Positions 1 to 64,000 of a stretch of 64,000 nt of DNA are shown here, piece by piece. Location: the NCBI GenBank assembly GCA_021849075.1, contig JAJZTH010000007.1, forward strand, positions 1-64,000, in the 5' to 3' direction. Position 1 is the stretch's first letter. The number at the start of each line of letters is the position of its first letter. The notes under the pieces are model-generated. The model was given only the letters and a program-made list of their open reading frames with translations, ran no database searches and was not told the origin of the DNA. The DNA comes from Pseudomonadota bacterium (GTDB taxonomy: Bacteria > Pseudomonadota > Alphaproteobacteria > Sphingomonadales > Sphingomonadaceae). Made by a program: the position numbers and the translations under genes.

Positions 1-13
1 CATAATAGCTCAT
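1..13 (-). CDS. 5' end of a leftward gene cut off by the window edge
   Basis: An ATG read leftward at positions 13-11 is preceded by GGAG (25-22) at 8 nt spacing, a good ribosome binding site. Only Met-Ser-Tyr-Tyr can be read before the window ends, so no family can be named. The call rests on the start codon and its spacing alone. Confidence 0.35.
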
Positions 14-78
14 GGTTGCTTCTCCTCATGGTTGTGGCCGCACACACGGACCACGTTCTACCATTTGCGAGGAGCAGC

Positions 79-101
79 CACCTCACCGACTCGGTGAGGT
101 G
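79..101. repeat. 11-bp inverted repeat with a 1-nt centre
   Basis: CACCTCACCGA and its exact complement TCGGTGAGGTG flank a single C. It lies 66 bp upstream of the leftward start at position 13, so it could be an operator for that gene or a cruciform or hairpin. No second copy was noticed in the window. Confidence 0.4.
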
Positions 102-116
102 CCCCAATCACCCCAT

Positions 117-261
117 CTGTTTGGAAATGCGTCTCCGGCACATCCGCACCGTCCCGCACCCCCACCCGACCGCCCATACATGGTATCCTGATGGGTGGTC
201 GGGTGGGGGTGCGGGACGGTGCCGCATCGAAAATGCGCCATTTCGCGCATTTTCCAAACAG
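117..261. repeat. MITE-like repeat, copy 1
   Basis: About 145 bp bounded by imperfect terminal inverted repeats starting CTGTTTGGAAATGCG. Inside is a perfect 24-bp stem (148-171 pairing with 197-220) rich in CCCCCACCC and GGGTGGGGG, extended by a CCCAT/ATGGG pair in the loop. A second copy lies at 13182-13337 with the same layout and a nearly identical centre (ATGGTATCCTGATGGGTGG). It has no coding capacity, so it is either a non-autonomous mobile element or a structured intergenic repeat. Confidence 0.7.
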
Positions 262-288
262 ACTCTGAACAGGCCAGCGTTCAAGAAG

Positions 289-319
289 AAAGGCGGTCGG
301 GATTGTCCCGGCCGCCTTT
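289..319. terminator. Hairpin terminator
   Basis: AAAGGCGGTCGGGA pairs with TCCCGGCCGCCTTT (one G-U pair) around a 3-nt loop, with T-rich sequence on both sides. It could end leftward transcription from Rieske oxygenase 1 (512-1915), although a REP lies between them. Confidence 0.55.
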
Positions 320-392
320 CTCTTTGTTTGGGGAAATAAGAGGGTTCCTTCGTCCATACCTTTCATTTGGAATGCGGCGCTTTAAATATAGC

Positions 393-477
393 CCGTTCGC
401 CCTGAGCCTGTCGAAGGGCGGTAATTTACTTAAATGCCTCGAAAAGAGCGGGGCTTCGACAAGCTCAGCCCGAACGG
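393..477. repeat. REP-type inverted repeat
   Basis: CCGTTCGCCCTGAGCCTG followed by TCGAAGGGC is matched in inverse orientation by GCTTCGACAAGCTCAGCCC and GAACGG, separated by about 33 bp. This GTTCGCCCTGAG...TCGAAG type is a common extragenic palindrome pair in sphingomonads and some other proteobacteria. It sits just beyond the 3' end of the leftward Rieske oxygenase gene. The rest of 320-511 shows no gene. Confidence 0.7.
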
Positions 478-511
478 ATGTTGGGTGGAGTTCGGTGCGA
501 GGGGCTGCATT

Positions 512-1915
512 TTAACGCGCCAGATCGCGGTCGATCAGTTCGTGCCACGCCTGGATCATGCCTTCCTGATAGGCGCCAAGGCGTGAATAGGGGGCGGCGG
601 GGTTGGCGGCCTTCAGCCCCTGCTGAACCAGTGGCAGGTTGCTCATGTCCTGATCGAAGATCATCGCCAGGAAACCATAGGCCGGCGCTTTTTCCGCAAT
701 GCTTTCGTCCGCGCCGATCTCGATCGGTTCGGCTGCCGGTGGCCGGGCTTCGCCCTCGCGCCAGGGCATCAGCAGGCGGACGTCGAAATAGCAGAGATTG
801 GGATCGGTTTCGTGCGGCAGGAACTGGTAGACGAAGGGCACCGATTCCGACAGCCACAGGGTAAAGTGCGGATAGAGGAAATAGAGCGAGCTATCGATCA
901 TCACCGCGTCGCTCTCGGTGATCGGGCGGCCATAGCTTTGCTCATAGCTTTGCCGCAGCCAGTCGCCCAATTGCGCGCGCACATCCTGGGCCGGGTCAAT
1001 GTTGGGCAGGGTGGCTTCGGGATAATGCCACATTTGCTGCACCTGCGCCGCGACCATGGCGGCGGCATGCGCCGTTGCCGATGAGTCGGCATGCATGCTC
1101 GGCACGGCCGAGGGCACCGCTTCGCGCCCGACGGCACCCAACGGCGTGGTGAAAATGTCATATTGCGACTGGCTGTCGCCAGTGAAGGGCACGCCTTCGG
1201 GGTGGGTGGCGTAGAGATGATAGGATTCCTGAAAGGCTTCCTGCGTGATTTTCCAATTGGCGCGGACGAGTTTGCGGAAGCGCGCCTTGGTATAGCGATT
1301 TTCCGGCGCGAAGGCGGCGAAATGCGCGGGCATCGGTCCCAGCGCATCCATCAGCGGCGGCGCGTCCTTGTCGGCATTGATGAACAGAAAGCCGCCCCAG
1401 CGCTCCAGCCGCACTTCGGGTAGGGAACCGTTCAGTCGGGTGATGTCGGGGAAATCCCAATGGCTGGGAATGCGCTTCAGCCGCCCGTCCACATTCCATT
1501 CCCAGGCATGATAGGGGCAACGGATCGTCTCCGCCTGTTCCTTCTTCGCGCACAACATGGTGCCGCGATGCAGGCAGCTATTGTAGAAAGCCTTGAAGCT
1601 GTCCGTGTCCGACCGCACGATGAAATAGCTGTTGGGACCGATGGTCAGCGGCACCCGGTCGCCAACCTGCGGAATATCCTCTTCCCGACAGGCGAACAGC
1701 CATTGGCGGTTCCAGATCTTGTCCAGTTCCTGCTGGAAGAAGGCGGGGTCATAATAGCGGGCATAATCGATCTGCCGATTGTCGGGCTGATGGTCGCCGC
1801 GCGCCTGCATGGCGGCATTGGGTCCGCGACTGTCCCGGCTCCACAATTCGCTCAGCAAGGGGCGATCCTTGCTGCCATAGCCCTTCACCACATCCCGTTC
1901 GGCAATTGTTGCCAT
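512..1915 (-). CDS. Rieske non-heme iron oxygenase, alpha subunit (copy 1)
   Basis: Terminal oxygenase component that should use electrons from a ferredoxin to hydroxylate or dihydroxylate an unactivated ring or alicycle. The 467-residue protein shows the Rieske [2Fe-2S] ligands C114-x-H116 and C133-x2-H136, and the mononuclear iron histidines H233 and H238 in ESYHLYATHPE; the usual Asp before YH is Glu/Ser here. The start MATIAERD was chosen because copy 3 at 38361 begins MATIVRKSE and the two stay alignable throughout; an ATG one codon upstream also exists. No beta subunit or reductase gene is adjacent. It is divergent from the DUF7064-like gene at 2074 across a region with two palindromes. 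The family is clear but the substrate is unknown. Confidence 0.92.
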   Translation of the reverse strand: MATIAERDVVKGYGSKDRPLLSELWSRDSRGPNAAMQARGDHQPDNRQIDYARYYDPAFFQQELDKIWNRQWLFACREEDIPQVGDRVPLTIGPNSYFIVRSDTDSFKAFYNSCLHRGTMLCAKKEQAETIRCPYHAWEWNVDGRLKRIPSHWDFPDITRLNGSLPEVRLERWGGFLFINADKDAPPLMDALGPMPAHFAAFAPENRYTKARFRKLVRANWKITQEAFQESYHLYATHPEGVPFTGDSQSQYDIFTTPLGAVGREAVPSAVPSMHADSSATAHAAAMVAAQVQQMWHYPEATLPNIDPAQDVRAQLGDWLRQSYEQSYGRPITESDAVMIDSSLYFLYPHFTLWLSESVPFVYQFLPHETDPNLCYFDVRLLMPWREGEARPPAAEPIEIGADESIAEKAPAYGFLAMIFDQDMSNLPLVQQGLKAANPAAPYSRLGAYQEGMIQAWHELIDRDLAR

Positions 1916-1951
1916 CATCCGTCTCCCTTGGTTGCGGGTTCGCATTCCCAA

Positions 1952-2012
1952 TATGGTATGCTACCATACAAAATGCCCGCTGGTCCAGCATGCAATAAAT
2001 TATGCTAGCATA
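1952..2012. promoter_or_regulatory. Divergent promoter with two operator-like palindromes
   Basis: TATGGTA-TGC-TACCATA (1952-1968, perfect 7-bp arms) and the perfect 12-bp palindrome TATGCTAGCATA (2001-2012) lie between oxygenase 1 (leftward) and the DUF7064-like gene (rightward). Both share the core TATGCTA found at several other divergent promoters in this window. This is probably the binding site of a shared regulator (inference). Confidence 0.6.
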
Positions 2013-2073
2013 TGATGCGTAAGCATCCTAATGATCGTGCAAAGGCCGATGACGGCGCAAATGGAGAGGCTTG

Positions 2074-3066
2074 ATGTCCGATACCGACTGGAACAGCAAT
2101 CTGGGCGGAGGCTTTGGATCGCATGTCCCGCAGGACGAATATTATCATGGCGTGGGCGATCCGGTCGATACGCTGACCGAGACATGGTACTGGAATTTTC
2201 ATGTGCCTGAAGCGGCGATCAACTGCTTCGCCTATTGCTGGGTCCATCCCACGCTGGGGACGGTGAGTTCGGGCCTGATGATCTTCAAGGGGATCAAGCA
2301 GAGCCATCTGGCCTGCGAACTGTTCGACTATCGCGACTATATGGCGATGACCGTGGTGGGCGATGGCAGTGATATCCAGTTGCCCAACAGCATGCGGGTT
2401 CAGGCGATCAAGCCGCTGGAGCATGTGCGCCTGACCTTTGACGATCCGGTCCGCGAAACCAGCGTCGCGGTGGACCTGCGCGCGATCGGCGTGCCGATCA
2501 TGCGGGCGAACAACAAGCATTTCGAACAGGTGATGCATGTGACCGGCGATCTGGTCCTGCGCGGCGAGCGCTACAAGGTCGACTGTCATGCCGTGCGCGA
2601 TCGCAGCTGGGGCGAGGCGCGGCCGGAAAATCACAATCCCGCGCCGCCCTATACCTGGGTGACAGGCGCCTTCGGCGAGGATTTCGCCTTCAATGTCGGA
2701 TCGCATGACGACCCGGATCGCAACCCCGAATGGAAGGGGATCATGCCGGTGCCCACGCGCATCTTCAATGATGGCTGGGTTGTGGTGAAGGGGGAACAGC
2801 GCCGCATCCGCAATGCGTCCAAGATCACGACCCGTACCCCCGACCAGTTCGGCCCGATCACCCATGATTACAGCTTCGAGGATGACCGGGGCGAAACCTA
2901 TCATATTCGCGGCAAGCTGGTGGCGCAGACCATCTGGGGCGGATGGTCCAACATCACCTGCCATATCGGTCTGGTCGAATGGGATTGGGACGGGCGCACC
3001 GGCTATGGCGAAAGCCAGGAAGTCCAGTGGAACGACTATGTCTACAAGATGAGCCAGCAGCGCTGA
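2074..3066 (+). CDS. DUF7064/DUF7065-like (AttH/CrtC-type) protein, copy 1
   Basis: 330 residues, no signal peptide or membrane segment, rich in aromatic residues and beta-strand-like stretches. The protein looks like the two-domain lipocalin-like proteins related to CrtC/AttH that are common in catabolic clusters of sphingomonads and actinobacteria; the family name is from memory and moderately sure. It shares the motif R-D-R-S-W-G (near residue 180) with two paralogues here (RDHSLG at 21414, RDHSWG at 41099). A GGAGAGG site lies 4 nt before ATG 2074. It leads a cluster with a membrane protein and a DUF1330 protein. A role in binding or isomerising a hydrophobic intermediate is a guess. Confidence 0.75.
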   Translation: MSDTDWNSNLGGGFGSHVPQDEYYHGVGDPVDTLTETWYWNFHVPEAAINCFAYCWVHPTLGTVSSGLMIFKGIKQSHLACELFDYRDYMAMTVVGDGSDIQLPNSMRVQAIKPLEHVRLTFDDPVRETSVAVDLRAIGVPIMRANNKHFEQVMHVTGDLVLRGERYKVDCHAVRDRSWGEARPENHNPAPPYTWVTGAFGEDFAFNVGSHDDPDRNPEWKGIMPVPTRIFNDGWVVVKGEQRRIRNASKITTRTPDQFGPITHDYSFEDDRGETYHIRGKLVAQTIWGGWSNITCHIGLVEWDWDGRTGYGESQEVQWNDYVYKMSQQR

Positions 3067-3086
3067 AGCGAGCGGGGGAGGAAGGC

Positions 3087-3632
3087 ATGAAAGGCGCACG
3101 GATCATCGCCTGGGTCGTGATCGCGATCATGGGCGTCAATATGGTCAATGTCGCGATCAACAGCGGCATGGACCATGGCGTGGGCTTCGACACCTTCCTC
3201 GGCGGATCGGGCGATCCATGGCAGCTGTTCATCAATAATGATCTGGTGACGGGCCTGCTTTTCATGGTCGGCTGGCTGATCTTCCGCGAACAGGGCGGGC
3301 GGCTGGTTGACCGGATCGCCTGGGTTTGGATGATCATGTGGTGGGGCAATATCGTCGTCGCCGCTTATGTGCTGCTGGCGCTGTGGCAGGCGGGCGGGGA
3401 CGATCGGGGCTTCTTCCTTGGCCGCCGGGTGACGCAATTGCCGGCGTTGCGGATTAGCGCAGCTGCGCGGGTGGCGAGTGGTATTTTGGCGCTGCTGGTG
3501 ACGTTCTGGACATTGGTGGGGATCGTGAAAGTCGGCTTTGCGCCGATCGCGACCTTCGGTTTCGTCATGGGCTTTGCGCCCGTCATCCTGTCGCTGCTGC
3601 TGGTCGCATGGCCCGCCAGGAGGGAAATATGA
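3087..3632 (+). CDS. Small integral membrane protein, unknown family
   Basis: 181 residues with about five hydrophobic segments (near residues 4-24, 45-62, 74-98, 130-148 and 152-175), so an inner-membrane protein. I do not recognise a family. ATG 3087 was chosen because GGGGGAGGAAGG lies just upstream; the same frame is open further upstream but overlaps the preceding gene. It starts 20 bp after the DUF7064-like gene and overlaps the next gene by ATGA, so the three are probably co-transcribed. A link to uptake or sensing of the substrate is possible but unsupported. Confidence 0.75.
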   Translation: MKGARIIAWVVIAIMGVNMVNVAINSGMDHGVGFDTFLGGSGDPWQLFINNDLVTGLLFMVGWLIFREQGGRLVDRIAWVWMIMWWGNIVVAAYVLLALWQAGGDDRGFFLGRRVTQLPALRISAAARVASGILALLVTFWTLVGIVKVGFAPIATFGFVMGFAPVILSLLLVAWPARREI

Positions 3633-3916
3633 CTGTCTATCTCGTTGTCGAACTCACCTATCTGGATGAAGGCTGGCGCGCCGATTATGGCCGCGCGGTG
3701 CCGCCAATGGTGGCGGCGGCCGGCGGGCGCTATCTGGCGGCGGGTGCGCCCGATGTGCTGGAGGGGGAGGGAGATGCGCCGGATCGGGTCGTGATCTTCG
3801 ACTTCCCTTCGGCGCAGGCGCTGAAAAGCTTTCTCGCCAGCCCGGAATATCAGCCCTATGCGAAAAGCCGGCAGGCGGGGGCGAACACCCGCATGTATCT
3901 GATCGACGCGCTGTAA
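3629..3916 (+). CDS. DUF1330 / ABM-fold small protein
   Basis: 95 residues beginning MTVYLVVELTYLD, with the DUF1330 pattern of a dimeric alpha-beta barrel (GGRYLAAGA, RVVIFDFPSAQALKSF, YQPYAKSR). The family is related to ferredoxin-like and antibiotic-biosynthesis-monooxygenase folds. Its function is generally unknown, with some members suspected of isomerase or cofactor-free oxygenase activity. The start overlaps the upstream stop (ATGA), indicating translational coupling. It ends 2 bp before the converging crotonase gene. Confidence 0.85.
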   Translation: MTVYLVVELTYLDEGWRADYGRAVPPMVAAAGGRYLAAGAPDVLEGEGDAPDRVVIFDFPSAQALKSFLASPEYQPYAKSRQAGANTRMYLIDAL

Positions 3917-3918
3917 CT

Positions 3919-4734
3919 TCAGCGTGTTGAGGGGAAGATGGCGCTACGCTTTTCGAGGAAAGCACGCACGCCTTCTTCGAAATCGGGATCGCCCACGCAG
4001 GCGACGATGCCATCGGTTTCGGCGTCCAATATCTCGCCCAGCGACTGTTTGGGTGCATCGTTGACGAGCCTCTTGGCGCGGGTGATCGCCAGTTGCGGCG
4101 CACGGGCAAGGCGAAGCGCCATCTTCCTGGCTTCCTCTTCCAGCGCATCCGCCGGGACGATGCGATGCAATATGCCCAGCCGCAAAGCCTCCTGCGCATC
4201 GACCTTCGCCGCGGTCATCAGCAGCATGCGGGCCATGCGCGTGCCCACCACCTGAGGCAAGACGGCGGTGACGCCGCCATCGGGGGACAGCCCAACCTTC
4301 TGGTGCGCAAAGACGAAGGCCGCGCTGTCGTCGCCGATCGCATAGTCTGCAACCAGCGGATAGAAAAGGCCCGCGCCAGCCGCCGCGCCGCGCACTGACG
4401 TCACGATCGGCCGGTCGAAAGCCGCGATCGCCTCCACCAACCCGCGCGCCAGTGGCAGGCGACGGGCGAAATCGGCCTGCCGCATTGCCACATCTTGTTC
4501 GATCGATTGGGCAAAGCCGGCGACGTCGCCCCCGGCCGAAAAAATCTTGCCTTCCCCGCGCACCCATATGCAGCGGACCGATGGGTCGGCCTGTGCGGCG
4601 TGAAATAGCTGCGTCAGGCCGGGTACCGCCGTTTTGGGAATGGCGTTGCCAAATTGCGGCCGGTTGAAGGACAGGCGCAGCACGCCGTCGGCCAATTCAA
4701 CCAGATAGCTTTCATCTTCTGCCGAAACGATCAT
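3919..4734 (-). CDS. Crotonase-superfamily enoyl-CoA isomerase/hydratase
   Basis: 271 residues. The oxyanion-hole segments are visible (SAGGD near 67-70, RGAAAGAG near 115-122). The two catalytic Glu residues of true enoyl-CoA hydratases are not in place; the segment reads FAHQKVGLSPDGG, with Asp152 in the position used by PaaG-type isomerases and related dehalogenases. An isomerase, ring-expanding or dehalogenase-like role therefore fits better than hydration. It is the last gene of a leftward operon after acyl-CoA dehydrogenase, E1 alpha and E1 beta, 50 bp after E1 beta. Family assignment is firm; the exact reaction is open. Confidence 0.88.
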   Translation of the reverse strand: MIVSAEDESYLVELADGVLRLSFNRPQFGNAIPKTAVPGLTQLFHAAQADPSVRCIWVRGEGKIFSAGGDVAGFAQSIEQDVAMRQADFARRLPLARGLVEAIAAFDRPIVTSVRGAAAGAGLFYPLVADYAIGDDSAAFVFAHQKVGLSPDGGVTAVLPQVVGTRMARMLLMTAAKVDAQEALRLGILHRIVPADALEEEARKMALRLARAPQLAITRAKRLVNDAPKQSLGEILDAETDGIVACVGDPDFEEGVRAFLEKRSAIFPSTR

Positions 4735-4784
4735 GCAGATACCCTTGTAGGGAAGGGGCCACCCTCAGGGCGACCCCATGATAG

Positions 4785-5801
4785 TCAGGCGAGCGCTGCC
4801 TTGATGGCGGCGGCGATCGTGTCGGGTTGCGGCGCGAAAGCGGTTTCCAGCGGCTTGGAGAAGGGCACCGAACTGAAGGCGGCGCCGACCCGTTCGACCG
4901 GGCGCTTGAGCGTGCCCCACAGTTCTTCGGTGATGACCGAAGCGATTTCCGCGCCGATGCCGAACTGCTTGACCGCTTCGTGGACGACCACTGCGCGGCC
5001 GGTCTTGCGCACCGACGCCAGCACCGTTTCCTTGTCCCAGGGCGAAATGGTGCGCAGGTCGATCACTTCCACCGACACGCCTTCGCCGGCCAGCTTCTCC
5101 GCCACGGCCAGGCTGTGCGTCACCATCAGCGAATGGGCGATGACGGTGACGTCGCTGCCTTCGCGCGCGATCCGCGCCTTGCCGATCGGGATGATCTGCT
5201 TCGTCACGGGCGCGGGCGTCCAGTAGCTGGGCAGATTTTCGATGAACAGCACAGGATCGGGATCGTCGATCGCGGCACGCATCAGGCCATAGGCGTCGTC
5301 GGGGTTGGACGGGGCCACCACCTTGATGCCGGGCGAATGGGCGAACCAGGCTTCCCAATAATCGCTATGCTGGCCGCCGGTGGAAAAGCCCGCGCCGGTC
5401 ATGGTGCGGATCACCATCGGCACGCCGGTCTGCCCGCCCGACATGAAGCGCAGCTTGGCAGCATGGTTGATGATCATGTCCATCGCCACGGTGACGAAGT
5501 TCATCAACATGATTTCGGCAACCGGCTTGTAGCCGCCCACCGCCGCGCCGATCGCTGCGCCGATGATCGCCTGTTCGGAAATCGGGGTCGATTTGACGCG
5601 ATCCTCGCCAAATTTGGTGGACAGCCCCTTGGTCACGCCCATGACGCCGCCTTCCTGCGGGTCGGCGACTTCTTCGCCCAGCACGAGGACCTTGGCGTCG
5701 GCCTCCATCGCATCGTGCAGCGCCAGGTTGATGGCTTCGACGGCGGTCATCTTCTTGACCTTGGCGTCGGCCGGGGCGGTTGTGGTGGTGGTGTCGGTCA
5801 T
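4785..5801 (-). CDS. 2-oxoacid dehydrogenase E1 beta subunit
   Basis: 338 residues of the transketolase-like E1 beta family (pyruvate, acetoin or branched-chain 2-oxoacid dehydrogenases). Typical segments are EAINLALHDAMEAD, LGEEVADPQEGGVMGVTKGL, FSTGGQHSDYWEAWFAHSPG and the C-terminal VVVHEAVKQFGIGAEIAS. With E1 alpha it decarboxylates a 2-oxoacid on thiamine diphosphate and passes the acyl group to a lipoyl domain. No E2 core or E3 gene is adjacent; a lone lipoyl protein is encoded at 20898-21128. MTDTTTTTAP was taken as start; an alternative lies 6 codons upstream. It follows E1 alpha by 10 bp. Confidence 0.92.
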   Translation of the reverse strand: MTDTTTTTAPADAKVKKMTAVEAINLALHDAMEADAKVLVLGEEVADPQEGGVMGVTKGLSTKFGEDRVKSTPISEQAIIGAAIGAAVGGYKPVAEIMLMNFVTVAMDMIINHAAKLRFMSGGQTGVPMVIRTMTGAGFSTGGQHSDYWEAWFAHSPGIKVVAPSNPDDAYGLMRAAIDDPDPVLFIENLPSYWTPAPVTKQIIPIGKARIAREGSDVTVIAHSLMVTHSLAVAEKLAGEGVSVEVIDLRTISPWDKETVLASVRKTGRAVVVHEAVKQFGIGAEIASVITEELWGTLKRPVERVGAAFSSVPFSKPLETAFAPQPDTIAAAIKAALA

Positions 5802-5811
5802 GACGATCCTC

Positions 5812-6795
5812 TCACGCAATTTCTTCGGCGAACACGTCGCGCTTCAGTTCGGTGACATCCGGGAATGGCGCGTCATAGGCGGCGGCCAGCGCAACATCGA
5901 TGCGGGCGTCGATGTCGGCTTCGAGCGTCGCCAACACGGCCTCGCTCGCGATGCCGTCGGCGATCAGACGCGCGCGCAGGATCGGCATGGGATCGTCCTT
6001 CTGCGCCTGCGCATAAAGGCCCTTGTCCATATAATGGCCGGCCTCGCCCAGCAGATGGCCGTTGAAGCGGAAGGTCATCGCCTCGATCAGGGTCGGGCCT
6101 TCGCCGGCGCGGGCGCGGTCGATCGCGACCTTCGCCGCGCCATACATCTCGTCGGGATCATTGCCGTTCACCGTGACGCCCGGCATGCCATAGCCCGCCG
6201 CCCGATCCGAAATCCTGTCGATCGCGCGGGAATAGGCGACGCTGGTATGTTCGGCGTAAAGGTTGTTCTGGCACACGAAGATGACCGGCAGTTTCCACAC
6301 TGCCGCCATGTTCAGCGATTCATGGAAAGCGCCGATGTTGGATGCGCCATCGCCGAAATTGGCGATGGACACGCGGTTCTTGCCATCCAGCTTCGCCGCC
6401 CAGCCAAGGCCGGTGGCGATCGGCATGGATGATCCGACGATGCCGGTCGTCACCATCATCCCCTTGTCGGGACAGGTCAGGTGCATCGGCCCGCCCTTGC
6501 CCTTGCAGGTGCCGGTGACGCGCCCGGCCAGTTCCGCCCATAGCTCGTCCAGCGGGAAACCCTTGGCCAGCATATCGTGAATGCCGCGATAGATGGTGCA
6601 GATATAATCATCGTCGGTCAGGCTGACGGAAATGGCCGACGGGATGATCTCCTGCCCGCGCGGGCTGTAATAGGGCATGACCAGCTTGCCGGCCATCATC
6701 TGCTTGATGATCCGCTCGTCATTCAGCTTGATCAGGGCCGCCTTCTTGTAGATTTCCAGCAAGGTTGCCGGATCGGGCTTGGGATAATTGGACAT
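5812..6795 (-). CDS. 2-oxoacid dehydrogenase E1 alpha subunit
   Basis: 327 residues, with the complete thiamine-diphosphate motif: GDG at 148-150, then 26 residues, then NN at 177-178. Also YYSPRGQE, the GMPGV loop and the R-x-NGH segment near the phosphorylation-loop region of E1 alpha. It forms an alpha2beta2 E1 with the following gene. The substrate may be pyruvate, acetoin or a 2-oxoacid made in the pathway. AGGAGAGG precedes ATG 6795. It lies 19 bp after the acyl-CoA dehydrogenase in the same leftward operon. Confidence 0.93.
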   Translation of the reverse strand: MSNYPKPDPATLLEIYKKAALIKLNDERIIKQMMAGKLVMPYYSPRGQEIIPSAISVSLTDDDYICTIYRGIHDMLAKGFPLDELWAELAGRVTGTCKGKGGPMHLTCPDKGMMVTTGIVGSSMPIATGLGWAAKLDGKNRVSIANFGDGASNIGAFHESLNMAAVWKLPVIFVCQNNLYAEHTSVAYSRAIDRISDRAAGYGMPGVTVNGNDPDEMYGAAKVAIDRARAGEGPTLIEAMTFRFNGHLLGEAGHYMDKGLYAQAQKDDPMPILRARLIADGIASEAVLATLEADIDARIDVALAAAYDAPFPDVTELKRDVFAEEIA

Positions 6796-6814
6796 AACCT
6801 CTCCTGATTATGGC

Positions 6815-7981
6815 TCAGTAGGATTTGGGCAGGTCGAGCACTTTTTCGGCGATGAAGCTGAGGATCATCTGTTCCGTGATCGGCGCAATCCGCAACAGGA
6901 TCGATTCCCGGAACAGGCGTTCGACCTGATATTCGGTGGAATAGCCCATGCCGCCATGGGTCATCACCGCGCGGGTGCAGGCGTCGAAGGCCGCGCGTCC
7001 GCCCAGGAACTTGCCGGCATTGGCCTCCGCGCCGCAGGGCTTGCCCTGGTCATAGAGATTGGCCGCGCGCATGATCATCCAATAGGCGGATTCAAGATAG
7101 GTCCAGTTTTCCGCCAGAGGATGCTGAATGCCCTGATTTTCGCCGATTAGCCGCCCGAACACCTTGCGCTCGCCAGCATAGCGGGACGCGCGGGCCAGTG
7201 CGCCGCGACCAAGCCCCACCGCTTCGATGCCGACCAATATGCGTTCGGGGTTCAAGCTGTGCAGGATATAGTGAAAGCCCTTGCCTTCCTCGCCGATGCG
7301 GTCTTCATCCGGGATGAAATAATCGTCGATGAAGGTGGCGTTGGAATCGACCGCGTTGCGGCCCATCTTGGGGATGCGACGCACCTCGACCTGGCTCTTG
7401 TCCAGATCGGTGTAGAATAACGTCATGCCGTCGGTCGGCTTCTTGCACTGGTCCTTGGGCGTGGTGCGGGTCAGCAGCAAAATCTTGTTCGCGACCTGCC
7501 CCGACGATGTCCAGATCTTGCGCCCGGTGACGCGATAGCCGCCCGGCACCTTGGTCGCGAAGGTGGTAATGCTGGTGGTGTCGAGGCCCGCATCGGGTTC
7601 CGTCACGCCAAAGCAGGCGCGGTCGGTGCCGTCGATCAGGGGCTTGAGCATCCGCTCTTTCTGTTCAGGCGTGCCGTTCACCACCACCGCATGGGGACCG
7701 AAGATATTGAGGTGCAGCGTGCTGGCGGCGGAATAGCCGCCCGCGCTGCACGCCACTTCATGCATCATGATCGCCGCTTCGGTCACGCCCAGATTGGCGC
7801 CGCCAAACTCCTCCGGCATGGTGATGCCCAGCCAGCCGGCATCCGCCATCGCGCGGTGAAATTCGAACGGAAAGGTCTTTTCCTGATCACAGCGCGACCA
7901 ATATTCGTCGTCGAACTGGTCGCACACCTTCCGCACATTTTCGCGGATGGTTTCATGATCTTCCGATAGGCAAATATCCAC
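6815..7981 (-). CDS. Acyl-CoA dehydrogenase
   Basis: 388 residues; flavin-dependent alpha,beta-desaturation of an acyl-CoA. Signatures are FGVTEPDAGLDTTS, GRKIWTSSGQVAN, GERKVFGRLIGENQGIQH and MTHGGMGYSTEYQVERLFRES. The Glu of the medium-chain type (YEGT) is replaced (IAPITEQ); a Glu in NPERI occupies the long-chain/isovaleryl-type catalytic position. The start is GTG at 7981 with AGGAGAGA about 6 nt upstream. It is the first gene of the ACAD-E1alpha-E1beta-crotonase operon; the TATGCAT repeat at 8029-8050 lies in its leader. The substrate is unknown. Confidence 0.92.
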   Translation of the reverse strand: MDICLSEDHETIRENVRKVCDQFDDEYWSRCDQEKTFPFEFHRAMADAGWLGITMPEEFGGANLGVTEAAIMMHEVACSAGGYSAASTLHLNIFGPHAVVVNGTPEQKERMLKPLIDGTDRACFGVTEPDAGLDTTSITTFATKVPGGYRVTGRKIWTSSGQVANKILLLTRTTPKDQCKKPTDGMTLFYTDLDKSQVEVRRIPKMGRNAVDSNATFIDDYFIPDEDRIGEEGKGFHYILHSLNPERILVGIEAVGLGRGALARASRYAGERKVFGRLIGENQGIQHPLAENWTYLESAYWMIMRAANLYDQGKPCGAEANAGKFLGGRAAFDACTRAVMTHGGMGYSTEYQVERLFRESILLRIAPITEQMILSFIAEKVLDLPKSY

Positions 7982-8028
7982 GCAATCTCTCCTGCGAGGT
8001 CCGGTTCAATCGGCCGGCTCTCAATTCG

Positions 8029-8050
8029 TATGCATTATTACTATATGCAT
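8029..8050. promoter_or_regulatory. TATGCAT double site upstream of the ACAD operon
   Basis: Two TATGCAT units 15 bp apart. The 22-bp block matches 20 of 22 positions with the block at 9528-9549 upstream of the kinase and epoxide hydrolase genes. It sits 48 bp upstream of the GTG start at 7981. Probable operator (inference from repetition and position). Confidence 0.5.
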
Positions 8051-8091
8051 CATTTCCAGAGTCAAGGGCGAGTGAAGGCGCAGGCCGCGTT

Positions 8092-8871
8092 TCAGTGCGG
8101 AGTCAGCCCGCCATCGACAAAGAGTTCCGCTCCCGTGACATAGGAGGCTGCGTCTGATGCCAGAAAGGCGACGACCGCGCCGACTTCCCGCGCTTCGCCC
8201 ATACGCCCCATGGGGATGGCGGCCCGCAACGCCTGCACTTCGGGCAGATCCGCCTTGGCGTCGCTGCCCAGCAGCATGTCGGTGGCATGCGGGCCGGGGT
8301 GGACCGAATTGACCCGGATGTTGGCGCCGCTCTGCGCCAGATGGATGGCGGCGGACTTGGTCATGTTCGCCACCGCCGCTTTGGTCGCGGCATAGGATGT
8401 GGTGATGGCGCTGACCCGCCGGGTGGAATTGGACGATATGTTGACGATCGCGCCGCCGCCGCTGGCTTTCATCGCCGGGATCGCCGCCTGCATGCCGCGA
8501 AACGCGCCGAGCAGGTTGATGTCGAGGATTGTCTGAAAATCCGCGACGGTCAGATCCTCCACGGTGGCCGCCGTCGCGATGCCGGCATTATTGACCAATA
8601 TGTGCAGCCCGCCAAAGGCTTGTATGGTGGCGTCGACCGCCGCCGCCCATGCCGCTTCGTCGCGCACATCCAGTCGGACGAACTGCGCAGCATGGCCGGC
8701 GGCGCGCAATTCGGCGGCGGTTTCCTCGCCGCGATCGACCAGCAGGTCGCCGATCATCACCTGTCCGCCCGCCTCGCAGATCGCCCAGGCGCTCGCTGCG
8801 CCCAATCCGCGCGCTGCGCCTGAAATCAGGGCGGCCTTCCCCGGCAGGCTGGGGCTGTTGGTGCGTTGCAT
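8092..8871 (-). CDS. Short-chain dehydrogenase/reductase (hydroxysteroid-type classical SDR)
   Basis: 259 residues. NAD(P) motif GAARGLG near 19-25, an Asp (GDLLVD) after beta-2 suggesting NAD(H), NNAG, catalytic Ser in NISSNS and the YAATK dyad, C-terminal VTGAELFVDGG. This is a classical SDR for alcohol/ketone interconversion. AAGGAGAGG precedes ATG 8871. It reads leftward, divergent from the VOC gene; the ATGCTAGCAT palindrome lies between. The substrate is unknown but likely a pathway alcohol. Confidence 0.92.
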   Translation of the reverse strand: MQRTNSPSLPGKAALISGAARGLGAASAWAICEAGGQVMIGDLLVDRGEETAAELRAAGHAAQFVRLDVRDEAAWAAAVDATIQAFGGLHILVNNAGIATAATVEDLTVADFQTILDINLLGAFRGMQAAIPAMKASGGGAIVNISSNSTRRVSAITTSYAATKAAVANMTKSAAIHLAQSGANIRVNSVHPGPHATDMLLGSDAKADLPEVQALRAAIPMGRMGEAREVGAVVAFLASDAASYVTGAELFVDGGLTPH

Positions 8872-8919
8872 ATCCTCTCCTTGATCCGGCGTCCGATTGA
8901 TTTTCTTTGCCGAAATGAA

Positions 8920-8930
8920 ATGCTAGCATA
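8920..8930. promoter_or_regulatory. ATGCTAGCAT palindrome between SDR and VOC genes
   Basis: A perfect 10-bp palindrome, followed by ATGGTATG, in the divergent promoter of the SDR (8871, leftward) and VOC (8979, rightward) genes. It has the same core as 2001-2012 and 55507-55520. Confidence 0.55.
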
Positions 8931-8978
8931 TGGTATGAATGATAACCAGTGGCATGGCCGCATTTCAGGAGAGAGATT

Positions 8979-9515
8979 ATGGCGCGCAAACCCGTGGGTC
9001 GGCTGAACCAGATCGCCTATATGGTGCCGGACCTGGACGCCGCGATCGACTGGTGGACGCAGGTGATGGGCGTCGGTCCCTTCTTCGTTTTCCCCAGCTT
9101 CGACATGGTCCGGTCCGACTATCGCGGCGCGGAACGAAAGGTGGAATTTGGCGCGGCGGTCAGTTTTTCCGGCGATCTCATGATCGAACTGATCGAACCG
9201 CGTGGCCCCTCCATCTTCCAGGAGTTTCTGGATGCCGGTCGGCAGGGCGTCCATCATCTCTGCGCCTTTGCCGATGATATGGCGGCGACGCAGGCATGGG
9301 TCGACAGCGTCGGCGGAAAGCGCCTGCAGGGGGCGGCTTTCGGCGACGGGTCGCAAATCGCCTATTTCGCAATGACCGACGATGAGACGATCATATTGGA
9401 GGTCGGCGTGCTGCAACCGCAGGTGATCGGCCTGTTCGATGCGATCCGGGCCGCCGCGGCGAATTGGGACGGGGAAAGCCGCCTGTTTGACCCAACCGCC
9501 ACACAAGAGGGGTGA
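8979..9515 (+). CDS. VOC-family (glyoxalase-like) protein
   Basis: 178 residues with the vicinal-oxygen-chelate layout: LNQIAYMVPDLDAAIDWW at the N-terminus and a second module beginning GVHHLCAFADDM near residue 85. Family members are metal-dependent epimerases, dioxygenases and isomerases, including methylmalonyl-CoA epimerase. The start ATG 8979 follows AGGAGAGAG at about 4 nt. Ring cleavage or an epimerase step is possible, but no activity can be picked from sequence. Confidence 0.85.
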   Translation: MARKPVGRLNQIAYMVPDLDAAIDWWTQVMGVGPFFVFPSFDMVRSDYRGAERKVEFGAAVSFSGDLMIELIEPRGPSIFQEFLDAGRQGVHHLCAFADDMAATQAWVDSVGGKRLQGAAFGDGSQIAYFAMTDDETIILEVGVLQPQVIGLFDAIRAAAANWDGESRLFDPTATQEG

Positions 9516-9527
9516 CAGGCAAAATAA

Positions 9528-9549
9528 TATGCATTAGTACGATATGCAT
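9528..9549. promoter_or_regulatory. TATGCAT double site upstream of kinase-epoxide hydrolase operon
   Basis: Two TATGCAT units 15 bp apart, 20 of 22 positions identical to 8029-8050. It ends 29 bp before the GTG start at 9579. Probable operator. Confidence 0.5.
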
Positions 9550-9578
9550 ATAATCATATTGCGGAGAGGCGCCCCAAC

Positions 9579-10979
9579 GTGAGCAATGCACAATATCTCT
9601 GGAGTGCGGCGATGGGCCTGCGAACCCAGGTTCGCCCCAAAGTGGAGGATAGCGCCGCGCTGGGCGCGCTCGACAATGGCATTCGCATCCTGACGGCTGT
9701 CGCCAATGCGCTGGAGCCGGTGACGGGGCAGATTCCGGCGCATTTTTCCGCCTTTCCCCTGGCGGATACCGATCGGCAGGGTGGCCCTGCGGAAAATGCC
9801 GCCGCCTATCGCGATACCGGCGCGGCCATTGCGGATGCGGCTGTACGCCTGTCGACCGGAACGCCGCTCTCGGGCCTTGGCGATGCGATCCGCTGGGAAA
9901 AGTCGCTGCTCGATAGCGCGATCGCCCGGATGGACGCGGTCGAGCGGGCGCTGCCCCCGGCGGTCGAGGCGGATGATCAGGCGATCGATCCGGCGCGCCT
10001 GCAAGCCTATCTGCGCCGGCAACCCGGATGCGAAATGGCGGAACTGTCCGCCTTCCGCCTGATCGTGGGCGGTCGATCGCGCCAGACGGCGATCTTCTCG
10101 GTTTCGGGCGCGGACGCATTTCCCGCCCATATGGTCATTCAGCGCGGCATTCCGGGGCAAGCCGGCAGTGCCGCCTTCCTCAGCGAGATCGCCCAATATC
10201 GGCTCCTGACCCAATTGCACGCCGCCGGCATGCGCGTGCCGCGCCCGGTGCTGGTGGAGGAAGATCCGGCCTGGCTGGATGCCCCCTTCCTGCTGGTCGA
10301 GCGCGTGGACGGCGCGCCGGTTCAGCCCGATTACTGGTTGCCGGCGGAAAGCGAGCAGATCGTACTCGGCCTCGCGCGGGAAATGGCGCTGCTGCACAGC
10401 CAGCCGGTGGAAAGCGTGGGCGACGGGCTGCGACAGGCGCGCGAGCGCTATGACGTCGATGGCTGGCGCGCCGAACTGGAGCAGCTGGCCGCTCAGTGGG
10501 AGGGGGCGGCCCATTGGCCCTCCGTCACCATGTCGGCTGTCATCGCCTGGCTGCGTCAGAATGTCGATTGCCTCGACGACCGGCGCGCCATCGTTCACAA
10601 TGACATGGTGTTCCACAACATATTGGCCGATCAGGATCGGATCACGGCCGTACTGGACTGGGAGCAGGCGGCGATTGGCCATCCCGGCGAGGATCTGGGC
10701 TATTGCTATCCCGTCGTCATCGCCGTCACCGATTGGAGCCGCTTCATGGACGCCTATCGCGCGGCCGGCGGGGCGGATATTCCCCAGCGCCAGATCGACT
10801 ATTTCGCTCTGCGCGCGGGGCTGCGGCTGATGCATCTTGTCATGCATGGCGGCCGAGATTCCTTCGAAAAGGGGCTGAGCGACGACATATTGGTGGCCAG
10901 CGCCGGCGCGCATTTCACGCAGCGGCTGCTGCATCGCATCGCGGTGATCCTGGCGTCGGTGCTGGAGCGCGACGCATGA
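9579..10979 (+). CDS. APH-fold kinase with N-terminal extension
   Basis: 466 residues. The C-terminal two thirds have the aminoglycoside/choline-kinase fold: the catalytic loop H340-x-D342-x4-N347 (VHNDMVFHN) and metal-binding D360 in LDWEQAAIGHPGEDLG. The first ~150 residues are an uncharacterised helical region also present in the paralogue at 53005. Catabolic relatives such as LvaA phosphorylate hydroxyacyl-CoA rather than drugs, so a small-molecule kinase for a hydroxylated intermediate is likelier than resistance (inference). The start GTG 9579 is preceded by GGAGAGG. It overlaps the epoxide hydrolase start by ATGA. Confidence 0.88.
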   Translation: MSNAQYLWSAAMGLRTQVRPKVEDSAALGALDNGIRILTAVANALEPVTGQIPAHFSAFPLADTDRQGGPAENAAAYRDTGAAIADAAVRLSTGTPLSGLGDAIRWEKSLLDSAIARMDAVERALPPAVEADDQAIDPARLQAYLRRQPGCEMAELSAFRLIVGGRSRQTAIFSVSGADAFPAHMVIQRGIPGQAGSAAFLSEIAQYRLLTQLHAAGMRVPRPVLVEEDPAWLDAPFLLVERVDGAPVQPDYWLPAESEQIVLGLAREMALLHSQPVESVGDGLRQARERYDVDGWRAELEQLAAQWEGAAHWPSVTMSAVIAWLRQNVDCLDDRRAIVHNDMVFHNILADQDRITAVLDWEQAAIGHPGEDLGYCYPVVIAVTDWSRFMDAYRAAGGADIPQRQIDYFALRAGLRLMHLVMHGGRDSFEKGLSDDILVASAGAHFTQRLLHRIAVILASVLERDA

Positions 10980-12112
10980 GCGAGGCCATCCGCCCTTTCA
11001 CCCTGGCGATCGGCGAGGATGTGCTGGACGATCTGCGTGACCGTATCGACCGGACACGTTGGCCGGAACGCGAAACCGTGGCGGATTGGAGTCAGGGCGT
11101 GCCGACTGACCGGCTGCGCGCGCTGGTCGACTATTGGCGCCATGGTTATGACTGGCGCCGATGCGAGGCGATGCTGAACGGCTTTGGTCAATATAAGACG
11201 CGGATCGACGGCCTCGACATCCACTTCCTGCATATCCGTTCGCCCAATCCCGATGCGATGCCTTTGCTGCTGACCCATGGCTGGCCCGGATCGGTGATCG
11301 AATTTCATAAGGTGATCGGGCCGCTCAGCGATCCGGCGGCGTATGGCGGCGATCCGGCCGACGCCTTTCACCTGATCGTGCCGTCACTGCCGGGCTATGG
11401 CTTTTCCGACAAGCCGGCGGAAAGCGGTTGGGGGGTGGAGCGGATCGCGCGCGCATGGGCCGAACTGATGCGGCGGCTGGGCTATGATCGCTATGTCGCG
11501 CAGGGCGGCGACTGGGGATCGGCGGTCACGGTGTCGCTGGGTGTTCAGGCACCACCCGGCCTTGCTGGCGTGCATTTCAACATGCTGTCGATCCGGCCTG
11601 AGCAACTGTCCGACAATCCTGACGCGCAGGAGCAGGCGGCGATCGACGCGCTCGATTATTTCGGCAATGTCGAATCCGCCTATGCCCGGCTTCAGGCGAC
11701 GCGCCCACAGACGATCGGCTATGCGCTGGTCGATTCCCCGGTCGCGCAAGCCGCCTGGATTTACGAGAAACTGCGTGGTTGGAGCGATTGCAACGGCGAG
11801 CCGGAGACGATCTTCACCCGCGACGAGATGCTCGATAATATCATGCTTTACTGGCTGCCGGGCAATGGGGCGTCGTCCGCGCGCCTCTATTGGGAAAGCA
11901 TGGGCAGCTTCCGACCGACGAAGATCGACCTGCCGCTGGGGTACAGCCAGTTCCCGCGGGAAATCATGGCGCCGCCGCGCCATTGGGCCGAACAGGTTTT
12001 CAGCAACATCATCCACTGGAACGCGCTGGAAAAGGGCGGTCATTTCGCCGCCTTCGAACAGCCGGACCTTTTCATAGGGGAGGTGCGGGATTGTTTCCGC
12101 ACCCTGCGGTGA
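10976..12112 (+). CDS. Epoxide hydrolase (alpha/beta-hydrolase, EH N-terminal domain)
   Basis: 378 residues. The N-terminal EH domain (FTLAIGEDVLDDLRDRI) is followed by HGWPGS oxyanion loop (101-106), nucleophile Asp179 in GGDWGS and His356 in GGHFAAFEQP. This is the microsomal/juvenile-hormone-type epoxide hydrolase arrangement; it opens an epoxide to a trans-diol by way of an ester on Asp179. The epoxide may come from a P450 or oxygenase in this cluster. Translationally coupled to the kinase upstream. Confidence 0.93.
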   Translation: MSEAIRPFTLAIGEDVLDDLRDRIDRTRWPERETVADWSQGVPTDRLRALVDYWRHGYDWRRCEAMLNGFGQYKTRIDGLDIHFLHIRSPNPDAMPLLLTHGWPGSVIEFHKVIGPLSDPAAYGGDPADAFHLIVPSLPGYGFSDKPAESGWGVERIARAWAELMRRLGYDRYVAQGGDWGSAVTVSLGVQAPPGLAGVHFNMLSIRPEQLSDNPDAQEQAAIDALDYFGNVESAYARLQATRPQTIGYALVDSPVAQAAWIYEKLRGWSDCNGEPETIFTRDEMLDNIMLYWLPGNGASSARLYWESMGSFRPTKIDLPLGYSQFPREIMAPPRHWAEQVFSNIIHWNALEKGGHFAAFEQPDLFIGEVRDCFRTLR

Positions 12113-12137
12113 CGGCATGCCGATATCTGCTCAAATT

Positions 12138-12163
12138 CTTATCATATGGGCCATTATGATAAG
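12138..12163. promoter_or_regulatory. Perfect 9-bp inverted repeat upstream of marR-type gene
   Basis: CTTATCATA and TATGATAAG flank an 8-bp spacer, 91 bp upstream of the MarR-family start. The size and symmetry suit a MarR dimer, so autoregulation is likely (inference). No second copy of this exact sequence was seen. Confidence 0.5.
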
Positions 12164-12254
12164 CATGCGGGAATATTATGCGTGCATGGCGCGCTGGCTT
12201 GCGTCATGATGGCCATGGCGCAGCGCTCATGCGCGTCCAGATGAAGTTGCAAAG

Positions 12255-12800
12255 ATGAAACATGGGGATCAGGCCGCTGTCGCGGTGGCGCAATCGGAAC
12301 AACAGGTGGGGGCGCAGCCCTTCACCTTCGGCTATCTGGTGCATGACGTGTCGCGGGTGCGGCGCGTGGTCATGGACATGGCCATGCGCCCCTATGACAT
12401 CACTCGATCCCAATGGTCGGTGCTGACGACGCTGGCGCGCGGCGGCAATGACGGGATGATGCAGGTCGACCTGGCCCGGCTGATGGAAGTGGGCAAGGTG
12501 ACGGTGGGCGGTCTGATCGACCGGCTGGAGGCGTCCGGCCATGTCGAACGACGCCCCGATGCGACCGATCGCCGGGTGAAGCGGGTCTTCATCACCGAAA
12601 AGGGGCATGGCGTGGTCAAGCTGATGGTGGAGGTCGCGTCGACCATGAACCAGCGCATCCTGGCTGGCCTGTCGCCGGAGGAGGTGGCGATGTGCGAGCA
12701 GGTGCTGGGGCGCGTCAAAAAGAATCTGAAGACGATATTGGCCGAAAATGGCGGCGTGAACGGATCGGGCGACGTGACCGTCGAGGGCCTGGACGACTGA
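12255..12800 (+). CDS. MarR-family transcriptional regulator
   Basis: 181 residues. Winged helix-turn-helix visible as QWSVLTTLARGG, DLARLMEVGKVTVGGLIDRLEASGHVERRPDATDRRVKRVFITEKG (about residues 55-120), the typical MarR recognition helix and wing. MarR proteins usually repress aromatic or lipophilic-compound genes and release DNA on ligand binding. A perfect inverted repeat at 12138-12163 precedes it. It is followed by the YciI gene 48 bp downstream. Which genes of this window it controls is unknown. Confidence 0.92.
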   Translation: MKHGDQAAVAVAQSEQQVGAQPFTFGYLVHDVSRVRRVVMDMAMRPYDITRSQWSVLTTLARGGNDGMMQVDLARLMEVGKVTVGGLIDRLEASGHVERRPDATDRRVKRVFITEKGHGVVKLMVEVASTMNQRILAGLSPEEVAMCEQVLGRVKKNLKTILAENGGVNGSGDVTVEGLDD

Positions 12801-12848
12801 TTTGCACGATTGGCCTGCACAGGTCTGCACAAGGGAGAGGATGCCCGG

Positions 12849-13160
12849 ATGTTTTTCATTGTTCTGGCGCATGACAAGCCGGGCATGCTGGCGCAGCGAC
12901 TGGCCCACCGGCCGGCGCATGTCGATTATTGGGTCGGGCAGGGCGATGCGCTGAAGGTGGCGGGCGCGATGCTGTCGTCCGATGCGGCGGACGCGACGCC
13001 GATCGGCAGTTCCTTCCTGATCGAGGCGGAGGATGAAGCGGCGGTGCGCGCTCTGGTCGCCGCCGATCCCTTCACGGTTGAAGGGATTTTCGGGGACGAT
13101 GTAACGGTGCAGCCGGTGCAGCCGGTGCGGCCTGCGCTGGGCGTATGGCGGCCCGCCTGA
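12849..13160 (+). CDS. YciI-like protein
   Basis: 103 residues starting MFFIVLAHDKPGM. The YciI pattern is clear: RPAHVDYWVGQGDALKVAGAM, then GSSFLIEAEDEAAVRALVAADPF. These are small ferredoxin-like-fold proteins with a conserved His/Asp pair, some acting as hydrolases or dehalogenase-like enzymes; the role here is unknown. An upstream in-frame ATG at 12810 would add 13 residues not typical of the family; AGGGAGAGG precedes the chosen ATG. Confidence 0.85.
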   Translation: MFFIVLAHDKPGMLAQRLAHRPAHVDYWVGQGDALKVAGAMLSSDAADATPIGSSFLIEAEDEAAVRALVAADPFTVEGIFGDDVTVQPVQPVRPALGVWRPA

Positions 13161-13171
13161 AACAGGCGGGC
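13151..13171 (+). terminator. Hairpin at end of YciI gene
   Basis: GCCCGCCTG and CAGGCGGGC around AAA form a strong 9-bp stem overlapping the stop codon. No T-run follows, so it may be only a partial terminator or an mRNA-stabilising hairpin. Confidence 0.4.
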
Positions 13172-13181
13172 GCGCTGTCTC

Positions 13182-13337
13182 AGAGCCTGTTTGGAAAATG
13201 CACCTCTGGCGCATCCGCACCGGCCCACACCCCCACCCGACTGCCCAGACATGGTATCCTGATGGGTGGTCGGGTGGGGGTGCGGGCCGGTGCCGCCACG
13301 AAAATGCGCCCTTTCGCGCATTTTCCAAACAGGCTCT
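13182..13337. repeat. MITE-like repeat, copy 2
   Basis: 156 bp with perfect 20-bp terminal inverted repeats (AGAGCCTGTTTGGAAAATGC and its complement) and an internal CCCCCACCCGAC/GTCGGGTGGGGG-type stem. The central part is nearly the same as copy 1 at 117-261. The right end touches the stop codon of the leftward MDR gene. It is non-coding and probably mobilised in trans, if mobile at all. Confidence 0.75.
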
Positions 13338-14353
13338 TAATCTTCCCCGATATAGACCAGCATCTTGCCGGCATTGGCGCCGGCGAACAGCGCCTCCAGC
13401 GTCGGCAGGATGCGCTCCATGCCCGGTTCGACGCTTTCATCATGCTTCAACTGGCCGGCCAGGAGCATGTCGGTCAGGCGCTCGATCGCGGCGGGGAAGC
13501 GATCGACATGGTCGAAGATGACGAAGCCGCTCCAGGTGAGCGCCCGCATCAGGATTTCGCGTTCGTTGCGCAGGCCGCTGGGCGCGGGGTTCCAGTTGGA
13601 GGTGGCGGCCGTCCCGCACTGGACGATCCGGCCGAAGCGGGCCATGGCGCGGATGCCGCTGTCCAATATCGCGCCGCCTGTATTGTCGAAATAAGTGTCG
13701 AAACCCTGCGGCCGCGCGGCAGCCAGTGTTTCAGACAGGTCGCCGACCTTGTAATTATAGGCGGCATGATAGCCATAATCGGCGATACAGCGGGCAATCT
13801 TGTCCTCGCTGCCGGTCAGGCCCACGACATGAGCACCCGCCTGTCGCGCGATCTGGCCGACCACGCTGCCGACGGTGCCGGCGGCGGTGGACACCAGCAC
13901 GGACTGGCCTTCGCTGGGCGGGGCAATGTCATGCAGCGCCAGCCACGCCGTCACCCCCGGCATGCCCAGCACCCCGGCATAGGCGGGCAGCGGCGCGCGC
14001 GGATCGGGAATATGCGACAGCAGGTCGGCGCGGGTCGCGACGGCGTAATCCTGCCATCCGAAAAAGCCGTAGACGACATCGCCGGTCTTGATGCCGGGAT
14101 CACGGCTGTCGATCACCACGCCGATGGCCAGCGACCGCATGGGCGCGTCGATCGGCGTCAGCGCCGGATTGGCGGCCCAGCCGCGCTGGACCGGATCGGC
14201 GGACAGATACAGCGTGCGGACGAGGAAGCCGCCATCTTGCGGCGTGGCGACCGGCGCTTCGCGTAGCGCGAAGTCGGCGGGACGGGGCGTGCCTTGCGGC
14301 CTCTGCGCCAGCACCATCTGCCGGTTGGTCCGGGGCGTCGTGAAATTGGGCAT
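13337..14353 (-). CDS. MDR-family NADPH-dependent oxidoreductase (prostaglandin-reductase-like)
   Basis: 338 residues of the zinc-free medium-chain reductase family that includes prostaglandin/leukotriene reductases and curcumin reductase. Features are NRQMVLAQRPQGTP at the N-terminus, LGMPGVTAWLALHDI, the nucleotide motif AAGTVGSVVGQIARQAG, FDTYFDNTGG and C-terminal GKMLVYIGED. It likely reduces a conjugated C=C bond. Start: ATG 14353 matches family N-termini, but AGGAG has ideal spacing (6 nt) to an in-frame TTG at 14365, which may be the real start. The gene ends inside the border of the MITE-like repeat. Confidence 0.9.
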   Translation of the reverse strand: MPNFTTPRTNRQMVLAQRPQGTPRPADFALREAPVATPQDGGFLVRTLYLSADPVQRGWAANPALTPIDAPMRSLAIGVVIDSRDPGIKTGDVVYGFFGWQDYAVATRADLLSHIPDPRAPLPAYAGVLGMPGVTAWLALHDIAPPSEGQSVLVSTAAGTVGSVVGQIARQAGAHVVGLTGSEDKIARCIADYGYHAAYNYKVGDLSETLAAARPQGFDTYFDNTGGAILDSGIRAMARFGRIVQCGTAATSNWNPAPSGLRNEREILMRALTWSGFVIFDHVDRFPAAIERLTDMLLAGQLKHDESVEPGMERILPTLEALFAGANAGKMLVYIGED

Positions 14354-14394
14354 GGCGGTCCGCAAGGGAAACTCCTGTGATGATGGGCGCATGG

Positions 14395-15798
14395 TCAGCG
14401 CCGGCCCGGCGCGTCGGCCGGATCGTCGCTCAGATAACGGTCGAGCGTCTGGTGCAGATGCCGGATGCGCACTTCCTGATAGGCGGAATAGAGGATGTCG
14501 GCGTCCCCCCCGTCGCGCAGCCCCTGCTGGCACATGCGCAGGCCGGTCACATCCTGATCATAGATTTCGCCGAGCCAGGGCGGCAATATGCCGGCGTCCG
14601 CGAAACTGTCCGCTTCGCCCAGATCGACCAACTCGACCTCGGGAATATAGCCGTCCGCCGGTTTGGGCTTGAAGATCATGAATTCGAAGGTCGCCCGGTT
14701 CGGATCGCCCCGCACTGGCAGGAAGCGATAGACATAGGGATAGCCCAGCGACCGGAACAGGATGATGTTGGGGAAGAGCGAATATTGAATGGCGTCGGCG
14801 GCTTCGGCATCCGACAGGGTGGAATAGTCCACGCCGTCCGCCGCACCCATCGCCGCGCGCATGCCGGCCGCCATATAATGGCGCGCCTTCGTGCCGGCCT
14901 CCAGCCTGGGCACATCCGCGCCGACGAACACGGTGGACAGGGCCGCGTCCAATATCTGCTGTTCCGAAAGCGGCATGGGCAACTGATCGCTCATCACGCC
15001 GGTCGGTTCCAGAAAGCGGCTGACATGGGGATCGTCGGGCCAGACGTCATATTGAGTACTGGCGTCGCCGCCAAAGGGCAGGGCCTGGGCGTGGATGCCG
15101 GCCAGATGATAGGATTCGACGAAACCTTCGATGCAGGTCTTCCAGTTGGCGTCGATCGTCTTGCGCATGACCGTCGCCAGATAACGGTCGCCATAGGACC
15201 AGTCGGCGAAATGGGCGGGCAGATGGCCCAGATAGTCCTGCAACGGCGGGGCCGCCGGATCGCGATTGATGAAGACGAAACCCTGCCAGCGCTCCACCCG
15301 CGCTTCGGGCAGGTTCATGGCGTCATCGCGCATGTCCGGGAAATCCCAGCGCGCCGGGACATGGGCCAGCTTTCCGTCGAGATTCCAGGTAAATCCGTGA
15401 AAAGGGCAAGTGAGCTTGCGCACGCTGCTGTCTTCGGCGCACAGCCGCATGCCCCGGTGCAGGCAGCTATTGTAGAAGGCTTTGATGTCGTCCGGGCCGC
15501 TGCGCATGATGATCAGCGACGCGCCGGGGCTTTCATACAGCACATAGTCGCCGACCTCGGGAATCTGCTCCTCGCGGCAGGCCAGTTGCCATACGCGCGG
15601 CCAGAGTCGCTCCATTTCCAGCGCGGCGAAATCCGCGCTGCGATACTGGTCGCGCGGCACCCGTGCGACCGGAATGTCGACCTCGGAATATTCGCGTAAA
15701 ACCGGGGGCGCAGCGAACGGATCGTCAGCGATCACCTGCTGAAACAGGGGGGCTGGACTGTCCCGATAGTCGGGCGCGAACTGGCTCTGCTGGCCCAT
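14395..15798 (-). CDS. Rieske non-heme iron oxygenase, alpha subunit (copy 2)
   Basis: 467 residues. Rieske ligands C112-x-H114 and C131-x2-H134; mononuclear iron histidines H231 and H236 in ESYHLAGIHAQ. It is more divergent from copies 1 and 3 than they are from each other: the N-terminus differs and the signature is FHGFTWNLDG rather than YHxWEW. AGGAGAG precedes ATG 15798. It is transcribed leftward, divergent from the MaoC hydratase. Hydroxylation of a CoA ester or an acid is possible; there is no evidence for the substrate. Confidence 0.93.
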   Translation of the reverse strand: MGQQSQFAPDYRDSPAPLFQQVIADDPFAAPPVLREYSEVDIPVARVPRDQYRSADFAALEMERLWPRVWQLACREEQIPEVGDYVLYESPGASLIIMRSGPDDIKAFYNSCLHRGMRLCAEDSSVRKLTCPFHGFTWNLDGKLAHVPARWDFPDMRDDAMNLPEARVERWQGFVFINRDPAAPPLQDYLGHLPAHFADWSYGDRYLATVMRKTIDANWKTCIEGFVESYHLAGIHAQALPFGGDASTQYDVWPDDPHVSRFLEPTGVMSDQLPMPLSEQQILDAALSTVFVGADVPRLEAGTKARHYMAAGMRAAMGAADGVDYSTLSDAEAADAIQYSLFPNIILFRSLGYPYVYRFLPVRGDPNRATFEFMIFKPKPADGYIPEVELVDLGEADSFADAGILPPWLGEIYDQDVTGLRMCQQGLRDGGDADILYSAYQEVRIRHLHQTLDRYLSDDPADAPGRR

Positions 15799-15890
15799 TT
15801 CTCTCTCCTGACATGCCGTTGGCGCGCTGCGTCGTCATGGGCGGCCTTATGCGGCCAGAGGATAGATCGAGCCGCAGCCAAGTCAATATA

Positions 15891-15949
15891 GTATGCTAGA
15901 ATATCATAAGAAGGCTAGCCTTATCGAAAAATGATTGCTAGCGTACCAT
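15891..15949. promoter_or_regulatory. Divergent promoter with GTATGCTAG and GCTAGCGTACCAT sites
   Basis: GTATGCTAGAATATCAT (15891-15907), the perfect palindrome AAGGCTAGCCTT (15911-15922) and TTGCTAGCGTACCAT (15935-15949) lie between oxygenase 2 (leftward) and the MaoC gene (rightward). The first and third fit the GTATGCTAGCGTACCAT-like family seen at other promoters here. Confidence 0.55.
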
Positions 15950-15998
15950 GATATTGCAAACAATATAAAGCCGTCAGGCGCTTTAGGAGATGACAGGC

Positions 15999-16853
15999 GT
16001 GAACCTAGAGAAGATACGGACCATGATGATCGATCCGATCATCCAGCCCTATGACAAGCGCGACACCATCATTTTCGCACTGGGTCTGGGCTATGGCGCC
16101 GACCCGCTGGACGAAGGCGAATTGCCCTTCGTCTATGAAAAGGATCTTCGCTGCCTGCCGGCCTATGCCAATATTCTGTGTCATCCCGGCTTCTGGGCGC
16201 AGGATCCGGAATTCGGCATCGACTGGGTCAAGATATTGCACGCCGAACAGGATCTGGTGATGCACAGCCCTTTGCCCGCCGTTGGCGCGGTGCGCGGCGA
16301 ATATCGCGTGGCCGGAATCGAGGATAAGGGCGAAGGGCGCGGCGCGCTGCTGCATCAGGTCAAACAGCTTTATGACGAGGCGGACGGCACACATCTGGCG
16401 ACGGTCCGATCCACCCTGTTCCTGCGCGGCAATGGTGGCGAAGGCGGCTTTGGCGATCCGATGCCGACTGCAGCGCCGGTGCCCGACCGTGCGCCCGACC
16501 GGGTCGTGGAGATTGCGACCTTGCCCCGACAGGCGTTGATCTACCGTCTGAGCGGCGACTGGAATCCGCTGCATGCCGATCCGGCGATCGCCCGCAAGGC
16601 GGGGTTCGACAAACCGATCCTGCATGGCCTGTGCACCAAGGGGCTGGCCAATCGTGCGATCCTGTCCGCCTATTGCGACAATGACGTCACCCGCTTCCAA
16701 TCGATGTTCGTCCGCTTCAGCAAGCCGGTGATGCCCGGCGAGACGATCCGCATCGAGTTTTTCGAGGAAGGCGAAGGACAATTGCGTTTCCGCGCCATCG
16801 CCGTCGAGCGCGACATTGTCGTGCTCGATCGCTGCTCGGCCACCGTGGCGTAA
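15999..16853 (+). CDS. MaoC-type double hot-dog enoyl-CoA hydratase
   Basis: 284 residues resembling the 2-enoyl-CoA hydratase 2 domain of peroxisomal and steroid side-chain enzymes. The hydratase-2 motif is intact: D187, N189 and H192 in SGDWNPLHADP, followed by GFDKPILHGLCTKG. The N-terminal half is the second, non-catalytic hot dog. It hydrates a trans-2-enoyl-CoA to a 3R-hydroxyacyl-CoA. The start was set at GTG 15999 because AGGAG (15985-15989) is 9 nt away; an ATG at 15990 directly abuts that site and is unlikely. It leads an operon with flavodoxin and phosphatase genes. Confidence 0.92.
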   Translation: MNLEKIRTMMIDPIIQPYDKRDTIIFALGLGYGADPLDEGELPFVYEKDLRCLPAYANILCHPGFWAQDPEFGIDWVKILHAEQDLVMHSPLPAVGAVRGEYRVAGIEDKGEGRGALLHQVKQLYDEADGTHLATVRSTLFLRGNGGEGGFGDPMPTAAPVPDRAPDRVVEIATLPRQALIYRLSGDWNPLHADPAIARKAGFDKPILHGLCTKGLANRAILSAYCDNDVTRFQSMFVRFSKPVMPGETIRIEFFEEGEGQLRFRAIAVERDIVVLDRCSATVA

Positions 16854-16869
16854 AGCAGGGGCACGGACG

Positions 16870-17520
16870 ATGCGTTGCCTCATCCTCTATTATTCGATGA
16901 CCGGGCAGGCGGAAAAGGCTGCCGGTCGCGCGGCGCAGGCCGCCACCGATGCGGGATGGGATGCGACATTGTGTCGCATCGGCATGAGCGACCCCGCAGA
17001 TGGGCTGGCTCGCCCGATGAACATCGCCGCGTCGAAGAAATGGACACAGGGCGCGCAGAAGGGGATGACGGTGCCGATCGCCTTCGATCCGCCCGATGCC
17101 GTGGATGCGCGCTATGATGCGGTTTTGCTATTCAGCAATACATGGGGCGATCACCCGTCCGTGCCGATCCGGTCTTTCCTGGAGAGCGATCGGGCAAAGG
17201 CGTTGTTCGCCGGCACGCCGGTCGGCGTCTATATCGTCTGCCGGCGGCTGTGGCAGAATAATCTGCGGATCGTGCGGGATCGGGTGGAGCAGGCCGGCGG
17301 CCATGTGCTGGCGGGGGAGCCTTTCATGCATCCGGGCGGCCAATGGGGCAGTCTGATCCAGACCATCACCTATCTGTACCGCACCGATACTGGCCGGACG
17401 CATTTTCTGGGCTTCCCCTTGCCCCGTTACGGCCTGTCAGATGAAGCCATGGCGCGCATTCCCCTCTTCACCGGCGAATTGCTCGCTGCGGCGACGATCG
17501 ATCAGAAAGGCCATATATGA
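16870..17520 (+). CDS. Flavodoxin-like protein
   Basis: 216 residues. The N-terminal YYSMTGQAEKAAGRAAQAA is an FMN phosphate-binding loop of flavodoxin type, followed by LLFSNTWGDHPSVPIRSFL and GTPVGVYIVCRRLWQNN. It is longer than electron-transfer flavodoxins, closer to flavodoxin-fold quinone reductases or putative NAD(P)H-dependent proteins. It may carry electrons to an oxygenase or reduce a quinone; neither is proven. It starts 16 bp after the MaoC gene and overlaps the phosphatase gene by ATGA. Confidence 0.78.
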   Translation: MRCLILYYSMTGQAEKAAGRAAQAATDAGWDATLCRIGMSDPADGLARPMNIAASKKWTQGAQKGMTVPIAFDPPDAVDARYDAVLLFSNTWGDHPSVPIRSFLESDRAKALFAGTPVGVYIVCRRLWQNNLRIVRDRVEQAGGHVLAGEPFMHPGGQWGSLIQTITYLYRTDTGRTHFLGFPLPRYGLSDEAMARIPLFTGELLAAATIDQKGHI

Positions 17521-18293
17521 CGGATCGGGATATGGACCGCGTGGTCCCTTTGACCGGGGGGCATAATTTCCGCGATCTGGGTGGCTATCCGACCATGGAC
17601 GGGCGCAGTGTCGCGCGCGGACTGATTTATCGGTCGGGAACGATGGCGGAACTGAGCGACGAGGATCATGCCATACTCGACGCCATCGGACTGAAGGTGA
17701 TTTGCGATTTTCGCTCATCGCAGGAACGCGACCGGCGGCCATCGCGTCTGCCGGCCATGGCGAGTTACGAGATATGGGCGCGTGATCATCAGACCAGTGC
17801 GGGCGACATCACGGTCGCGCTGCACAGGCCGGGCGCAACCGCTGATACGGCGCGCACGCATATATTGGAGGCGTATCGCGATCTTGCCTATGAACAGGCT
17901 CCCTCCTATCGCGAACTCTTCTTGCGGATCGCCCATGGTCCGTTGCCGCTGGTCTTTCACTGCGCGGCGGGCAAGGACCGCACCGGCATTGCCGCTGCGC
18001 TGCTGCTCGACCTGCTGGGCGTGGCCCGCGATATCATCGAACAGGATTATGCGCTGACGGATCGCTTCTTCGCGCGGGGGTGCGAGCTGGTGGCGAAGGA
18101 CCCCTTCGGCGCGAAACTGAAAGGGGTCGACCCGGCGATCTGGGCGCCGATTATGCGGGCCGATCCAAGCTATCTGGCCGCGATGTTCGAGACGGTGGAG
18201 CAGCGCCACGGGTCAGCGCGGGGCTTCCTGCGCGAGGAACTGGGGCTTGGCGAGGAGGAATTGGCGATCATTCGAACCCGTCTGTTGGAATGA
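17517..18293 (+). CDS. Tyrosine-phosphatase-like protein (Y_phosphatase3 family)
   Basis: 258 residues. N-terminal GGHNFRDLGGYPTMDG and RGLIYRSG, then the intact P-loop HCAAGKDRTGIAAALLLDLLG (Cys nucleophile and Arg present, near residues 155-162). Members hydrolyse phosphotyrosine, phosphoinositides or small phosphoesters. It is translationally coupled to the flavodoxin-like gene in a MaoC operon, an odd setting. A role on a phosphorylated pathway intermediate is a speculation prompted by the seven kinase-like genes of this window. Confidence 0.88.
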   Translation: MTDRDMDRVVPLTGGHNFRDLGGYPTMDGRSVARGLIYRSGTMAELSDEDHAILDAIGLKVICDFRSSQERDRRPSRLPAMASYEIWARDHQTSAGDITVALHRPGATADTARTHILEAYRDLAYEQAPSYRELFLRIAHGPLPLVFHCAAGKDRTGIAAALLLDLLGVARDIIEQDYALTDRFFARGCELVAKDPFGAKLKGVDPAIWAPIMRADPSYLAAMFETVEQRHGSARGFLREELGLGEEELAIIRTRLLE

Positions 18294-18303
18294 TCCCCTG
18301 AAC

Positions 18304-19917
18304 TTATGACACGTTTTCCATGAAATGGCGGCGGATTATGGCGCGCTGCACCTTGCCCGATGCGGTGCGGGGCAGCGCTACGCCGGTTTCGATGCGGCGC
18401 GGTATTTTGTAGGCAGCGAGCGATTTGCGGGCGAAGGCGATGACTTCGTCGGGATCGACGCTGTGGCCGGGGCGCAGTTCCAGCGCGGCGGTGACGCCTT
18501 CGCCCCATTTGGGATGGGGCAGGCCGAACACAGCGCAATCCAGCACGGCGGGATGATCGCGCAGCACGGCTTCGACTTCGGCGGGATAGACATTTTCGCC
18601 GCCCGACACGATCATGTCCTTGATGCGATCGGTCAGGAACAGATAGCCGTCTTTGTCGATCCGCCCGCCATCGCCCGACCGATACCAGCCGTCGATCAGC
18701 GCTTCGGTGGTTGCCTGTGGCTTGTTCCAATATTCGATCAGCAGGCCGGGACCCTTGACCCAGATTTCGCCAGGGGTGTCGATTGGCAGCAGGTCTGCAT
18801 CGGGACCGCGGATGGCGATGCTGAAACCGGGCAAAGGGCGTCCGACCGATCGGAGCAGATACGGCCGGGCCGCATCATGTTCGGCGGGGCCGAGGATCGC
18901 CATGGTGCCGGTCACTTCGGTCATGCCATAATATTGCAGGAAGCGGCAACCGATCCGGTCGACGGAGCGCTCCAGCAGAGCCGGGTCCATGGACGCAGCG
19001 CCATAATGGATCCCGCGCAAGGTCGGGACGCGCACGCCGCGCGCGTCCATCTCGCCGATCAGCGCGCGGACCAGCGTCGGCACGATGAAGGTGCGGGTGA
19101 TGCCATGGTCAAGGCAATTGTCAAGGATGACGGCAGGATTGGTGTCGGCGATGATATGCGCCGTCGCGCCGCGCACCAGCGCGGTGCAGACCCAGGACAT
19201 GCCGCCGATATGGAAGGAGGGCAGCGGCGACAACAGAATTTCATCATCGCCCCAGTCGGCGAAGAAGCCCGAGACATTTTCGATATGGCGCGCGCTGCCG
19301 AACGCATGTTGCGATGTGACGACGCCTTTGGGCCGTCCGGTCGTGCCGCTGGTATAGAGTTGCAGGCAGGGGGCATGGGGATCGAGCGGGATGCGTTCTG
19401 CCGGGGACGCGGCGGCGATGCGGGCGCGCAATCCATCCGGCCCATCCTGATCGACCACGAGCAGCGGGAGATTTTCGGGATTGGCCTGTTCCACCAGATC
19501 GACGAACGCCGCGTCAGCTATGATCAGCGAGACGGCGCTATCCTCGATGACATAGCGGGTTTCGGGCGCGGTGTTGCGCCAGTTGACCGGGACCATGACC
19601 GCCCCGGCCCGGATTGCGGCGATCAGCAGGACGAAGAACAGGTCGCTATTCTTGCCCATATAGGCCAGCCGCCCGCCCGGACCGATGCCGTGTTCCGCCA
19701 GCACCGTGACGGCTGCATTCACGCCACGGTCGAGTTCGGCATAGGTCCAGCGGTGCGGGCCGAAGACCAGTGCCGGCTTGTCCGGCGTCTTGGCGGCATA
19801 GGTGTTGGGATAATCCGCTGGCAGGATCATGCCGGCAAAGTCCAGTGGCGGGCCGCTGGCGAAGGCATAGCCCTCAGCTATGCCGCCATGAGGGGCGGCA
19901 ATGTCAGAAGGCGACAT
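18304..19917 (-). CDS. Acyl-CoA synthetase (AMP-dependent ligase)
   Basis: 537 residues. ANL-superfamily motifs are all present: P-loop LYTSGTTGRPKGVV (A3), YGMTEVTG (A5), YRSGDGGRIDKDGYLFLTDRIKDMI (A7/A8) and C-terminal GKVQR with the catalytic Lys. It activates a carboxylic acid with ATP and CoA, probably the entry to CoA-dependent degradation. ATG 19917 has AAGGGGGG at 5 nt; a GTG two codons upstream is less likely. It overlaps the end of the BKACE gene by 14 nt in a leftward operon. Confidence 0.95.
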   Translation of the reverse strand: MSPSDIAAPHGGIAEGYAFASGPPLDFAGMILPADYPNTYAAKTPDKPALVFGPHRWTYAELDRGVNAAVTVLAEHGIGPGGRLAYMGKNSDLFFVLLIAAIRAGAVMVPVNWRNTAPETRYVIEDSAVSLIIADAAFVDLVEQANPENLPLLVVDQDGPDGLRARIAAASPAERIPLDPHAPCLQLYTSGTTGRPKGVVTSQHAFGSARHIENVSGFFADWGDDEILLSPLPSFHIGGMSWVCTALVRGATAHIIADTNPAVILDNCLDHGITRTFIVPTLVRALIGEMDARGVRVPTLRGIHYGAASMDPALLERSVDRIGCRFLQYYGMTEVTGTMAILGPAEHDAARPYLLRSVGRPLPGFSIAIRGPDADLLPIDTPGEIWVKGPGLLIEYWNKPQATTEALIDGWYRSGDGGRIDKDGYLFLTDRIKDMIVSGGENVYPAEVEAVLRDHPAVLDCAVFGLPHPKWGEGVTAALELRPGHSVDPDEVIAFARKSLAAYKIPRRIETGVALPRTASGKVQRAIIRRHFMENVS

Positions 19918-20836
19918 TGTCACCCCCCTTGGTCTGCATCATCGCGCGTGCTTCATCCGGTGTGGCAACAGTCAGGCTCAACTCCTCCAGAACACGGCGG
20001 ATTTTGGCGACCTGCACGGCGTTCGATGTCGCCATCACGCCCTTGCCGGCATAGAGGCTGTCTTCCAGCCCCACGCGCACCGACCCGCCCAGCAGCGCCG
20101 ACAGGGTGATGAGTCGCATCTGATGCTTGCCCGCCGCCAAAGCGGAGAAGATATAGTCCTCGCCAAACAGCCGGTCTGCCGTCGATTTAAGGTGCATGAC
20201 ATTCTCAGGGTCCGGCCCGATGCCGCCCAATATGCCGAACACGCCCTGAATGAAGAAGGGCGGCTTCACCATTCCGCGATCGATGAAATGGGCCAGATTG
20301 TAGAGGTGGCCGACATCATAGCATTCAAATTCGTAGCGGGTGCCCTGATCCGACAATTCGGTCATCGCCCGTTCGATCTGGGCGAAGGTGTTGGACAGGA
20401 TGAAATCCTTCGTCATGTCCAGATAGGGTTTTTCCCAGTCATGCTGCCAATGGTCGATTTTCGCCCCGGCGCCGGAGATGTTGAAATTCACCGACCCCAT
20501 GTTCATCGAACAGACTTCGGGCTGGAATCGCTTGGTCGGCGCCAGCCGGTCGTCCAGACTCATGCCCAGGCCGCCGCCGGTCGTGATGTTCAGGATCGCG
20601 TTGGTCGACTGTTTGATGCGCGGCAGGAATTGCGCGAACAGATCGGGGTCTTGCGATGGCTGTCCGGTCTCGGGATTGCGCGCATGCAGATGCAGCATGG
20701 CGGCGCCTGCCTCCGCCGCCGCAATCGCGTCCGCCGCGATCTGATCGGGCGTGATCGGCAGATGCGGCGACATGGTGGGCGTGTGGATGGAGCCGGTGAC
20801 GGCGCAGGTGATGATGACCTTGTCTGTACGCTTCAT
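19904..20836 (-). CDS. BKACE-family beta-keto acid cleavage enzyme
   Basis: 310 residues of the 3-keto-5-aminohexanoate cleavage family. Seen: VIITCAVTGSIHTP, zinc-ligand HLHARNPETG (His-x-His), ILNITTGGG, GLEDSLYAGKGV. Such enzymes condense a beta-keto acid with acetyl-CoA to give acetoacetate and a shorter acyl-CoA. Here it would remove two carbons from a beta-keto acid produced by ring opening (inference). MKRTDKV was taken as start since the upstream extension is not family-like. It sits between the lipoyl carrier and the CoA ligase. Confidence 0.93.
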   Translation of the reverse strand: MKRTDKVIITCAVTGSIHTPTMSPHLPITPDQIAADAIAAAEAGAAMLHLHARNPETGQPSQDPDLFAQFLPRIKQSTNAILNITTGGGLGMSLDDRLAPTKRFQPEVCSMNMGSVNFNISGAGAKIDHWQHDWEKPYLDMTKDFILSNTFAQIERAMTELSDQGTRYEFECYDVGHLYNLAHFIDRGMVKPPFFIQGVFGILGGIGPDPENVMHLKSTADRLFGEDYIFSALAAGKHQMRLITLSALLGGSVRVGLEDSLYAGKGVMATSNAVQVAKIRRVLEELSLTVATPDEARAMMQTKGGDNVAF

Positions 20837-20897
20837 GATGTTATCCGGCGCCTGACACGCCTCTCCATAATATTCTTTGTTTGGGATCGTAGCGGGA

Positions 20898-21128
20898 TCA
20901 GCTGATTTCGCCCAGCACGGTCCCGACCTCATAGGTTTCGCCGGGCTGCTTCAGGATTTTCAGTGTGCCGCTGACTGGCGCATCGACTTCTTGCGTGGAC
21001 TTGTCGCTTTCCAGTGCGAACAGCGGCTCCCCCGCCGTCACGGCCCCGCCATCGGCGACCAGCCATTCGGACAACATGCCCTCATTCATCGAGAAACCGA
21101 GTTTGGGCAGGATGATTTCGGTAGCCAT
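20898..21128 (-). CDS. Free-standing lipoyl (biotinyl/lipoyl) carrier domain
   Basis: 76 residues, a single complete lipoyl domain: MATEIILPKLGFSMNEG, then ESDKST with acceptor Lys43, then GTLKILKQPGETYEVGTVLGEIS. There is no peripheral-subunit-binding domain, linker or acyltransferase core, so it is not a truncated E2 by the usual Ala/Pro-linker criterion; the stop follows directly. The motif near Lys (SDKS) and the N-terminal PKLG favour lipoylation over biotinylation. It may be the acyl acceptor of the E1 alpha/beta pair at 4785-6795. First gene of the operon with BKACE and the CoA ligase. Confidence 0.88.
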   Translation of the reverse strand: MATEIILPKLGFSMNEGMLSEWLVADGGAVTAGEPLFALESDKSTQEVDAPVSGTLKILKQPGETYEVGTVLGEIS

Positions 21129-21187
21129 GAAAACCTCTCTCCAAGTACGGCATTTGCCGATTACCGTAAGTATGCGATCGATTAAGT

Positions 21188-21266
21188 AATCTAGCGTACC
21201 GGTTGCGTCCAGCGAAATTGCGTCGTCCCAAGCAGCATATCGCAATTTCGTATGCTGACGTACTAT
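21188..21266. promoter_or_regulatory. Divergent promoter with CTAGCGTACC and GTATGCTGACGTACTAT sites
   Basis: AATCTAGCGTACC (21188-21200) and GTATGCTGACGTACTAT (21250-21266) lie between the lipoyl carrier gene (leftward) and the DUF7064-like gene (rightward). Both fit the shared GTATGCTAGCGTACYAT-like family. The rest of 21129-21413 shows no gene. Confidence 0.55.
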
Positions 21267-21413
21267 GTTGACAGCATGGGCCGGGTGGGTCACTAAATAG
21301 GGCACAAGATCCGATGGACGGCTGGAGAGGACCGGGCGAATCCCGCATTTCGCACGTCGATCCCGCATGGCTGTCGCGATCCGCCACCGCCTTGTTCGAT
21401 CAGGAGTTTTGCG

Positions 21414-22421
21414 ATGCCGACACCGCCCATCAACGATTATCCCTGGGACGGAGCCTTTCCCGACACACCCAATTGGAGCGAGAATTTCCTGCTGGCGGGC
21501 GACGATCCCAAGGCCGGTGTCGGCTTCTGGCTGCATCTGGGCCGTTGGCGCAAGGATTTGACGATGTTCCGGGAAACCACCATCGTCCGTCTGCCCGATG
21601 GGACGACCGTGGGAAATCGTGCGATCGGCAATGGTCGCGCGGCAAAGGATGGACCAGGCGGCCCGCATCATGCGATCCGCATCATCGAACCGGGGCGCAA
21701 GCTGACCTACAGCTATGCCGGCGGCGTCCGCCGCGTGCCGGCCCAATCGATGCGCGACGGGCTGGTGCCAGAAGGATCGCGCACGCCCATGACCTATGAA
21801 CTGACGTTCGAATCCGACGCCGACATATGGGATCTGCACAAGGTGGGCGGCTTGCAGGATTTCCTGCCCGCGGGGCATATCGAACAGATTGGCCGGGTCA
21901 CGGGATGGCTTCAGGTCGGCAAGGACCGGTTCGATATCGACACGATCGCCAATCGCGATCACAGCCTGGGTCCGCGCGACAATAAGGATCTGCTGAACCA
22001 TCAATGGCATCAGGGCTATTTCGAAAATGGCGTCAGCTTCCTGTTGTTCGATGCGATGACGCGCAGCGATGGGAAGGTCGTCTTTTCCGAAGCCGTCGTT
22101 TATGAAGGCGACAAGCTCTATCCCGGCAAGCTGGAGATGGGTTGGCGCTGCGACGACGCCATGCGCGATGAAGAACCGATCGCGTTCAGCATCCACTATG
22201 AAAAGGGGCGGCTGGATATCGAGACGGTCGGTTACAGCAGCAACAGCTATTCCTCGCTGACGTCGCCCAATGATCAATATGTCGGCGTCTATGGCTCCGA
22301 TACCGACGAACCCACTCTGGTCCTGCTGGAACAGTCGGTGAAGCTGCGGCTCAACGGCAGCGTCGCCGGCTATGGCTGTTATGAGCGCACCGTCAATGGA
22401 CGGATCATGCCGGAAGAATGA
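21414..22421 (+). CDS. DUF7064/DUF7065-like protein, copy 2
   Basis: 335 residues, soluble, no signal peptide. Second of three related proteins in the window: long beta-rich sequence with RDHSLGPRDNKDLL in the position of the RDRSWG/RDHSWG motif, and the same C-terminal architecture ending in an ERTVNGRI segment. CAGGAG lies 7 nt before ATG 21414. It is followed by an SDR 52 bp downstream, as is copy 3. Family naming is moderate; function unknown. Confidence 0.72.
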   Translation: MPTPPINDYPWDGAFPDTPNWSENFLLAGDDPKAGVGFWLHLGRWRKDLTMFRETTIVRLPDGTTVGNRAIGNGRAAKDGPGGPHHAIRIIEPGRKLTYSYAGGVRRVPAQSMRDGLVPEGSRTPMTYELTFESDADIWDLHKVGGLQDFLPAGHIEQIGRVTGWLQVGKDRFDIDTIANRDHSLGPRDNKDLLNHQWHQGYFENGVSFLLFDAMTRSDGKVVFSEAVVYEGDKLYPGKLEMGWRCDDAMRDEEPIAFSIHYEKGRLDIETVGYSSNSYSSLTSPNDQYVGVYGSDTDEPTLVLLEQSVKLRLNGSVAGYGCYERTVNGRIMPEE

Positions 22422-22473
22422 GGGGTCAAGCCCGATCAGGGCGTGGCAGATAACGACAGACGGAGGATGCGCG

Positions 22474-23313
22474 ATGGAATGGGGTGAGAAAAACTGGTTC
22501 ATCACCGGGGCCTCTTCCGGCTTTGGCAAGGCGATCGCGACGGCGGTGCTGGCGCGCGGAGGGCGAGTCATCGCAACCGCGCGCAATCCCGCTTCTCTCG
22601 CAAGTCTGGCCGCGGTCGCGCCCGACCGGGTTCTGACCGTTCAACTCGACATACGCGATCCCGTTGGCATGGCGGCGGCACTGGACCAGGCGGAGGTGTT
22701 TGGCGGCGTCGATGTGCTGGTGAACAATGCCGGCTATGGCTTTCTGGGCGGGGTCGAGGAAAGCGACGATGACGAGATTGCAGCGCAGATGGACGTCAAT
22801 TTCTTTGGCCCGCTTCGTCTGATCCGCGCCGCCCTGCCCGCCATGCGGGCGCGGGGATCGGGCTTTGTCGTCAACATTTCTTCGATAGCGGGCGTGCGCG
22901 CCTTTCCGGGGGCCGCTTTCTATTCGGCGTCGAAATTCGCGCTGGAGGCGCTGTCCGAAGCATTGGCCGGCGAAGTGGGCCGGTTCGGCATCGGGGTGCT
23001 GATTGTCGAGCCTGGCTATTTTCGCACCGACTTTTCCGGCCGTTCGCTGATGGTCACGGGCAGTCCGCATCCCGACTATGGGTTTCTGGCGCGGCAGCGC
23101 GACACTGCACAGGCCGCAGATGGTGCGCAGATCGGCGATCCGGCGCGCGGCGCAGTGGCGATCATCGATGCGATGAATGCCAAGACGTCACCCGGTCGAC
23201 TGGTAATGGGCAGCGACGCCTACGCTATCGTCAAGGATAGTCTGGACGCGCGCAGGATCGAACTGGAGGATTGGCGCGCGCTGACGGAGGGGACGGACTT
23301 CCCGCCAGCCTGA
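22474..23313 (+). CDS. Short-chain dehydrogenase/reductase
   Basis: 279 residues. GASSGFGKAIA nucleotide motif, ARNP after beta-2 (Arg suggests NADP(H)), NNAGYG, Ser in NISSIAG and YSASK dyad; C-terminus lengthened beyond the classical VDGG end, typical of the SDR5-like group annotated as oxidoreductases of ketones. CGGAGG precedes ATG 22474. Probably co-transcribed with the DUF7064-like gene. It ends 1 bp before the converging MFS gene. Confidence 0.9.
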   Translation: MEWGEKNWFITGASSGFGKAIATAVLARGGRVIATARNPASLASLAAVAPDRVLTVQLDIRDPVGMAAALDQAEVFGGVDVLVNNAGYGFLGGVEESDDDEIAAQMDVNFFGPLRLIRAALPAMRARGSGFVVNISSIAGVRAFPGAAFYSASKFALEALSEALAGEVGRFGIGVLIVEPGYFRTDFSGRSLMVTGSPHPDYGFLARQRDTAQAADGAQIGDPARGAVAIIDAMNAKTSPGRLVMGSDAYAIVKDSLDARRIELEDWRALTEGTDFPPA

Positions 23314-23314
23314 T

Positions 23315-24535
23315 TCATACCGCGGGACGCGGGCGATAGAGCAGGAAGAGAAGTCCGATCGCCGCAAATGTCGCGACATGTAGCAAGATGGTCGGCGCAT
23401 AGCTGCCAAAATGATCGAACATCGCGCCGGCCAATGGTCCCGCTCCGAACATGAAGGGTATCTGGAGCAGATAGCACAGCCCCATGCCCAGCCCGACATT
23501 GGCCGATCCCAGCCAGCTTCCCATGGTCGATCCGAACAGCGGCAGGATGGCGTTGCTGCACAGGCCGATCGCAAAGGCGAGGCAAAGCAGGATGGGCAGG
23601 CTGGCGCCAGCGCCGATCAGGCCCAGCCAGGCCGGTATCTGTACGAGCGCCAGCAGCGCGAAGGCGCGGCCGCCGCCCACGCGGTCGGCGATCCATCCGA
23701 ACAGGGGCGCGCCGATCACGCCGGCAAAGCCGAAGGCGGATAGCAATAAAGATGCCGGTGCCAGCGCAATGCCCCTGTCGATGGCGAGTGCGACGATGTG
23801 CGTCACCATCACCAGCCCCGCGGCGCTGAGCAGGGAAACACCGATCGTCAGAAGCAGGAAGGGCGGTGAACGCAAAATCTGCCGGGCGGTCATGGGATGG
23901 TCCTGCGGCGGGTTTGCATCGTCAACAGCATCCCGTCTTTCGGGCTTTTGGTCGGGATGATCGACGATCAGCCAGGCAAGCGGCAACATGGCCAGCAAGA
24001 GGAGCGCTTCGCCAAGAAAGGTCGCGCGCAGGCCATAGGTTGCCAGCAAAGCTGCGGCGAGCAGGGGCATCAGCGTATTGCCGATCGGCATGTTGACGAT
24101 GCCCAGCGCCTTGCCCCGGCCGCCGTCGAACCAGTTGGCGATGACGGCGGTGCAGGGAACGGGACCGGACAGGGCGAAGCCCGGGCCGATCATGAGCATA
24201 TAGACGGCCAGCATGAAGCCGATCCGGTCGACTTGTGTGAGCAATAAATAGCCCAGCGCATTGAGTGTAATGCCCGCCAGCATCAGCGTGCGGATGGAGG
24301 TGCGGCGCATCAGGCCGCCGACCAGAGGCGACAGCAGGCCCAGCGCAAGCGTCAACATGCTGAGGCCGGCGGCGGCGAGCGCGCGGGTGGTGGCGAAGCT
24401 GGTCTCGATCGCATCCACCAACGCGCCATAAGCGGCGAAATTGACGCCCAGCGAGCAGTTGAGGAGGATGAACACCAGAATGACCATGTGGCGACCCTGA
24501 AGGGTTCGCGCTCCGATTGCGGCTGTTGCTGCCAT
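23315..24535 (-). CDS. MFS transporter 1
   Basis: 406 residues with about 12 hydrophobic segments in two sets of six and a central cytoplasmic loop (DHPDQKPERRDAVDDANPPQD, around 190-215). It resembles the oxalate/formate antiporter or monocarboxylate-type MFS (GFALSGPVPCTAVIANWF, GKALGIVNMPIG). It would import an acid or neutral precursor or export a product. GGAGAG precedes ATG 24535. Downstream partner of MFS 2 in a leftward pair. Confidence 0.9.
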   Translation of the reverse strand: MAATAAIGARTLQGRHMVILVFILLNCSLGVNFAAYGALVDAIETSFATTRALAAAGLSMLTLALGLLSPLVGGLMRRTSIRTLMLAGITLNALGYLLLTQVDRIGFMLAVYMLMIGPGFALSGPVPCTAVIANWFDGGRGKALGIVNMPIGNTLMPLLAAALLATYGLRATFLGEALLLLAMLPLAWLIVDHPDQKPERRDAVDDANPPQDHPMTARQILRSPPFLLLTIGVSLLSAAGLVMVTHIVALAIDRGIALAPASLLLSAFGFAGVIGAPLFGWIADRVGGGRAFALLALVQIPAWLGLIGAGASLPILLCLAFAIGLCSNAILPLFGSTMGSWLGSANVGLGMGLCYLLQIPFMFGAGPLAGAMFDHFGSYAPTILLHVATFAAIGLLFLLYRPRPAV

Positions 24536-24568
24536 ATTCCATCTCTCCAATATAGGCGTGTCTGCGCT

Positions 24569-25873
24569 TCAGGCGGTCGTTGCACGGTGATAGGGACGCC
24601 AGGCGCAGGCGTAGAGAAGCCAGGCGACCGGGCCTGCCGCGATCGCCATCACCAGCATCGCCTGGCCAAGACCCGTCGGCCCGGGGAAAAAAGTCTGCGC
24701 CGCCAGCGCGATCAGATAAGCGCCCAAGCTGAGGCTGATGATATTGTTGCAGAACTGGACGAGCGCCACGAGGCGGCCGCGCCATGCCAGCGGTGCGGTG
24801 AGCGGGACGGTGATGGAAGGCAGGGCGTTGATGGCGCTGAGCAGGCTGAAGCCGATCGCCATCAGCAGCGATGCGAGCAGCAGATGCTTTTGGAGCAATG
24901 CGGCGACGAACAGCAGCAGGCCGACGGGAATGACGATCAATGGAATGCGCATCAGCATGTCGGGACGACCCGATCGCGCAAGGCGCTGCGACAGGGTTGG
25001 GAAAAGGATCGTCAGTGCAACCCCCAGCGCCAGGGCCGTGGAGAAGATATAGCCCGCCTGCGATGGACTGACATTCTGGCTGCGCACCAGATGGGTCGGA
25101 TACCAGGCGAGCGCGCCATAGAGCATCATGCCCAAAATGGCGTTGCCGATGAAGAAGGCGGCATAGAAGCGGATGGCGTCCGACCGGGTGAGGAAGATGC
25201 CGAAACGGCTGGCAGGTTCCACCGTCGCGACCGAAGCGGCGGGCGATGGCGCCTCCATCTTCTCGCGAGTCGGCTCGCGGACCCATAGCAGCAGGATCGG
25301 GGCCATGATCAGGCCGGGCAGACCGATCAGGACCAGGGTTTGCCGCCATGCAGGCAGCGCGCCGATCAGCGGCAGCGCGGCGAACGCGCCGCTTTGGGCC
25401 AGATCAAGCGCTGCGGCGCCAACGACATAGGCGAGCATGACGCCGGTGGTGCCGGCTGCGATGAAGACCGCGCTGGGCGCGGCGCGGCGATCATGCGGGA
25501 ACAGGTCGCCGATCAGCGATATGGCGGCGGGCGCCAGCACCGATTCGCCCATGGCCAGCCCCATGCGCAACAGAAACAACAGCGTGAAGGAGGTCGCATA
25601 GCCGGCCAGCAAGGTCGACAGGCTCCACAGGATGATGCCTGCCGTCAGCAAGCGCACCCGATTGCCGCGGTCGATCAGCCAGGCGACGGGCAGGCCGATC
25701 ACCGAAAAGAGAATGGCGAAGGCCGGGCCGATCAGCATGCCCACCTGAATATCGGTGATGCCCAGATCCGCCTTCATCGGTTCGACCAGCAGGGTCAGGA
25801 TCAGCCGGTCGATATAGGAAATGACATAAAGCGTCGCGAGCAGCAGGACGACATGCCATGGCCTGTTTTGCAT
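24569..25873 (-). CDS. MFS transporter 2
   Basis: 434 residues, 12 predicted transmembrane segments. The N-terminus LLLATLYVISYIDRLILTLL and the loop DRGNRVRLL match the spinster-like/aromatic-acid or hexuronate MFS type frequent in sphingomonad catabolic clusters. Inner-membrane uptake of the substrate or its glycoside is likely. MQNRPWH was taken as start; longer in-frame extension upstream lacks a suitable ribosome site. Confidence 0.9.
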   Translation of the reverse strand: MQNRPWHVVLLLATLYVISYIDRLILTLLVEPMKADLGITDIQVGMLIGPAFAILFSVIGLPVAWLIDRGNRVRLLTAGIILWSLSTLLAGYATSFTLLFLLRMGLAMGESVLAPAAISLIGDLFPHDRRAAPSAVFIAAGTTGVMLAYVVGAAALDLAQSGAFAALPLIGALPAWRQTLVLIGLPGLIMAPILLLWVREPTREKMEAPSPAASVATVEPASRFGIFLTRSDAIRFYAAFFIGNAILGMMLYGALAWYPTHLVRSQNVSPSQAGYIFSTALALGVALTILFPTLSQRLARSGRPDMLMRIPLIVIPVGLLLFVAALLQKHLLLASLLMAIGFSLLSAINALPSITVPLTAPLAWRGRLVALVQFCNNIISLSLGAYLIALAAQTFFPGPTGLGQAMLVMAIAAGPVAWLLYACAWRPYHRATTA

Positions 25874-26027
25874 TTGTGCATCCTCTCCGGGGCGACCATC
25901 GATCACTGAGTCAATAAGTTCGCCAGCGAATGATAAATAGCAATACGATAATTGACCTGTAAACATCCATGACGGATAACCCGCACAAAGATGCAATGTC
26001 CGGCAGACGGGCTAACGAGGTGAGAGG

Positions 26028-27314
26028 ATGGCATTTCCCAAACTGGTTGAGGGCGATCATGTCGGTGCGGCTTTTCCAGCCAGCGTCGATGTGCTGCTGG
26101 AGGATGCGCCGGGGCATCTGACCCGGTTGTTCCGTGCGTCGGGGGCGATCGGCCCGGATAATGCCGTCACCCAGGTCACGCATTGGCGCGAATTTTTCGG
26201 CGGCGGCATGGGGCGCAAGATGGAGATCGACGTGCGTTACGCGCAGCCGTCGCCAGACTTGCCGGTGCGCCTGTTCGCCAAATTCACCCGCGAATTTGGC
26301 GACCCCTTGCGTGAGCTGTTCTCACCGGTCATGGACCCGGAAGTGCGCTTTGCCATGTTGTCGCGCCGCGCCGATTTTCCGGTCCGGGTGCCATGGTGCA
26401 TGTTCGGCGATTACAGCGCGGCGGACAAGACCGGCCTGCTGATCACCGAACGGGTGCCCTATGGCGCGGAGGGGGTCGAGCCGGCGCTGGACAAATGTCT
26501 CGACTATCGGATCGCCGATCCATTGCCCTATTATGAGTCGCAGACGCGCGCCATCGCGGCGTTGGCGGCTTTCCACCGATCGGGACGGTTCGGCGATGTG
26601 GTGGAGCGCCAATTTCCGTTCCGGGCGGATGACCCGGCCATTTTGAAGGTCATCCCGTTCGATCAAATGGCCCTTAGCGAGAAGTTAGCGAAGTTACGGA
26701 CTTTCGTGCGGGATGCACCCCAATTGTTGCCGCAGGAAATGGCCGATCCCGCTTTCCTGGACGCCTTCTGCGCGGATGCGGCGCTTTTGCTCGAAAAGGA
26801 AGCGGCGCTATGGGCTTTCCTCCACGCGCAGACCGATCTGGTGGCGCTGGCGCACTGGAATATGAACCCGGACAATGCCTGGTTCTGGCATGATAAGGCC
26901 GGTATCCTGCAATCAGGGCAACTGGACTGGGGCGGGGTAGGCCAGGCCAATATCGCCCAATCCTATTTCGGCATGATCTGTGCGGCGGAAACGGATTTTC
27001 TGGAGGCCCATGATACGCATCTGCGCGCGCTGTTGCTGGAGCGCTATGCGGCGCTGGGCGGTCCTGTGATCGAATCCGGCCTGTTCGATAGCTGCGTGCT
27101 ACTGGCGACTGGGTTGCTGGGTGTCGCCTGGATGCTGGACGCGCCCACTTTGATCGAGGCCGAGATTGGCGATCATGCGTCACTGACGAGCCGGTTCGAT
27201 CCGCGCATCCGGGATCAGTTCATCCCGCGCGCGCAGCTGCATCTGATGACCGTTTTTCTGTGGTTGTGGCGTCGTCACGATATCGGCGCGCTGATCCGGC
27301 GCTTTCCGGCATGA
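26028..27314 (+). CDS. APH-fold kinase-like protein with Asn in place of catalytic Asp
   Basis: 428 residues, recognisable by LLITERVPYGAEGVEPALD and the C-terminal HWNMNPDNAWF...GQLDWGGVG. The catalytic loop reads H276-W-N278, so the Brenner-motif Asp is Asn; the metal-binding D300 is kept. It may be a weak or inactive kinase, or a member of a subgroup with altered chemistry. GAGGTGAGAGG precedes ATG 26028. It is followed 17 bp later by an SDR and is divergent from MFS 2 over a 154-bp AT-richer gap in which I see only a short TTCGC/GCGAA pair. Confidence 0.72.
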   Translation: MAFPKLVEGDHVGAAFPASVDVLLEDAPGHLTRLFRASGAIGPDNAVTQVTHWREFFGGGMGRKMEIDVRYAQPSPDLPVRLFAKFTREFGDPLRELFSPVMDPEVRFAMLSRRADFPVRVPWCMFGDYSAADKTGLLITERVPYGAEGVEPALDKCLDYRIADPLPYYESQTRAIAALAAFHRSGRFGDVVERQFPFRADDPAILKVIPFDQMALSEKLAKLRTFVRDAPQLLPQEMADPAFLDAFCADAALLLEKEAALWAFLHAQTDLVALAHWNMNPDNAWFWHDKAGILQSGQLDWGGVGQANIAQSYFGMICAAETDFLEAHDTHLRALLLERYAALGGPVIESGLFDSCVLLATGLLGVAWMLDAPTLIEAEIGDHASLTSRFDPRIRDQFIPRAQLHLMTVFLWLWRRHDIGALIRRFPA

Positions 27315-27331
27315 CAGGGGAGGAGGGCAAT

Positions 27332-28090
27332 ATGCGGGAATTCGAAAACAAGGTCATATTCATTACCGGCGGCGCAAACGGCATTGGTCTGGCGACGGCG
27401 AGGCTCTTTGTGGAGCGCGGGGCGCGGGTTGCCATCGCCGACTATGATGCCGATGCTGGGGCCGAGGCGCTGGCGCAGTTACAGCAGATCGGAGGAGAGG
27501 CGCTATTCCTGCGCGGCGATATTTCCGATGCAGACGAAGTGCGGTTCATGGTCGATGCGACGGTGGAGCAGCTGGGCGGTCTGGACTGCGCATTCAACAA
27601 TGCAGGCATCTGTCACCCCGGAGACGCTCTGTGGGACGATGACGCCTTTGACCGGACGTTCGCCATCAATGTGCGCGGTATGATGCAGTGCATCAAGGCG
27701 CAGCTACGCCATATGGTGCCGCAGAGGCGCGGGGCGATCGTCAATACCGCTTCCGTCGCCGGACTGGTCGCATCGGTTGCGCCGTCCCAACCGGCCTATA
27801 CCGCCAGCAAACATGCCGTGATTGGCCTGACCAAGAGCGTTGCGCTGCGCCATGCGCGCGACGGCATTCGCGTCAACGCAGTGCTACCGGGCGTCACCAT
27901 GACCAATATGGTGCGTGACGTGATGGAGCAGGGTCCAGAAGTACGCGCCACATTGGAAAATCTGGCGCCGATGGGCAGGATGGCGCGCCCGGAAGAGGTG
28001 GGAGAAGCGGTGCTGTGGCTCTGTTCCGATCGCGCAAGCTTCGTCACCGCCCATGCTCTGGCCGTGGACGGCGGCGCATTGGCGCAGTGA
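27332..28090 (+). CDS. Short-chain dehydrogenase/reductase
   Basis: 252 residues, classical SDR. GGANGIGLA, Asp (ADYDAD) after beta-2 suggesting NAD(H), NNAG, NTASVAG and YTASK, C-terminal VDGGALAQ. Starts at ATG 27332 after GGGGAGGAGGGC. It lies 17 bp after the kinase-like gene and converges with the Rieske ferredoxin gene. Confidence 0.93.
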   Translation: MREFENKVIFITGGANGIGLATARLFVERGARVAIADYDADAGAEALAQLQQIGGEALFLRGDISDADEVRFMVDATVEQLGGLDCAFNNAGICHPGDALWDDDAFDRTFAINVRGMMQCIKAQLRHMVPQRRGAIVNTASVAGLVASVAPSQPAYTASKHAVIGLTKSVALRHARDGIRVNAVLPGVTMTNMVRDVMEQGPEVRATLENLAPMGRMARPEEVGEAVLWLCSDRASFVTAHALAVDGGALAQ

Positions 28091-28100
28091 GGCGCGCCCG

Positions 28101-28394
28101 TCAGCAATCGACTTCGATCATGTCGCCATCGATGCGCACCGGATAAAGGGTCAGCCTGTTGGTCGTCAGCGGCGACAAGGATCGCCCATCTTCCAGATTG
28201 AAGCGCGCGCCATGGTGCGGACACATGATGAAATCGCCGCGCACCCGCCCGCCATCGAGAGACAATTTTTGATGCGGGCACATTTCCGCCATGGCGTGGA
28301 CGCCCTTTGGACTGCGGCACAGCAGCACACGGCGGCCGTCGCTTTCCACGATATGCGTGCCATTGGCAGGCAGTTGCGCCAGCGGAATCCGCAT
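28101..28394 (-). CDS. Rieske-type [2Fe-2S] ferredoxin
   Basis: 97 residues with CPHQ and CPHH motifs (C-x-H, about 16 residues, C-x2-H) in a small Rieske fold, starting MRIPLAQL. It is the likely electron donor for one or more of the three Rieske oxygenases, none of which has a reductase beside it. GAGGAGAG precedes ATG 28394. It is divergent from the thiolase-superfamily operon at 28574. Confidence 0.93.
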   Translation of the reverse strand: MRIPLAQLPANGTHIVESDGRRVLLCRSPKGVHAMAEMCPHQKLSLDGGRVRGDFIMCPHHGARFNLEDGRSLSPLTTNRLTLYPVRIDGDMIEVDC

Positions 28395-28464
28395 TCCGAT
28401 CTCTCCTCTTTCTGTCTTGTCCAATCACAATAAGGCAGGCTGGATAATAAGTCACTTGCATAAA

Positions 28465-28481
28465 GTACGATGGCGTACTAA
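28465..28481. promoter_or_regulatory. GTACGATGGCGTACTAA site upstream of the thiolase operon
   Basis: The inverted repeat AGTACG-N4-CGTACT lies between the Rieske ferredoxin (leftward) and the HMG-CoA-synthase-like gene (rightward). It resembles GTATGCTGACGTACTAT at 21250-21266 and may be a divergent site for the same regulator. Confidence 0.45.
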
Positions 28482-28573
28482 ATATCCGTCAACCGAGAGG
28501 CGATCGCCTTTCCCGCGGCGTGTCGCCGCCCGACGCAACCATAAAAGGGCCATGGCCCAAACAGGTGAGGTGC

Positions 28574-30013
28574 ATGACGGATATCGGTATCGCGCGCTTT
28601 GGCGCCTATGTTCCCCGCCTTCGGATCGAACGATCGATCATTGCTGCCGCCCATGCATGGATGGCTCCGGGGCTGAAGGGCCAGGCCAAAGGCAGTCGAG
28701 CCTTCACAAGCTGGGATGAAGATGCGATCACCATGGCGGTGGAAGCGGCGCGCGATGCTGTCGGGTCAGGGGATTTGGGCGCTGTCGCCGGGTTGCGTCT
28801 GGCTTCGACGAATCTGCCCTATGCCGATCTTCAGAATGCCGCCATCGTCGCCGGCGCGATCGGCGCGCCATCAACTATCGCAACATCGGATGCCTCCGGG
28901 TCGCAGCGGGCAGGCACTTCGGCGCTGTTGCAGGCGCTGCAAGGGGGGCGGCCCGAACTGGTGATCGCCGCCGACAATCCCTTCGGCAAACCGGCCAGCG
29001 CGCAGGAGTTGAGCTTTGGCGCGGGCGCTGCGGCGTTCATCCTGTCGGATCAGGATGTGGCGGCGCGGTTGATCGGGTCAGCCAGCATTAACAGCGTTTT
29101 TGTCGACCATTTCCGATCGGACGAAGCGAGCAGCGACTATGCCTGGGAAGAGCGGTGGGTGCGCGATGAAGGCTATGCCAAGATCGCTCCGGCGGCGATC
29201 CGGGCGGCGCTTGCCGACGCGCATGTCGCCATTGGCGATATCCAGCATTTTGTTATGCCATCTTATCTGAAAGGCGCGGCTGATGCCGTTGCAAAGAAGG
29301 TGAAATTTTCCGGGGCCATCGCTGGCGGGCTGGAAGACGGCGTGGGTTATGCTGGCGCTGCCCATGCGCTGCTGATGCTGGCGGCGACGCTGGAAAAGGC
29401 GCAGCCCGGTGAGCGTATATTGTTGGTTGGCTTCGGGCAGGGCGCCGATGCGCTGATCTTTGAGGTGACGGACGCTGTCGCCCAAGCCCGGCCCGCGCGA
29501 GGTGTCGCCGGCTGCATTGCCGACGCCCTGCCGACCGACAGCTATCTGCGGATGCTGTCCTTCTATGGCGGGCTGGAAGCGGAATGGGGCATGCGGTCTG
29601 AAAAGAGCGCCAAGACGGCGCTGACCGAACAATATCGCTCTGCCGGCCAGTTGGAAGGGTTCAATGCCGGCAAATGCGGCAGCTGCGGGACGGTGCAGTT
29701 CCCGCAGCTGCAATATTGCGTGCAATGCCATGCCTCTGCCGAAGGCTTCAGTGATGTGTCGTTGCGCGACGAGCAAGCGGAGGTGCTGACCTCCACCGCC
29801 GACTGGTTGTCCTATCATCCCTCCCCGCCCTTGTGGGTCGGCTTCGTCCGGTTCGACAGCGGTGCGCGCGTGCTGATGGAAATGGTCGATATCGGCAAGA
29901 ATGGGATCGATACCGGCGCGAAGCTGCGGATGGTCTACCGCATCAAGGAGAAGGACCGGCAGCGCGGCTATAATCGTTATTTCTGGAAATCGACGCCGCT
30001 GGGCGCGGCCTGA
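28574..30013 (+). CDS. Thiolase-fold (HMG-CoA-synthase-like) protein fused to DUF35 Zn-ribbon/OB domain
   Basis: 479 residues. Residues 1-310 have the HMG-CoA synthase/KAS III layout (FGAYVPRLRI, GVGYAGAAHALLML, GFGQGADALIFE). Residues ~360-479 are a DUF35 rubredoxin-like ribbon (C368, C371, C382, C385) plus OB fold. The nucleophilic Cys is absent: the segment reads SDASGSQRAGTSAL and no other Cys occurs before residue 314. A thiolase-fold enzyme without Cys paired with DUF35 recalls the Ltp2-ChsH2 retro-aldolase of steroid side-chain breakdown, but here in one chain (inference). GGTGAGG precedes ATG 28574. It starts a five-gene operon with thiolase, MaoC, lyase and ACAD. Confidence 0.88.
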   Translation: MTDIGIARFGAYVPRLRIERSIIAAAHAWMAPGLKGQAKGSRAFTSWDEDAITMAVEAARDAVGSGDLGAVAGLRLASTNLPYADLQNAAIVAGAIGAPSTIATSDASGSQRAGTSALLQALQGGRPELVIAADNPFGKPASAQELSFGAGAAAFILSDQDVAARLIGSASINSVFVDHFRSDEASSDYAWEERWVRDEGYAKIAPAAIRAALADAHVAIGDIQHFVMPSYLKGAADAVAKKVKFSGAIAGGLEDGVGYAGAAHALLMLAATLEKAQPGERILLVGFGQGADALIFEVTDAVAQARPARGVAGCIADALPTDSYLRMLSFYGGLEAEWGMRSEKSAKTALTEQYRSAGQLEGFNAGKCGSCGTVQFPQLQYCVQCHASAEGFSDVSLRDEQAEVLTSTADWLSYHPSPPLWVGFVRFDSGARVLMEMVDIGKNGIDTGAKLRMVYRIKEKDRQRGYNRYFWKSTPLGAA

Positions 30014-30025
30014 GGAGCAAGAGCC

Positions 30026-31222
30026 ATGGCAACAGGGATCAAGGACAAGGTCGCCATATTGGGCATGGGATGCTCCAAGTTCGGCGAGCGTTGGGATGCG
30101 GGATCGCCCGACCTGATGAAGGAGGCGTTCGAGGAAGCGCTGGCCGATGCGGGGATCGAGCGCAAGCAGATCGACGCCGCCTGGTTCGGCTGCTGGGGGG
30201 ATGGCATCAATGTCGGCAATTCCTCCATTCCTGCCGCCATGGCGTTGCGGCTGGAGGGCATTCCGGTCAGCCGCGTGGAAAATATGTGTGCGACCGGCAC
30301 GGAGGCGCTGCGTGGCGCGACCTATGCGGTGGCCAGCGGCGCGGCCGACATCGCCCTCGCCATCGGCGCGGAAAAGCTGAAGGATACCGGCTTTGGTGGG
30401 CTGCCGCCGCCGTTCAAGGGCACGTTCAACGACATGTGGATGCCGATGGGGTCCGCGCCCGCCGGCTTTGCGCAACTGGCGCCCTATTATCGATCCAAAT
30501 ATGGCACGTCGAAAGAGGACCTCAAGCGCGCGATCAGCCATGTATCGTGGAAGAGCCATCAGAATGGGCAGTTCAGCCCCAAGGCGCATTTCCAGAAGGC
30601 GGTGTCGATGGACACCATCATGAATGCGCCGATGATTTCCGATCCTCTGGGCCTGTTCGACTGTTCGGGTGTGTCGGACGGATCGGCCTGCGCCATCGTG
30701 ACGACGCCGGAAATCGCCAGGGCGCTGGGCAAGAGCGATCTGGTGACGATCAAGGCGCTGCAACTGGCGACCAGTTCGGGACGCGAGACGCAGACCAATG
30801 GCTGGGATGGCAGCTATGTCGCGACGACCCGGGCGGCGGCGGCCCGCGCCTATCAGGAGGCCGGCATCACCGATCCGCGTAGCCAGGTGCATCTGAGCGA
30901 AGTGCATGACTGTTTTTCGATCACCGAGCTGGTGACGATGGAGGATCTGGGCTTTTCCGACGATGGGCGAGCGGTGTTCGATATTCTCGACGGGCGCTAT
31001 GACCGGGATGGGGCGATGCCGTGCCAGATTGACGGCGGCCTTAAGTGCTTCGGCCATCCGATCGGCGCATCGGGGCTGCGCATGGCATATGAAATCTACA
31101 ATCAACTGCTCGGCCGGGCGGGCGAACGGCAAATGTCGTCGCCGTCGATCGGCGTCACGCATAATCTGGGCGGTGTTCCCTATCAGGGGATCGCGGCCAT
31201 CTCTGTTCTGGGGCTCGCATAA
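30026..31222 (+). CDS. SCP-x/lipid-transfer-type thiolase
   Basis: 398 residues. Catalytic Cys88 in ENMCATGTEALRGA, EVHDCFSITEL, GGLKCFGHPIGASGLRM (catalytic His) and GVTHNLGG, so thiolysis residues are kept, unlike the preceding gene. This is the SCP-x/acetyl-CoA acetyltransferase branch used for branched or steroid-like beta-ketoacyl-CoA. It begins 12 bp after the DUF35 fusion, with which it may form a complex as in DUF35-thiolase pairs. Its stop and the next start overlap (TAATG). Confidence 0.93.
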   Translation: MATGIKDKVAILGMGCSKFGERWDAGSPDLMKEAFEEALADAGIERKQIDAAWFGCWGDGINVGNSSIPAAMALRLEGIPVSRVENMCATGTEALRGATYAVASGAADIALAIGAEKLKDTGFGGLPPPFKGTFNDMWMPMGSAPAGFAQLAPYYRSKYGTSKEDLKRAISHVSWKSHQNGQFSPKAHFQKAVSMDTIMNAPMISDPLGLFDCSGVSDGSACAIVTTPEIARALGKSDLVTIKALQLATSSGRETQTNGWDGSYVATTRAAAARAYQEAGITDPRSQVHLSEVHDCFSITELVTMEDLGFSDDGRAVFDILDGRYDRDGAMPCQIDGGLKCFGHPIGASGLRMAYEIYNQLLGRAGERQMSSPSIGVTHNLGGVPYQGIAAISVLGLA

Positions 31223-31680
31223 TGGCTGGTGTCTGGTTTGATGAATTGGAAGTCGGGCAGATATTTCATCACCCGATCCGCCGTACCCTGACCGAAACCG
31301 ACAATCTGTTGATGTCGACGCTGACGCACAATCCGGCGCAGCTTCACATTGATGCCGAATATATGAAGGGGACGCCGTTCGGCCGACCACTGATGAATTC
31401 GGCCTTTACGCTGGGCTTGATGGTGGGCATTTCGGTGGGCGACACCACTTTGGGCACGGCGGTCGCTAATCTCGGATGGGATGAAGTGCGCTTCCCCAAC
31501 CCGCTCTTCGCCGGTGACACCATCCATGTCGTGACGCAAGTCATCGAACTGCGGGAGTCGAAATCGCGGCCGGAGGCCGGCATCGTCACCTTCCTGCATC
31601 AGGCGTTCAATCAGAAGGACGAACTGGTCGCCACTTGCAAGCGGTCGGGATTGCAACTCAAAAAGCCGGCAGCCGCATGA
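31222..31680 (+). CDS. MaoC-family dehydratase (mesaconyl-CoA-hydratase-like)
   Basis: 152 residues, single hot dog. Segments THNPAQLHID, FGRPLMNSAFTLGLMVGISVGDTTLGT and RESKSRPEAGIVTF are typical of the MaoC proteins that accompany CitE-like lyases. The D-x-N-P-x-H motif of hydratase 2 is altered (THNPAQLH). It probably hydrates or dehydrates a branched enoyl-CoA to feed the following lyase, as in the mesaconyl/methylmalyl-CoA pair. It overlaps the next gene by ATGA. Confidence 0.9.
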   Translation: MAGVWFDELEVGQIFHHPIRRTLTETDNLLMSTLTHNPAQLHIDAEYMKGTPFGRPLMNSAFTLGLMVGISVGDTTLGTAVANLGWDEVRFPNPLFAGDTIHVVTQVIELRESKSRPEAGIVTFLHQAFNQKDELVATCKRSGLQLKKPAAA

Positions 31681-32573
31681 CCGGCCTGCCGATCCGGTCC
31701 TTCCTGTTCATCCCGGGGGATAGCGAGAAGAAGATGGGGAAGGTCGACGGCACGGCTGCCGACGCCTTCATCTTCGATCTGGAAGATGCCGTGGCGGCTG
31801 CGCGCAAGCCGGTCGCGCGGGAAATGGTGCCAGCCTTCATCAAGGATCGGCCCAGGGGGCAGCGCAAGGCGCAATATTGGGTTCGGGTGAACCCGCTCGA
31901 TACGCCCTGGACGCTGGAAGATCTGGCCGCGATCGTCTCGGCCGCGCCCGATGGCATCATGTTGCCTAAGGTGAATGGGCCGCAGGATGTGGCGCAGGTC
32001 AGCCATTATCTGTCTGCCCTGGAAACGGCGGCAGGGATCGAAGTGGGGTCGATCAAGATTCTGCCGGTGGCGACCGAGACAGCGATCTCGCCTTTTCGAT
32101 TGGGCGACTATGCCGGAGCCGGGCTAGATCGGCTCTATGGTTTGACCTGGGGGGCGGAGGATCTGAGTTCGGCCATCGGGGCGAGCGGCAATACCGACGA
32201 GAGCGGGCAATGGACGCTGACCTACAAGATGGTCCGTTCACTTTGCCTGCTCGGCGCGCATGCTGCGGGCGTTGAGGCGGTCGATACGCTGTATGTCGAT
32301 TTCCGGGATCCCGATGGCTTGCGCGCATCCTGCATGGCGGCGCGGGCCGAAGGCTTTTCGGGACGGGTGGCCATCCATCCGGCGCAGGTCGACATCATCA
32401 ATGAGAGCTTCTCGCCATCGCCGGCGGAGGTGGATTTCGCCCGCCGGGTGGTCGATTTGTTCGCCGCCAATCCGGATGCAGGAACTTTGGGACTGGACGG
32501 AAAGATGCTGGATATTCCGCACCTGAAACAGGCGCAACGCACGCTCGCCATGTATGAGGCGCGTCATGGCTGA
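31677..32573 (+). CDS. HpcH/HpaI (CitE-like) CoA-ester lyase
   Basis: 298 residues, TIM-barrel lyase. RSFLFIPGDSEKKMGKV, DLEDAV, PVATETA, GLTWGAEDLSSAIGA and AIHPAQVDIINE are the CitE/malyl-CoA-lyase signatures. It cleaves a 3-hydroxyacyl-CoA carrying a carboxylate, giving for example glyoxylate or pyruvate and a shorter acyl-CoA. It is translationally coupled to MaoC upstream and overlaps the ACAD start downstream. Confidence 0.93.
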   Translation: MTGLPIRSFLFIPGDSEKKMGKVDGTAADAFIFDLEDAVAAARKPVAREMVPAFIKDRPRGQRKAQYWVRVNPLDTPWTLEDLAAIVSAAPDGIMLPKVNGPQDVAQVSHYLSALETAAGIEVGSIKILPVATETAISPFRLGDYAGAGLDRLYGLTWGAEDLSSAIGASGNTDESGQWTLTYKMVRSLCLLGAHAAGVEAVDTLYVDFRDPDGLRASCMAARAEGFSGRVAIHPAQVDIINESFSPSPAEVDFARRVVDLFAANPDAGTLGLDGKMLDIPHLKQAQRTLAMYEARHG

Positions 32574-33735
32574 TCCGCTGCTGCGCAATGATGGCGGCCG
32601 GGGGATATTCTCCGCCGAACATGAGCAATTTCGCGAGACGGTGGCGCGCTTCGTCGACGAAGAACTGGTGCCCAACCATCACCAGTGGGAAAAAGACGAA
32701 GTCGTCCCGCGCGCCATATGGAAACGGGCTGGCGAGGTCGGCATATTGTGCCCCAATATCCCTGAAGCCTATGGCGGCTTCGGCGCGGACTGGCTCTACA
32801 ATGTCGTGGTCATCGAGGAACTGGCGAAGAAGGGGATAACCGGTCCCGGATTCATGGTCCATTCGGAGATGGTTGCGCCCTATATTTTGGCGGCTGGCAC
32901 GGAGGAACTGAAACAGGATGTCCTGCCGAAAATGGTGTCGGGCGACTATATCGGCGCGCTGGGCCTGACCGAGCCAGGCGCGGGATCCGACGTCAAGGAA
33001 ATCCGAACGCGGGCCGTGCGGGATGGCGACGACTATGTCCTCAACGGGCAGAAAGTCTATATCTCCAACGGCCAGTTAGCCGACGTCATGGTCTGCGCCT
33101 GCAAAACAGATCCGGCGGCAGGGGCCAAGGGCGTCAGCCTGATCGCGGTCGACACGCATCAGGAAGGGTTCAAGCGCGGCCGCAATCTGGAAAAGATCGG
33201 CCTCAAGGCGCAGGACACGTCGGAAATCTTCCTGGAGGATGTGCGTGCGCCGCTCCATCGCCTGCTGGGCACGGAAGGCGGCGGCTTTGGCATCATGATG
33301 GGCAAGCTGGCGCAGGAGCGGCTGACGCAAGCCGTGCGCAGCATCTGCGTGGCGGAAGCGGCGATCGGGTGGACGGTCGATTATACGTCGGAACGCAAGA
33401 TGTTCGGCCAGACGCTGGCGGATTTCCAGAACACGCAATTCGTTCTGGCCGAACTGTCCGCCGAAGTGCTGTCGGCGCGGGCCTTTACCGACTGGTGCAT
33501 CAAGCGGTTCCTGGCCGGTGAACTGACCGGTGTGGAGGCGGCAAAGGTGAAACTGGTCGTCACCAACCTGCATGTGAAGGTGGTCGATCAGTGCCTCCAA
33601 TTCTTCGGCGGCTATGGCTATATGACTGAATATCCCATCGCGCGGGCCTATGTCGACGCGCGCATCGTCCGCATCGCGGGGGGCGCGGCCGAGGTGATGA
33701 AACAAATCATCGGGCGTGATCTATTCAGAAAATAG
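32566..33735 (+). CDS. Acyl-CoA dehydrogenase (long-chain/isovaleryl-type catalytic Glu)
   Basis: 389 residues. LGLTEPGAGSDVKEIRTRA, GQKVYISNGQLADV, SERKMFGQTLADFQNTQF, FGGYGYMTEYPIARAYVDARIVRIAGG. The medium-chain position is Gly (IAGGAAEV), and Glu in AQERL takes the LCAD/IVD position, as expected for branched or bulky substrates. Start ATG 32566 follows GAGGCGCGTC; an in-frame ATG at 32554 is possible. Last gene of the five-gene operon; TonB receptor site follows 14 bp downstream. Confidence 0.93.
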   Translation: MADPLLRNDGGRGIFSAEHEQFRETVARFVDEELVPNHHQWEKDEVVPRAIWKRAGEVGILCPNIPEAYGGFGADWLYNVVVIEELAKKGITGPGFMVHSEMVAPYILAAGTEELKQDVLPKMVSGDYIGALGLTEPGAGSDVKEIRTRAVRDGDDYVLNGQKVYISNGQLADVMVCACKTDPAAGAKGVSLIAVDTHQEGFKRGRNLEKIGLKAQDTSEIFLEDVRAPLHRLLGTEGGGFGIMMGKLAQERLTQAVRSICVAEAAIGWTVDYTSERKMFGQTLADFQNTQFVLAELSAEVLSARAFTDWCIKRFLAGELTGVEAAKVKLVVTNLHVKVVDQCLQFFGGYGYMTEYPIARAYVDARIVRIAGGAAEVMKQIIGRDLFRK

Positions 33736-33749
33736 AGCCGTTCGCAATT

Positions 33750-33769
33750 TACATTCAAACATGAATGTA
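33750..33769. promoter_or_regulatory. TACATTC-N6-GAATGTA operator-like site (TonB receptor promoter)
   Basis: Perfect 7-bp arms with spacer AAACAT, 133 bp upstream of the TonB receptor start. It is one of five sites of this type; the most perfect one sits at the TetR promoter (36971-36996). Confidence 0.65.
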
Positions 33770-33902
33770 TGTCTTTACTCATTGCGGTAAGCACGCTAAC
33801 CATATGGCGTGCGGACGGCAGGGTGAGTGCATAGCCGATCCGTACATCCCGTTGACAAAAGAAGAGCGTCCGAATGCGGCGCGACATGGGGAGAGGATTG
33901 GC

Positions 33903-36233
33903 ATGACGAGCAACAGGCTGTTGTTGTGCGCGTCGCTCATTGCGATTGCGCAAATGAATCATGTGGCGATGGCGCAGGAGGATGGGGCCGGTAGTGCCGC
34001 CCGCCAGCAGGCCGACATCATCGTGACGGCCCAGCGCCGCGAACAGAGGCTGGAGGAAGTGCCGCTGACGGTGGCGGTGCAGTCCGCCGAACAACTGGCG
34101 CGGGCGGGTGTGACCGACAGTCGCGGTCTTCAGCAACTGACGCCGGGGCTTGTCTTCCAGCAGCAGAGCAGTTTCCTCAATCCGTCGCTGCGCGGCATTT
34201 CCACCACCGTCGTCACGGCAGGCGCGGAAAACCCGATCGCCATCTATCTCGACAATGTCTATGTTTCCAGCTTCGCCGGATCGATCCTGTCGCTGCCAGA
34301 TGTGGAACAGATCGAAGTGCTGAAAGGGCCGCAGGGCACGCTATTCGGGCGTAATGCCACCGGCGGCGCGATCCGTATTTCGACCAGGGAGCCGGGCAAT
34401 GAGGTCGCGGGCAAGGTGGATGTCACGACCGGCTATTATGATGGCGCAGGTGCAAGCCGGTCGGCCTATGATCTGGCGTTCAAGGGCTTTGTTTCCGGCC
34501 CGATCGTGGAAGACGCGATCGCCGCCAGCCTCGCCTTCTCCTATCGCAAGAGTAATGGATATGGGCGCAATGTCGCCTATTCGCAGGTGTCGGACAGCGT
34601 GCGGCAGGCATTTGGCAGCGACCGCATGATGTATCTGGAAGACAAGCTGTTGCGGGGCAAGCTACGTCTGACGCCGACGGATAATCTGGACATTTTATTG
34701 GCTGGATATTGGAACGAATGGGAGTCTGATCGTGGCCAGATCGGCGTGGTGCAATATGGCGGCACCGCGACCGGGCCGGCGCAACTGAACGACGCCAATG
34801 GCAATCCCTACAACTACATCGTCGGCAAGCGACCCTGGCAATATGCCTATGATGCGCTTCGGCCCAATGCGTCTGTGGAAGGACGCGGGGCCAGCATGCG
34901 GATCAAATGGGATCTCGACGTCGGCCAGTTTACATCGACCACGGCCTGGTCGCGGGCGCGTAGCCGCGAATATGTCGATTCCGATGCGACCTATTCGCCT
35001 GACTGTCTGGAAATAGCCAATGTCGGCGCAGGGGTCGGCTGCGTCGCGCCATTCGATACGATATTGGACAAGACCTTCCAGCAGGAACTGCTCTTCTCCT
35101 CCAAAGACTTCGGCATCTTCAGCTTCGTTGCCGGGGCAAATTATTACCGGGGAACATCGGTGGTGGACGTTCGGGTCAGCGACTTTGCGACGGGCGCTTT
35201 CCCCGCCGGCGATCTGTCGGTCAATTATCCGTCCATCTTTACCTATAATACCGGCATTCGCACCAAGGCGATCGGTCTCTTTGCCGAGGGCACGTTCAAA
35301 TTCACCGATCGCCTGACCGGCGTGGCGGGCATCCGCTATAGCGACGAAAAGAAGACCGGGACGACATCCTTCTTTGGTGGCGCGGATTCGCCGCTGGTGC
35401 CGATCAAGGATGACGCCTGGACGCCGCGCGTGTCGCTGATTTACGAGATTGCCGATCGCACCAACATCTATGCGACTTGGTCGAAAGGGTTCAAGTCTGG
35501 CCTGATCCCGGGCGGCAATGCCGCCTATATTCAGGGCAGCGCAGATCCCCTGCCCAATGTGCGGCCGGAAAAGATCACGGCCTATGAAGTGGGCTTCAAG
35601 ACCGCGAAGACCGGCGCCTACACCTTCAATCTGGCGGCCTTTTATTATGACTATAGCGATGTGCAGGTGCAGGCCAGTCTGGGTGCGGGTGGCACCGTCA
35701 TTGCCATCCAGAATGCTGCCAGCGCCACCATCTATGGCTTCGACTCGGAAGGCACGCTGACCCTGAGCGACGATTTCAGCCTTCGCGCCGGCGCATCCTA
35801 TATTCCCCGCGCGCGCTATGACCGGTTCCCCGGCGCGCAGGTCGCGTTGCCGCCGGGCAGCTCTGGCGGCTTCGTCAATGGCGAACTGGTGGATTTGAAA
35901 GGCCGGCGGCTGTTCAAGACGCCTAAATTCACCGGCAACATCGCGCTCAATTACGAACATGAACATGATTGGGGCAAGATCGATGCGAGCGTGAACGCCT
36001 ATTATGCCTCGCGCCTCTATTTCGATCCGACCTATCTCTTTTCCACCAAGGAGTTCAAACTGGGGGGCGAGGTCGGCTTCACGCCCGCAGGCAGTCCGTT
36101 CCGGGTCGCGCTATGGGTCCGCAACCTCACCAACAACGACGCCTATGTCTCCTATCAGTTGACGTCCAACGCATCAGTGCTGACTCCGGGCGAGCCGCGC
36201 TCCTTCGGCCTGACGGCGGGATACAAGTTCTGA
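33903..36233 (+). CDS. TonB-dependent outer-membrane receptor 1
   Basis: 776 residues. Signal peptide to about residue 25 (CASLIAIAQMNHVAMAQ), TonB-box-like IIVTAQRREQRLEEVPLTVAV, plug domain with GLQQLTPGLVFQQQ, KGPQGTLFGRNATGGAI, then a beta-barrel ending in YKF. It belongs to the sphingomonad catabolic-receptor group (Fe-siderophore fold) that usually imports large hydrophobic substrates. A GGGAGAGGATTGGC site precedes ATG 33903. A TACATTC operator-like palindrome lies upstream, so it is likely under the TetR protein at 36276. Confidence 0.95.
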   Translation: MTSNRLLLCASLIAIAQMNHVAMAQEDGAGSAARQQADIIVTAQRREQRLEEVPLTVAVQSAEQLARAGVTDSRGLQQLTPGLVFQQQSSFLNPSLRGISTTVVTAGAENPIAIYLDNVYVSSFAGSILSLPDVEQIEVLKGPQGTLFGRNATGGAIRISTREPGNEVAGKVDVTTGYYDGAGASRSAYDLAFKGFVSGPIVEDAIAASLAFSYRKSNGYGRNVAYSQVSDSVRQAFGSDRMMYLEDKLLRGKLRLTPTDNLDILLAGYWNEWESDRGQIGVVQYGGTATGPAQLNDANGNPYNYIVGKRPWQYAYDALRPNASVEGRGASMRIKWDLDVGQFTSTTAWSRARSREYVDSDATYSPDCLEIANVGAGVGCVAPFDTILDKTFQQELLFSSKDFGIFSFVAGANYYRGTSVVDVRVSDFATGAFPAGDLSVNYPSIFTYNTGIRTKAIGLFAEGTFKFTDRLTGVAGIRYSDEKKTGTTSFFGGADSPLVPIKDDAWTPRVSLIYEIADRTNIYATWSKGFKSGLIPGGNAAYIQGSADPLPNVRPEKITAYEVGFKTAKTGAYTFNLAAFYYDYSDVQVQASLGAGGTVIAIQNAASATIYGFDSEGTLTLSDDFSLRAGASYIPRARYDRFPGAQVALPPGSSGGFVNGELVDLKGRRLFKTPKFTGNIALNYEHEHDWGKIDASVNAYYASRLYFDPTYLFSTKEFKLGGEVGFTPAGSPFRVALWVRNLTNNDAYVSYQLTSNASVLTPGEPRSFGLTAGYKF

Positions 36234-36240
36234 GGAAAGG

Positions 36241-36270
36241 GAGGGGGTGCTTTCGGGCACTCCCTCTTTT
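36241..36270 (+). terminator. Intrinsic terminator of TonB receptor gene
   Basis: GAGGGGGTGC pairs with GCACTCCCTC (one G-U pair) across TTTCGG, followed by TTTT. It lies 7 bp after the receptor stop and before the converging TetR gene. Confidence 0.75.
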
Positions 36271-36275
36271 GCCGG

Positions 36276-36917
36276 TCACAGGCGGACGCGGACGAATTCC
36301 AGCAGCATGATGCGGGTGTCGGCCATCGTCTTGTCAATGGCGGCTGATGTCTGGCTGAGCAGTTGCGCCATTGCCGCGCCCTCGCTCATCATCAGGGTGA
36401 TTTCCAGACTGGTTTCGATCAGCGGCGCGGGGATATGGCCGTCGAGGTTGCGGCGCCAGAACTCCCGGAACTGCTGGGTCAGCGGGCGTTGCAATTCCAG
36501 CGTGCGGTCCTTGAGCGCCGGATCGCCGCGACTGGCGCTGAGCAGATCATAGACGGCGATGGCGTCGGGCGAGACGGTCAGCGCCGTCACCTGATCGAAC
36601 AGGGCGGCGACACGGTCGATGCCGCGAACGCCATCGGGCACGCTGTAGCTTTCAAATGCCTGTGAGAGCCGATCGTCCAGTTCACGCACGGCGGCCAGGA
36701 TCAATTCTTCCCGGCTGCTGAAATGATGCTGGATCGCGCCGCGGGTCAGATTGGCGTCGGCTGCGATCTCGCTCATGCTGGTGGCGGCGATGCCGCGTTC
36801 GCGCATCAGACGAATGGCGCTGTCGAGCAGACCGGCGCGCGAGGTAGCGCTGCGCTCTTCCTGCGAACGGCGGATCCGGCCGGTCCCTAACTTCTCTATC
36901 TTTTCGCGTGTCGCCAT
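36276..36917 (-). CDS. TetR-family transcriptional regulator
   Basis: 213 residues from ATG 36917. The N-terminal helix-turn-helix is clear: RAGLLDSAIRLMRERGIAATSMSEIAADANLTRGAIQHHFSSREELI (about residues 27-73). The C-terminal ligand domain is unassigned. An in-frame ATG at 36974 would lie inside the operator and has no ribosome site, so 36917 is preferred. It faces the P450 gene across a perfect 10-bp inverted repeat (36971-36996); the same motif precedes four other genes or operons nearby, so it is probably the local repressor. Confidence 0.92.
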   Translation of the reverse strand: MATREKIEKLGTGRIRRSQEERSATSRAGLLDSAIRLMRERGIAATSMSEIAADANLTRGAIQHHFSSREELILAAVRELDDRLSQAFESYSVPDGVRGIDRVAALFDQVTALTVSPDAIAVYDLLSASRGDPALKDRTLELQRPLTQQFREFWRRNLDGHIPAPLIETSLEITLMMSEGAAMAQLLSQTSAAIDKTMADTRIMLLEFVRVRL

Positions 36918-36970
36918 TGGCTTTTCGGCATGCCCTGTTCGGTTCCCCTTTACAAGGTCCCGTTGCTTGT

Positions 36971-36996
36971 ACATACATTCGATAAAGAATGTATGT
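36971..36996. promoter_or_regulatory. ACATACATTC-N6-GAATGTATGT operator between tetR-type and P450 genes
   Basis: Perfect 10-bp arms with spacer GATAAA, in the divergent promoter of the TetR gene (leftward) and the P450 gene (GTG 37050, rightward). The best-conserved of five such sites (33750, 36971, 40910, 44041, 45391). Confidence 0.75.
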
Positions 36997-37049
36997 TGCT
37001 TCTATGCCATTTTCCGGCGCAATGGCAATCATATACCCGGAGAGATGAT

Positions 37050-38321
37050 GTGACGGCCACCGATACGCTCGATTCCGTGACCAGTTTTGATTTCACCGCG
37101 CCTGCGTTGCTGGCCTACCCCCATGCGGCGCTGGCGACAGTGCGGGAGCAGGGGCCGGTGGTGAAGGCGCGCGTGCCCGGCGGCATGGACGCCTATCTTG
37201 TCACCAGCTTTGCCGCCGTGTCGGAGGCGACCAAGCGGACCGAAGATTTCTCGTCGCAGATGGGGCACCTGACCAACCGGCCAAACATGGACAATCATGA
37301 GGCGCTGGCGATATTGGCGGAGGCCGGAAAGGCGGGGTCGGGCCTGTTGCTGGTGTCCGACGACCCCGATCACAAACGCTATCGCGCGCTGGTCAATGCC
37401 GTGTTCGCCCATGGCCGCATCGCCAATCTGCAACCGCTGATCGAACGGATCGTGACGCAGTTGCTGGACGATATGGCGGCCAAGCAGGAGGCGGATTTCG
37501 TCAATGAATTCGCCGTGCTGCTGCCCACCTATGTCATCGCCGACATATTGGGGCTGGACCGCGATCACTGGCATCTGGTGCGCCAATGGTCGGACGCCGC
37601 CATTCTGCTGGTCAGCCGCATGGGAACGATGGAGCAGGAGGTCGAGGCCGCGAAGCAGGTGGTGGCGTTCATCCGCTTCATCCGCGAAAGACTGGCGCTG
37701 CGCCGGGCCGAACCCGCAGACGACCTGATTTCCAATCTGGTCCATGTCGGCGTCGATGGCATCCCGCCGCTCAATGATGATGAGGCGACCGCGCTGACGC
37801 TGGAAATTGCCGTGGCGGGCAATGAAACGACCCGCAACACGCTGATGAGCGGACTGGTGCAATTGCTGCGGCATCCCGAGCAAATGGAGATGCTCCGCGC
37901 CGACCCGTCGCTGATCGCCAATGCGGTGGAGGAATTGCTGCGCTATGAGACGCCGGCAACGTCGATGTGGCGGATCGCCACGCGCGACACCGAACTGGCG
38001 GGCATATTCATCCCGGAAGGCGCGCCGGTGCTGTTACGGTTCGATGCCGCCAATCGCGATCCGGCGCGTTTCCCGGAACCGGATCGGTTCGACATCACCC
38101 GCAAGGAAGCGCGCAACCATGTCGCCTTCGGCGCGCCGGGCGTACACCGCTGCCTGGGGCAAATGCTGGCGCGCAAGGAACTGGCGATCGCCCTGCCGGC
38201 GCTGCTCGCCCGGCTGCACGACATTCGCATTCTGGAGGGCAGCGACACGGCCTATTGGCCCGGCCTGCTGCATCGCGGGATCACCAGCCTGCGGATCGGA
38301 TATCGGGCGGTTAATCCATAA
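37050..38321 (+). CDS. Cytochrome P450, copy 1
   Basis: 423 residues, soluble bacterial class. I-helix AGNETT (256-261, with the acidic Glu and Thr for oxygen activation), ExxR E295-R298, and heme loop FGAPGVHRCLG with Cys368. It hydroxylates or epoxidises a hydrophobic substrate with a separate ferredoxin. The start GTG 37050 follows GGAGAG by 5 nt. It is first in a pair with Rieske oxygenase 3 (39 bp apart) and directly downstream of the TetR operator. Confidence 0.93.
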   Translation: MTATDTLDSVTSFDFTAPALLAYPHAALATVREQGPVVKARVPGGMDAYLVTSFAAVSEATKRTEDFSSQMGHLTNRPNMDNHEALAILAEAGKAGSGLLLVSDDPDHKRYRALVNAVFAHGRIANLQPLIERIVTQLLDDMAAKQEADFVNEFAVLLPTYVIADILGLDRDHWHLVRQWSDAAILLVSRMGTMEQEVEAAKQVVAFIRFIRERLALRRAEPADDLISNLVHVGVDGIPPLNDDEATALTLEIAVAGNETTRNTLMSGLVQLLRHPEQMEMLRADPSLIANAVEELLRYETPATSMWRIATRDTELAGIFIPEGAPVLLRFDAANRDPARFPEPDRFDITRKEARNHVAFGAPGVHRCLGQMLARKELAIALPALLARLHDIRILEGSDTAYWPGLLHRGITSLRIGYRAVNP

Positions 38322-38360
38322 TCATTAGAGCATATGTTATCAGGAACAGGATGATCGATC

Positions 38361-39794
38361 ATGGCGACCATTGTACGCAAATCCGAAATCACCCGGGGAT
38401 ATGGCACGAAAGAACGGCCGGTCACGCAGGAGGTGTGGGACAAGGAGACATTCTTCCCCGATCATGTGTCGCTGCATATCGACGGCACGATCGAACCGGA
38501 CAGCCGGCATTTCGACCACAATATCTATATCGATCCCGGCATCGCTGCGCTGGAGCAGGAACATGTGTGGGAGAAGAGCTGGCTCTACATCGGCCGGGAC
38601 GAAGATCTGCCCAATGTCGGCGATCGCATGCCGGTCAATGTCGGCCGCCGGTCCTACATGATCGTCCATAGCGCGCCCAACGAGTATAAAGCCTATTATA
38701 ACAGCTGTCCGCACCGCGGCACCGAACTTTGTTCGCAGAAGGAAAATGCGGCGTCGATCCGCTGCCCCTATCATGGCTGGGAATGGCAGAATGGCGGGAA
38801 GCTGAAGCGCATTCCGAGCCATTGGGATTTCAAGGAAATCACGCCCAATAATGGTGGCTTGCCCGAAGTGAGGCTGGAACGCTGGGGCGGGTTCCTGTTC
38901 ATCAACGCCGACAAGGATGCGCCGTCGCTTAAGGATGCGCTGGGCCTGATCCCGGATCATTTCAAGGAATTCGATTACGCCAATCGCTATACCTATGGCC
39001 ATTTCCGGCGGGAGATGGATTGTAACTGGAAGGTGGCGCAGGAGGCGTTTCAGGAAGCCTATCACCTCTATGCGACCCATCCCGAAGCGGTGCCCTTCGC
39101 TGGTGATGCGCAGGGCAAATATGATGTCTGGGAAACCAAGGGCAGCTATATCGGCCGCAATTCGACCTATTCGGCAATTCCGTCCGCCCATGCGCCAGCG
39201 GATACTGATCCGGTCGCATCGGCCCAGATGTTCCTGCAAACGACGGGCGATTGGCATTATCCCGGCCATCCGGTGACACAGTTGGACCCGGACAGGGATT
39301 TGCGCGCGCAGGTGGCGGACTGGATACGCGGGGCGTATCGGGCGAAGCATGGCAAGGACACCGAATTGCCGGACGCCATCCTGCTCGATTCCCTGCTCTA
39401 TTTCTTCTACCCCCATTGCTGCTTCTGGCTGTCGGAGGCCGTGCCCTTCACCTATCAATTCTGGCCGCACGCAACCGACCCGAACAAAAGCTATTTCGAA
39501 GTGCGGATGCTCTATCCGGTCGGCGAAGGCGAGGCGCGACCGGCGGCTGCGCCGCGCGTAGATATCGGCCCGGACGAGTCGATCTTTGCGACCATGCAGG
39601 AGAGCTTCGGCTTCCTCGCCTATATTTTCGATCAGGATTGTAGCAATTTGCCACGTGTGCAGCGCGGCGCGCATTCGGCCAATATCGAAAATCCCACCAC
39701 TTTCCTGGGCGCTTATCAGGAATCGATCATCCAGCAGTGGAACAAGGTGATCCTGGCCGCGATCGAAGAAGGGCAGGCGCGCAAACGCACCTGA
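38361..39794 (+). CDS. Rieske non-heme iron oxygenase, alpha subunit (copy 3)
   Basis: 477 residues, close paralogue of copy 1 (same MATI start, RWGGFLFINADKDAP, EAFQEAYHLYATHPE). Rieske ligands C116-x-H118 and C135-x2-H138; iron histidines H235 and H240. It follows the P450 gene by 39 bp, suggesting joint control by the TetR protein. An intrinsic terminator at 39819-39850 ends the unit. No reductase beside it; the donor may be the ferredoxin at 28101. Confidence 0.93.
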   Translation: MATIVRKSEITRGYGTKERPVTQEVWDKETFFPDHVSLHIDGTIEPDSRHFDHNIYIDPGIAALEQEHVWEKSWLYIGRDEDLPNVGDRMPVNVGRRSYMIVHSAPNEYKAYYNSCPHRGTELCSQKENAASIRCPYHGWEWQNGGKLKRIPSHWDFKEITPNNGGLPEVRLERWGGFLFINADKDAPSLKDALGLIPDHFKEFDYANRYTYGHFRREMDCNWKVAQEAFQEAYHLYATHPEAVPFAGDAQGKYDVWETKGSYIGRNSTYSAIPSAHAPADTDPVASAQMFLQTTGDWHYPGHPVTQLDPDRDLRAQVADWIRGAYRAKHGKDTELPDAILLDSLLYFFYPHCCFWLSEAVPFTYQFWPHATDPNKSYFEVRMLYPVGEGEARPAAAPRVDIGPDESIFATMQESFGFLAYIFDQDCSNLPRVQRGAHSANIENPTTFLGAYQESIIQQWNKVILAAIEEGQARKRT

Positions 39795-39818
39795 CGCCTG
39801 CAACCGAATAAGGGGGCT

Positions 39819-39850
39819 GCGGCGCCGGAGCGATCCGGCGCCGCCTTTTT
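39819..39850 (+). terminator. Intrinsic terminator of P450-Rieske unit
   Basis: GCGGCGCCGGA and TCCGGCGCCGC form a perfect 11-bp stem with GCGA loop, then CTTTTT. It lies 24 bp after the Rieske stop and just before the converging reductase gene. Confidence 0.85.
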
Positions 39851-39856
39851 ATATCG

Positions 39857-40804
39857 TCAGGATACAGCCTTGCGCGGCGCGACCCAGGAGGGGGCGGCGC
39901 GCTCGGTCGCGGCGGCATAATCCGGGTGAAGACAATCCTCCAATATGTCGACGCGGTCTTCGCGTGGGGACCAGCCCAGTTGTGTGCGGGTGCGCGGGCA
40001 ACGCTGGCGGCTGTTGGATTGCAGGATGATCTTGCCCAGCCCCTTGTCCCAGATGTCGCAGGCTTCCTCGACCGTGACCGATCGGGTCGAAACGCCCAGA
40101 TGCTGCGCGATCCGCTGCGCCATCACGCCATAGGCGACCTCGCCCGACACCGCGAAATAGAGCGCGCCGGCCTCGCCCTTTTCGATGGCCAGGCGATAGA
40201 TTTCGGCCAGTTCCTCGACATGGATGTTGGAATAGACGTTGAGGCCGCGTCCGACATGGCAGACCGCGCCGGTCGTGCGCGCCGAATGATAGAGATCGGC
40301 GATGATCTGGCTGCCGCCATTGCCCCAGATGAGCGAGGGGCGGATCACCATGCCGCGCACGCCCTGTTTCGCGGAATCGCGGGCGATGGCTTCATTGATC
40401 AGGCGGGGGGCGATCTGGCGCTTGGGTTCGAACGGCTCATCCTCGGCAAAGCTGCGCTCATCCCACAGGCCGCCGGTCGGGATCGACATGAGGCTGGTGC
40501 CGCTGGTGAAGATGAACGCCTTGCCGCTGCCGGCCAGATGATCGACGATCGTCTGCGTCACCTGTTTTTCATGTTCCAGCATCAGCTGGGCCGCGAAGAT
40601 GACGACATCCTGCCCGTCCAGCATGGCCGGGATCGAGTCGATCCGGGCCAGGTCGCCGCGCACGGCGCGCACGCCCATGGCCTGCAGGGTCGCGTCATTG
40701 GCGGCGTTGCGGGAAAAGCCCGACAGGTCATGGCCATGAGCCGCCAGATTGGCGACGATGTGCCGCCCCAGATAGCCGGTCGCGCCGAAGATGATGATTT
40801 TCAT
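39857..40804 (-). CDS. NAD(P)-dependent epimerase/dehydratase-family protein (extended SDR)
   Basis: 315 residues. N-terminal GATGYLGRHIVANLAAHGHD nucleotide fold, VVIFAAQLM, TSGTSLMSIP, and a C-terminal CDIWDKGLGKIILQSN typical of atypical extended SDRs. The classic YxxxK dyad is not evident, since the region reads RQIAPRLINEAI. It probably reduces a carbonyl or epimerises a bulky intermediate. GGAGG precedes ATG 40804. The TACATTC operator-like site lies 106 bp upstream. Confidence 0.85.
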   Translation of the reverse strand: MKIIIFGATGYLGRHIVANLAAHGHDLSGFSRNAANDATLQAMGVRAVRGDLARIDSIPAMLDGQDVVIFAAQLMLEHEKQVTQTIVDHLAGSGKAFIFTSGTSLMSIPTGGLWDERSFAEDEPFEPKRQIAPRLINEAIARDSAKQGVRGMVIRPSLIWGNGGSQIIADLYHSARTTGAVCHVGRGLNVYSNIHVEELAEIYRLAIEKGEAGALYFAVSGEVAYGVMAQRIAQHLGVSTRSVTVEEACDIWDKGLGKIILQSNSRQRCPRTRTQLGWSPREDRVDILEDCLHPDYAAATERAAPSWVAPRKAVS

Positions 40805-40909
40805 CGTTCAAGCCTCCGCTGCATGGGCGATGGGCGCGGACAGGCCGCAGGGCTTGGGTTCGACAGTCATGATGGGCATCCTCCTCCAAATGTCATTGCG
40901 TTGACATAA

Positions 40910-40931
40910 ATACATTCAATAAAGAATGTAT
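40910..40931. promoter_or_regulatory. ATACATTC-N6-GAATGTAT operator-like site
   Basis: Perfect 8-bp arms with spacer AATAAA, between the epimerase-family gene (leftward, start 40804) and the DUF7064-like gene (rightward, start 41099). One of the five TetR-type sites. Nothing else was seen in the 294-bp gap. Confidence 0.7.
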
Positions 40932-41098
40932 CTTGCGTTTGTGGTCGGATGCAATAAGTTTCGATCCAGTTCCTGAAGGGTTTGACCAAAGCCCTTCCCA
41001 AAAGCGGGCCTGATAACAGGCCGGGCGACCCGGTTCAGGCGGATCGCCCGGCATAGCCGCCTGCAATAATGACAAGAGCCAAGAGGAGAGGACCACAG

Positions 41099-42328
41099 AT
41101 GCTCACCCCCTATGACGAATTTCCCGTCCATCAGGCGTCCCGGCCGTTCAGCTTCATTCCATCGACCGACTATAGCTGGGACGACGGCTATTATTTCGGC
41201 GTCTTCAACCCCGATGAGGGGATTTTTATTGCGACCGGTGCCCGGGTCAACCCGAACACCGACATGTTTGGCGGCTATGCCTTCATCAATGACAATGGCA
41301 TCCATTCGACCACGCGCTTCAACCGCGCCTGGCGCGGCAATTTTAACGTGGCGATCGGTCCCTGGCGGGTCGAATTTGTCGAGCCGCTCAAGAAAATCCG
41401 CCTGGTGCTGGAGGATAATGGCAGCGGCCTGTCCTTCGACATATTGTGGGAGGGCGTGTCCCCCGCTTTTCTGGAGGATCATCATTCGGCCGAAAATCGC
41501 GGTCGGATGACGACCGACCAGAGCCGCTATTCGCAGCCCGGCGTGGCGACGGGCTGGGCCGAATATCAGGGAAGACGGTTCGACATCACGCCAGACACAT
41601 GGTTTGCCGCACGCGACCATAGCTGGGGCCTTTATGCCGAGCGGCCGCCGCTGGCGCCGCTCGCCTCGCTATTGCCGCCGCGCCTGAAATCCGGGCCGCA
41701 GCGCGCGATGCGCTGGTGGAACTGCTTCGTCGCGGGCGATTATAGCGGCTTCTTCCACCTGCATGAAACGCCCGAGGGCGTTCAGGCGAAGATGAACGAT
41801 GTATTCGGCACGCCGCTGGGCGGGCATGTGTTCAAGGGTTGGGGCAGCGATGCGCTGCATTTCACGTCCGCCCGGCACGAAATGAACTTCGTGGAAGGGA
41901 CGCGGATGCTGACCGATGCGACGCTGCATCTGGAGGATGACCGGGGCGGGGCGTGGACAATCCGCTATGATGTCGCCGCGCCGCCCTGGATGGGGCAGAC
42001 GATGGGCTATCATCCGGGCAGTTGGAAGGATGGCGGCACCTTCCACACCTATCATGGGTCGGAGGAACTGGCGATCGAATGGGAGACGCTGGACTGGTCG
42101 CAGCAGCCCTTCACCTATATCCCCTACAAGGTCAGCGGCGAGCAGCTGGCGACCAATTTCGGCGAAGGCACCGGCGTCGAGGACAAGGGCAATGATGGCA
42201 ACAAGACCCATGGCGTCGAATATCTGATGCGGGTGACGCTGCATGCGCCCGACGGGTCGGTCCACACCGGCGCGGCGCAGGTCGAGATGTTCATCAACGG
42301 CCGCTACGATCCCTATGGCTTTGCATGA
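41099..42328 (+). CDS. DUF7064/DUF7065-like protein, copy 3
   Basis: 409 residues, the longest of the three copies; soluble, aromatic-rich, with [13 protein letters not shown] in the conserved motif position. AGGAGAGGACCACAG precedes ATG 41099. It overlaps the following SDR start by ATGA, so the two proteins are probably made together. Pairing with an SDR repeats that at 21414/22474. Function unknown; family naming moderate. Confidence 0.75.
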
Positions 42329-43101
42329 AGCTGGGGCTTGAAGGCCGGGTCGCGCTGGTATCGGGCGGCAGCGCCGGCATGGGCCGCGCGATCGCCCGCG
42401 AACTGGCGCGGGAAGGCGCGCATGTGATGGTGGTCGCGCGGCGCGAAGAAGCGCTGTGCGACACTGTTGCCGCGATCGAGGCGGAGGGCGGCCGGGCCGG
42501 GTGGATCAGCGCGGATATGGCCGATGAAGCCGGGATCATGCGGGCGGTGGCGCAGACGCGCCGCCTGTTTGGCGATCCCGATCTGGTCATCGGCAATGTC
42601 CGGTCGGTGGTGCGATACGGGTTCGAGGAAGCGTCGAACGACGATTTTCGGCTGAGCAACGAGCAGGTCGTGCTGTCCTTCGCCATGCTGGTGCGCGAAA
42701 CCCATGGCGCGATGAAGGCGAAGGGCTTTGGCCGTTTCGTCAATCTGGGATCGGTGTGCGCGAAGGAGCCGCATCGCTTCTTCGACATCATCCTGTCCAA
42801 CACCTACCGCACCGCCGCCGTCGGGCTGGCGCGCAGCCTGTCGAACGAACTGGCGCCCCATGGCATCACCGTCAACACGATTGCGCCGGGCAGTATCGAC
42901 ACCGGGCTGAACCAGGAAACGCAGGGCGGCGGGGCGGAGGCGCGAACCCAGCGGGAATCCCCGCCCGTCATCCAGATGGGACGGCATGGCCGGCCCGATG
43001 AGGTGTCGGGTCTGGCTGCGTTTCTTTGCTCCGATCGGGCCAGCTACATCACCGGGCAGACGATCGCGGTCGATGGCGGTTGGACGCGCGGGCTGTTCTG
43101 A
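42325..43101 (+). CDS. SDR with atypical catalytic motif
   Basis: 258 residues. [12 protein letters not shown] nucleotide motif and ARREEAL, but NNAG is replaced by GNVRS, and the YxxxK region reads [17 protein letters not shown], so Tyr and Lys are not in classical positions. C-terminal [10 protein letters not shown] is normal. Such atypical SDRs exist in the FabG-like group and may use another base or be non-redox. Coupled to DUF7064-like copy 3 by ATGA. Confidence 0.88.
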
Positions 43102-43120
43102 TGCGCATGGGGGCAGAGGC

Positions 43121-43618
43121 GTGACGCTGGAGGAAATGCTGGCGCGTGAGGCGATCCGCTACACGATCGCACTCTATAATCGGGCGTCCGATACGGCCGA
43201 TTATGAGCTGCATCATCAGGTTTTTCACCCCGACGCGCTGTTCGAAGTGCAGGGGCAGGGCGCGTTGCAGGGGCCTGACGCCATCATCGCGATGCTGCTG
43301 CCCGCGGCGCGGCGGCGTGGCGCATTCGATCCGGGTAATTTCCAGCGGCATAATCTGACCACGACGATGATTGATTTCACCGCGCCGGACCGGGCGACGG
43401 CAACGACCTATATCATCGTCGTCACCGAATTGGGGATCGACCATGCGGGCCGCTATGATGACGAATTTGTGGCGCATGGCGACCGGTGGCTGATTGCCCG
43501 CCGGCGCGCGACGATGGAATGGTCGCGGCCGGATTCGCGGTTCGTGCGCTGGCTGGGGAATGGCCGGCCGGTCGATACGGCCGGCGATGCCACGGAGGCT
43601 TATAAAAATTCGGCGTAG
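43121..43618 (+). CDS. SnoaL-like (NTF2-fold) protein
   Basis: 165 residues from GTG 43121. TLEEMLAREAIRYTIALYNRASDTADYELHHQVFHPDALFEV is the SnoaL_4/NTF2-like start, with RGAF, RHNLTTTMIDF and DDEFVAHGDRWLIARRRA. Such cone-shaped proteins act as hydratases, isomerases (ketosteroid isomerase fold) or oxygenase beta-like subunits. It follows the atypical SDR by 19 bp; its 3' end overlaps the converging ABM gene by 19 bp. The start is uncertain because the ribosome site is weak. Confidence 0.8.
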   Translation: MTLEEMLAREAIRYTIALYNRASDTADYELHHQVFHPDALFEVQGQGALQGPDAIIAMLLPAARRRGAFDPGNFQRHNLTTTMIDFTAPDRATATTYIIVVTELGIDHAGRYDDEFVAHGDRWLIARRRATMEWSRPDSRFVRWLGNGRPVDTAGDATEAYKNSA

Positions 43619-43998
43619 TTCGTCGCGGTTTGCGGGTGGACGGTCGATTTGCCCTGGGCATAGACGTCGAAAATATCCGGTCCCATTTCCAGGCCGCTGA
43701 ACAATTCCATCGTCATCGGGCCACTGCACAGGTCGAGCATCTGGCTGACCAGTTGCTTGAAGGCGTCGGTCTTGCGGATGGCGTTCACTGCCTCCTCATT
43801 TTTGTAGGATTCGATCGCGACCATGACATTGGGATCGCGGCCAAAGCCGTAAAAGACGAAATTGGCATTTTCCTGCATGAAGGCCGTGGCATTTTGCCAG
43901 AGCGGGTTGAAGATCGCCAGAAATGCGTCCCGCTTGCCCGGTTTGATCGGGTAGCGGGATATGAAGATGTTCGATTGGGTGACGATGATGCCTGTCAT
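43600..43998 (-). CDS. ABM-domain-like small protein
   Basis: 132 residues. IFISRYPIKPGKRDAFLAIFNPLWQNATAFMQENANF and VAIESYKNEEAVNAIRKTDAFKQLVSQM follow the antibiotic-biosynthesis-monooxygenase/quinol-monooxygenase pattern (dimeric ferredoxin-like fold, cofactor-free in some). GGGAGAGGACAT precedes ATG 43998. Its promoter carries the variant TACATGC-N6-GAATGTA site. It converges on the SnoaL-like gene with a short overlap. Confidence 0.75.
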   Translation of the reverse strand: MTGIIVTQSNIFISRYPIKPGKRDAFLAIFNPLWQNATAFMQENANFVFYGFGRDPNVMVAIESYKNEEAVNAIRKTDAFKQLVSQMLDLCSGPMTMELFSGLEMGPDIFDVYAQGKSTVHPQTATNYAEFL

Positions 43999-44040
43999 AT
44001 GTCCTCTCCCTTGTCAGCATCCTTGCCGGCCGTCTTAATT

Positions 44041-44060
44041 TACATGCAATAAAGAATGTA
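44041..44060. promoter_or_regulatory. TACATGC-N6-GAATGTA operator-like site
   Basis: One mismatch from the TetR consensus (TACATTC), same AATAAA spacer as at 40918. It lies 43 bp upstream of the ABM gene start at 43998. Confidence 0.6.
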
Positions 44061-44112
44061 TGTTATCAAGGGTGGAACGGGTTGAAACATGGCATCCCGT
44101 TCCTGTCATCTG

Positions 44113-45270
44113 TCAGTCGAATGCGTCCAGCGCGCCATAATCGTCGATCGCGGCGCCCATGCGGCGCAGAAATTCCAGCGTCGTATGTTCCGGCTGCATC
44201 GCGGGCATGTCGTCCGTCGGGCGCATGGTGATCGTCCAGAAGGCGAAGGCGGTGAACATCTGCTGGCGGACATTGCGCAGAGCATCGTCAAAATTGATCT
44301 TCGCCACGCCCTTTTGCGCCATCAGGTCGATATAGAGGCGCAGCAGATCCTCCAGCCATGCGCGGCGCTGCTCCACGGTCAGCGCGGTCAGGGTGGAAAA
44401 GATGAAGTCGCGGCTCCAGTGACCGATCGTGGTCAATTGCCAGTCGGCAAGGCCCATGCGGTCATCGGGCGTGATATACCAGTTTTTCAGATGGACATCG
44501 CTGTGAATGAGGGTGCGGGGCAATTCCAGATGGCGCGCCACGGAGCGTTCGGTGGCGTCCCAGATTTCGCCGCTGCGTCGGAGCAGACCGGCGGTCAGGA
44601 CATGGGCCGCCGCATCAACGCCTTTGGCGCAAAAGTCGGGAAAGTCGGGTGCGCCGTGCATCATGTCGCGCCACCAGACCGGCCAATGTTTGAAGGGCAG
44701 GGTGGCGCTGCCCAGTTCCGGGCTTTCATAGAAGCGGGAGTGGAGGCTGGACAGCGTCGTCACCAGCGCTTCGGCCTGATTGCGCGTCAGCGTGGTGCGT
44801 TCGTCCGGGAAATGCACCTTGCCCGCCATGTCGTCCATCATGATCAGATAGGCGAAACTGTCGGGATCGAATTTGGCGAAGCGCGGCGTCGGCGCTTCGA
44901 AATCGATGCGGGGTCGGACGAGATTGTAGAAGTCCGATTCTGCCCGCGCCGTATCCGACACGCCCAGGACGATGCGATTTTCCAGCGTTTCCGCCGCCTT
45001 GCAGAAGACCGTGGCGGGCAGGCCGGCGGCCCGGGCCGCGTCATTGTAGGACAGGAAGATGCGACGTCGATTGGAGGAGCCATCGTCCCGTTCGTCAAAG
45101 CGAAAATCCGTCACCGCGCCGCCCGGTATGTCGGCGCACAGCACCGCCGTCAGCCAGTTATGCGTGATTGCTGCATAGCTGGTGGGCACTTCATGTCTCT
45201 GGGTCACGGGGCGGTCATGATCGACCTCCGCCGCATAGGCCGCCTTGATCGCTTCCGCCGATGCTCCCAT
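44113..45270 (-). CDS. APH-fold kinase, paralogue of the gene at 62685
   Basis: 385 residues. Catalytic loop H256-x-D258-x4-N263 (IHSDVHLKN) and D276 in GLADWQL. Shares SSNRRRI-LSYNDAARAAGLP-VFCKA with the kinase at 62685 (TSNRRRIYLDYNDAGQAAGLP). Catabolic APH-like proteins often act on hydroxylated intermediates; here it is divergent from the SDR at 45467 and lies next to the TetR regulon. AGGAG precedes ATG 45270. Confidence 0.9.
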   Translation of the reverse strand: MGASAEAIKAAYAAEVDHDRPVTQRHEVPTSYAAITHNWLTAVLCADIPGGAVTDFRFDERDDGSSNRRRIFLSYNDAARAAGLPATVFCKAAETLENRIVLGVSDTARAESDFYNLVRPRIDFEAPTPRFAKFDPDSFAYLIMMDDMAGKVHFPDERTTLTRNQAEALVTTLSSLHSRFYESPELGSATLPFKHWPVWWRDMMHGAPDFPDFCAKGVDAAAHVLTAGLLRRSGEIWDATERSVARHLELPRTLIHSDVHLKNWYITPDDRMGLADWQLTTIGHWSRDFIFSTLTALTVEQRRAWLEDLLRLYIDLMAQKGVAKINFDDALRNVRQQMFTAFAFWTITMRPTDDMPAMQPEHTTLEFLRRMGAAIDDYGALDAFD

Positions 45271-45378
45271 CGATCCTGCTCCTTAAAATTGATCGTTATG
45301 AAGCATATGATTAGCTTGTATAGAGATTTTGGCAAGGGTGAGGATGGCGTACATAATAAGGATTTGCACTTTGGCCAT

Positions 45379-45410
45379 ATGCATATAATATGCATGCAAA
45401 CATGAATGTA
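45379..45410. promoter_or_regulatory. Divergent promoter with TGCATGC-N6-GAATGTA and ATGCAT sites
   Basis: A degenerate TetR-type site (45391-45410; right arm perfect) overlaps ATATGCATATAATATGCAT. It lies between the kinase (leftward, 45270) and the SDR (rightward, 45467). Weakest of the five TetR-type sites. Confidence 0.5.
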
Positions 45411-45466
45411 AGTGCGGTTGTGCGTGAGCGGTCGACGGTCGCGCCAGCCATGATGGGAGAGAGGAT

Positions 45467-46294
45467 TTGAACCAGCAAGCCATGGCGTTTGGCCTGGACC
45501 TGAAGGGCAAGGTCGCCGTCGTTCTGGGCGCTTCGGCGGAAGGTGGGACCGGCTGGGCGATCGCCGAAACGCTGGCCCGTAATGGCGCGAGCGTCGTGGT
45601 CGCCGCACGCAGCCTGCCGCCGCTGGAGCGGCTGGCGGAGCGAATCGGCGGCGCGGCCTTCCGCTGCGACGCCGGGGTCGAAGAGGATATCAGGGCGCTG
45701 GCCGCCTTTGCGCTGGAACGCTATGGCCGGGTCGACATTGCGGTGAACAGCGCCGGCCTGCCCGTCATGGGCATGATATCGGAAATGACGCAGGAACTGC
45801 TGGACAATGCGACCCGCGTCAATTTCCACGGGCCGACCTTTTTCATCAAATATATGGCCCAGGCGATCGACAGCAACGGATCGATCATCTTCATATCGTC
45901 CATGTCGACGACCCATCCGGTCATGCCGCACATCGCCTATGCCGCCGCCAAGTCGGCCGCCGATTGCATCGTGCGCTATGCCGCCATTGAATATGGACCC
46001 CGCAACATAAGGGTCAATTCGATCCTGCCGGGGCCGATCAATTCGGACATGGCGAAGGAAGCCTTTGCCGATCCCGATTTCGAACGCGCCTATGCGCGCG
46101 AAATTCCGATCGGGCGAGTCGGCCTGCCGGACGATTTCGCCAACGCCGTGCTGTGGCTGGCCGGGCCGTCCTATGTGTCCGGCCTCAATTTGCAGGTGAA
46201 TGGCGGCAACCAGCTCACCCGCATGCCGCGCCCCGATGAACTGGCCAAGGGCGCCGATTCCTATGGCTCCGGCAAGGCGCTGGGCGACCGCTGA
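45467..46294 (+). CDS. SDR with LGASAEGGTGWAI nucleotide motif
   Basis: 275 residues. Nucleotide motif LGASAEGGTGWAIAETL, catalytic Ser in FISSMSTT and YAAAK dyad; C-terminus ends GADSYGSGKALGDR. Close paralogue of the SDR at 56685 (LGASAEGGTGWAISEAL, ending GADAYRSDK). TTG 45467 is the likely start since GGGAGAG lies 5-6 nt upstream; ATG 45482 is the alternative. It heads an operon with a kinase-like gene and an orphan gene. Confidence 0.9.
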   Translation: MNQQAMAFGLDLKGKVAVVLGASAEGGTGWAIAETLARNGASVVVAARSLPPLERLAERIGGAAFRCDAGVEEDIRALAAFALERYGRVDIAVNSAGLPVMGMISEMTQELLDNATRVNFHGPTFFIKYMAQAIDSNGSIIFISSMSTTHPVMPHIAYAAAKSAADCIVRYAAIEYGPRNIRVNSILPGPINSDMAKEAFADPDFERAYAREIPIGRVGLPDDFANAVLWLAGPSYVSGLNLQVNGGNQLTRMPRPDELAKGADSYGSGKALGDR

Positions 46295-46325
46295 CAATAG
46301 CAACGCATAATGGAGAGGTAGAGGC

Positions 46326-47381
46326 GTGGAACTGCTGAAACGGCCGCTCGCCGAATATATCCGCCACCTTTACGGGGAAGAGGCGGTTCTGGAACATGAT
46401 GTGCGCTATCCCCGGGGATCGTCGCGCCTGACCTGGTTTGTCGATTATCGGGAACGGCCCGGCGCTGACCTGTCCTCCATCGTCCTGCGCGCCGATTTCG
46501 AGGGCGGGAGTACGATCCACAGCTCGCTGGAGCAGGAATATTTCATGTATGAGCGGCTGGGGCAGAGCGCTGTCCCGGTCGCGCCGGTGCTAAGGTGGGA
46601 AGCGGATGAACAATGGGCCGAGCGTCCCTTCTACATCCGCCGGCAGATCAAGGGCGACTGGGAAATCCCGCATTTCAAGGACCCCGATCCCCAATATGAC
46701 GCGATGCGCATTGCCGTGTCGAAGGAGCATATGCGCAAACTTGCATTGGTGCATCAGGTGGACTGGAAGGCGCTCGGCTTTGATACGCGCTTGTCCGCGC
46801 CCGCCAGCCGGGAGGCATGCGCCGGGCACTTCATCGACCGGCTGATGGCGCAACTGGCCGATTTCCAGCGCGAACCCATGCCAGTGGTGGTCGAATGCCT
46901 GTCCGCGCTGAAGAAGGGCGCGCCGGTCGCGCCCTGCATTTCGCTGTGCAAGGGCACGAACGGGCTGGGCGAGGAGATATTCCTGGATGGCGAGATCGTC
47001 GCCATGAGCGACTGGGAGGAAGCATCCATCGGCGATCCGGCGGCCGATTTCGCATCCTTGCAGGATCTGATCCCGGAGATTGAGCGGAATGGCGCCAAGC
47101 TCTGGGGGCTGGAACAGGCGTTGACCTATTATCGGGAGGTCAGCGGCATCGACCTGCCGATCGAGAATGTCCATTTCTATCAGCGGCTGCGCACGCTGGG
47201 CGCCATCCTTTATGGGCACAAGGCGGCGGTCGTCCTGCACAATGGCAAAGCGGATATCCGGCAGGCATGGACCGGGACCGAAGTCTTCCATCTGGCCAAG
47301 CGCATGCTGGCTGGCGCGGGCGGGTTGGGAAAGCCCATCGATCCTGCCTGGTTTGCTCAAATGAACGAGACTGTCGCATGA
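46326..47381 (+). CDS. Degenerate APH-fold kinase-like protein
   Basis: 351 residues. ATP-binding N-lobe (DFEGGSTIHSSLEQEYFMYERL) and the metal-binding D229 in MSDWEEASIGDPAADFA are kept, but the catalytic loop reads C-K-G-T-N-G-L-G-E-E instead of H-x-D-x4-N, so His, Asp and Asn are all lost. It may be a pseudokinase or scaffold. GTG 46326 is the start after GGAGAGGTAGAGGC. It lies 31 bp after the SDR and overlaps the next gene by ATGA. Confidence 0.8.
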   Translation: MELLKRPLAEYIRHLYGEEAVLEHDVRYPRGSSRLTWFVDYRERPGADLSSIVLRADFEGGSTIHSSLEQEYFMYERLGQSAVPVAPVLRWEADEQWAERPFYIRRQIKGDWEIPHFKDPDPQYDAMRIAVSKEHMRKLALVHQVDWKALGFDTRLSAPASREACAGHFIDRLMAQLADFQREPMPVVVECLSALKKGAPVAPCISLCKGTNGLGEEIFLDGEIVAMSDWEEASIGDPAADFASLQDLIPEIERNGAKLWGLEQALTYYREVSGIDLPIENVHFYQRLRTLGAILYGHKAAVVLHNGKADIRQAWTGTEVFHLAKRMLAGAGGLGKPIDPAWFAQMNETVA

Positions 47382-47887
47382 CCCCGATCCTGACCCCGAC
47401 CGCAACCGAAGTGCTGCGCTGCGTGCGCGAAACCATGGAAAGCGGCATCATTCCATCGCTGTCGGGCCGCACCGAACGCAGCAACGCCGCTACGATCCAA
47501 CATATGCTGCGCTTTGTGGAGCATCGCATCGACAAGGAAGGGCAGTTGTTGTTCGACGAAATTGCCTATCTGCGCGACCTTTTCCCCGCTGCGCTGGATT
47601 GGCTGGGCAGCCAATCGGATGCGGCGGGACTGAAGGCCGCGATCGGGCGGGCGATCGACGCGACGCCTGATCCGACCCTCTATCCATCGCTTGCGCGCCT
47701 GAGCGAAACGGTCGCCGCGCTGCGGCAGCATGTGTGCGATTTGCTGCTGCTTTTACAGGCCGCGCCGGAGAATGACGGTCAGGCGGTCGACCTCCATCAG
47801 AGGCTGCGCGATTATATCGTGTGGCAACTGGAACAGGAAGGCGGCATGGTGGAGCCAGCCTTCATCGGCCATGGGCCGCGGCGGTAG
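47378..47887 (+). CDS. Orphan helical protein coupled to the kinase-like gene
   Basis: 169 residues, predicted mostly helical (RETMESGIIPSL, LQHMLRF..., VAALRQHVCDLLLLLQ, LRDYIVWQLEQEGGMVEP), soluble, with no signal peptide. I do not recognise a family. Its start overlaps the stop of the degenerate kinase (ATGA), so the two proteins may form a complex. An Asp/Glu/His content near the N- and C-termini does not form a known motif. Confidence 0.65.
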   Translation: MTPILTPTATEVLRCVRETMESGIIPSLSGRTERSNAATIQHMLRFVEHRIDKEGQLLFDEIAYLRDLFPAALDWLGSQSDAAGLKAAIGRAIDATPDPTLYPSLARLSETVAALRQHVCDLLLLLQAAPENDGQAVDLHQRLRDYIVWQLEQEGGMVEPAFIGHGPRR

Positions 47888-47897
47888 CAAAATTTTG

Positions 47898-47927
47898 TGT
47901 GCGGGGCGGCGGCAACGCCGCCCCGCA
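47898..47927. terminator. Hairpin between converging genes
   Basis: GTGCGGGGCGGCG and CGCCGCCCCGCAC form a 13-bp perfect stem with GCAA loop, lacking a T-run on the + side but followed on the minus side by an A/T-rich stretch. Probable bidirectional terminator for the orphan gene (rightward) and SDR (leftward). Confidence 0.55.
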
Positions 47928-47934
47928 CTGTCGT

Positions 47935-48783
47935 TCAGGCCGGCGCTGTTTCTCCGGACATCATCGCCGCCATCATGGCATCCATCTCCGCGTCGGACAG
48001 GCTGTGCGCGGCGCCGATAAGCTGTTCGGCGTCAGCCCCGGCCGCATAGCGGGCAGCCGGCGCTGCATCGGTCAGGGCGCGCACCACGACATTGGCGACC
48101 TGTTCCGGGGTGGAGGCGGTGCTGATGTGGCTGGCGTGCGCGGCCGCGCGGAAGCCGCGATAGAAATGGCCGTAGAGCGCATCGTCTTGCGGCGTCAGTT
48201 CCTCGATCATCTGGCTGACCTGCGCCAGTTGCGTGTCGACCATGGGGGTCTTGATCCCGCCCGGCTCCACCAGCGCCACATGGACGCCCTGTCCCGCCAC
48301 TTCGCGGCGCATGGCGTCGGCCAGCCCCTCCAGGCCGAATTTGGAGGCGCTATATTGGCCGACAAAGGGCATCGCCACCTTGCCCGCCATCGAACTGATG
48401 AAGACGAGCCGGCCTTTGTTCGCGCGCAGCGACGGAACGGCGGCCTGAAAGATGGCGAGCGCGGACAGGATGTTGACGTCCAGCGTGCGGGCGACCTGAT
48501 CGAGATCGGCCATTTCCAAAATGCCGATCGGTGCGACGGCTGCGCAGACGGCTACGCCGTCCAGCCGATCGTCGCCGATCGCAGCGCGTACGGCCTGAAC
48601 GACGGAGGCCGGTTGAGAAAGATCGAGCGGGAATGTCGCAACATCGGCGTGCGCGGACGCGACGGCCGCCGCTTCCCGATTATCAAGGACGGATGCGATG
48701 ACTTCATCGCCTGCCGCCCTGAGCGCCGAGACGAGGGCCGAACCCACGCCACCAGCGCCGCCAATTACCAGATATCGTGCCAT
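47935..48783 (-). CDS. Short-chain dehydrogenase/reductase
   Basis: 282 residues. GGAGGVGSALVSALRAAG nucleotide motif, FISSMAGKVAMP, YSASK dyad; NNAG is replaced by VCAAVAP. The C-terminal ~40 residues after the fold (AAARYAAGADAEQLIGAAHSLSD) are longer than the classical SDR. MARYLVIGG was taken as start (AGGAGCAGGAT precedes ATG 48783); an upstream ATG would add 16 residues. Transcribed leftward 87 bp before the TonB receptor 2 stop. Confidence 0.88.
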   Translation of the reverse strand: MARYLVIGGAGGVGSALVSALRAAGDEVIASVLDNREAAAVASAHADVATFPLDLSQPASVVQAVRAAIGDDRLDGVAVCAAVAPIGILEMADLDQVARTLDVNILSALAIFQAAVPSLRANKGRLVFISSMAGKVAMPFVGQYSASKFGLEGLADAMRREVAGQGVHVALVEPGGIKTPMVDTQLAQVSQMIEELTPQDDALYGHFYRGFRAAAHASHISTASTPEQVANVVVRALTDAAPAARYAAGADAEQLIGAAHSLSDAEMDAMMAAMMSGETAPA

Positions 48784-48870
48784 ATCCTGCTCCTGAAAAT
48801 GCCTGTTATGGTAAAAGGGTCTGCCGATCATGCACCGGCAGACCCATGGTGGCGATGCAAGATCGGGAAG

Positions 48871-51312
48871 TTATTGCCCGAACTTGTAGGACAGACGGAT
48901 CATCACTTCGCGCCCGCGGCTGACCGCGGCGAAGCGATCGCCCGGCACGCCCGCCGCCGTCCCGGTGCCGCTGCCGGTGAAGGGCACATCAGTCGAGGCG
49001 ACATAATAATATTTGTTGGTGAGGTTCCGGCCGACCAGTGCGACTTCCCATTGGTCGTCGGTGTCGCCAACGCGCAGCGATGCGTCGAGCAGCGTATATT
49101 TGGGCATGCGGCCATTGGGCGCGGAGGTCGCGTCCGTCAGGAAGCTGCTGGAATAATTGGCATCGACCGACAGGCCCAGCTTGATCGCTTCGCTCAGCGG
49201 CGTTTCATAGGAAAAGCCGCTCGACAGGTTCCAGCGCGGGGCGCGGGGGATTTCGGCCCCCGACAGATCCTGCACCGGCGCGCCGGAGGCGCCGATGACG
49301 CAGCCCAGCGTCGGCGTCTGGCCATTATAGCAGGGCGCGTTGGCGAAGGCGGCATAGCGCGCATGATTATAGGCGGCCGCCCCATGAACCGACAGGCCAT
49401 CAAGCGGCGTGCGATAGTTGAAGTCGAATTCCACGCCCTTGATCTTGGTCGACGCTGCGTTGCGGATGGTGGAGCTGGCGTTGGTGAAATTGACGACCTG
49501 AAGATCATCGACGCGGTAGGTGTAGGCGGCCATGTTGATGCGCAGCGTGCGGTCCAGAAGGGCGGCTTTCACGCCGGCTTCGAAGCCCTTGATGGTCTGC
49601 GGGTCGTAGGACAGGTCGGTGGTCGCGATATTGTCGACCGAGCTGGAATTGAAGCCGCCCGACAGGAAGCCATGTTTATAGTTGCCGAAGATCGTCAGAT
49701 CCTGGGTCGGACGATAGGAGACGCTGATTTCCGGCGAGAAATCATTCCAGTTGCCGCTGCGCTTGACCAGCTGATCGGTGACGTCGACCATATTGTCGAA
49801 CGTGTTCTGGACCGGATCGACGAAGCCGACGCCGCCATTGATGCCATTCAGCACCTTGGTCAGCTTCTTCTTCTCATAGGAATAACGGCCACCGGCGGTG
49901 ATTTCGATCTGCTCGATCGGCTTGTAGCTCATCTGGAGGAATGCCGAATAGGCCGTGCCCTTCTGCACGAAATAATAGTTGTTGATCTGGAAGGGCGTGC
50001 GCAGCGGAATGAAGCCCAGGCCATTGGCGGTCAGCGAGGCGAGGCCGCTTTCTTCGGCCGCGAACAGGAAGGTCTTCGATCCCGTCTCGGCCTTTGTGAC
50101 ACCGAGATAGACGCCTGCGGTGAAGTTTAGCGGGCCGTCATAATCGGTCTGGACGCGCAGTTCCTGGCTGAATTCCTTATCCTTGTAGATGTTGCGGCTG
50201 GGCAGTGCGATCGAATAGTCATTTTCGTAATTTTCGGCCTGGATCAGGTCGACGTCATAATAGCCGGTGATAGAGGTCAGCTTGACCTCGTCCGACGGGC
50301 TGTAGTTCATTTCCAGCCCAGTCAGGATCTGGCGCTGGCGGCCATAGGGTTCCCCGTCGCGGAAGGTGGGATCGAGCGTGCCGACGATCGGGCCGGAGGA
50401 GCCGCGGATGATCTGGTCGTCCGCCTTGCAATTGTCGGTCGATCCCGACTGGGGCGAACCGAACGGGCAATGGATGAATTCGCCCGCCTGGGCCGGGCCG
50501 GCATATTTGGTGCGGCCGACATTGACCTTCAGCCGGGCATCGAAATTGTCGGTCGGTTCCCATTTCACCGTGCCGCGGATCGCATAGTCGCGATTATGGG
50601 GCAGGCGCTGTTCCTTGGGATAGAGATAGGCGGTTTCAGGCACCTGGTTGTTCAGGTCGCCCTCGATCCGCGAATAATAGCCGGCCAGGCGCACGCCCAG
50701 CGTTTCGGTGACGGGACCGGAGACATAGCCTTCCAGCCGCAGTTCGTCGGCGTTGAATTCATAGCCGCCGCTTAGTTTCGCTTCGAAGCTGCTGGTCGGA
50801 TCGGCGGTGCGGATGGACACCACGCCGCCCGGGCTGTTCTTGCCATAGAAGAGCGCCTGCGGTCCCTTGAGCACTTCGACCTGAGCGATGTCGGTGTCGC
50901 TCATGCGGCGGACGGTCGCCTTGGCGATCTGGACGCCGTCAATGTTGAAGGACACGGCCTGATCGCCAAAGGGGTTGCTGTCCGGGCCGCTGATGCCGCG
51001 CAGTGCGATGTTGCCGCCCTGCACCGATCCGTTCTGCGGCGCGATGATGAGCTGGGGCACGATGCGCGCGATGCCGTCCAGATTGGTGACGGAGCGGCGG
51101 GAGAGTTCGCTGGCGCCCACGGCCGTCATCACGACCGGGACCGCGATCGAGGATTCGTCGCGCTTGCGGGCGGTGACGACGATATCGTCCAGGCTGGCAG
51201 TGGGCTGATGCGCCGTGCTGTCGGTGCTACCCTGCGCCATCGCGATGCTGGAGGAGGACGCAAGCAGCGCTGCAACGAACAGCGTATCGCGCACGATGAT
51301 ATGGCTTTTCAA
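48871..51312 (-). CDS. TonB-dependent outer-membrane receptor 2
   Basis: 813 residues. Signal peptide (SHIIVRDTLFVAALLASSSSIAMAQ), TonB-box-like DDIVVTARKRDESSIAVPVVM, plug domain (GIARIVPQLIIAPQNG, KGPQALFYGKNSPGGVV) and a 22-strand-type barrel ending SYKFGQ. The start is a TTG at 51312: GGGAGAG lies 5 nt upstream. It is divergent from the FAD oxidoreductase at 51566 over a region with GTATATTAACGTACCAT- and CTAGGGTACTAG-type sites. Substrate probably the same as for the cluster. Confidence 0.94.
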   Translation of the reverse strand: MKSHIIVRDTLFVAALLASSSSIAMAQGSTDSTAHQPTASLDDIVVTARKRDESSIAVPVVMTAVGASELSRRSVTNLDGIARIVPQLIIAPQNGSVQGGNIALRGISGPDSNPFGDQAVSFNIDGVQIAKATVRRMSDTDIAQVEVLKGPQALFYGKNSPGGVVSIRTADPTSSFEAKLSGGYEFNADELRLEGYVSGPVTETLGVRLAGYYSRIEGDLNNQVPETAYLYPKEQRLPHNRDYAIRGTVKWEPTDNFDARLKVNVGRTKYAGPAQAGEFIHCPFGSPQSGSTDNCKADDQIIRGSSGPIVGTLDPTFRDGEPYGRQRQILTGLEMNYSPSDEVKLTSITGYYDVDLIQAENYENDYSIALPSRNIYKDKEFSQELRVQTDYDGPLNFTAGVYLGVTKAETGSKTFLFAAEESGLASLTANGLGFIPLRTPFQINNYYFVQKGTAYSAFLQMSYKPIEQIEITAGGRYSYEKKKLTKVLNGINGGVGFVDPVQNTFDNMVDVTDQLVKRSGNWNDFSPEISVSYRPTQDLTIFGNYKHGFLSGGFNSSSVDNIATTDLSYDPQTIKGFEAGVKAALLDRTLRINMAAYTYRVDDLQVVNFTNASSTIRNAASTKIKGVEFDFNYRTPLDGLSVHGAAAYNHARYAAFANAPCYNGQTPTLGCVIGASGAPVQDLSGAEIPRAPRWNLSSGFSYETPLSEAIKLGLSVDANYSSSFLTDATSAPNGRMPKYTLLDASLRVGDTDDQWEVALVGRNLTNKYYYVASTDVPFTGSGTGTAAGVPGDRFAAVSRGREVMIRLSYKFGQ

Positions 51313-51366
51313 CTCTACTCTCCCGGAACATATTTTGGGTCCGTTTCGACCGACTGCAAACATATA

Positions 51367-51465
51367 GTATATTAACGTACCATACGTCAAAGGATTATAC
51401 GCATATTGCCAAAATCGCCATAGCGGCTATCGTCCCCCTTGCAATCTGGTAAGCTAGGGTACTAG
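51367..51465. promoter_or_regulatory. Divergent promoter with two GTATGCTAG-family sites
   Basis: GTATATTAACGTACCAT (51367-51383) and GTAAGCTAGGGTACTAG (51449-51465) lie between TonB receptor 2 (leftward, 51312) and the FAD oxidoreductase (rightward, 51566). Both match the degenerate shared motif. No gene was seen in the 253-bp gap. Confidence 0.5.
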
Positions 51466-51565
51466 ATTGCCGTAACACGCCAGGAAGCGTCATAAGACGG
51501 CCTGATATGTGAGAGCCAAGGCTCGGTAATATCGGGCGAATGTCGGCATGGAGAGGAATGGGCGC

Positions 51566-52975
51566 ATGAGCACGGATTATGACATCATCGTGGTGGGCGG
51601 CGGCGGCGCGGGCATGACCGCCGCGCTGTTTGCGCAGGCGGCCGGCGCGTCGGTCATGCTGTTGGAGGCGGATACGAAGCTGGGCGGGGCGACTCGGCTG
51701 TCGGGCGGCGTCGTCTATGCGGCGGGCACCAGCGTCCAGCAGGCGATGGGCATTACGGACAGCCCGCAGGCCATGTATGACTATATCATGACCCTGAACG
51801 GCTGGCAGACCCGGCCCGACATCATCCGCCTGTTTGCGGAACGCAGCGCCGCCACGGTCGAATGGCTGGTCAGCCTGGGCGCGGAATATGAGTGGGTGGT
51901 GAAATCCGGCGTGGATACGGTGCCGCGTGGCCATTGCACCGTGGGCGCGGGCGACACGATCGGCCGCCTGCTGATCAATGAGGTTGGCGCGAAGGGCATC
52001 GAAACCGCACTGGGCACGCGGGTCGAGCGATTGCTGATCGAGGATGGCCGGGTGGTCGGCGTGCATGCGTCGGGCATGGATCTGCGCGCGAAGGCGGTGA
52101 TCATCACCACGGGCGGTTTTGGCAACAGCCCCGGCATGCGCGCCCGATTTTTCCCGTCCGCCGCCCAGCATGGCGACATCGTCTATTCGGTGCATAATGA
52201 CGCGCCCTTCATTCTGGGCGACGGCATAAAACTGGGCGAGGCGATCGGTGCGCGGATTACCGGGCATGATACGGGCCTTGTCCTGCCATCGGCGGGGCTG
52301 GTGCCCAATTCGGTGGAGGCGTTCCTGCCCCCCTGGTGCATGTTGGTGAATGACGAAGGACGCCGCTTCATGCCGGAAAATTCGCCCTATGCTGTGTCCG
52401 GCTATCTGATCAACGAACAGCCCGGCGCCCATGCCTGGGCCATATTCGATGAAAAGACGTTGGTGGAAGGCAGCGCCGACAAGCGCTTTTCCGATCCCTA
52501 TCATACTGGCGAAGTGTCGCAGACCTGGGACGAGGATCTGATCCGCAAACATGTGCAAAGCGGCAAGATCCGCACCGCCGACACGCTGGAGGCGCTGGCC
52601 GATATGGTCGGGATCAATCGTCTGGCGCTGGCCGAGACGGTCGCGCGCTATAATGAAGATGCGCAGGAGGGCGTGGACAGCGAATGGGCGAAACAAGCGC
52701 CCAAATATTTCCCGATCGACGCCGCCCCCTATTTCGCGGTGGAGGTGCGGGCTTCGGTGATTGGCCAGACCAGCGCGGGGCTGGACATCGATACGAAGGG
52801 CCGGGTGCGCGACCGCAACGGCATCGCCATTCCCGGCCTCTATGCGGCGGGCGAGATATTGGGCTGCGTCCAGGGCAATCGCTATTCGGGCGGGGGCATG
52901 GGCGTTGGCAACGCCCTGACATTTGGCCGGCTGGCGGGCGAGGAAGCCGCCGCATCGCTGCGCGTCAACGCCTGA
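51566..52975 (+). CDS. FAD-dependent oxidoreductase (fumarate-reductase/ketosteroid-dehydrogenase type)
   Basis: 469 residues of the FAD_binding_2 family. GGGGAGMTAALFAQAAG nucleotide motif near 12-28, EADTKLGGATRLSGG, and the C-terminal GLYAAGEILGCVQGNRYSGGGMGVGNALTFGRLAG. Relatives include 3-ketosteroid delta-1-dehydrogenase and fumarate reductases; it would desaturate a ring ketone or reduce an enoate. A GAGAGG site is 9 nt before ATG 51566. It is followed by a kinase 29 bp later. Confidence 0.9.
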   Translation: MSTDYDIIVVGGGGAGMTAALFAQAAGASVMLLEADTKLGGATRLSGGVVYAAGTSVQQAMGITDSPQAMYDYIMTLNGWQTRPDIIRLFAERSAATVEWLVSLGAEYEWVVKSGVDTVPRGHCTVGAGDTIGRLLINEVGAKGIETALGTRVERLLIEDGRVVGVHASGMDLRAKAVIITTGGFGNSPGMRARFFPSAAQHGDIVYSVHNDAPFILGDGIKLGEAIGARITGHDTGLVLPSAGLVPNSVEAFLPPWCMLVNDEGRRFMPENSPYAVSGYLINEQPGAHAWAIFDEKTLVEGSADKRFSDPYHTGEVSQTWDEDLIRKHVQSGKIRTADTLEALADMVGINRLALAETVARYNEDAQEGVDSEWAKQAPKYFPIDAAPYFAVEVRASVIGQTSAGLDIDTKGRVRDRNGIAIPGLYAAGEILGCVQGNRYSGGGMGVGNALTFGRLAGEEAAASLRVNA

Positions 52976-53004
52976 ACTGCAATCCCGGATCGGGAGAAGA
53001 ATGA

Positions 53005-54471
53005 ATGTCGATTTCCGCGCGTCTGCTGCGCTCGCTCAACCGTACCGCCGCCATCGTTCATGACGATGTGGTCTATGCTTCCAATGAGGAGGCGCTGGTC
53101 GCATCGCTCAAGATATTGGAGACGCGGGAAAGTTTTCACGACCCGCTCTTTTCCGGCTGGCGCGACCGGCTGGAGGCGCAACTGGCTGGGCTGATCGATC
53201 GCCTGTCGCTGTCGACTATCGCGCCCGACCTGTTCGATGCCGTCGAAGCGGTCCGCGCGACGCTGGCGGCTGCGCCCGGCGGCAAGGCGGAGCGGGAGGA
53301 CATGCAGCGCGCAACGATGCGGGACTGGTCGCTGCTGGTCGAGCGGCTGACGTCTGATCCGCGCATCGATCCGGCCGAGCGGACCCGTATCGTGTTCGAA
53401 ACGTCGGACGCGGAACTGACCCGCATCGGTGAATTGTGCGGCGACTTGCTGCCGGCCGAAGATATGCAGGATACGGCCGTCACGGCTTCGCGCCTTCAAG
53501 CCTATCTGGCTGATCGTTTTGACGATGCGAATTTGCGCGTCACCGATTTCCGGCCACTGCCCGGCGGCTATGGCAAGGAAACCATCCTGTTCATGGTCGA
53601 GGGACAGGCGCTGTCGGGCGCGTTTGTCATGCGTCGCGATCGGGACGAGCCGACGATGGACAATGATTGCCATCGCGTGCGCTATGAATTTCCGGTTATC
53701 CGGGCGGCCTATGACCATGGCTTCCCCGCGCCCGAAGCTTTGTGGGTGGATGAAGAGCATAGATTGCTGCCCGGCGGCGATTTCCTGATCATGACGCGGG
53801 CGCCGGGCACGAGCGGCGGCAATGTCCATGGCGCGGCGGGCAAGGTCGATCAGTCCCTGGTCGACCTGCTGGCTGCCAGCGTCGCGCGCCTGCACCAGTT
53901 GCCGCCAATGCGCGAACTGGGCGATCTGACCGACGGGATCGCATCGCATCTGTGGGATTTGCCGCTTGCGGAAGTGACGCGCCGTTACATTCAGTCGATC
54001 AAGGATCTCTATCTGCGCGAAATGGCGATGCCATCGCCGGCGGTGCTGGCGCTCTATGGCTGGTTGATGGACAATATTCCCGAAGCGCCGGGCCGGCCGG
54101 TGCTGTTGCACGGCGATATTGGCTTCCACAATTTCATCGTGGACGAGGGGCGACTGAGCGCCGTGGTCGATTGGGAATTTTCCCATATCGGCGATCCAGC
54201 CGACGATGTCGGCTATGTCCGCAACACGGTAGGCAATTCGCTCGACTGGAAGGCTTTCATGGACGCTTATCGTGTGGCGGGCGGTCCCGATCTGGATGAG
54301 GCGCGGGTGCGTTTCTTCCAGATATGGGGGCATGTCCGCAACCTGACCGCCAGCCAGCTGACGACCAATTGTTTCGAGACGGGCAAGCTGGACGAACTGA
54401 AGCTGGGCCATGTCGGCCATTCGATGATGGCCGGATTCCTTCGGCCGATCCGGGACATGATGGCCGGCTAA
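53005..54471 (+). CDS. APH-fold kinase with N-terminal extension, paralogue of 9579
   Basis: 488 residues. The C-terminal APH domain shows H369-x-D371-x4-N376 (LHGDIGFHN) and D389 in VDWEFSHIGDPADDVG. The first ~160 residues match the helical extension of the kinase at 9579 in placement (LQAYLxxxx near 164 vs 141). It lies 29 bp after the FAD oxidoreductase and converges with the Zn alcohol dehydrogenase, whose end it overlaps by 4 bp. GGGAGAAGAATGA precedes ATG 53005. Confidence 0.9.
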   Translation: MSISARLLRSLNRTAAIVHDDVVYASNEEALVASLKILETRESFHDPLFSGWRDRLEAQLAGLIDRLSLSTIAPDLFDAVEAVRATLAAAPGGKAEREDMQRATMRDWSLLVERLTSDPRIDPAERTRIVFETSDAELTRIGELCGDLLPAEDMQDTAVTASRLQAYLADRFDDANLRVTDFRPLPGGYGKETILFMVEGQALSGAFVMRRDRDEPTMDNDCHRVRYEFPVIRAAYDHGFPAPEALWVDEEHRLLPGGDFLIMTRAPGTSGGNVHGAAGKVDQSLVDLLAASVARLHQLPPMRELGDLTDGIASHLWDLPLAEVTRRYIQSIKDLYLREMAMPSPAVLALYGWLMDNIPEAPGRPVLLHGDIGFHNFIVDEGRLSAVVDWEFSHIGDPADDVGYVRNTVGNSLDWKAFMDAYRVAGGPDLDEARVRFFQIWGHVRNLTASQLTTNCFETGKLDELKLGHVGHSMMAGFLRPIRDMMAG

Positions 54472-55481
54472 CCCATCGTCGGGTCGACCATCACCTTGGC
54501 GGCGTGCGATCCGTTGCGCATCGCTTCGAACCGGGCGGGGAGGGCGGCGAGCGAGATCGTCTCGCCGACCAGTGCGCGCGGTTCGAGCGCGCCAGCATCT
54601 AGCGTGTTCACACACTGGATGAAGTCGCCAAGGCCATAGGCGACGCTGAATTGCAGCCTGATATCCTTGAACATGGCGATGGCGGGCATGATCGGGTCGG
54701 GCTGGATGCAGCCACCCAGGCTAAGCACCGTGCCGCCATTGCCGACGAGATTGATCGACTGCTGGATCGCCCCGGCCGATCCCGCGCCTTCGATCACGAT
54801 GTCGGGTGCCCCGCTCAGCGTCTGTTCCAGTCGCTGCGGCAGATCGTCATTCACCGTCAGGAATCCGTCCGCGCCCATGGCGGCCGCCAGCCCCTCATTG
54901 CGGTTCGACCGTGCGATCATCGCCACATGGCCAGCGCCCAGCCGCCGCGCCCAGAAGGCGGCGGAAGCGCCTATCGCGCCCGCACCCAGAATGGCGACGC
55001 GGCTGTCCGGTCCCAGCGGACCCAGTCGCCGCACGCCGCGCAGCGCAGAGGCGAGCGGCTCCACCAGCGCGCCATCCGCATGGGTCAGCGTGTCGGGCAG
55101 GCGGATCGCCTTGCGAGTGTCGATCAACGTATATTCGCCATAGCCGCCCGCCATCGACCGCAGTGCCGCGCAATGAAGCGGCCTGTCGGCGCGGCAGGTG
55201 GGGCAATTGCCGCAGGCGGACATGGGCAGTGCAGTCACGCGATCGCCGACCCGGATCGGCGCAGCGTCGGTGCCGACTTCCAGCACGTCGCCGGCATATT
55301 CATGACCGGGCGCGGTGCCGCAGGGCATGTCGAAGGGGCTGCCGCTGGTCATATGCAGGTCCGATCCGCAAATGCCGCAGCGATGGACGCGGATCAGCGC
55401 CTGATGCGGGCCGGGACGGGGAATGGGGCGATCCTCTATCGCCAGAGGCTGGCCCGCCTGCACGAAAATCGCCGCTTTCAT
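54468..55481 (-). CDS. Zinc-containing alcohol dehydrogenase (MDR)
   Basis: 337 residues. CGICGSD and GHEYAG catalytic-zinc motifs and ACGNCPTCRADRPLHC, the four-Cys structural-zinc loop; nucleotide motif GAGAIGASAAFWARRLGAG. A typical Zn alcohol/polyol dehydrogenase interconverting secondary alcohols and ketones. MKAAIF was chosen as start because GAGAGG lies 9 nt upstream; ATG three codons earlier is alternative. It is divergent from the kinase at 55563 over the ATATGCTAGCATAT palindrome. Confidence 0.93.
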   Translation of the reverse strand: MKAAIFVQAGQPLAIEDRPIPRPGPHQALIRVHRCGICGSDLHMTSGSPFDMPCGTAPGHEYAGDVLEVGTDAAPIRVGDRVTALPMSACGNCPTCRADRPLHCAALRSMAGGYGEYTLIDTRKAIRLPDTLTHADGALVEPLASALRGVRRLGPLGPDSRVAILGAGAIGASAAFWARRLGAGHVAMIARSNRNEGLAAAMGADGFLTVNDDLPQRLEQTLSGAPDIVIEGAGSAGAIQQSINLVGNGGTVLSLGGCIQPDPIMPAIAMFKDIRLQFSVAYGLGDFIQCVNTLDAGALEPRALVGETISLAALPARFEAMRNGSHAAKVMVDPTMG

Positions 55482-55506
55482 CGCATCCATCCTCTCATTT
55501 TTATAA

Positions 55507-55537
55507 ATATGCTAGCATATCATAATCTAGCGTGCAT
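55507..55537. promoter_or_regulatory. ATATGCTAGCATAT palindrome and ATCTAGCGTGCAT site
   Basis: The perfect 14-bp palindrome ATATGCTAGCATAT (55507-55520) and a degenerate copy (55525-55537) lie between the Zn dehydrogenase (leftward) and the kinase (rightward, 55563). Clearest example of the shared motif of this window. Confidence 0.65.
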
Positions 55538-55562
55538 ATAAGGGCCTGACAAGGAGAGAGAC

Positions 55563-56651
55563 ATGGCTGAAACGCTGACCATTCCGCTGCGCTATGAGGA
55601 CATCGATGCGTCCTGGGTGACGGCTGCGCTGCGGCGGAGCTGGCCCGAGGTTGGGGTGTCGCGGGTGGAGCGTGGGCCGGTGTTCGGGTTCAAGCAGAAC
55701 AAGTTTCGCATTAGGGTGGACTATGCGGCGGGCGGCGAAGGCAAGCCGGACAGTTTCATCGTCAAAGGCAATTTCCCTGGTGAAAATGATCCGGCGACAG
55801 GCTCTGCCTGGGCCATGGCCAATGAATTGCGGTCCTTTCGCGATATCGTGCCGCTGGTCGCTGCGCCGGCCGGGCCGCGCTGGCACCATATCGACGTCAG
55901 CGATGAAGCATCCGCGATCATCATGGAGGATCTGACGCCCCAGGGCGCAACCTTCTTCCATGCGCATCAAACGCTCGACCTGGGGCAGGCGATGGCGTTT
56001 ATGGACGCCTTTGCCCGCATGTATGCCAGTAGCTGGAACAGCCCGATGTTCGCAGAAGGCGGCGCGATGGGGCCTGGCACGCTGGCGCATGAAAATCGCC
56101 GGATGGTGAATGATGTCTATTTTCCGACTTTCTTCACCGCCGAAAACTGGCGCAGCTATGTCGAATTGCCGCGTGGACGGGCATTGCCCCGCGCCTTTCA
56201 GGATATGGGGCGGGCGCAAGAGGCGTGGAGCCGACTTTGGGCGCTGCTGCCACAAACGGCAATGGTGGTGATCCATGGCGACGAGCATCTGGGCAATCTC
56301 TATGTCACCGCGGCGGGGCAGCCGGGCCTGATCGACTGGGTCGCGCGGCCGGAACATTGGCCGATCGGCCTGTCCTACTTCATGCTTTGCGCGCTGGACA
56401 TTGCCGACCGCAGGACATGGGAAAAGGCGCTGCTGTCGCATTTCCTGACCCGGTTGCGCGCCTATGGCGTGGCGGATGCGCCTTCGTTTGAGGAGGCGTG
56501 GTTCTTCTATCGCTGCGCCGCCTTTTACCCGGTCGTCACATGGCTCAACAACAGTGCGGTGTGGCAGCCCGAAGCGATCAACACCGCCAATGTCGTGCGC
56601 GCGGCGACGGCGGCGCTGGATCATGACAGTTTCGGCCTGCTGGGGCTGTAA
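55563..56651 (+). CDS. APH-fold kinase
   Basis: 362 residues. Nucleotide loop FGFKQNKFRIRVDY and FIVKGNFPGENDPATGSAWAM, catalytic H238-x-D240-x4-N245 (IHGDEHLGN) and D258 in LIDWVARPEHWPIGL. No N-terminal extension. It should phosphorylate a hydroxyl of a pathway intermediate, by family analogy with LvaA and ACAD11 domains; no direct evidence. AAGGAGAGAG precedes ATG 55563. A hairpin terminator follows. Confidence 0.9.
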   Translation: MAETLTIPLRYEDIDASWVTAALRRSWPEVGVSRVERGPVFGFKQNKFRIRVDYAAGGEGKPDSFIVKGNFPGENDPATGSAWAMANELRSFRDIVPLVAAPAGPRWHHIDVSDEASAIIMEDLTPQGATFFHAHQTLDLGQAMAFMDAFARMYASSWNSPMFAEGGAMGPGTLAHENRRMVNDVYFPTFFTAENWRSYVELPRGRALPRAFQDMGRAQEAWSRLWALLPQTAMVVIHGDEHLGNLYVTAAGQPGLIDWVARPEHWPIGLSYFMLCALDIADRRTWEKALLSHFLTRLRAYGVADAPSFEEAWFFYRCAAFYPVVTWLNNSAVWQPEAINTANVVRAATAALDHDSFGLLGL

Positions 56652-56656
56652 TGCCG

Positions 56657-56676
56657 GGGCGAGGCACGCCTCGCCC
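56657..56676. terminator. Hairpin between converging kinase and SDR
   Basis: GGGCGAGG and CCTCGCCC form an 8-bp stem with CACG loop, 5 bp after the kinase stop. No clear T-run; probable shared 3' end hairpin. Confidence 0.5.
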
Positions 56677-56684
56677 AGCACAAT

Positions 56685-57476
56685 TCAGGCGGTCTTGTCG
56701 GATCGATAGGCGTCCGCGCCGCTTTCGACATCCTCCAGCCGGGGCATGCCGGTCAGATGATTGCCGCCGCTGACTGGCAGGTTGACGCCAGTGATGTAGG
56801 TCGGGCCAGACAGGAAAACGACCGTATCGGCATAATCGCGCGGCAGGCCGACCCTTCCGAGCGGAACATGGCTGGCGTAAAGCTCCTCGACGCCGGGGAT
56901 GGCGAACAGGCCGGCCGCCAGCGCCGACTTGATCGGGCCGGGCAGCAGAGAATTCACGCGGATGCCGCGCGCGCCATATTCCAGCGCGGCATAGCCGACC
57001 AGGCAGTCGGTCGCCGCCTTGGCGCAAGCATAGGCGAAATGCGGCGGTTGCGGCTGCACCGTGCTGTTGGAGGAGATGAGCGTGATCGATCCGCCATCAT
57101 TCATCACCTGCGTCATGTGACGGATGAAGTGGACATGGCCGAAATAATTGACCTCCACGCCGCGCTGCAATTGTTCGGACGTGACATCGGCGATCATGCT
57201 GATGACCGGCAGGGCGGCAGCGTTGACGGCGATGTCGATCGCGCCGTGAGCCTGTGCCGCCACGCGCGCCAGATTGGCGATGTCGGTTTCATTGCCGGCG
57301 TCGCACTGCACCGCTAGCCCGTCGATCTTTGCGGCCAGCCTCTCCAGCCCTTCCATGGAGCGCGCGGCGACGATCACTTTCGCGCCAGCCTCCGCCAGCG
57401 CTTCGGATATAGCCCAGCCGGTTCCGCCTTCCGCCGAAGCGCCCAGCACCACGGCGACCTTGTCTTTTAACTGCAT
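56685..57476 (-). CDS. SDR with LGASAEGGTGWAI nucleotide motif, paralogue of 45467
   Basis: 263 residues. LGASAEGGTGWAISEALAEAG, VNAAALP in place of NNAG, LISSNST and YACAK dyad; C-terminus GADAYRSDKTA. Near-identical architecture to the SDR at 45467, including the shared C-terminal tag GAD-Y-S, which is not usual in SDRs. AAGGAGAGG precedes ATG 57476. Leftward, divergent from the OYE gene. Confidence 0.9.
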   Translation of the reverse strand: MQLKDKVAVVLGASAEGGTGWAISEALAEAGAKVIVAARSMEGLERLAAKIDGLAVQCDAGNETDIANLARVAAQAHGAIDIAVNAAALPVISMIADVTSEQLQRGVEVNYFGHVHFIRHMTQVMNDGGSITLISSNSTVQPQPPHFAYACAKAATDCLVGYAALEYGARGIRVNSLLPGPIKSALAAGLFAIPGVEELYASHVPLGRVGLPRDYADTVVFLSGPTYITGVNLPVSGGNHLTGMPRLEDVESGADAYRSDKTA

Positions 57477-57589
57477 GTTCGCTTCCTCTCCTTGCTTTTG
57501 CCGTATTCCGGCATATAAGACGTATGCACATGATAATAATATGAACTAAATTGCAACCGTTAGTCGTTGTGCAGGACGAGGAGTTTGCC

Positions 57590-58726
57590 ATGCGCATTGC
57601 CGCCAGCCCCAGGCTGTTCGATCCGGTGACGATCGGCAGCCTTTCGCTTGCCAACAGGACGGTCATGGCGCCGATGACGCGCTGTTTTTCACCCGACGGC
57701 GTGGTGGGACCGGACGTCGCGGCCTATTATCGGCGGCGGGCCGAGGGCGGGGTCGGGCTGATCGTGACCGAAGGCACCTGGATCGATCATCCCAGCGCGT
57801 CGAATGAAGACAGCGCGCCACGTTTCCATGGCGAAGATGCGCTGAACGGGTGGCGTCATGTGGTTGATGAAGTCCATGCGGCCGGTGGCAAGATCGTGCC
57901 CCAACTCTGGCATGTGGGCATGACCCGGCGGGCGCAGATCGACAATCTCTATGATGCGATCGAAGAGGACATGACCCTCAAGTCCAGTCCTTCGGGCTAT
58001 GTCGGCCCGCAAGAGCAGGTGGCGCAGGGCAGCAGCGAGGCGGATATCGCGGCCCTGATTGACGCCTATGCGCGCGGCGCGGCCAGCGCGCAGGCGCTGG
58101 GGTTTGACGGGGTCGAACTGCACGGCGCGCATGGCTATCTGATCGACCAGTTTTTCTGGCATGGCACCAACAGGCGGAAGGACGAATGGGGCGGGGCGGC
58201 GCTGGCCGATCGCGGGCGTTTCGCGGTGGAGGTGGTGCGCGCTTGCCGCCGCGCCGTCGGTCCCGACTTTCCGATCCTGTTTCGCTTTTCGCAATGGAAA
58301 CAGCAGGATTATACGGCGAAGCTGGCGACGACGCCGGGCGAACTGGCGACCCTGCTGGAGCCGCTGGCGGATGCTGGCGTCGATATTTTCCATGCGTCGC
58401 AGCGGCGTTTCTGGGAGCCGGAATTTGCCGACAGTCCGCTCAATCTGGCGGGCTGGGCGCGCAAGTTGACGGGGCGGCCCTCCATCACGGTCGGATCGCT
58501 GGGGATCGAGAAGGAAATGCTCGACACCATGTTTTCAGGATCGCAGGCCGCGCCATCGCTGGGGCGGCTGGAAAGCCTGAACATCATGCTGGAGCGCGGC
58601 GATTTCGATCTGGTGGCGATCGGCCGGGCGCTGCTGGTCGATCCCAATTGGGTCGATAAGGTGCGCCGCAGCGCCCATGACGAACTGCAACCCTATAGCC
58701 CGGCATCGCTGGCGACCCTTTCGTAA
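57590..58726 (+). CDS. Old Yellow Enzyme-family NADH:flavin oxidoreductase
   Basis: 378 residues. RTVMAPMTRC, GGVGLIVTEGTWIDHPS, ELHGAHGYLIDQFFWHGTN with the His pair for substrate hydrogen bonding, FHASQRRFWEPEF and RALLVDPNWVDK. It reduces an activated C=C or a dienone. The start ATG 57590 follows GAGGAG by 7 nt. It is in the promoter region with a GTATGCACATGAT sequence (57522-57534) resembling the shared motif weakly. It leads a possible unit with the ferredoxin at 58787. Confidence 0.93.
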   Translation: MRIAASPRLFDPVTIGSLSLANRTVMAPMTRCFSPDGVVGPDVAAYYRRRAEGGVGLIVTEGTWIDHPSASNEDSAPRFHGEDALNGWRHVVDEVHAAGGKIVPQLWHVGMTRRAQIDNLYDAIEEDMTLKSSPSGYVGPQEQVAQGSSEADIAALIDAYARGAASAQALGFDGVELHGAHGYLIDQFFWHGTNRRKDEWGGAALADRGRFAVEVVRACRRAVGPDFPILFRFSQWKQQDYTAKLATTPGELATLLEPLADAGVDIFHASQRRFWEPEFADSPLNLAGWARKLTGRPSITVGSLGIEKEMLDTMFSGSQAAPSLGRLESLNIMLERGDFDLVAIGRALLVDPNWVDKVRRSAHDELQPYSPASLATLS

Positions 58727-58786
58727 CGCGCGGTTGCGCGTTTCCCATGGCCGCAGAATCGGCCCCACCCCTATCGGAATGACGAC

Positions 58787-59104
58787 ATGGCGAAATTGAA
58801 TTTGGTGAAGCGCGACGGGACCAGCCTGGAGATTGAAGGCGAACCCGGCATATCTGTCATGGAGATGATCCGCGACCATGGGGTGGACGAATTGATGGCC
58901 TTGTGCGGCGGATGCTGTTCCTGCGCGACCTGTCATGTCTTCCTGTCCGACGCCGATATGGGCCGCACGGGGGAGGTCAGCGCCGATGAAGACGATCTGC
59001 TGGACAGTTCCGATCATCGCCAGGCCGGGTCGCGCCTGTCCTGCCAGATCATCTGGTCGGAGGATCTGGACGGACTGACGGTGACGATCGCGCCGGAGGA
59101 CTGA
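58787..59104 (+). CDS. [2Fe-2S] ferredoxin, adrenodoxin/putidaredoxin type
   Basis: 105 residues with ligands C40-x5-C46-x2-C49-x36-C86, the adrenodoxin-class spacing, and a C-terminal VTIAPED. It is the probable electron donor of P450 copy 2 (60777) or copy 1 (37050), as in CYP101-putidaredoxin systems; the reductase is not in the window. ATG 58787 lies 60 bp after the OYE stop (a CGCG/CGCG-type hairpin lies between). Confidence 0.95.
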
Positions 59105-59119
59105 TCCGGCGCGCGTCCT

Positions 59120-60754
59120 TCAGGCTGCGTTGCGCAGCGCCTCATCCTCCAGGATCAGGTCGGCTGCGCGCCAGCCGGTGGCCATGGCCGGGCCGTTGGT
59201 GTTGCCCGAAATCAGGCCCGGCATGATCGAACAGTCCACGACGCGCAGGCCATGGACACCGCGCACCCGCGCGCGTTCGTCCACCACCGATCGTTCATCC
59301 CGCCCCATGCGGCAACTGCGCACGGCATGGGTGCCGCACAGGGCGATGCGGCGGATCGCCGCCAATATGTCTGCATCGCTCTGGTGGGCAATGCCCGGCG
59401 ACATTTCTTCGCCGACATAGGGTGCCAGCGCGGGTTGGGCGACATAGGCGCGGATATAGCGCACCATCTCGATCGCGGCGCGCTGGTCGGTTTCGCTCGA
59501 CAGCCAGTTGGGGTTGATGATCAGCGGCGCATCGGGATCGGCACTGCTCAGATCGAGCGACCCTTCGCTGTCCAGGCCGATCAGCTGCGCCGTGATGCTC
59601 ATGCCCGGCACGGCTTCGACCGACTGCATCGGCGCGACCGTGTCCTTTTCCTTCTCCTCGGGAATATCCAGCGTCCAGCCGCTGACATAAAGCTGCGCAT
59701 TGGGGCGGTCCCGATCCGGGCTGGTGCGGATGAACGCGCCCACCTCCATCGCGCCATTGGCCAGCGGGCCGGATTTCAGCATCAGATATTCGGCGACGCT
59801 GGCGGCCAGCCCCACGCCCCGCAGGCGGTGATTGATGCCGCGTTCGCCGCCCTTCAGCCGATAGGTGGCGATCATGCCCAGATGTTCGAGCACGCGCCGG
59901 CCGACGTCCGGGCTGTCGTGGATGACGGGAATGCCCAGCGCGCGCAGCCTGTCGGCTGGGCCGATGCCCGACAATTGCAGCAGCTTGGGGCTGCCGATCG
60001 TGCCGGTGCTCAGGATAATCTCGCCATGGCAGGCATAATGGGTCTGCCGCCCGTCCACGCGGCAGTCCACACCCGCCGCGCGCCGCCCGTCGAAGCGGAT
60101 GCGGTCGGCATAGACATTGGTCACGACATGCAGGTTCGGCCGATGCCGCACCGGATCGAGGAAGGCGACGGCGGAGCTTTGCCGGCGGCCTTTCCGGATA
60201 TTATAGCAATAATAGCCAATCCCCTCCTGATCTTCCCGATTGAGATCCTCATAATGGCGCGGCAGCCCCATTTGCACGCCCGCCTCGATCGCGCGTTCGG
60301 CCAGCGGATAGCGGAATTTGTTGGTGGTGATATGCACCGGGCCGCCCACGCCGCGCACGCCATCGTCGCCCAGTTCATGATCCTCGATCGCGCGATAGGC
60401 TTGCTTCATCTGCGCCCAGGACCAGTCGGGGCCGGCTTCCCCTTCCCATATGTCGAAATCCTGCGGCTGGCCGCGGACATAGATCATGCCATTGATGGCG
60501 GATGATCCGCCCAGCCCCCGGCCGCGCTGCCACACTTCGGATGGCGCATCGGCCGATCCCACCGGATAGGTCCAGGCATGATTGGGGTCCGTCACCAGCT
60601 TGCCTATCCCCTTGGGCATCGACACCATGAAGCTGTTGTTCGTGCCGCCCGCCTCCAGCAGCAGCACGCGATTGCGGGGATTTTGCGACAGGCGATTGGC
60701 CAGCACGCAGCCGGCCGACCCCGCGCCGACGATGATATAATCATAGCTGGCCAT
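59120..60754 (-). CDS. GMC-family oxidoreductase (choline-dehydrogenase-like)
   Basis: 544 residues. [43 protein letters not shown] and the C-terminal [26 protein letters not shown] with its catalytic His region ([12 protein letters not shown]). FAD-dependent oxidation of an alcohol (terpene or polycyclic). AGGAGAGAGAT precedes ATG 60754. It follows P450 2 by 22 bp in a leftward unit. Confidence 0.94.
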
Positions 60755-60776
60755 ATCTCTCTCCTGTTGGCGTTCG

Positions 60777-62051
60777 TCAGGCGGCGCGCGACTGGCTCGT
60801 CTTGCGGATAACGCGGATCGGCAGATCGCTCAGCGCGTGAAAGGCGAAGACCGGATCATAGCGGATCGCCTCCGGCGGCACGGCCAGTTCGACCGCGTCG
60901 AAATCGTCCAGCCAGCGGCCGATCGCCGATTGCAGTTCCGCCCGCGCCAGAAAACTGCCGACGCAATGATGCACGCCCATGCCAAAGCTGATGTGCGACC
61001 GTTTGTTCTTCCGGTCGAGGTCGATCATCTGCGGGTCGGGGAAGCTGTCCTCATCCTGCCCGCCCGACGCCCACATGGCGAAGATGGTGGACCCGCGCGG
61101 CAGCGCGACGCCGCCAATTTCCGTGTCCTGAAGGACGGTGCGCGGCGTCGTGATGGCAGGGGCGTGGACGCGCAACACTTCCTCGATGAAGTCGGGGATT
61201 TTGGCGCGTTCCGATTGCAGTCGCGCCCACAGGTCCGGCCGGGTCGCCAGCACGAACATGGCGGATGACAGCGCGTTGCGGGTGGTTTCATTGCCGGCGA
61301 TCACCAGCACATGGCACATCGACAATTGCTCTTCGATGCTCATCGGCCGGCCGTCGATGCTGGCGGTCGCGATCGCGCTGACCAGATTGTCCTGCGGATC
61401 GCGGCGATAGCGATCGAGGATATCGACGAAATAGCGATAGCCTTTCACGATCGTCCGCGTCGCCTCGATCGCGCGGGGCAGCGGGTGGACCGGATCGACC
61501 AGATGGGTGAACTCGTCCGAGTAAAATTTGAGAAAGGCGGCGTCGGCATAGGGCATGCCCAGGATCAGGCAGATCGCCTCCAGCGGCAGGGGAACGGCAA
61601 AGGCGTCAACGAAATTGACGGTTTCGCGATCCGGGATCGCCGCCATCAGCCGATCGACGATGCGATCGATTTCCGGCTGTAATGCGATGATCTTGCGCCG
61701 GTTAAGCGCCTGTTCGGCGATCTGGCGATAGGCCAGCGACACGGGCGGATCGGTGGCTTGCAGCGTCTGGACGACCTTATATCCCGCCTCGGCGAACACT
61801 TCGGCAATGGCGGGTTCGAACTCGCCCCAGCGCCAGACGGTGGGAATGGGCGTGTTGGAAAATATGTCGGTGCTGCGCGCGATCGCCTCTATGTCGCGCT
61901 TGCGGGTCGCCAGGAATACCGGTGAGGGGGACGGGATCGGCAGTTGATACACTGGCGCTTCCTGCCGCAGCATCCCCCAGCCGGGTCCGGGCGCGGACAG
62001 ATGATCGGGGCTGAACGGGTTGAAGCTGGCCAGATCGATACCCTGGGTCAT
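60777..62051 (-). CDS. Cytochrome P450, copy 2
   Basis: 424 residues. I-helix AGNETT (252-257), E291-x2-R294, heme loop [10 protein letters not shown] with Cys363. Not a close copy of P450 1: N-terminus and heme loop differ. It probably hydroxylates or epoxidises the substrate with the ferredoxin at 58787. GGAGGAACCGGC precedes ATG 62051. The divergent neighbour is the small protein at 62319. Confidence 0.94.
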
Positions 62052-62239
62052 GCCGGTTCCTCCGCATGGGGTGACGGAAATGGGTCGATCCCTTTTGGAA
62101 CGGCGCCTCTCCGAAACCGAAATTGGGCCTTATCCGACAGGTCTGATGGCCGGTGGTCCCCTTATAGCCATCAGCTTATGCACAAGAATGATATTCTGCA
62201 ATACCATATGCATGCTTATTCAAACTGAACTGCTAAATA

Positions 62240-62272
62240 GTATGCTACAATATTATATATTGCGCTAGCAAA
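62240..62272. promoter_or_regulatory. GTATGCTACAATAT and TTGCGCTAGCAAA sites
   Basis: Two copies of the shared motif family, one GTATGCTAC and one GCGCTAGCA (with TTGC/GCAA symmetry), upstream of the small periplasmic gene and the divergent P450. The gap 62052-62318 holds no gene. Confidence 0.5.
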
Positions 62273-62318
62273 CTATATGACGCATGGGCGAGGAGAACCG
62301 CATCATGAGGATTATGCC

Positions 62319-62597
62319 ATGCTCCTTCGCTCTGCTCTCACCCTTACGCTCGCCCTTGCCAGCCTGTCGTCGGCCCATGCCGCTGCGCCGGCTATCGATC
62401 GCAACGCCCGCATCTATTCGGCGGACGGCGCCGTGCTGGGCAAGGTCGACCGCCTGATGATGAAGGGCGATGAACTGACGGGCGTCCAGTTGATCTTCGG
62501 CAGCAAGATGATCGTTATCCCGGCCGATACGCTGACGGTTGAAGATACGGGGGTGAAAACCAGCCTGACGAAAAAGGAAGTGCGCGCCCTGCGGTAA
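62319..62597 (+). CDS. Small periplasmic protein, PRC-barrel-like
   Basis: 92 residues from ATG 62319, with signal peptide MLLRSALTLTLALASLSSAHA and a mature part of ~70 residues (IYSADGAVLGKVDRLMMKGDELTGVQLIFGSKMIVIP) that resembles a PRC-barrel beta domain; the family match is visual. TGAGG lies 8 nt before the ATG. A downstream hairpin terminator closes it. Role unknown. Confidence 0.75.
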   Translation: MLLRSALTLTLALASLSSAHAAAPAIDRNARIYSADGAVLGKVDRLMMKGDELTGVQLIFGSKMIVIPADTLTVEDTGVKTSLTKKEVRALR

Positions 62598-62650
62598 GGG
62601 GGCGTCCGCGCCGCTCAGCCTTGCCGATCCGATATCAGGATATGTGCACA

Positions 62651-62678
62651 AGGGGCCGGTCTGCACCGGCCCCTTTTT
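62651..62678 (+). terminator. Intrinsic terminator
   Basis: GGGGCCGGT and ACCGGCCCC form a 9-bp perfect stem with CTGC loop, followed by TTTTT. It ends the small periplasmic gene and lies 6 bp before the converging kinase gene end. Confidence 0.85.
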
Positions 62679-62684
62679 AAATGT

Positions 62685-63839
62685 TCAGGCGAGGCTGTCG
62701 AGCGCGTCGAGATCGTCCATGGCGGTCGCGATGCGGCGGATGAATTCCAGCGTGATGTCGCGCGGCTGCATGTCGGGCACATCGCCCAGAGGCGTCAGCG
62801 TCATCGTCCACCAGGCCAGAGTCGTCAGCAATTGCTGACGATAATTGCGCCATGCATCGTCAAACGGCACCGCCTCGCCACCGGCGGCGGCGAACGCCTC
62901 CAGATAATAGGTTAGCAGCTCTTTTTCCCACAGGCGGCGTTGTTCCACGGTCAGGGCGGTGGAAATGGTATAGGCGACATCGCGCGACCAATGCCCCTTC
63001 GACGTCACCTGCCAGTCGGACAGGCCCATCCGATCGTCGCCGGTGATGTACCAGTTTTTCAGATGCACATCGCCATGGGTGATGGTCAGCGGTAATTCGC
63101 CATGCCGCGCCGACGCGCGCAGCGTGGCGGACCAGACTTCGTCCTGCCGCGCCATCAGCCGGGCGGGGGCGACGTCCCCCGCTTCGCGCAGGCCAGCTTC
63201 GCACATGCCCTTGAAATCATGGTCGCGGTCGAGTGCCAGAAAGCGATCATCATAGCGGAACATATGCGCCAGCTCCCGGTCGAGCTGAGGCGAGCGATAG
63301 AAATGCGCGTGCAGCGCGGCCAGGACGCGCATCTGGTCCTGCACCCGCTCCAGCGTCATTTGCGTATGATGGTTGCAGAAACTGACCGATCCGCCCAGAT
63401 CCTTCAGCATCACGATCGATGCATAAGAGTCTGGATCATAGACGGCGAGATAGGCTTCCGGCGCCTCGATCGTAAGTTGCGGCCTGATCTGGTTGTAAAA
63501 GGTCGTTTCGCTGAGCAAGGCAGACGTCGACAGCAGCAACCGGTTGCGCAGGTCGACCGTGGCCTTGCAGAAGACCGACGGGGGCAGGCCAGCCGCTTGT
63601 CCCGCGTCATTATAGTCCAGATAGATACGCCGCCGGTTGGAGGTGCCGGAATCGGGCGCATCCAGCCGCACCGCGACCACCCGCGCGCCGGGATGATCGG
63701 CGCATAATATGTGGGTCATCCATTCGGGCCTAATCGCCTCATAACGCCAGGGTATGTCGCCCGGCGCCACTGCGGGCCTGTCCTCACGCTGGTCGCGCGC
63801 GAAGGCGGCCTTGATCCGGTCGGTCTTCTCGCCGTTCAT
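62685..63839 (-). CDS. APH-fold kinase, paralogue of the gene at 44113
   Basis: 384 residues. H255-x-D257-x4-N262 (THGDVHLKN) and D275 in GLSDWQV; N-terminal TSNRRRIYLDYNDAGQAAGLP-VFCKA shared with the kinase at 44113. The start ATG 63839 was chosen over an upstream in-frame ATG because the added residues do not match the paralogue; the ribosome site is weak. It follows the TonB receptor 3 end by 28 bp on the same strand. Confidence 0.88.
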   Translation of the reverse strand: MNGEKTDRIKAAFARDQREDRPAVAPGDIPWRYEAIRPEWMTHILCADHPGARVVAVRLDAPDSGTSNRRRIYLDYNDAGQAAGLPPSVFCKATVDLRNRLLLSTSALLSETTFYNQIRPQLTIEAPEAYLAVYDPDSYASIVMLKDLGGSVSFCNHHTQMTLERVQDQMRVLAALHAHFYRSPQLDRELAHMFRYDDRFLALDRDHDFKGMCEAGLREAGDVAPARLMARQDEVWSATLRASARHGELPLTITHGDVHLKNWYITGDDRMGLSDWQVTSKGHWSRDVAYTISTALTVEQRRLWEKELLTYYLEAFAAAGGEAVPFDDAWRNYRQQLLTTLAWWTMTLTPLGDVPDMQPRDITLEFIRRIATAMDDLDALDSLA

Positions 63840-63867
63840 GCCGGCAATCCTGCTTGTCTTTGCTGCA

Positions 63868-64000
63868 TCAGAAGCGCGTCTCCAACGTGGCATAGAAGCG
63901 GCGGCCCGGCTGATAGGAGCGCGCCTGATTTTCGATGCCGAGCATATAATAGGTCTGGTCGAGCAGATTGGTGCCGCCCACCGTGATCGACCAGCGATCA
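63868..64000 (-). CDS. 3' end of a TonB-dependent receptor (cut by window edge)
   Basis: The leftward frame ending with a TGA at 63868-63870 gives W-S-I-T-V-G-G-T-N-L-L-D, then YYMLGIENQARSYQPGRRFYATLETRF. NLLDxxYY and the terminal aromatic Phe are typical of the last strands of a TonB-dependent receptor barrel. The 5' end is outside the window. It probably shares a transcript with the kinase at 62685, 28 bp downstream. Confidence 0.85.
   Translation of the reverse strand, partial: DRWSITVGGTNLLDQTYYMLGIENQARSYQPGRRFYATLETRF

Follow-up and report, generated by a model that had tools for sequence, protein, structure and literature searches.

Does the TetR-family gene at 36276 in a catabolic island of a Sphingobium genome govern its neighbours through inverted repeats that their promoters share? 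The sequence analysed, called the window here, is 64 kb of contig JAJZTH010000007.1 from a genome of 3,668,232 bases (3.67 Mb). A preliminary description had placed five TACATTC-N6-GAATGTA sites in promoters around this gene, and we located all five as described, each in a promoter region, with 0, 0, 0, 1 and 2 mismatches. They are numbered below as putative operators.

Operator 1, 33750-33769: TACATTC-AAACAT-GAATGTA, 0 mismatches, 134 bp upstream of the TonB receptor start (33903)
Operator 2, 36971-36996: ACATACATTC-GATAAA-GAATGTATGT, perfect 10-bp arms, 0 mismatches, core 36974-36993
Operator 3, 40911-40930: TACATTC-AATAAA-GAATGTA, 0 mismatches, divergent promoter region of the epimerase and Rv3169-family genes
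Operator 4, 44041-44060: TACATGC-AATAAA-GAATGTA, 1 mismatch, 43 bp upstream of the ABM gene
Operator 5, 45391-45410: TGCATGC-AAACAT-GAATGTA, 2 mismatches, divergent region between 44113-45270 (-) and the SDR gene at 45467 (+)

The perfect 10-bp arms reported between the TetR and P450 genes were likewise confirmed (36971-36980 and 36987-36996), and operator 2 lies 57 bp from the start of each gene. The left arm is degraded in two of the five sites; operators 1 and 5 have one spacer in common, and operators 3 and 4 another. Random scatter of the motif over the genome, named earlier as the observation that would speak against a regulon, was not found: a genome-wide search at up to 2 mismatches returned the same five sites and none elsewhere, as against a single match for a reversed-pattern control, and five places scattered at random would all fall within 11.7 kb with a probability of about 5e-10. 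When 3 mismatches are allowed, the genome holds 19 matches to the motif and 13 to the reversed control, leaving little or no genomic excess beyond the five sites. At the same threshold, the window contains 6 matches compared to 0.76 +/- 0.83 in 100 shuffles (largest 3), the sixth (39623, 3 mismatches) lying inside the Rieske oxygenase gene. With up to 2 mismatches allowed, spacings N0 to N12 were compared in the window: N6 gave 5 matches, N10 gave 4 and the remaining 11 gave none; the N10 matches fall on three of the N6 sites, read in an overlapping register, with one of them counted twice.

The genes and associated elements of the region are as follows.

33903-36233, + strand: TonB-dependent receptor (Pfam PF00593, PF07715)
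36276-36917, - strand: TetR-family regulator, 213 aa (PF00440, E 3.6e-15; predicted ATG start at 36917)
36945-36957, no strand assigned: further conserved element CCCCTTTACAAGG, between tetR and operator 2, invariant in 5/5 genomes
37050-38321, + strand: cytochrome P450 (PF00067; predicted GTG start)
38361-39794, + strand: Rieske ring-hydroxylating oxygenase alpha subunit (PF00848, PF00355)
39819-39844, + strand: terminator-like hairpin, 11 pairs (10 G-C) with a T tail, 3' of the P450-oxygenase unit
39857-40804, - strand: epimerase/NmrA-like NAD(P) protein (PF01370, PF05368)
41099-42328, + strand: Rv3169-family protein (NCBIfam NF053593, 224.6 bits against a cut-off of 150, scanned as 41069-42328; no match in the Pfam scan)
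42325-43101, + strand: SDR oxidoreductase (PF13561)
43121-43618, + strand: SnoaL-like protein (PF13577)
43600-43998, - strand: ABM-domain protein (PF03992)
44113-45270, - strand: APH/EcKL kinase-like protein (PF01636, PF02958), with operator 5 121 bp upstream
45467-46294, + strand: SDR oxidoreductase (PF13561)
46326-47381, + strand: APH-like protein (PF01636), presumed to form one unit with the SDR at 45467
47378-47887, + strand: last gene of the SDR 45467 unit, no Pfam/NCBIfam match at E 0.001

Terminator-like sites numbered 2 in the region, compared to 9.5 expected from shuffles. The CCCCTTTACAAGG element possibly provides the P450 -35 (TTTACA, 36949-36954), and was not called as a promoter by the consensus promoter scan. 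Two MFS transporters are encoded at 23315-25873. The presence of P450, Rieske, SDR, thiolase, acyl-CoA dehydrogenase and FAD-oxidoreductase genes points towards a steroid- or terpenoid-like substrate, and no family match among the island proteins scanned decided which.

The 36276 protein carries a TetR_N helix-turn-helix (PF00440, 55.9 bits against a cut-off of 24), and its AlphaFold model (pLDDT 76) is predicted to adopt the all-helical two-domain TetR fold, with NalC as the best structural match to the model (Z 17.1, rmsd 3.1, 188 residues). Among the best 50 Foldseek matches listed, other TetR structures came first, MtrR and QacR were present in the VIA rows, and TtgR and E. coli AcrR were absent, a model-based ranking that does not exclude kinship with the latter two. 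By sequence, TtgR was second among the PDB matches (7k1a), aligned over the TRGAI motif of the recognition helix, NLTRGAIQHHF; the printed alignment covers the DNA-binding part only, and TtgR alone was compared over this helix. Among the genome's 15 TetR_N proteins the TRGAI helix is unique to this one, and no site at up to 3 mismatches was found in the loci (2.0-3.1 kb) of the other 14 genes. The protein scored 45 bits against the AcrR equivalog NF007949 (cut-off 271) and 19.9 bits against KstR NF033703 (cut-off 280).

Five published operators of TtgR, PmeR and AcrR, chosen for their likeness to the motif, fit TACATTC-N6-GAATGTA with 1-2 mismatches, and for each of them 0 to 5 of 20,000 letter shuffles fit equally well. 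Judged by its letters, the motif is an AcrR/TtgR/PmeR-type operator (ACATACATT / AATGTATGT type). The operators of TtgR from Pseudomonas putida, which shares the TRGAI recognition helix, and of PmeR from P. syringae are 2 mismatches away; the PmeR inverted repeat overlaps its own and the pump promoters, according to the portion of the source that describes it (PMC4538802). The acrAB operator of Escherichia coli AcrR, TACATACATTTGTGAATGTATGTA in the corresponding section of PMC10597343, is 1 mismatch away and has the same extended half-site ACATACATT, although the 10-bp repeats given there are 4 bp apart, as against 8 bp between the ACATACATT halves of operator 2. The neighbourhoods differ: TtgR and PmeR control multidrug efflux pumps and the AcrR targets named in that section are efflux and motility, whereas the 36276 TetR adjoins a receptor, a P450, a Rieske oxygenase and SDRs, and no adjacent multidrug efflux gene was found among the annotated genes at 33.9-47.9 kb. 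EdcR of Caenibius tardaugens is also a TetR-type protein. It represses estradiol catabolism and, as far as the text of PMC8700777 covers it, resembles the 36276 TetR as a sphingomonad repressor within a catabolic cluster (steroid, for EdcR) with palindromes at several promoters, whereas, compared at the operator level, its TnnCnnTACnAnTnGTAnnGnnA differs from TACATTC-N6-GAATGTA. PheR of Sphingobium sp. SHPJ-2, a member of the same genus, is described in part of PMC13273656 as a single repressor that couples uptake and catabolism of a hydrophobic compound, the coupling proposed here, but it belongs to the IclR family and its operator core GCAACG is unrelated to the motif. That the 36276 TetR represents a new regulator of an already known kind is well supported at this level.

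Of 94 Sphingobium genomes, five (our own, G468, G469, G431 and G418) have a TetR orthologue (E below 1e-90), and these five and no others contain a perfect palindrome, in every case with one lying 57-81 bp away from the tetR match; operator 2 is thus the own-promoter palindrome in 5/5 genomes with the orthologue. The Fisher value for this co-occurrence, 1.8e-8, is too small because our own genome, G468 and G469 are close (block proteins 84-99% identical) and count as one lineage, and co-occurrence alone does not single out the TetR, since P450 orthologues at an identity of at least 86% are common to the same five genomes. Separately, the idea that the operator simply follows this P450 family was rejected, as the 16-kb loci of homologues at 55-58% identity (G399, G462 and two in G431) have no site at up to 2 mismatches. 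In the tetR-P450 promoter the core arms are invariant in 5/5 genomes and the spacer is variable; in G431 and G418, which have divergent orthologues, both arms are intact, the recognition helix is 11/11 identical, and the helix-turn-helix part retains 64-65/71 residues compared to 85-87/127 in the C-terminal part. Operators 1 and 3 also occur in G468 and G469, operator 1 being kept where its far-side flank has diverged; operator 4 is present in G469 (1 mismatch) and G468 (2 mismatches), and operator 5 is identical in both. Three additional places with 2 mismatches occur elsewhere in each of the G431 and G418 genomes. At up to 1 mismatch the motif was found in 16/94 genomes, the five with the TetR and 11 with one 1-mismatch site each, while the reversed-pattern control gave one match in 7/94 genomes; these 11 lack any TetR match at E <= 1e-15 and were therefore taken to be unrelated; 8 of them carry the same TACATTCCCTAGAGAATGGA element. 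Weaker TetR homologues (30-31%) in G352 and G425 have other helices and, upstream, only a 3- and a 4-mismatch site, respectively.

The sites are confined to this block and track the TetR orthologue, their arms are conserved, the TRGAI helix is unique among the genome's TetR_N proteins, and the motif matches AcrR, TtgR and PmeR operators; from this we infer, with a probability of about 0.8, that the five sites are operators of the local 36276-36917 repressor coupling uptake and catabolic genes, as the proposed TetR regulon would have it. The TetR, with an AcrR/TtgR-type DNA-binding head, would bind as a dimer (possibly two dimers) to ACATACATTC-N6-GAATGTATGT and its weaker versions at the divergent tetR/P450 promoter and those of the TonB receptor, the epimerase and Rv3169-family genes, the ABM gene and the SDR/kinase-like pair, blocking transcription. 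A hydrophobic compound, either the island's substrate or an intermediate, might then bind the C-terminal domain of the TetR and release it, so that uptake and first oxidation would be turned on together; the weaker operators 4 and 5 may open first. The earlier view of 33903-47887 as one substrate-induced block holds in that the sites would mark joint targets, and substrate induction is likewise something we infer, but to speak of one block oversimplifies: going by the sites, seven target units, distributed over both strands, would be controlled in addition to tetR, probably including the kinase-like gene at 44113-45270 because operator 5 is 121 bp upstream.

An unlikely alternative is that the TetR, on binding these sites, activates transcription, or has a weak modulating effect while a separate activator governs the pathway, with no simple derepression. 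A promoter-like site (45412-45385, minus strand) overlaps operator 5, and none overlapping operators 1-4 was found by the consensus scan, which may miss alphaproteobacterial promoters; such missing overlap at 4/5 operators, with the sites lying 43-169 bp from start codons, is possible if an activator is needed. However, AcrR, TtgR and PmeR, which have such operators, are repressors, an analogy that favours repression here, and Pfam/NCBIfam found no other regulator among the genes at 33.9-47.9 kb.

The main rival, still less probable, is that another regulator, such as the MarR-family protein encoded at 12255-12800, binds the sites and tetR is merely one target. This MarR lies in the same island and has homologues in all five genomes, the best in G431 and G418 being 67-68% identical and weaker ones (34-37%) lying 3.6-6 kb from the palindrome in these two. 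Its promoter, however, has its own perfect palindrome, CTTATCATA-N8-TATGATAAG (12138-12163), kept in G468 and G469 and not found in G431, G418 or G334, and the surroundings of the MarR gene in the window, like the 15-19 kb around its best orthologue in each of four relatives, contain no TACATTC-type site at up to 3 mismatches. G334, of another genus, was the only genome besides our own among the matches listed in a family-level TetR search (2/397 genomes, E <= 1e-25); an order-level search (E <= 1e-22) listed our own alone (1/396), with at most 7 candidates scored per genome among the matches listed in both, and a plasmid collection gave no TetR match at 1e-15. A contig-level search gave 5 loci, two of them close, from Sphingobium sp. 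AP50 and YR768. The G334 TetR is 33-36% identical and keeps TRGAIQHHF, and its 185.7-kb contig has two sites, one with 1 and one with 2 mismatches, each in a divergent catabolic promoter, and none at the tetR promoter itself. These sites do not single out the TetR, because the same locus holds a MarR 69% identical to that of the window. That the repeats are a dispersed or mobile element without regulatory role is scarcely credible. The shared spacers look as if some sites were copied, but all five stand in promoter regions, the rest of the genome has no match at up to 2 mismatches, and G431 and G418 keep the arms with unrelated spacers.

Under the preferred reading of a local TetR repressor, genome comparison suggests how its regulon arose. 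In two relatives one operator precedes an uninterrupted P450-Rieske-Rv3169-SDR operon, whereas our lineage has this operon broken up, with every added or separated unit next to an operator; the regulon thus appears to have grown from a single-operator to a multi-operator state, giving a small and a larger state of one local regulon within one genus. More tentatively, and rated lower because of the MarR homologue in G334, a sphingomonad branch of the AcrR/TtgR efflux-repressor lineage may have been taken over for hydrophobic-compound catabolism, its portable operator persisting across genera with differing genes while new receptors and broken-off operon parts join through operator copies. A well-known efflux-repressor operator would thereby be linked to catabolism; no report of the motif in sphingomonads was found among the matches listed from open-licence literature. 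Naming a regulator and five operators for an island with Rv3169-family and kinase-like proteins of obscure function would make the co-regulated genes and the inducer findable by simple assays. Among the units now adjoining operators, the TonB receptor has no close orthologue in G431 or G418 (best match 32% and 39%, respectively), and an epimerase homologue (61%) in G418 is on another contig, in a 10-kb locus without a site at up to 3 mismatches. The SnoaL-like gene lies 3' of the SDR gene in G431 and G418 as well.

The five inverted repeats of the preliminary description are present as it gave them, differing from TACATTC-N6-GAATGTA by 0, 0, 0, 1 and 2 mismatches. GAATGTA, the right arm, is whole in all five, and the left arms of operators 4 and 5 carry mismatches.

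33750: putative operator 1
36276-36917 (-): tetR, the proposed regulator gene
36974: putative operator 2
37050-38321 (+): P450 gene, divergent from tetR
38361-39794: Rieske oxygenase gene
39819-39844: terminator-like hairpin
40911: putative operator 3
41099-42328: Rv3169-family gene
44041: putative operator 4
45391: putative operator 5

The same description stated that random scatter of the motif over the genome would refute its reading; in a scan of 3,668,232 bases (66 contigs, 95.6% complete) at ≤2 mismatches, no match was found beyond the five, and one was found for the pattern read backwards. At ≤3 mismatches, there were 19 motif matches versus 13 for this control. Within the window, genes at 28.5-33.7 kb and beyond 47.9 kb are without a site. 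Among the matches listed in a search of open-licence papers, the motif was not found in sphingomonads.

The tetR and P450 starts are each 57 bp away from operator 2; for the remaining operators the distance to the gene start is 43-169 bp, the genes being those for receptor 33903, epimerase 40804, Rv3169-family protein 41099, ABM 43998, SDR 45467 and kinase-like protein 45270, with start codons as chosen by the analyst. Divergent gene pairs flank operators 2, 3 and 5. Since the terminator-like hairpin comes after the P450-oxygenase unit, the Rv3169-family unit needs a promoter of its own, where operator 3 sits. A promoter scan predicted 11 sites versus 4.5 +/- 2.4 expected; one on the minus strand overlaps operator 5 and another lies 15 bp from operator 3, with none overlapping operators 1-4. 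The stretch from the tetR start to operator 2 contains CCCCTTTACAAGG (36945-36957), which is invariant in five genomes and may be a promoter element or second binding site. A short ORF of 20 codons, MTVEPKPCGLSAPIAHAAEA (40808-40870, -), immediately precedes the epimerase gene and itself follows GGAGGAGG, a stretch resembling a ribosome site. In the Sphingobium genomes G468 and G469 this ORF is retained with 19 codons and an in-frame gap of 3 bases; it was not seen next to the epimerase homologue of G418.

Across 94 Sphingobium genomes, TetR matches at E < 1e-90 occur in five (the source genome, G468, G469, G431 and G418), with weak matches (E about 1e-16) in G352 and G425. Perfect palindromes occur in the identical five, one adjoining tetR in each. 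All five sites are present in G468 and G469, which are close to the source genome in this block and thus add little; G431 and G418, whose TetR proteins are 75% and 73% identical to that of the window, are informative, and in an alignment of their tetR-P450 promoters ACATACATTC / GAATGTA is conserved but the spacer is not. The P450 is found in the very same genomes, so that co-occurrence points to the block as a whole; within it, TetR is the candidate favoured by promoter position and by the DNA-binding head. A single TACATTCCCTAGAGAATGGA palindrome is common to eight Sphingobium genomes without this TetR (G303, G424, G436, G442, G444, G451, G467 and G473) and may serve a different regulator as its operator.

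All five orthologues have the same recognition helix, NLTRGAIQHHF, and the helix-turn-helix is more conserved than the remainder of the protein. Among the 15 TetR_N proteins of the genome, this one alone carries TRGAI, and the loci of the other 14 have no site at ≤3 mismatches. TtgR is the second-best PDB sequence match, its helix aligning as VTRGAI. Published operators were chosen for comparison because those of AcrR and TtgR were expected to resemble this motif. Five of these, including 2 of 17 acrR-type palindromes, differ from the N6 motif by 1 or 2 mismatches each, which shuffles equalled in 0-5 of 20,000 cases. The extended arm ACATACATTC, like its acrAB counterpart, contains two overlapping half-sites, which is why a 10-base spacer (N10) also scores in the window. 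The sources give the E. coli acrAB operator as TACATACATTTGTGAATGTATGTA (PMC10597343), tabulate the 17 palindromes (PMC1453763) and list TtgR and PmeR operator oligos in a plasmid table (PMC4538802).

Binding of the five sites by the MarR-family protein encoded at 12255-12800 instead of TetR is unlikely. Its gene has a distinct perfect inverted repeat, CTTATCATA-N8-TATGATAAG (12138-12163, 92 bp before 12255), found nowhere else in the window and in 0 of 100 shuffles, likewise perfect in G468 and G469 and not found in G431, G418 or G334, a genome of another genus; this is probably its own operator. Moreover, no TACATTC-type site at ≤3 mismatches accompanies the best MarR orthologues of G431, G418, G468 and G469 in the surrounding 15-19 kb.

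On the side of TetR, G334 (83% complete, 7% contaminated) encodes a TetR protein 33-36% identical to that of the window, with TRGAIQHHF unchanged, and its contig of 185,747 bases has two N6 sites at ≤3 mismatches. The first (117409, 1 mismatch) lies 39 bp before an Oxidored_FMN gene, with a divergent enoyl-CoA-hydratase gene opposite; the second (147668, 2 mismatches) lies between FAD_binding_2 and molybdopterin-oxidoreductase genes. The other 12 spacings of N0-N12 give 0-7 sites each at ≤3 mismatches, a single one, at N10, having ≤2 mismatches. Two features of G334 count against TetR: its tetR, which comes after a pair of AMP-ligase genes in the same orientation, lacks a site at its own promoter, and the locus also encodes a MarR protein 69% identical to that of the window.

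For TetR, by analogy with TtgR and PmeR, simple repression is most likely: the protein would repress by binding the putative operators, and an island substrate or intermediate would act as inducer and release it. Gene content fits a hydrophobic polycyclic substrate. EdcR, a repressor of sphingomonad steroid catabolism, has a different operator (PMC8700777), and PheR, which couples uptake and catabolism in Sphingobium, is IclR-type, unlike the TetR of the window (PMC13273656).

The regulon appears to have grown rather than shrunk. G431 and G418 have the uninterrupted order tetR / operator / P450 - Rieske - Rv3169 - SDR - SnoaL-like protein and one site at ≤3 mismatches in the 35 kb compared; elsewhere, each of these genomes has three places at 2 mismatches. 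The window differs in that its epimerase gene and hairpin separate the Rieske and Rv3169-family genes, and operator 3 is located there. Neither genome has a close orthologue of receptor 33903. The compared regions of both encode homologues of the kinase-like protein (70%) and SDR 45467 (56-57%) but no additional site, and an 86% orthologue of receptor 48871, adjoining tetR in G418, likewise has none; a 61% epimerase homologue lies on a different G418 contig, its 10-kb locus without a site at ≤3 mismatches. The island also encodes three DUF7064/DUF7065 or Rv3169-family proteins of unassigned function (2074-3066, 21414-22421 and 41099-42328) and, in 64 kb, six APH/ecdysteroid-kinase-like proteins (9579-10979, 44113-45270, 46326-47381, 53005-54471, 55563-56651 and 62685-63839).
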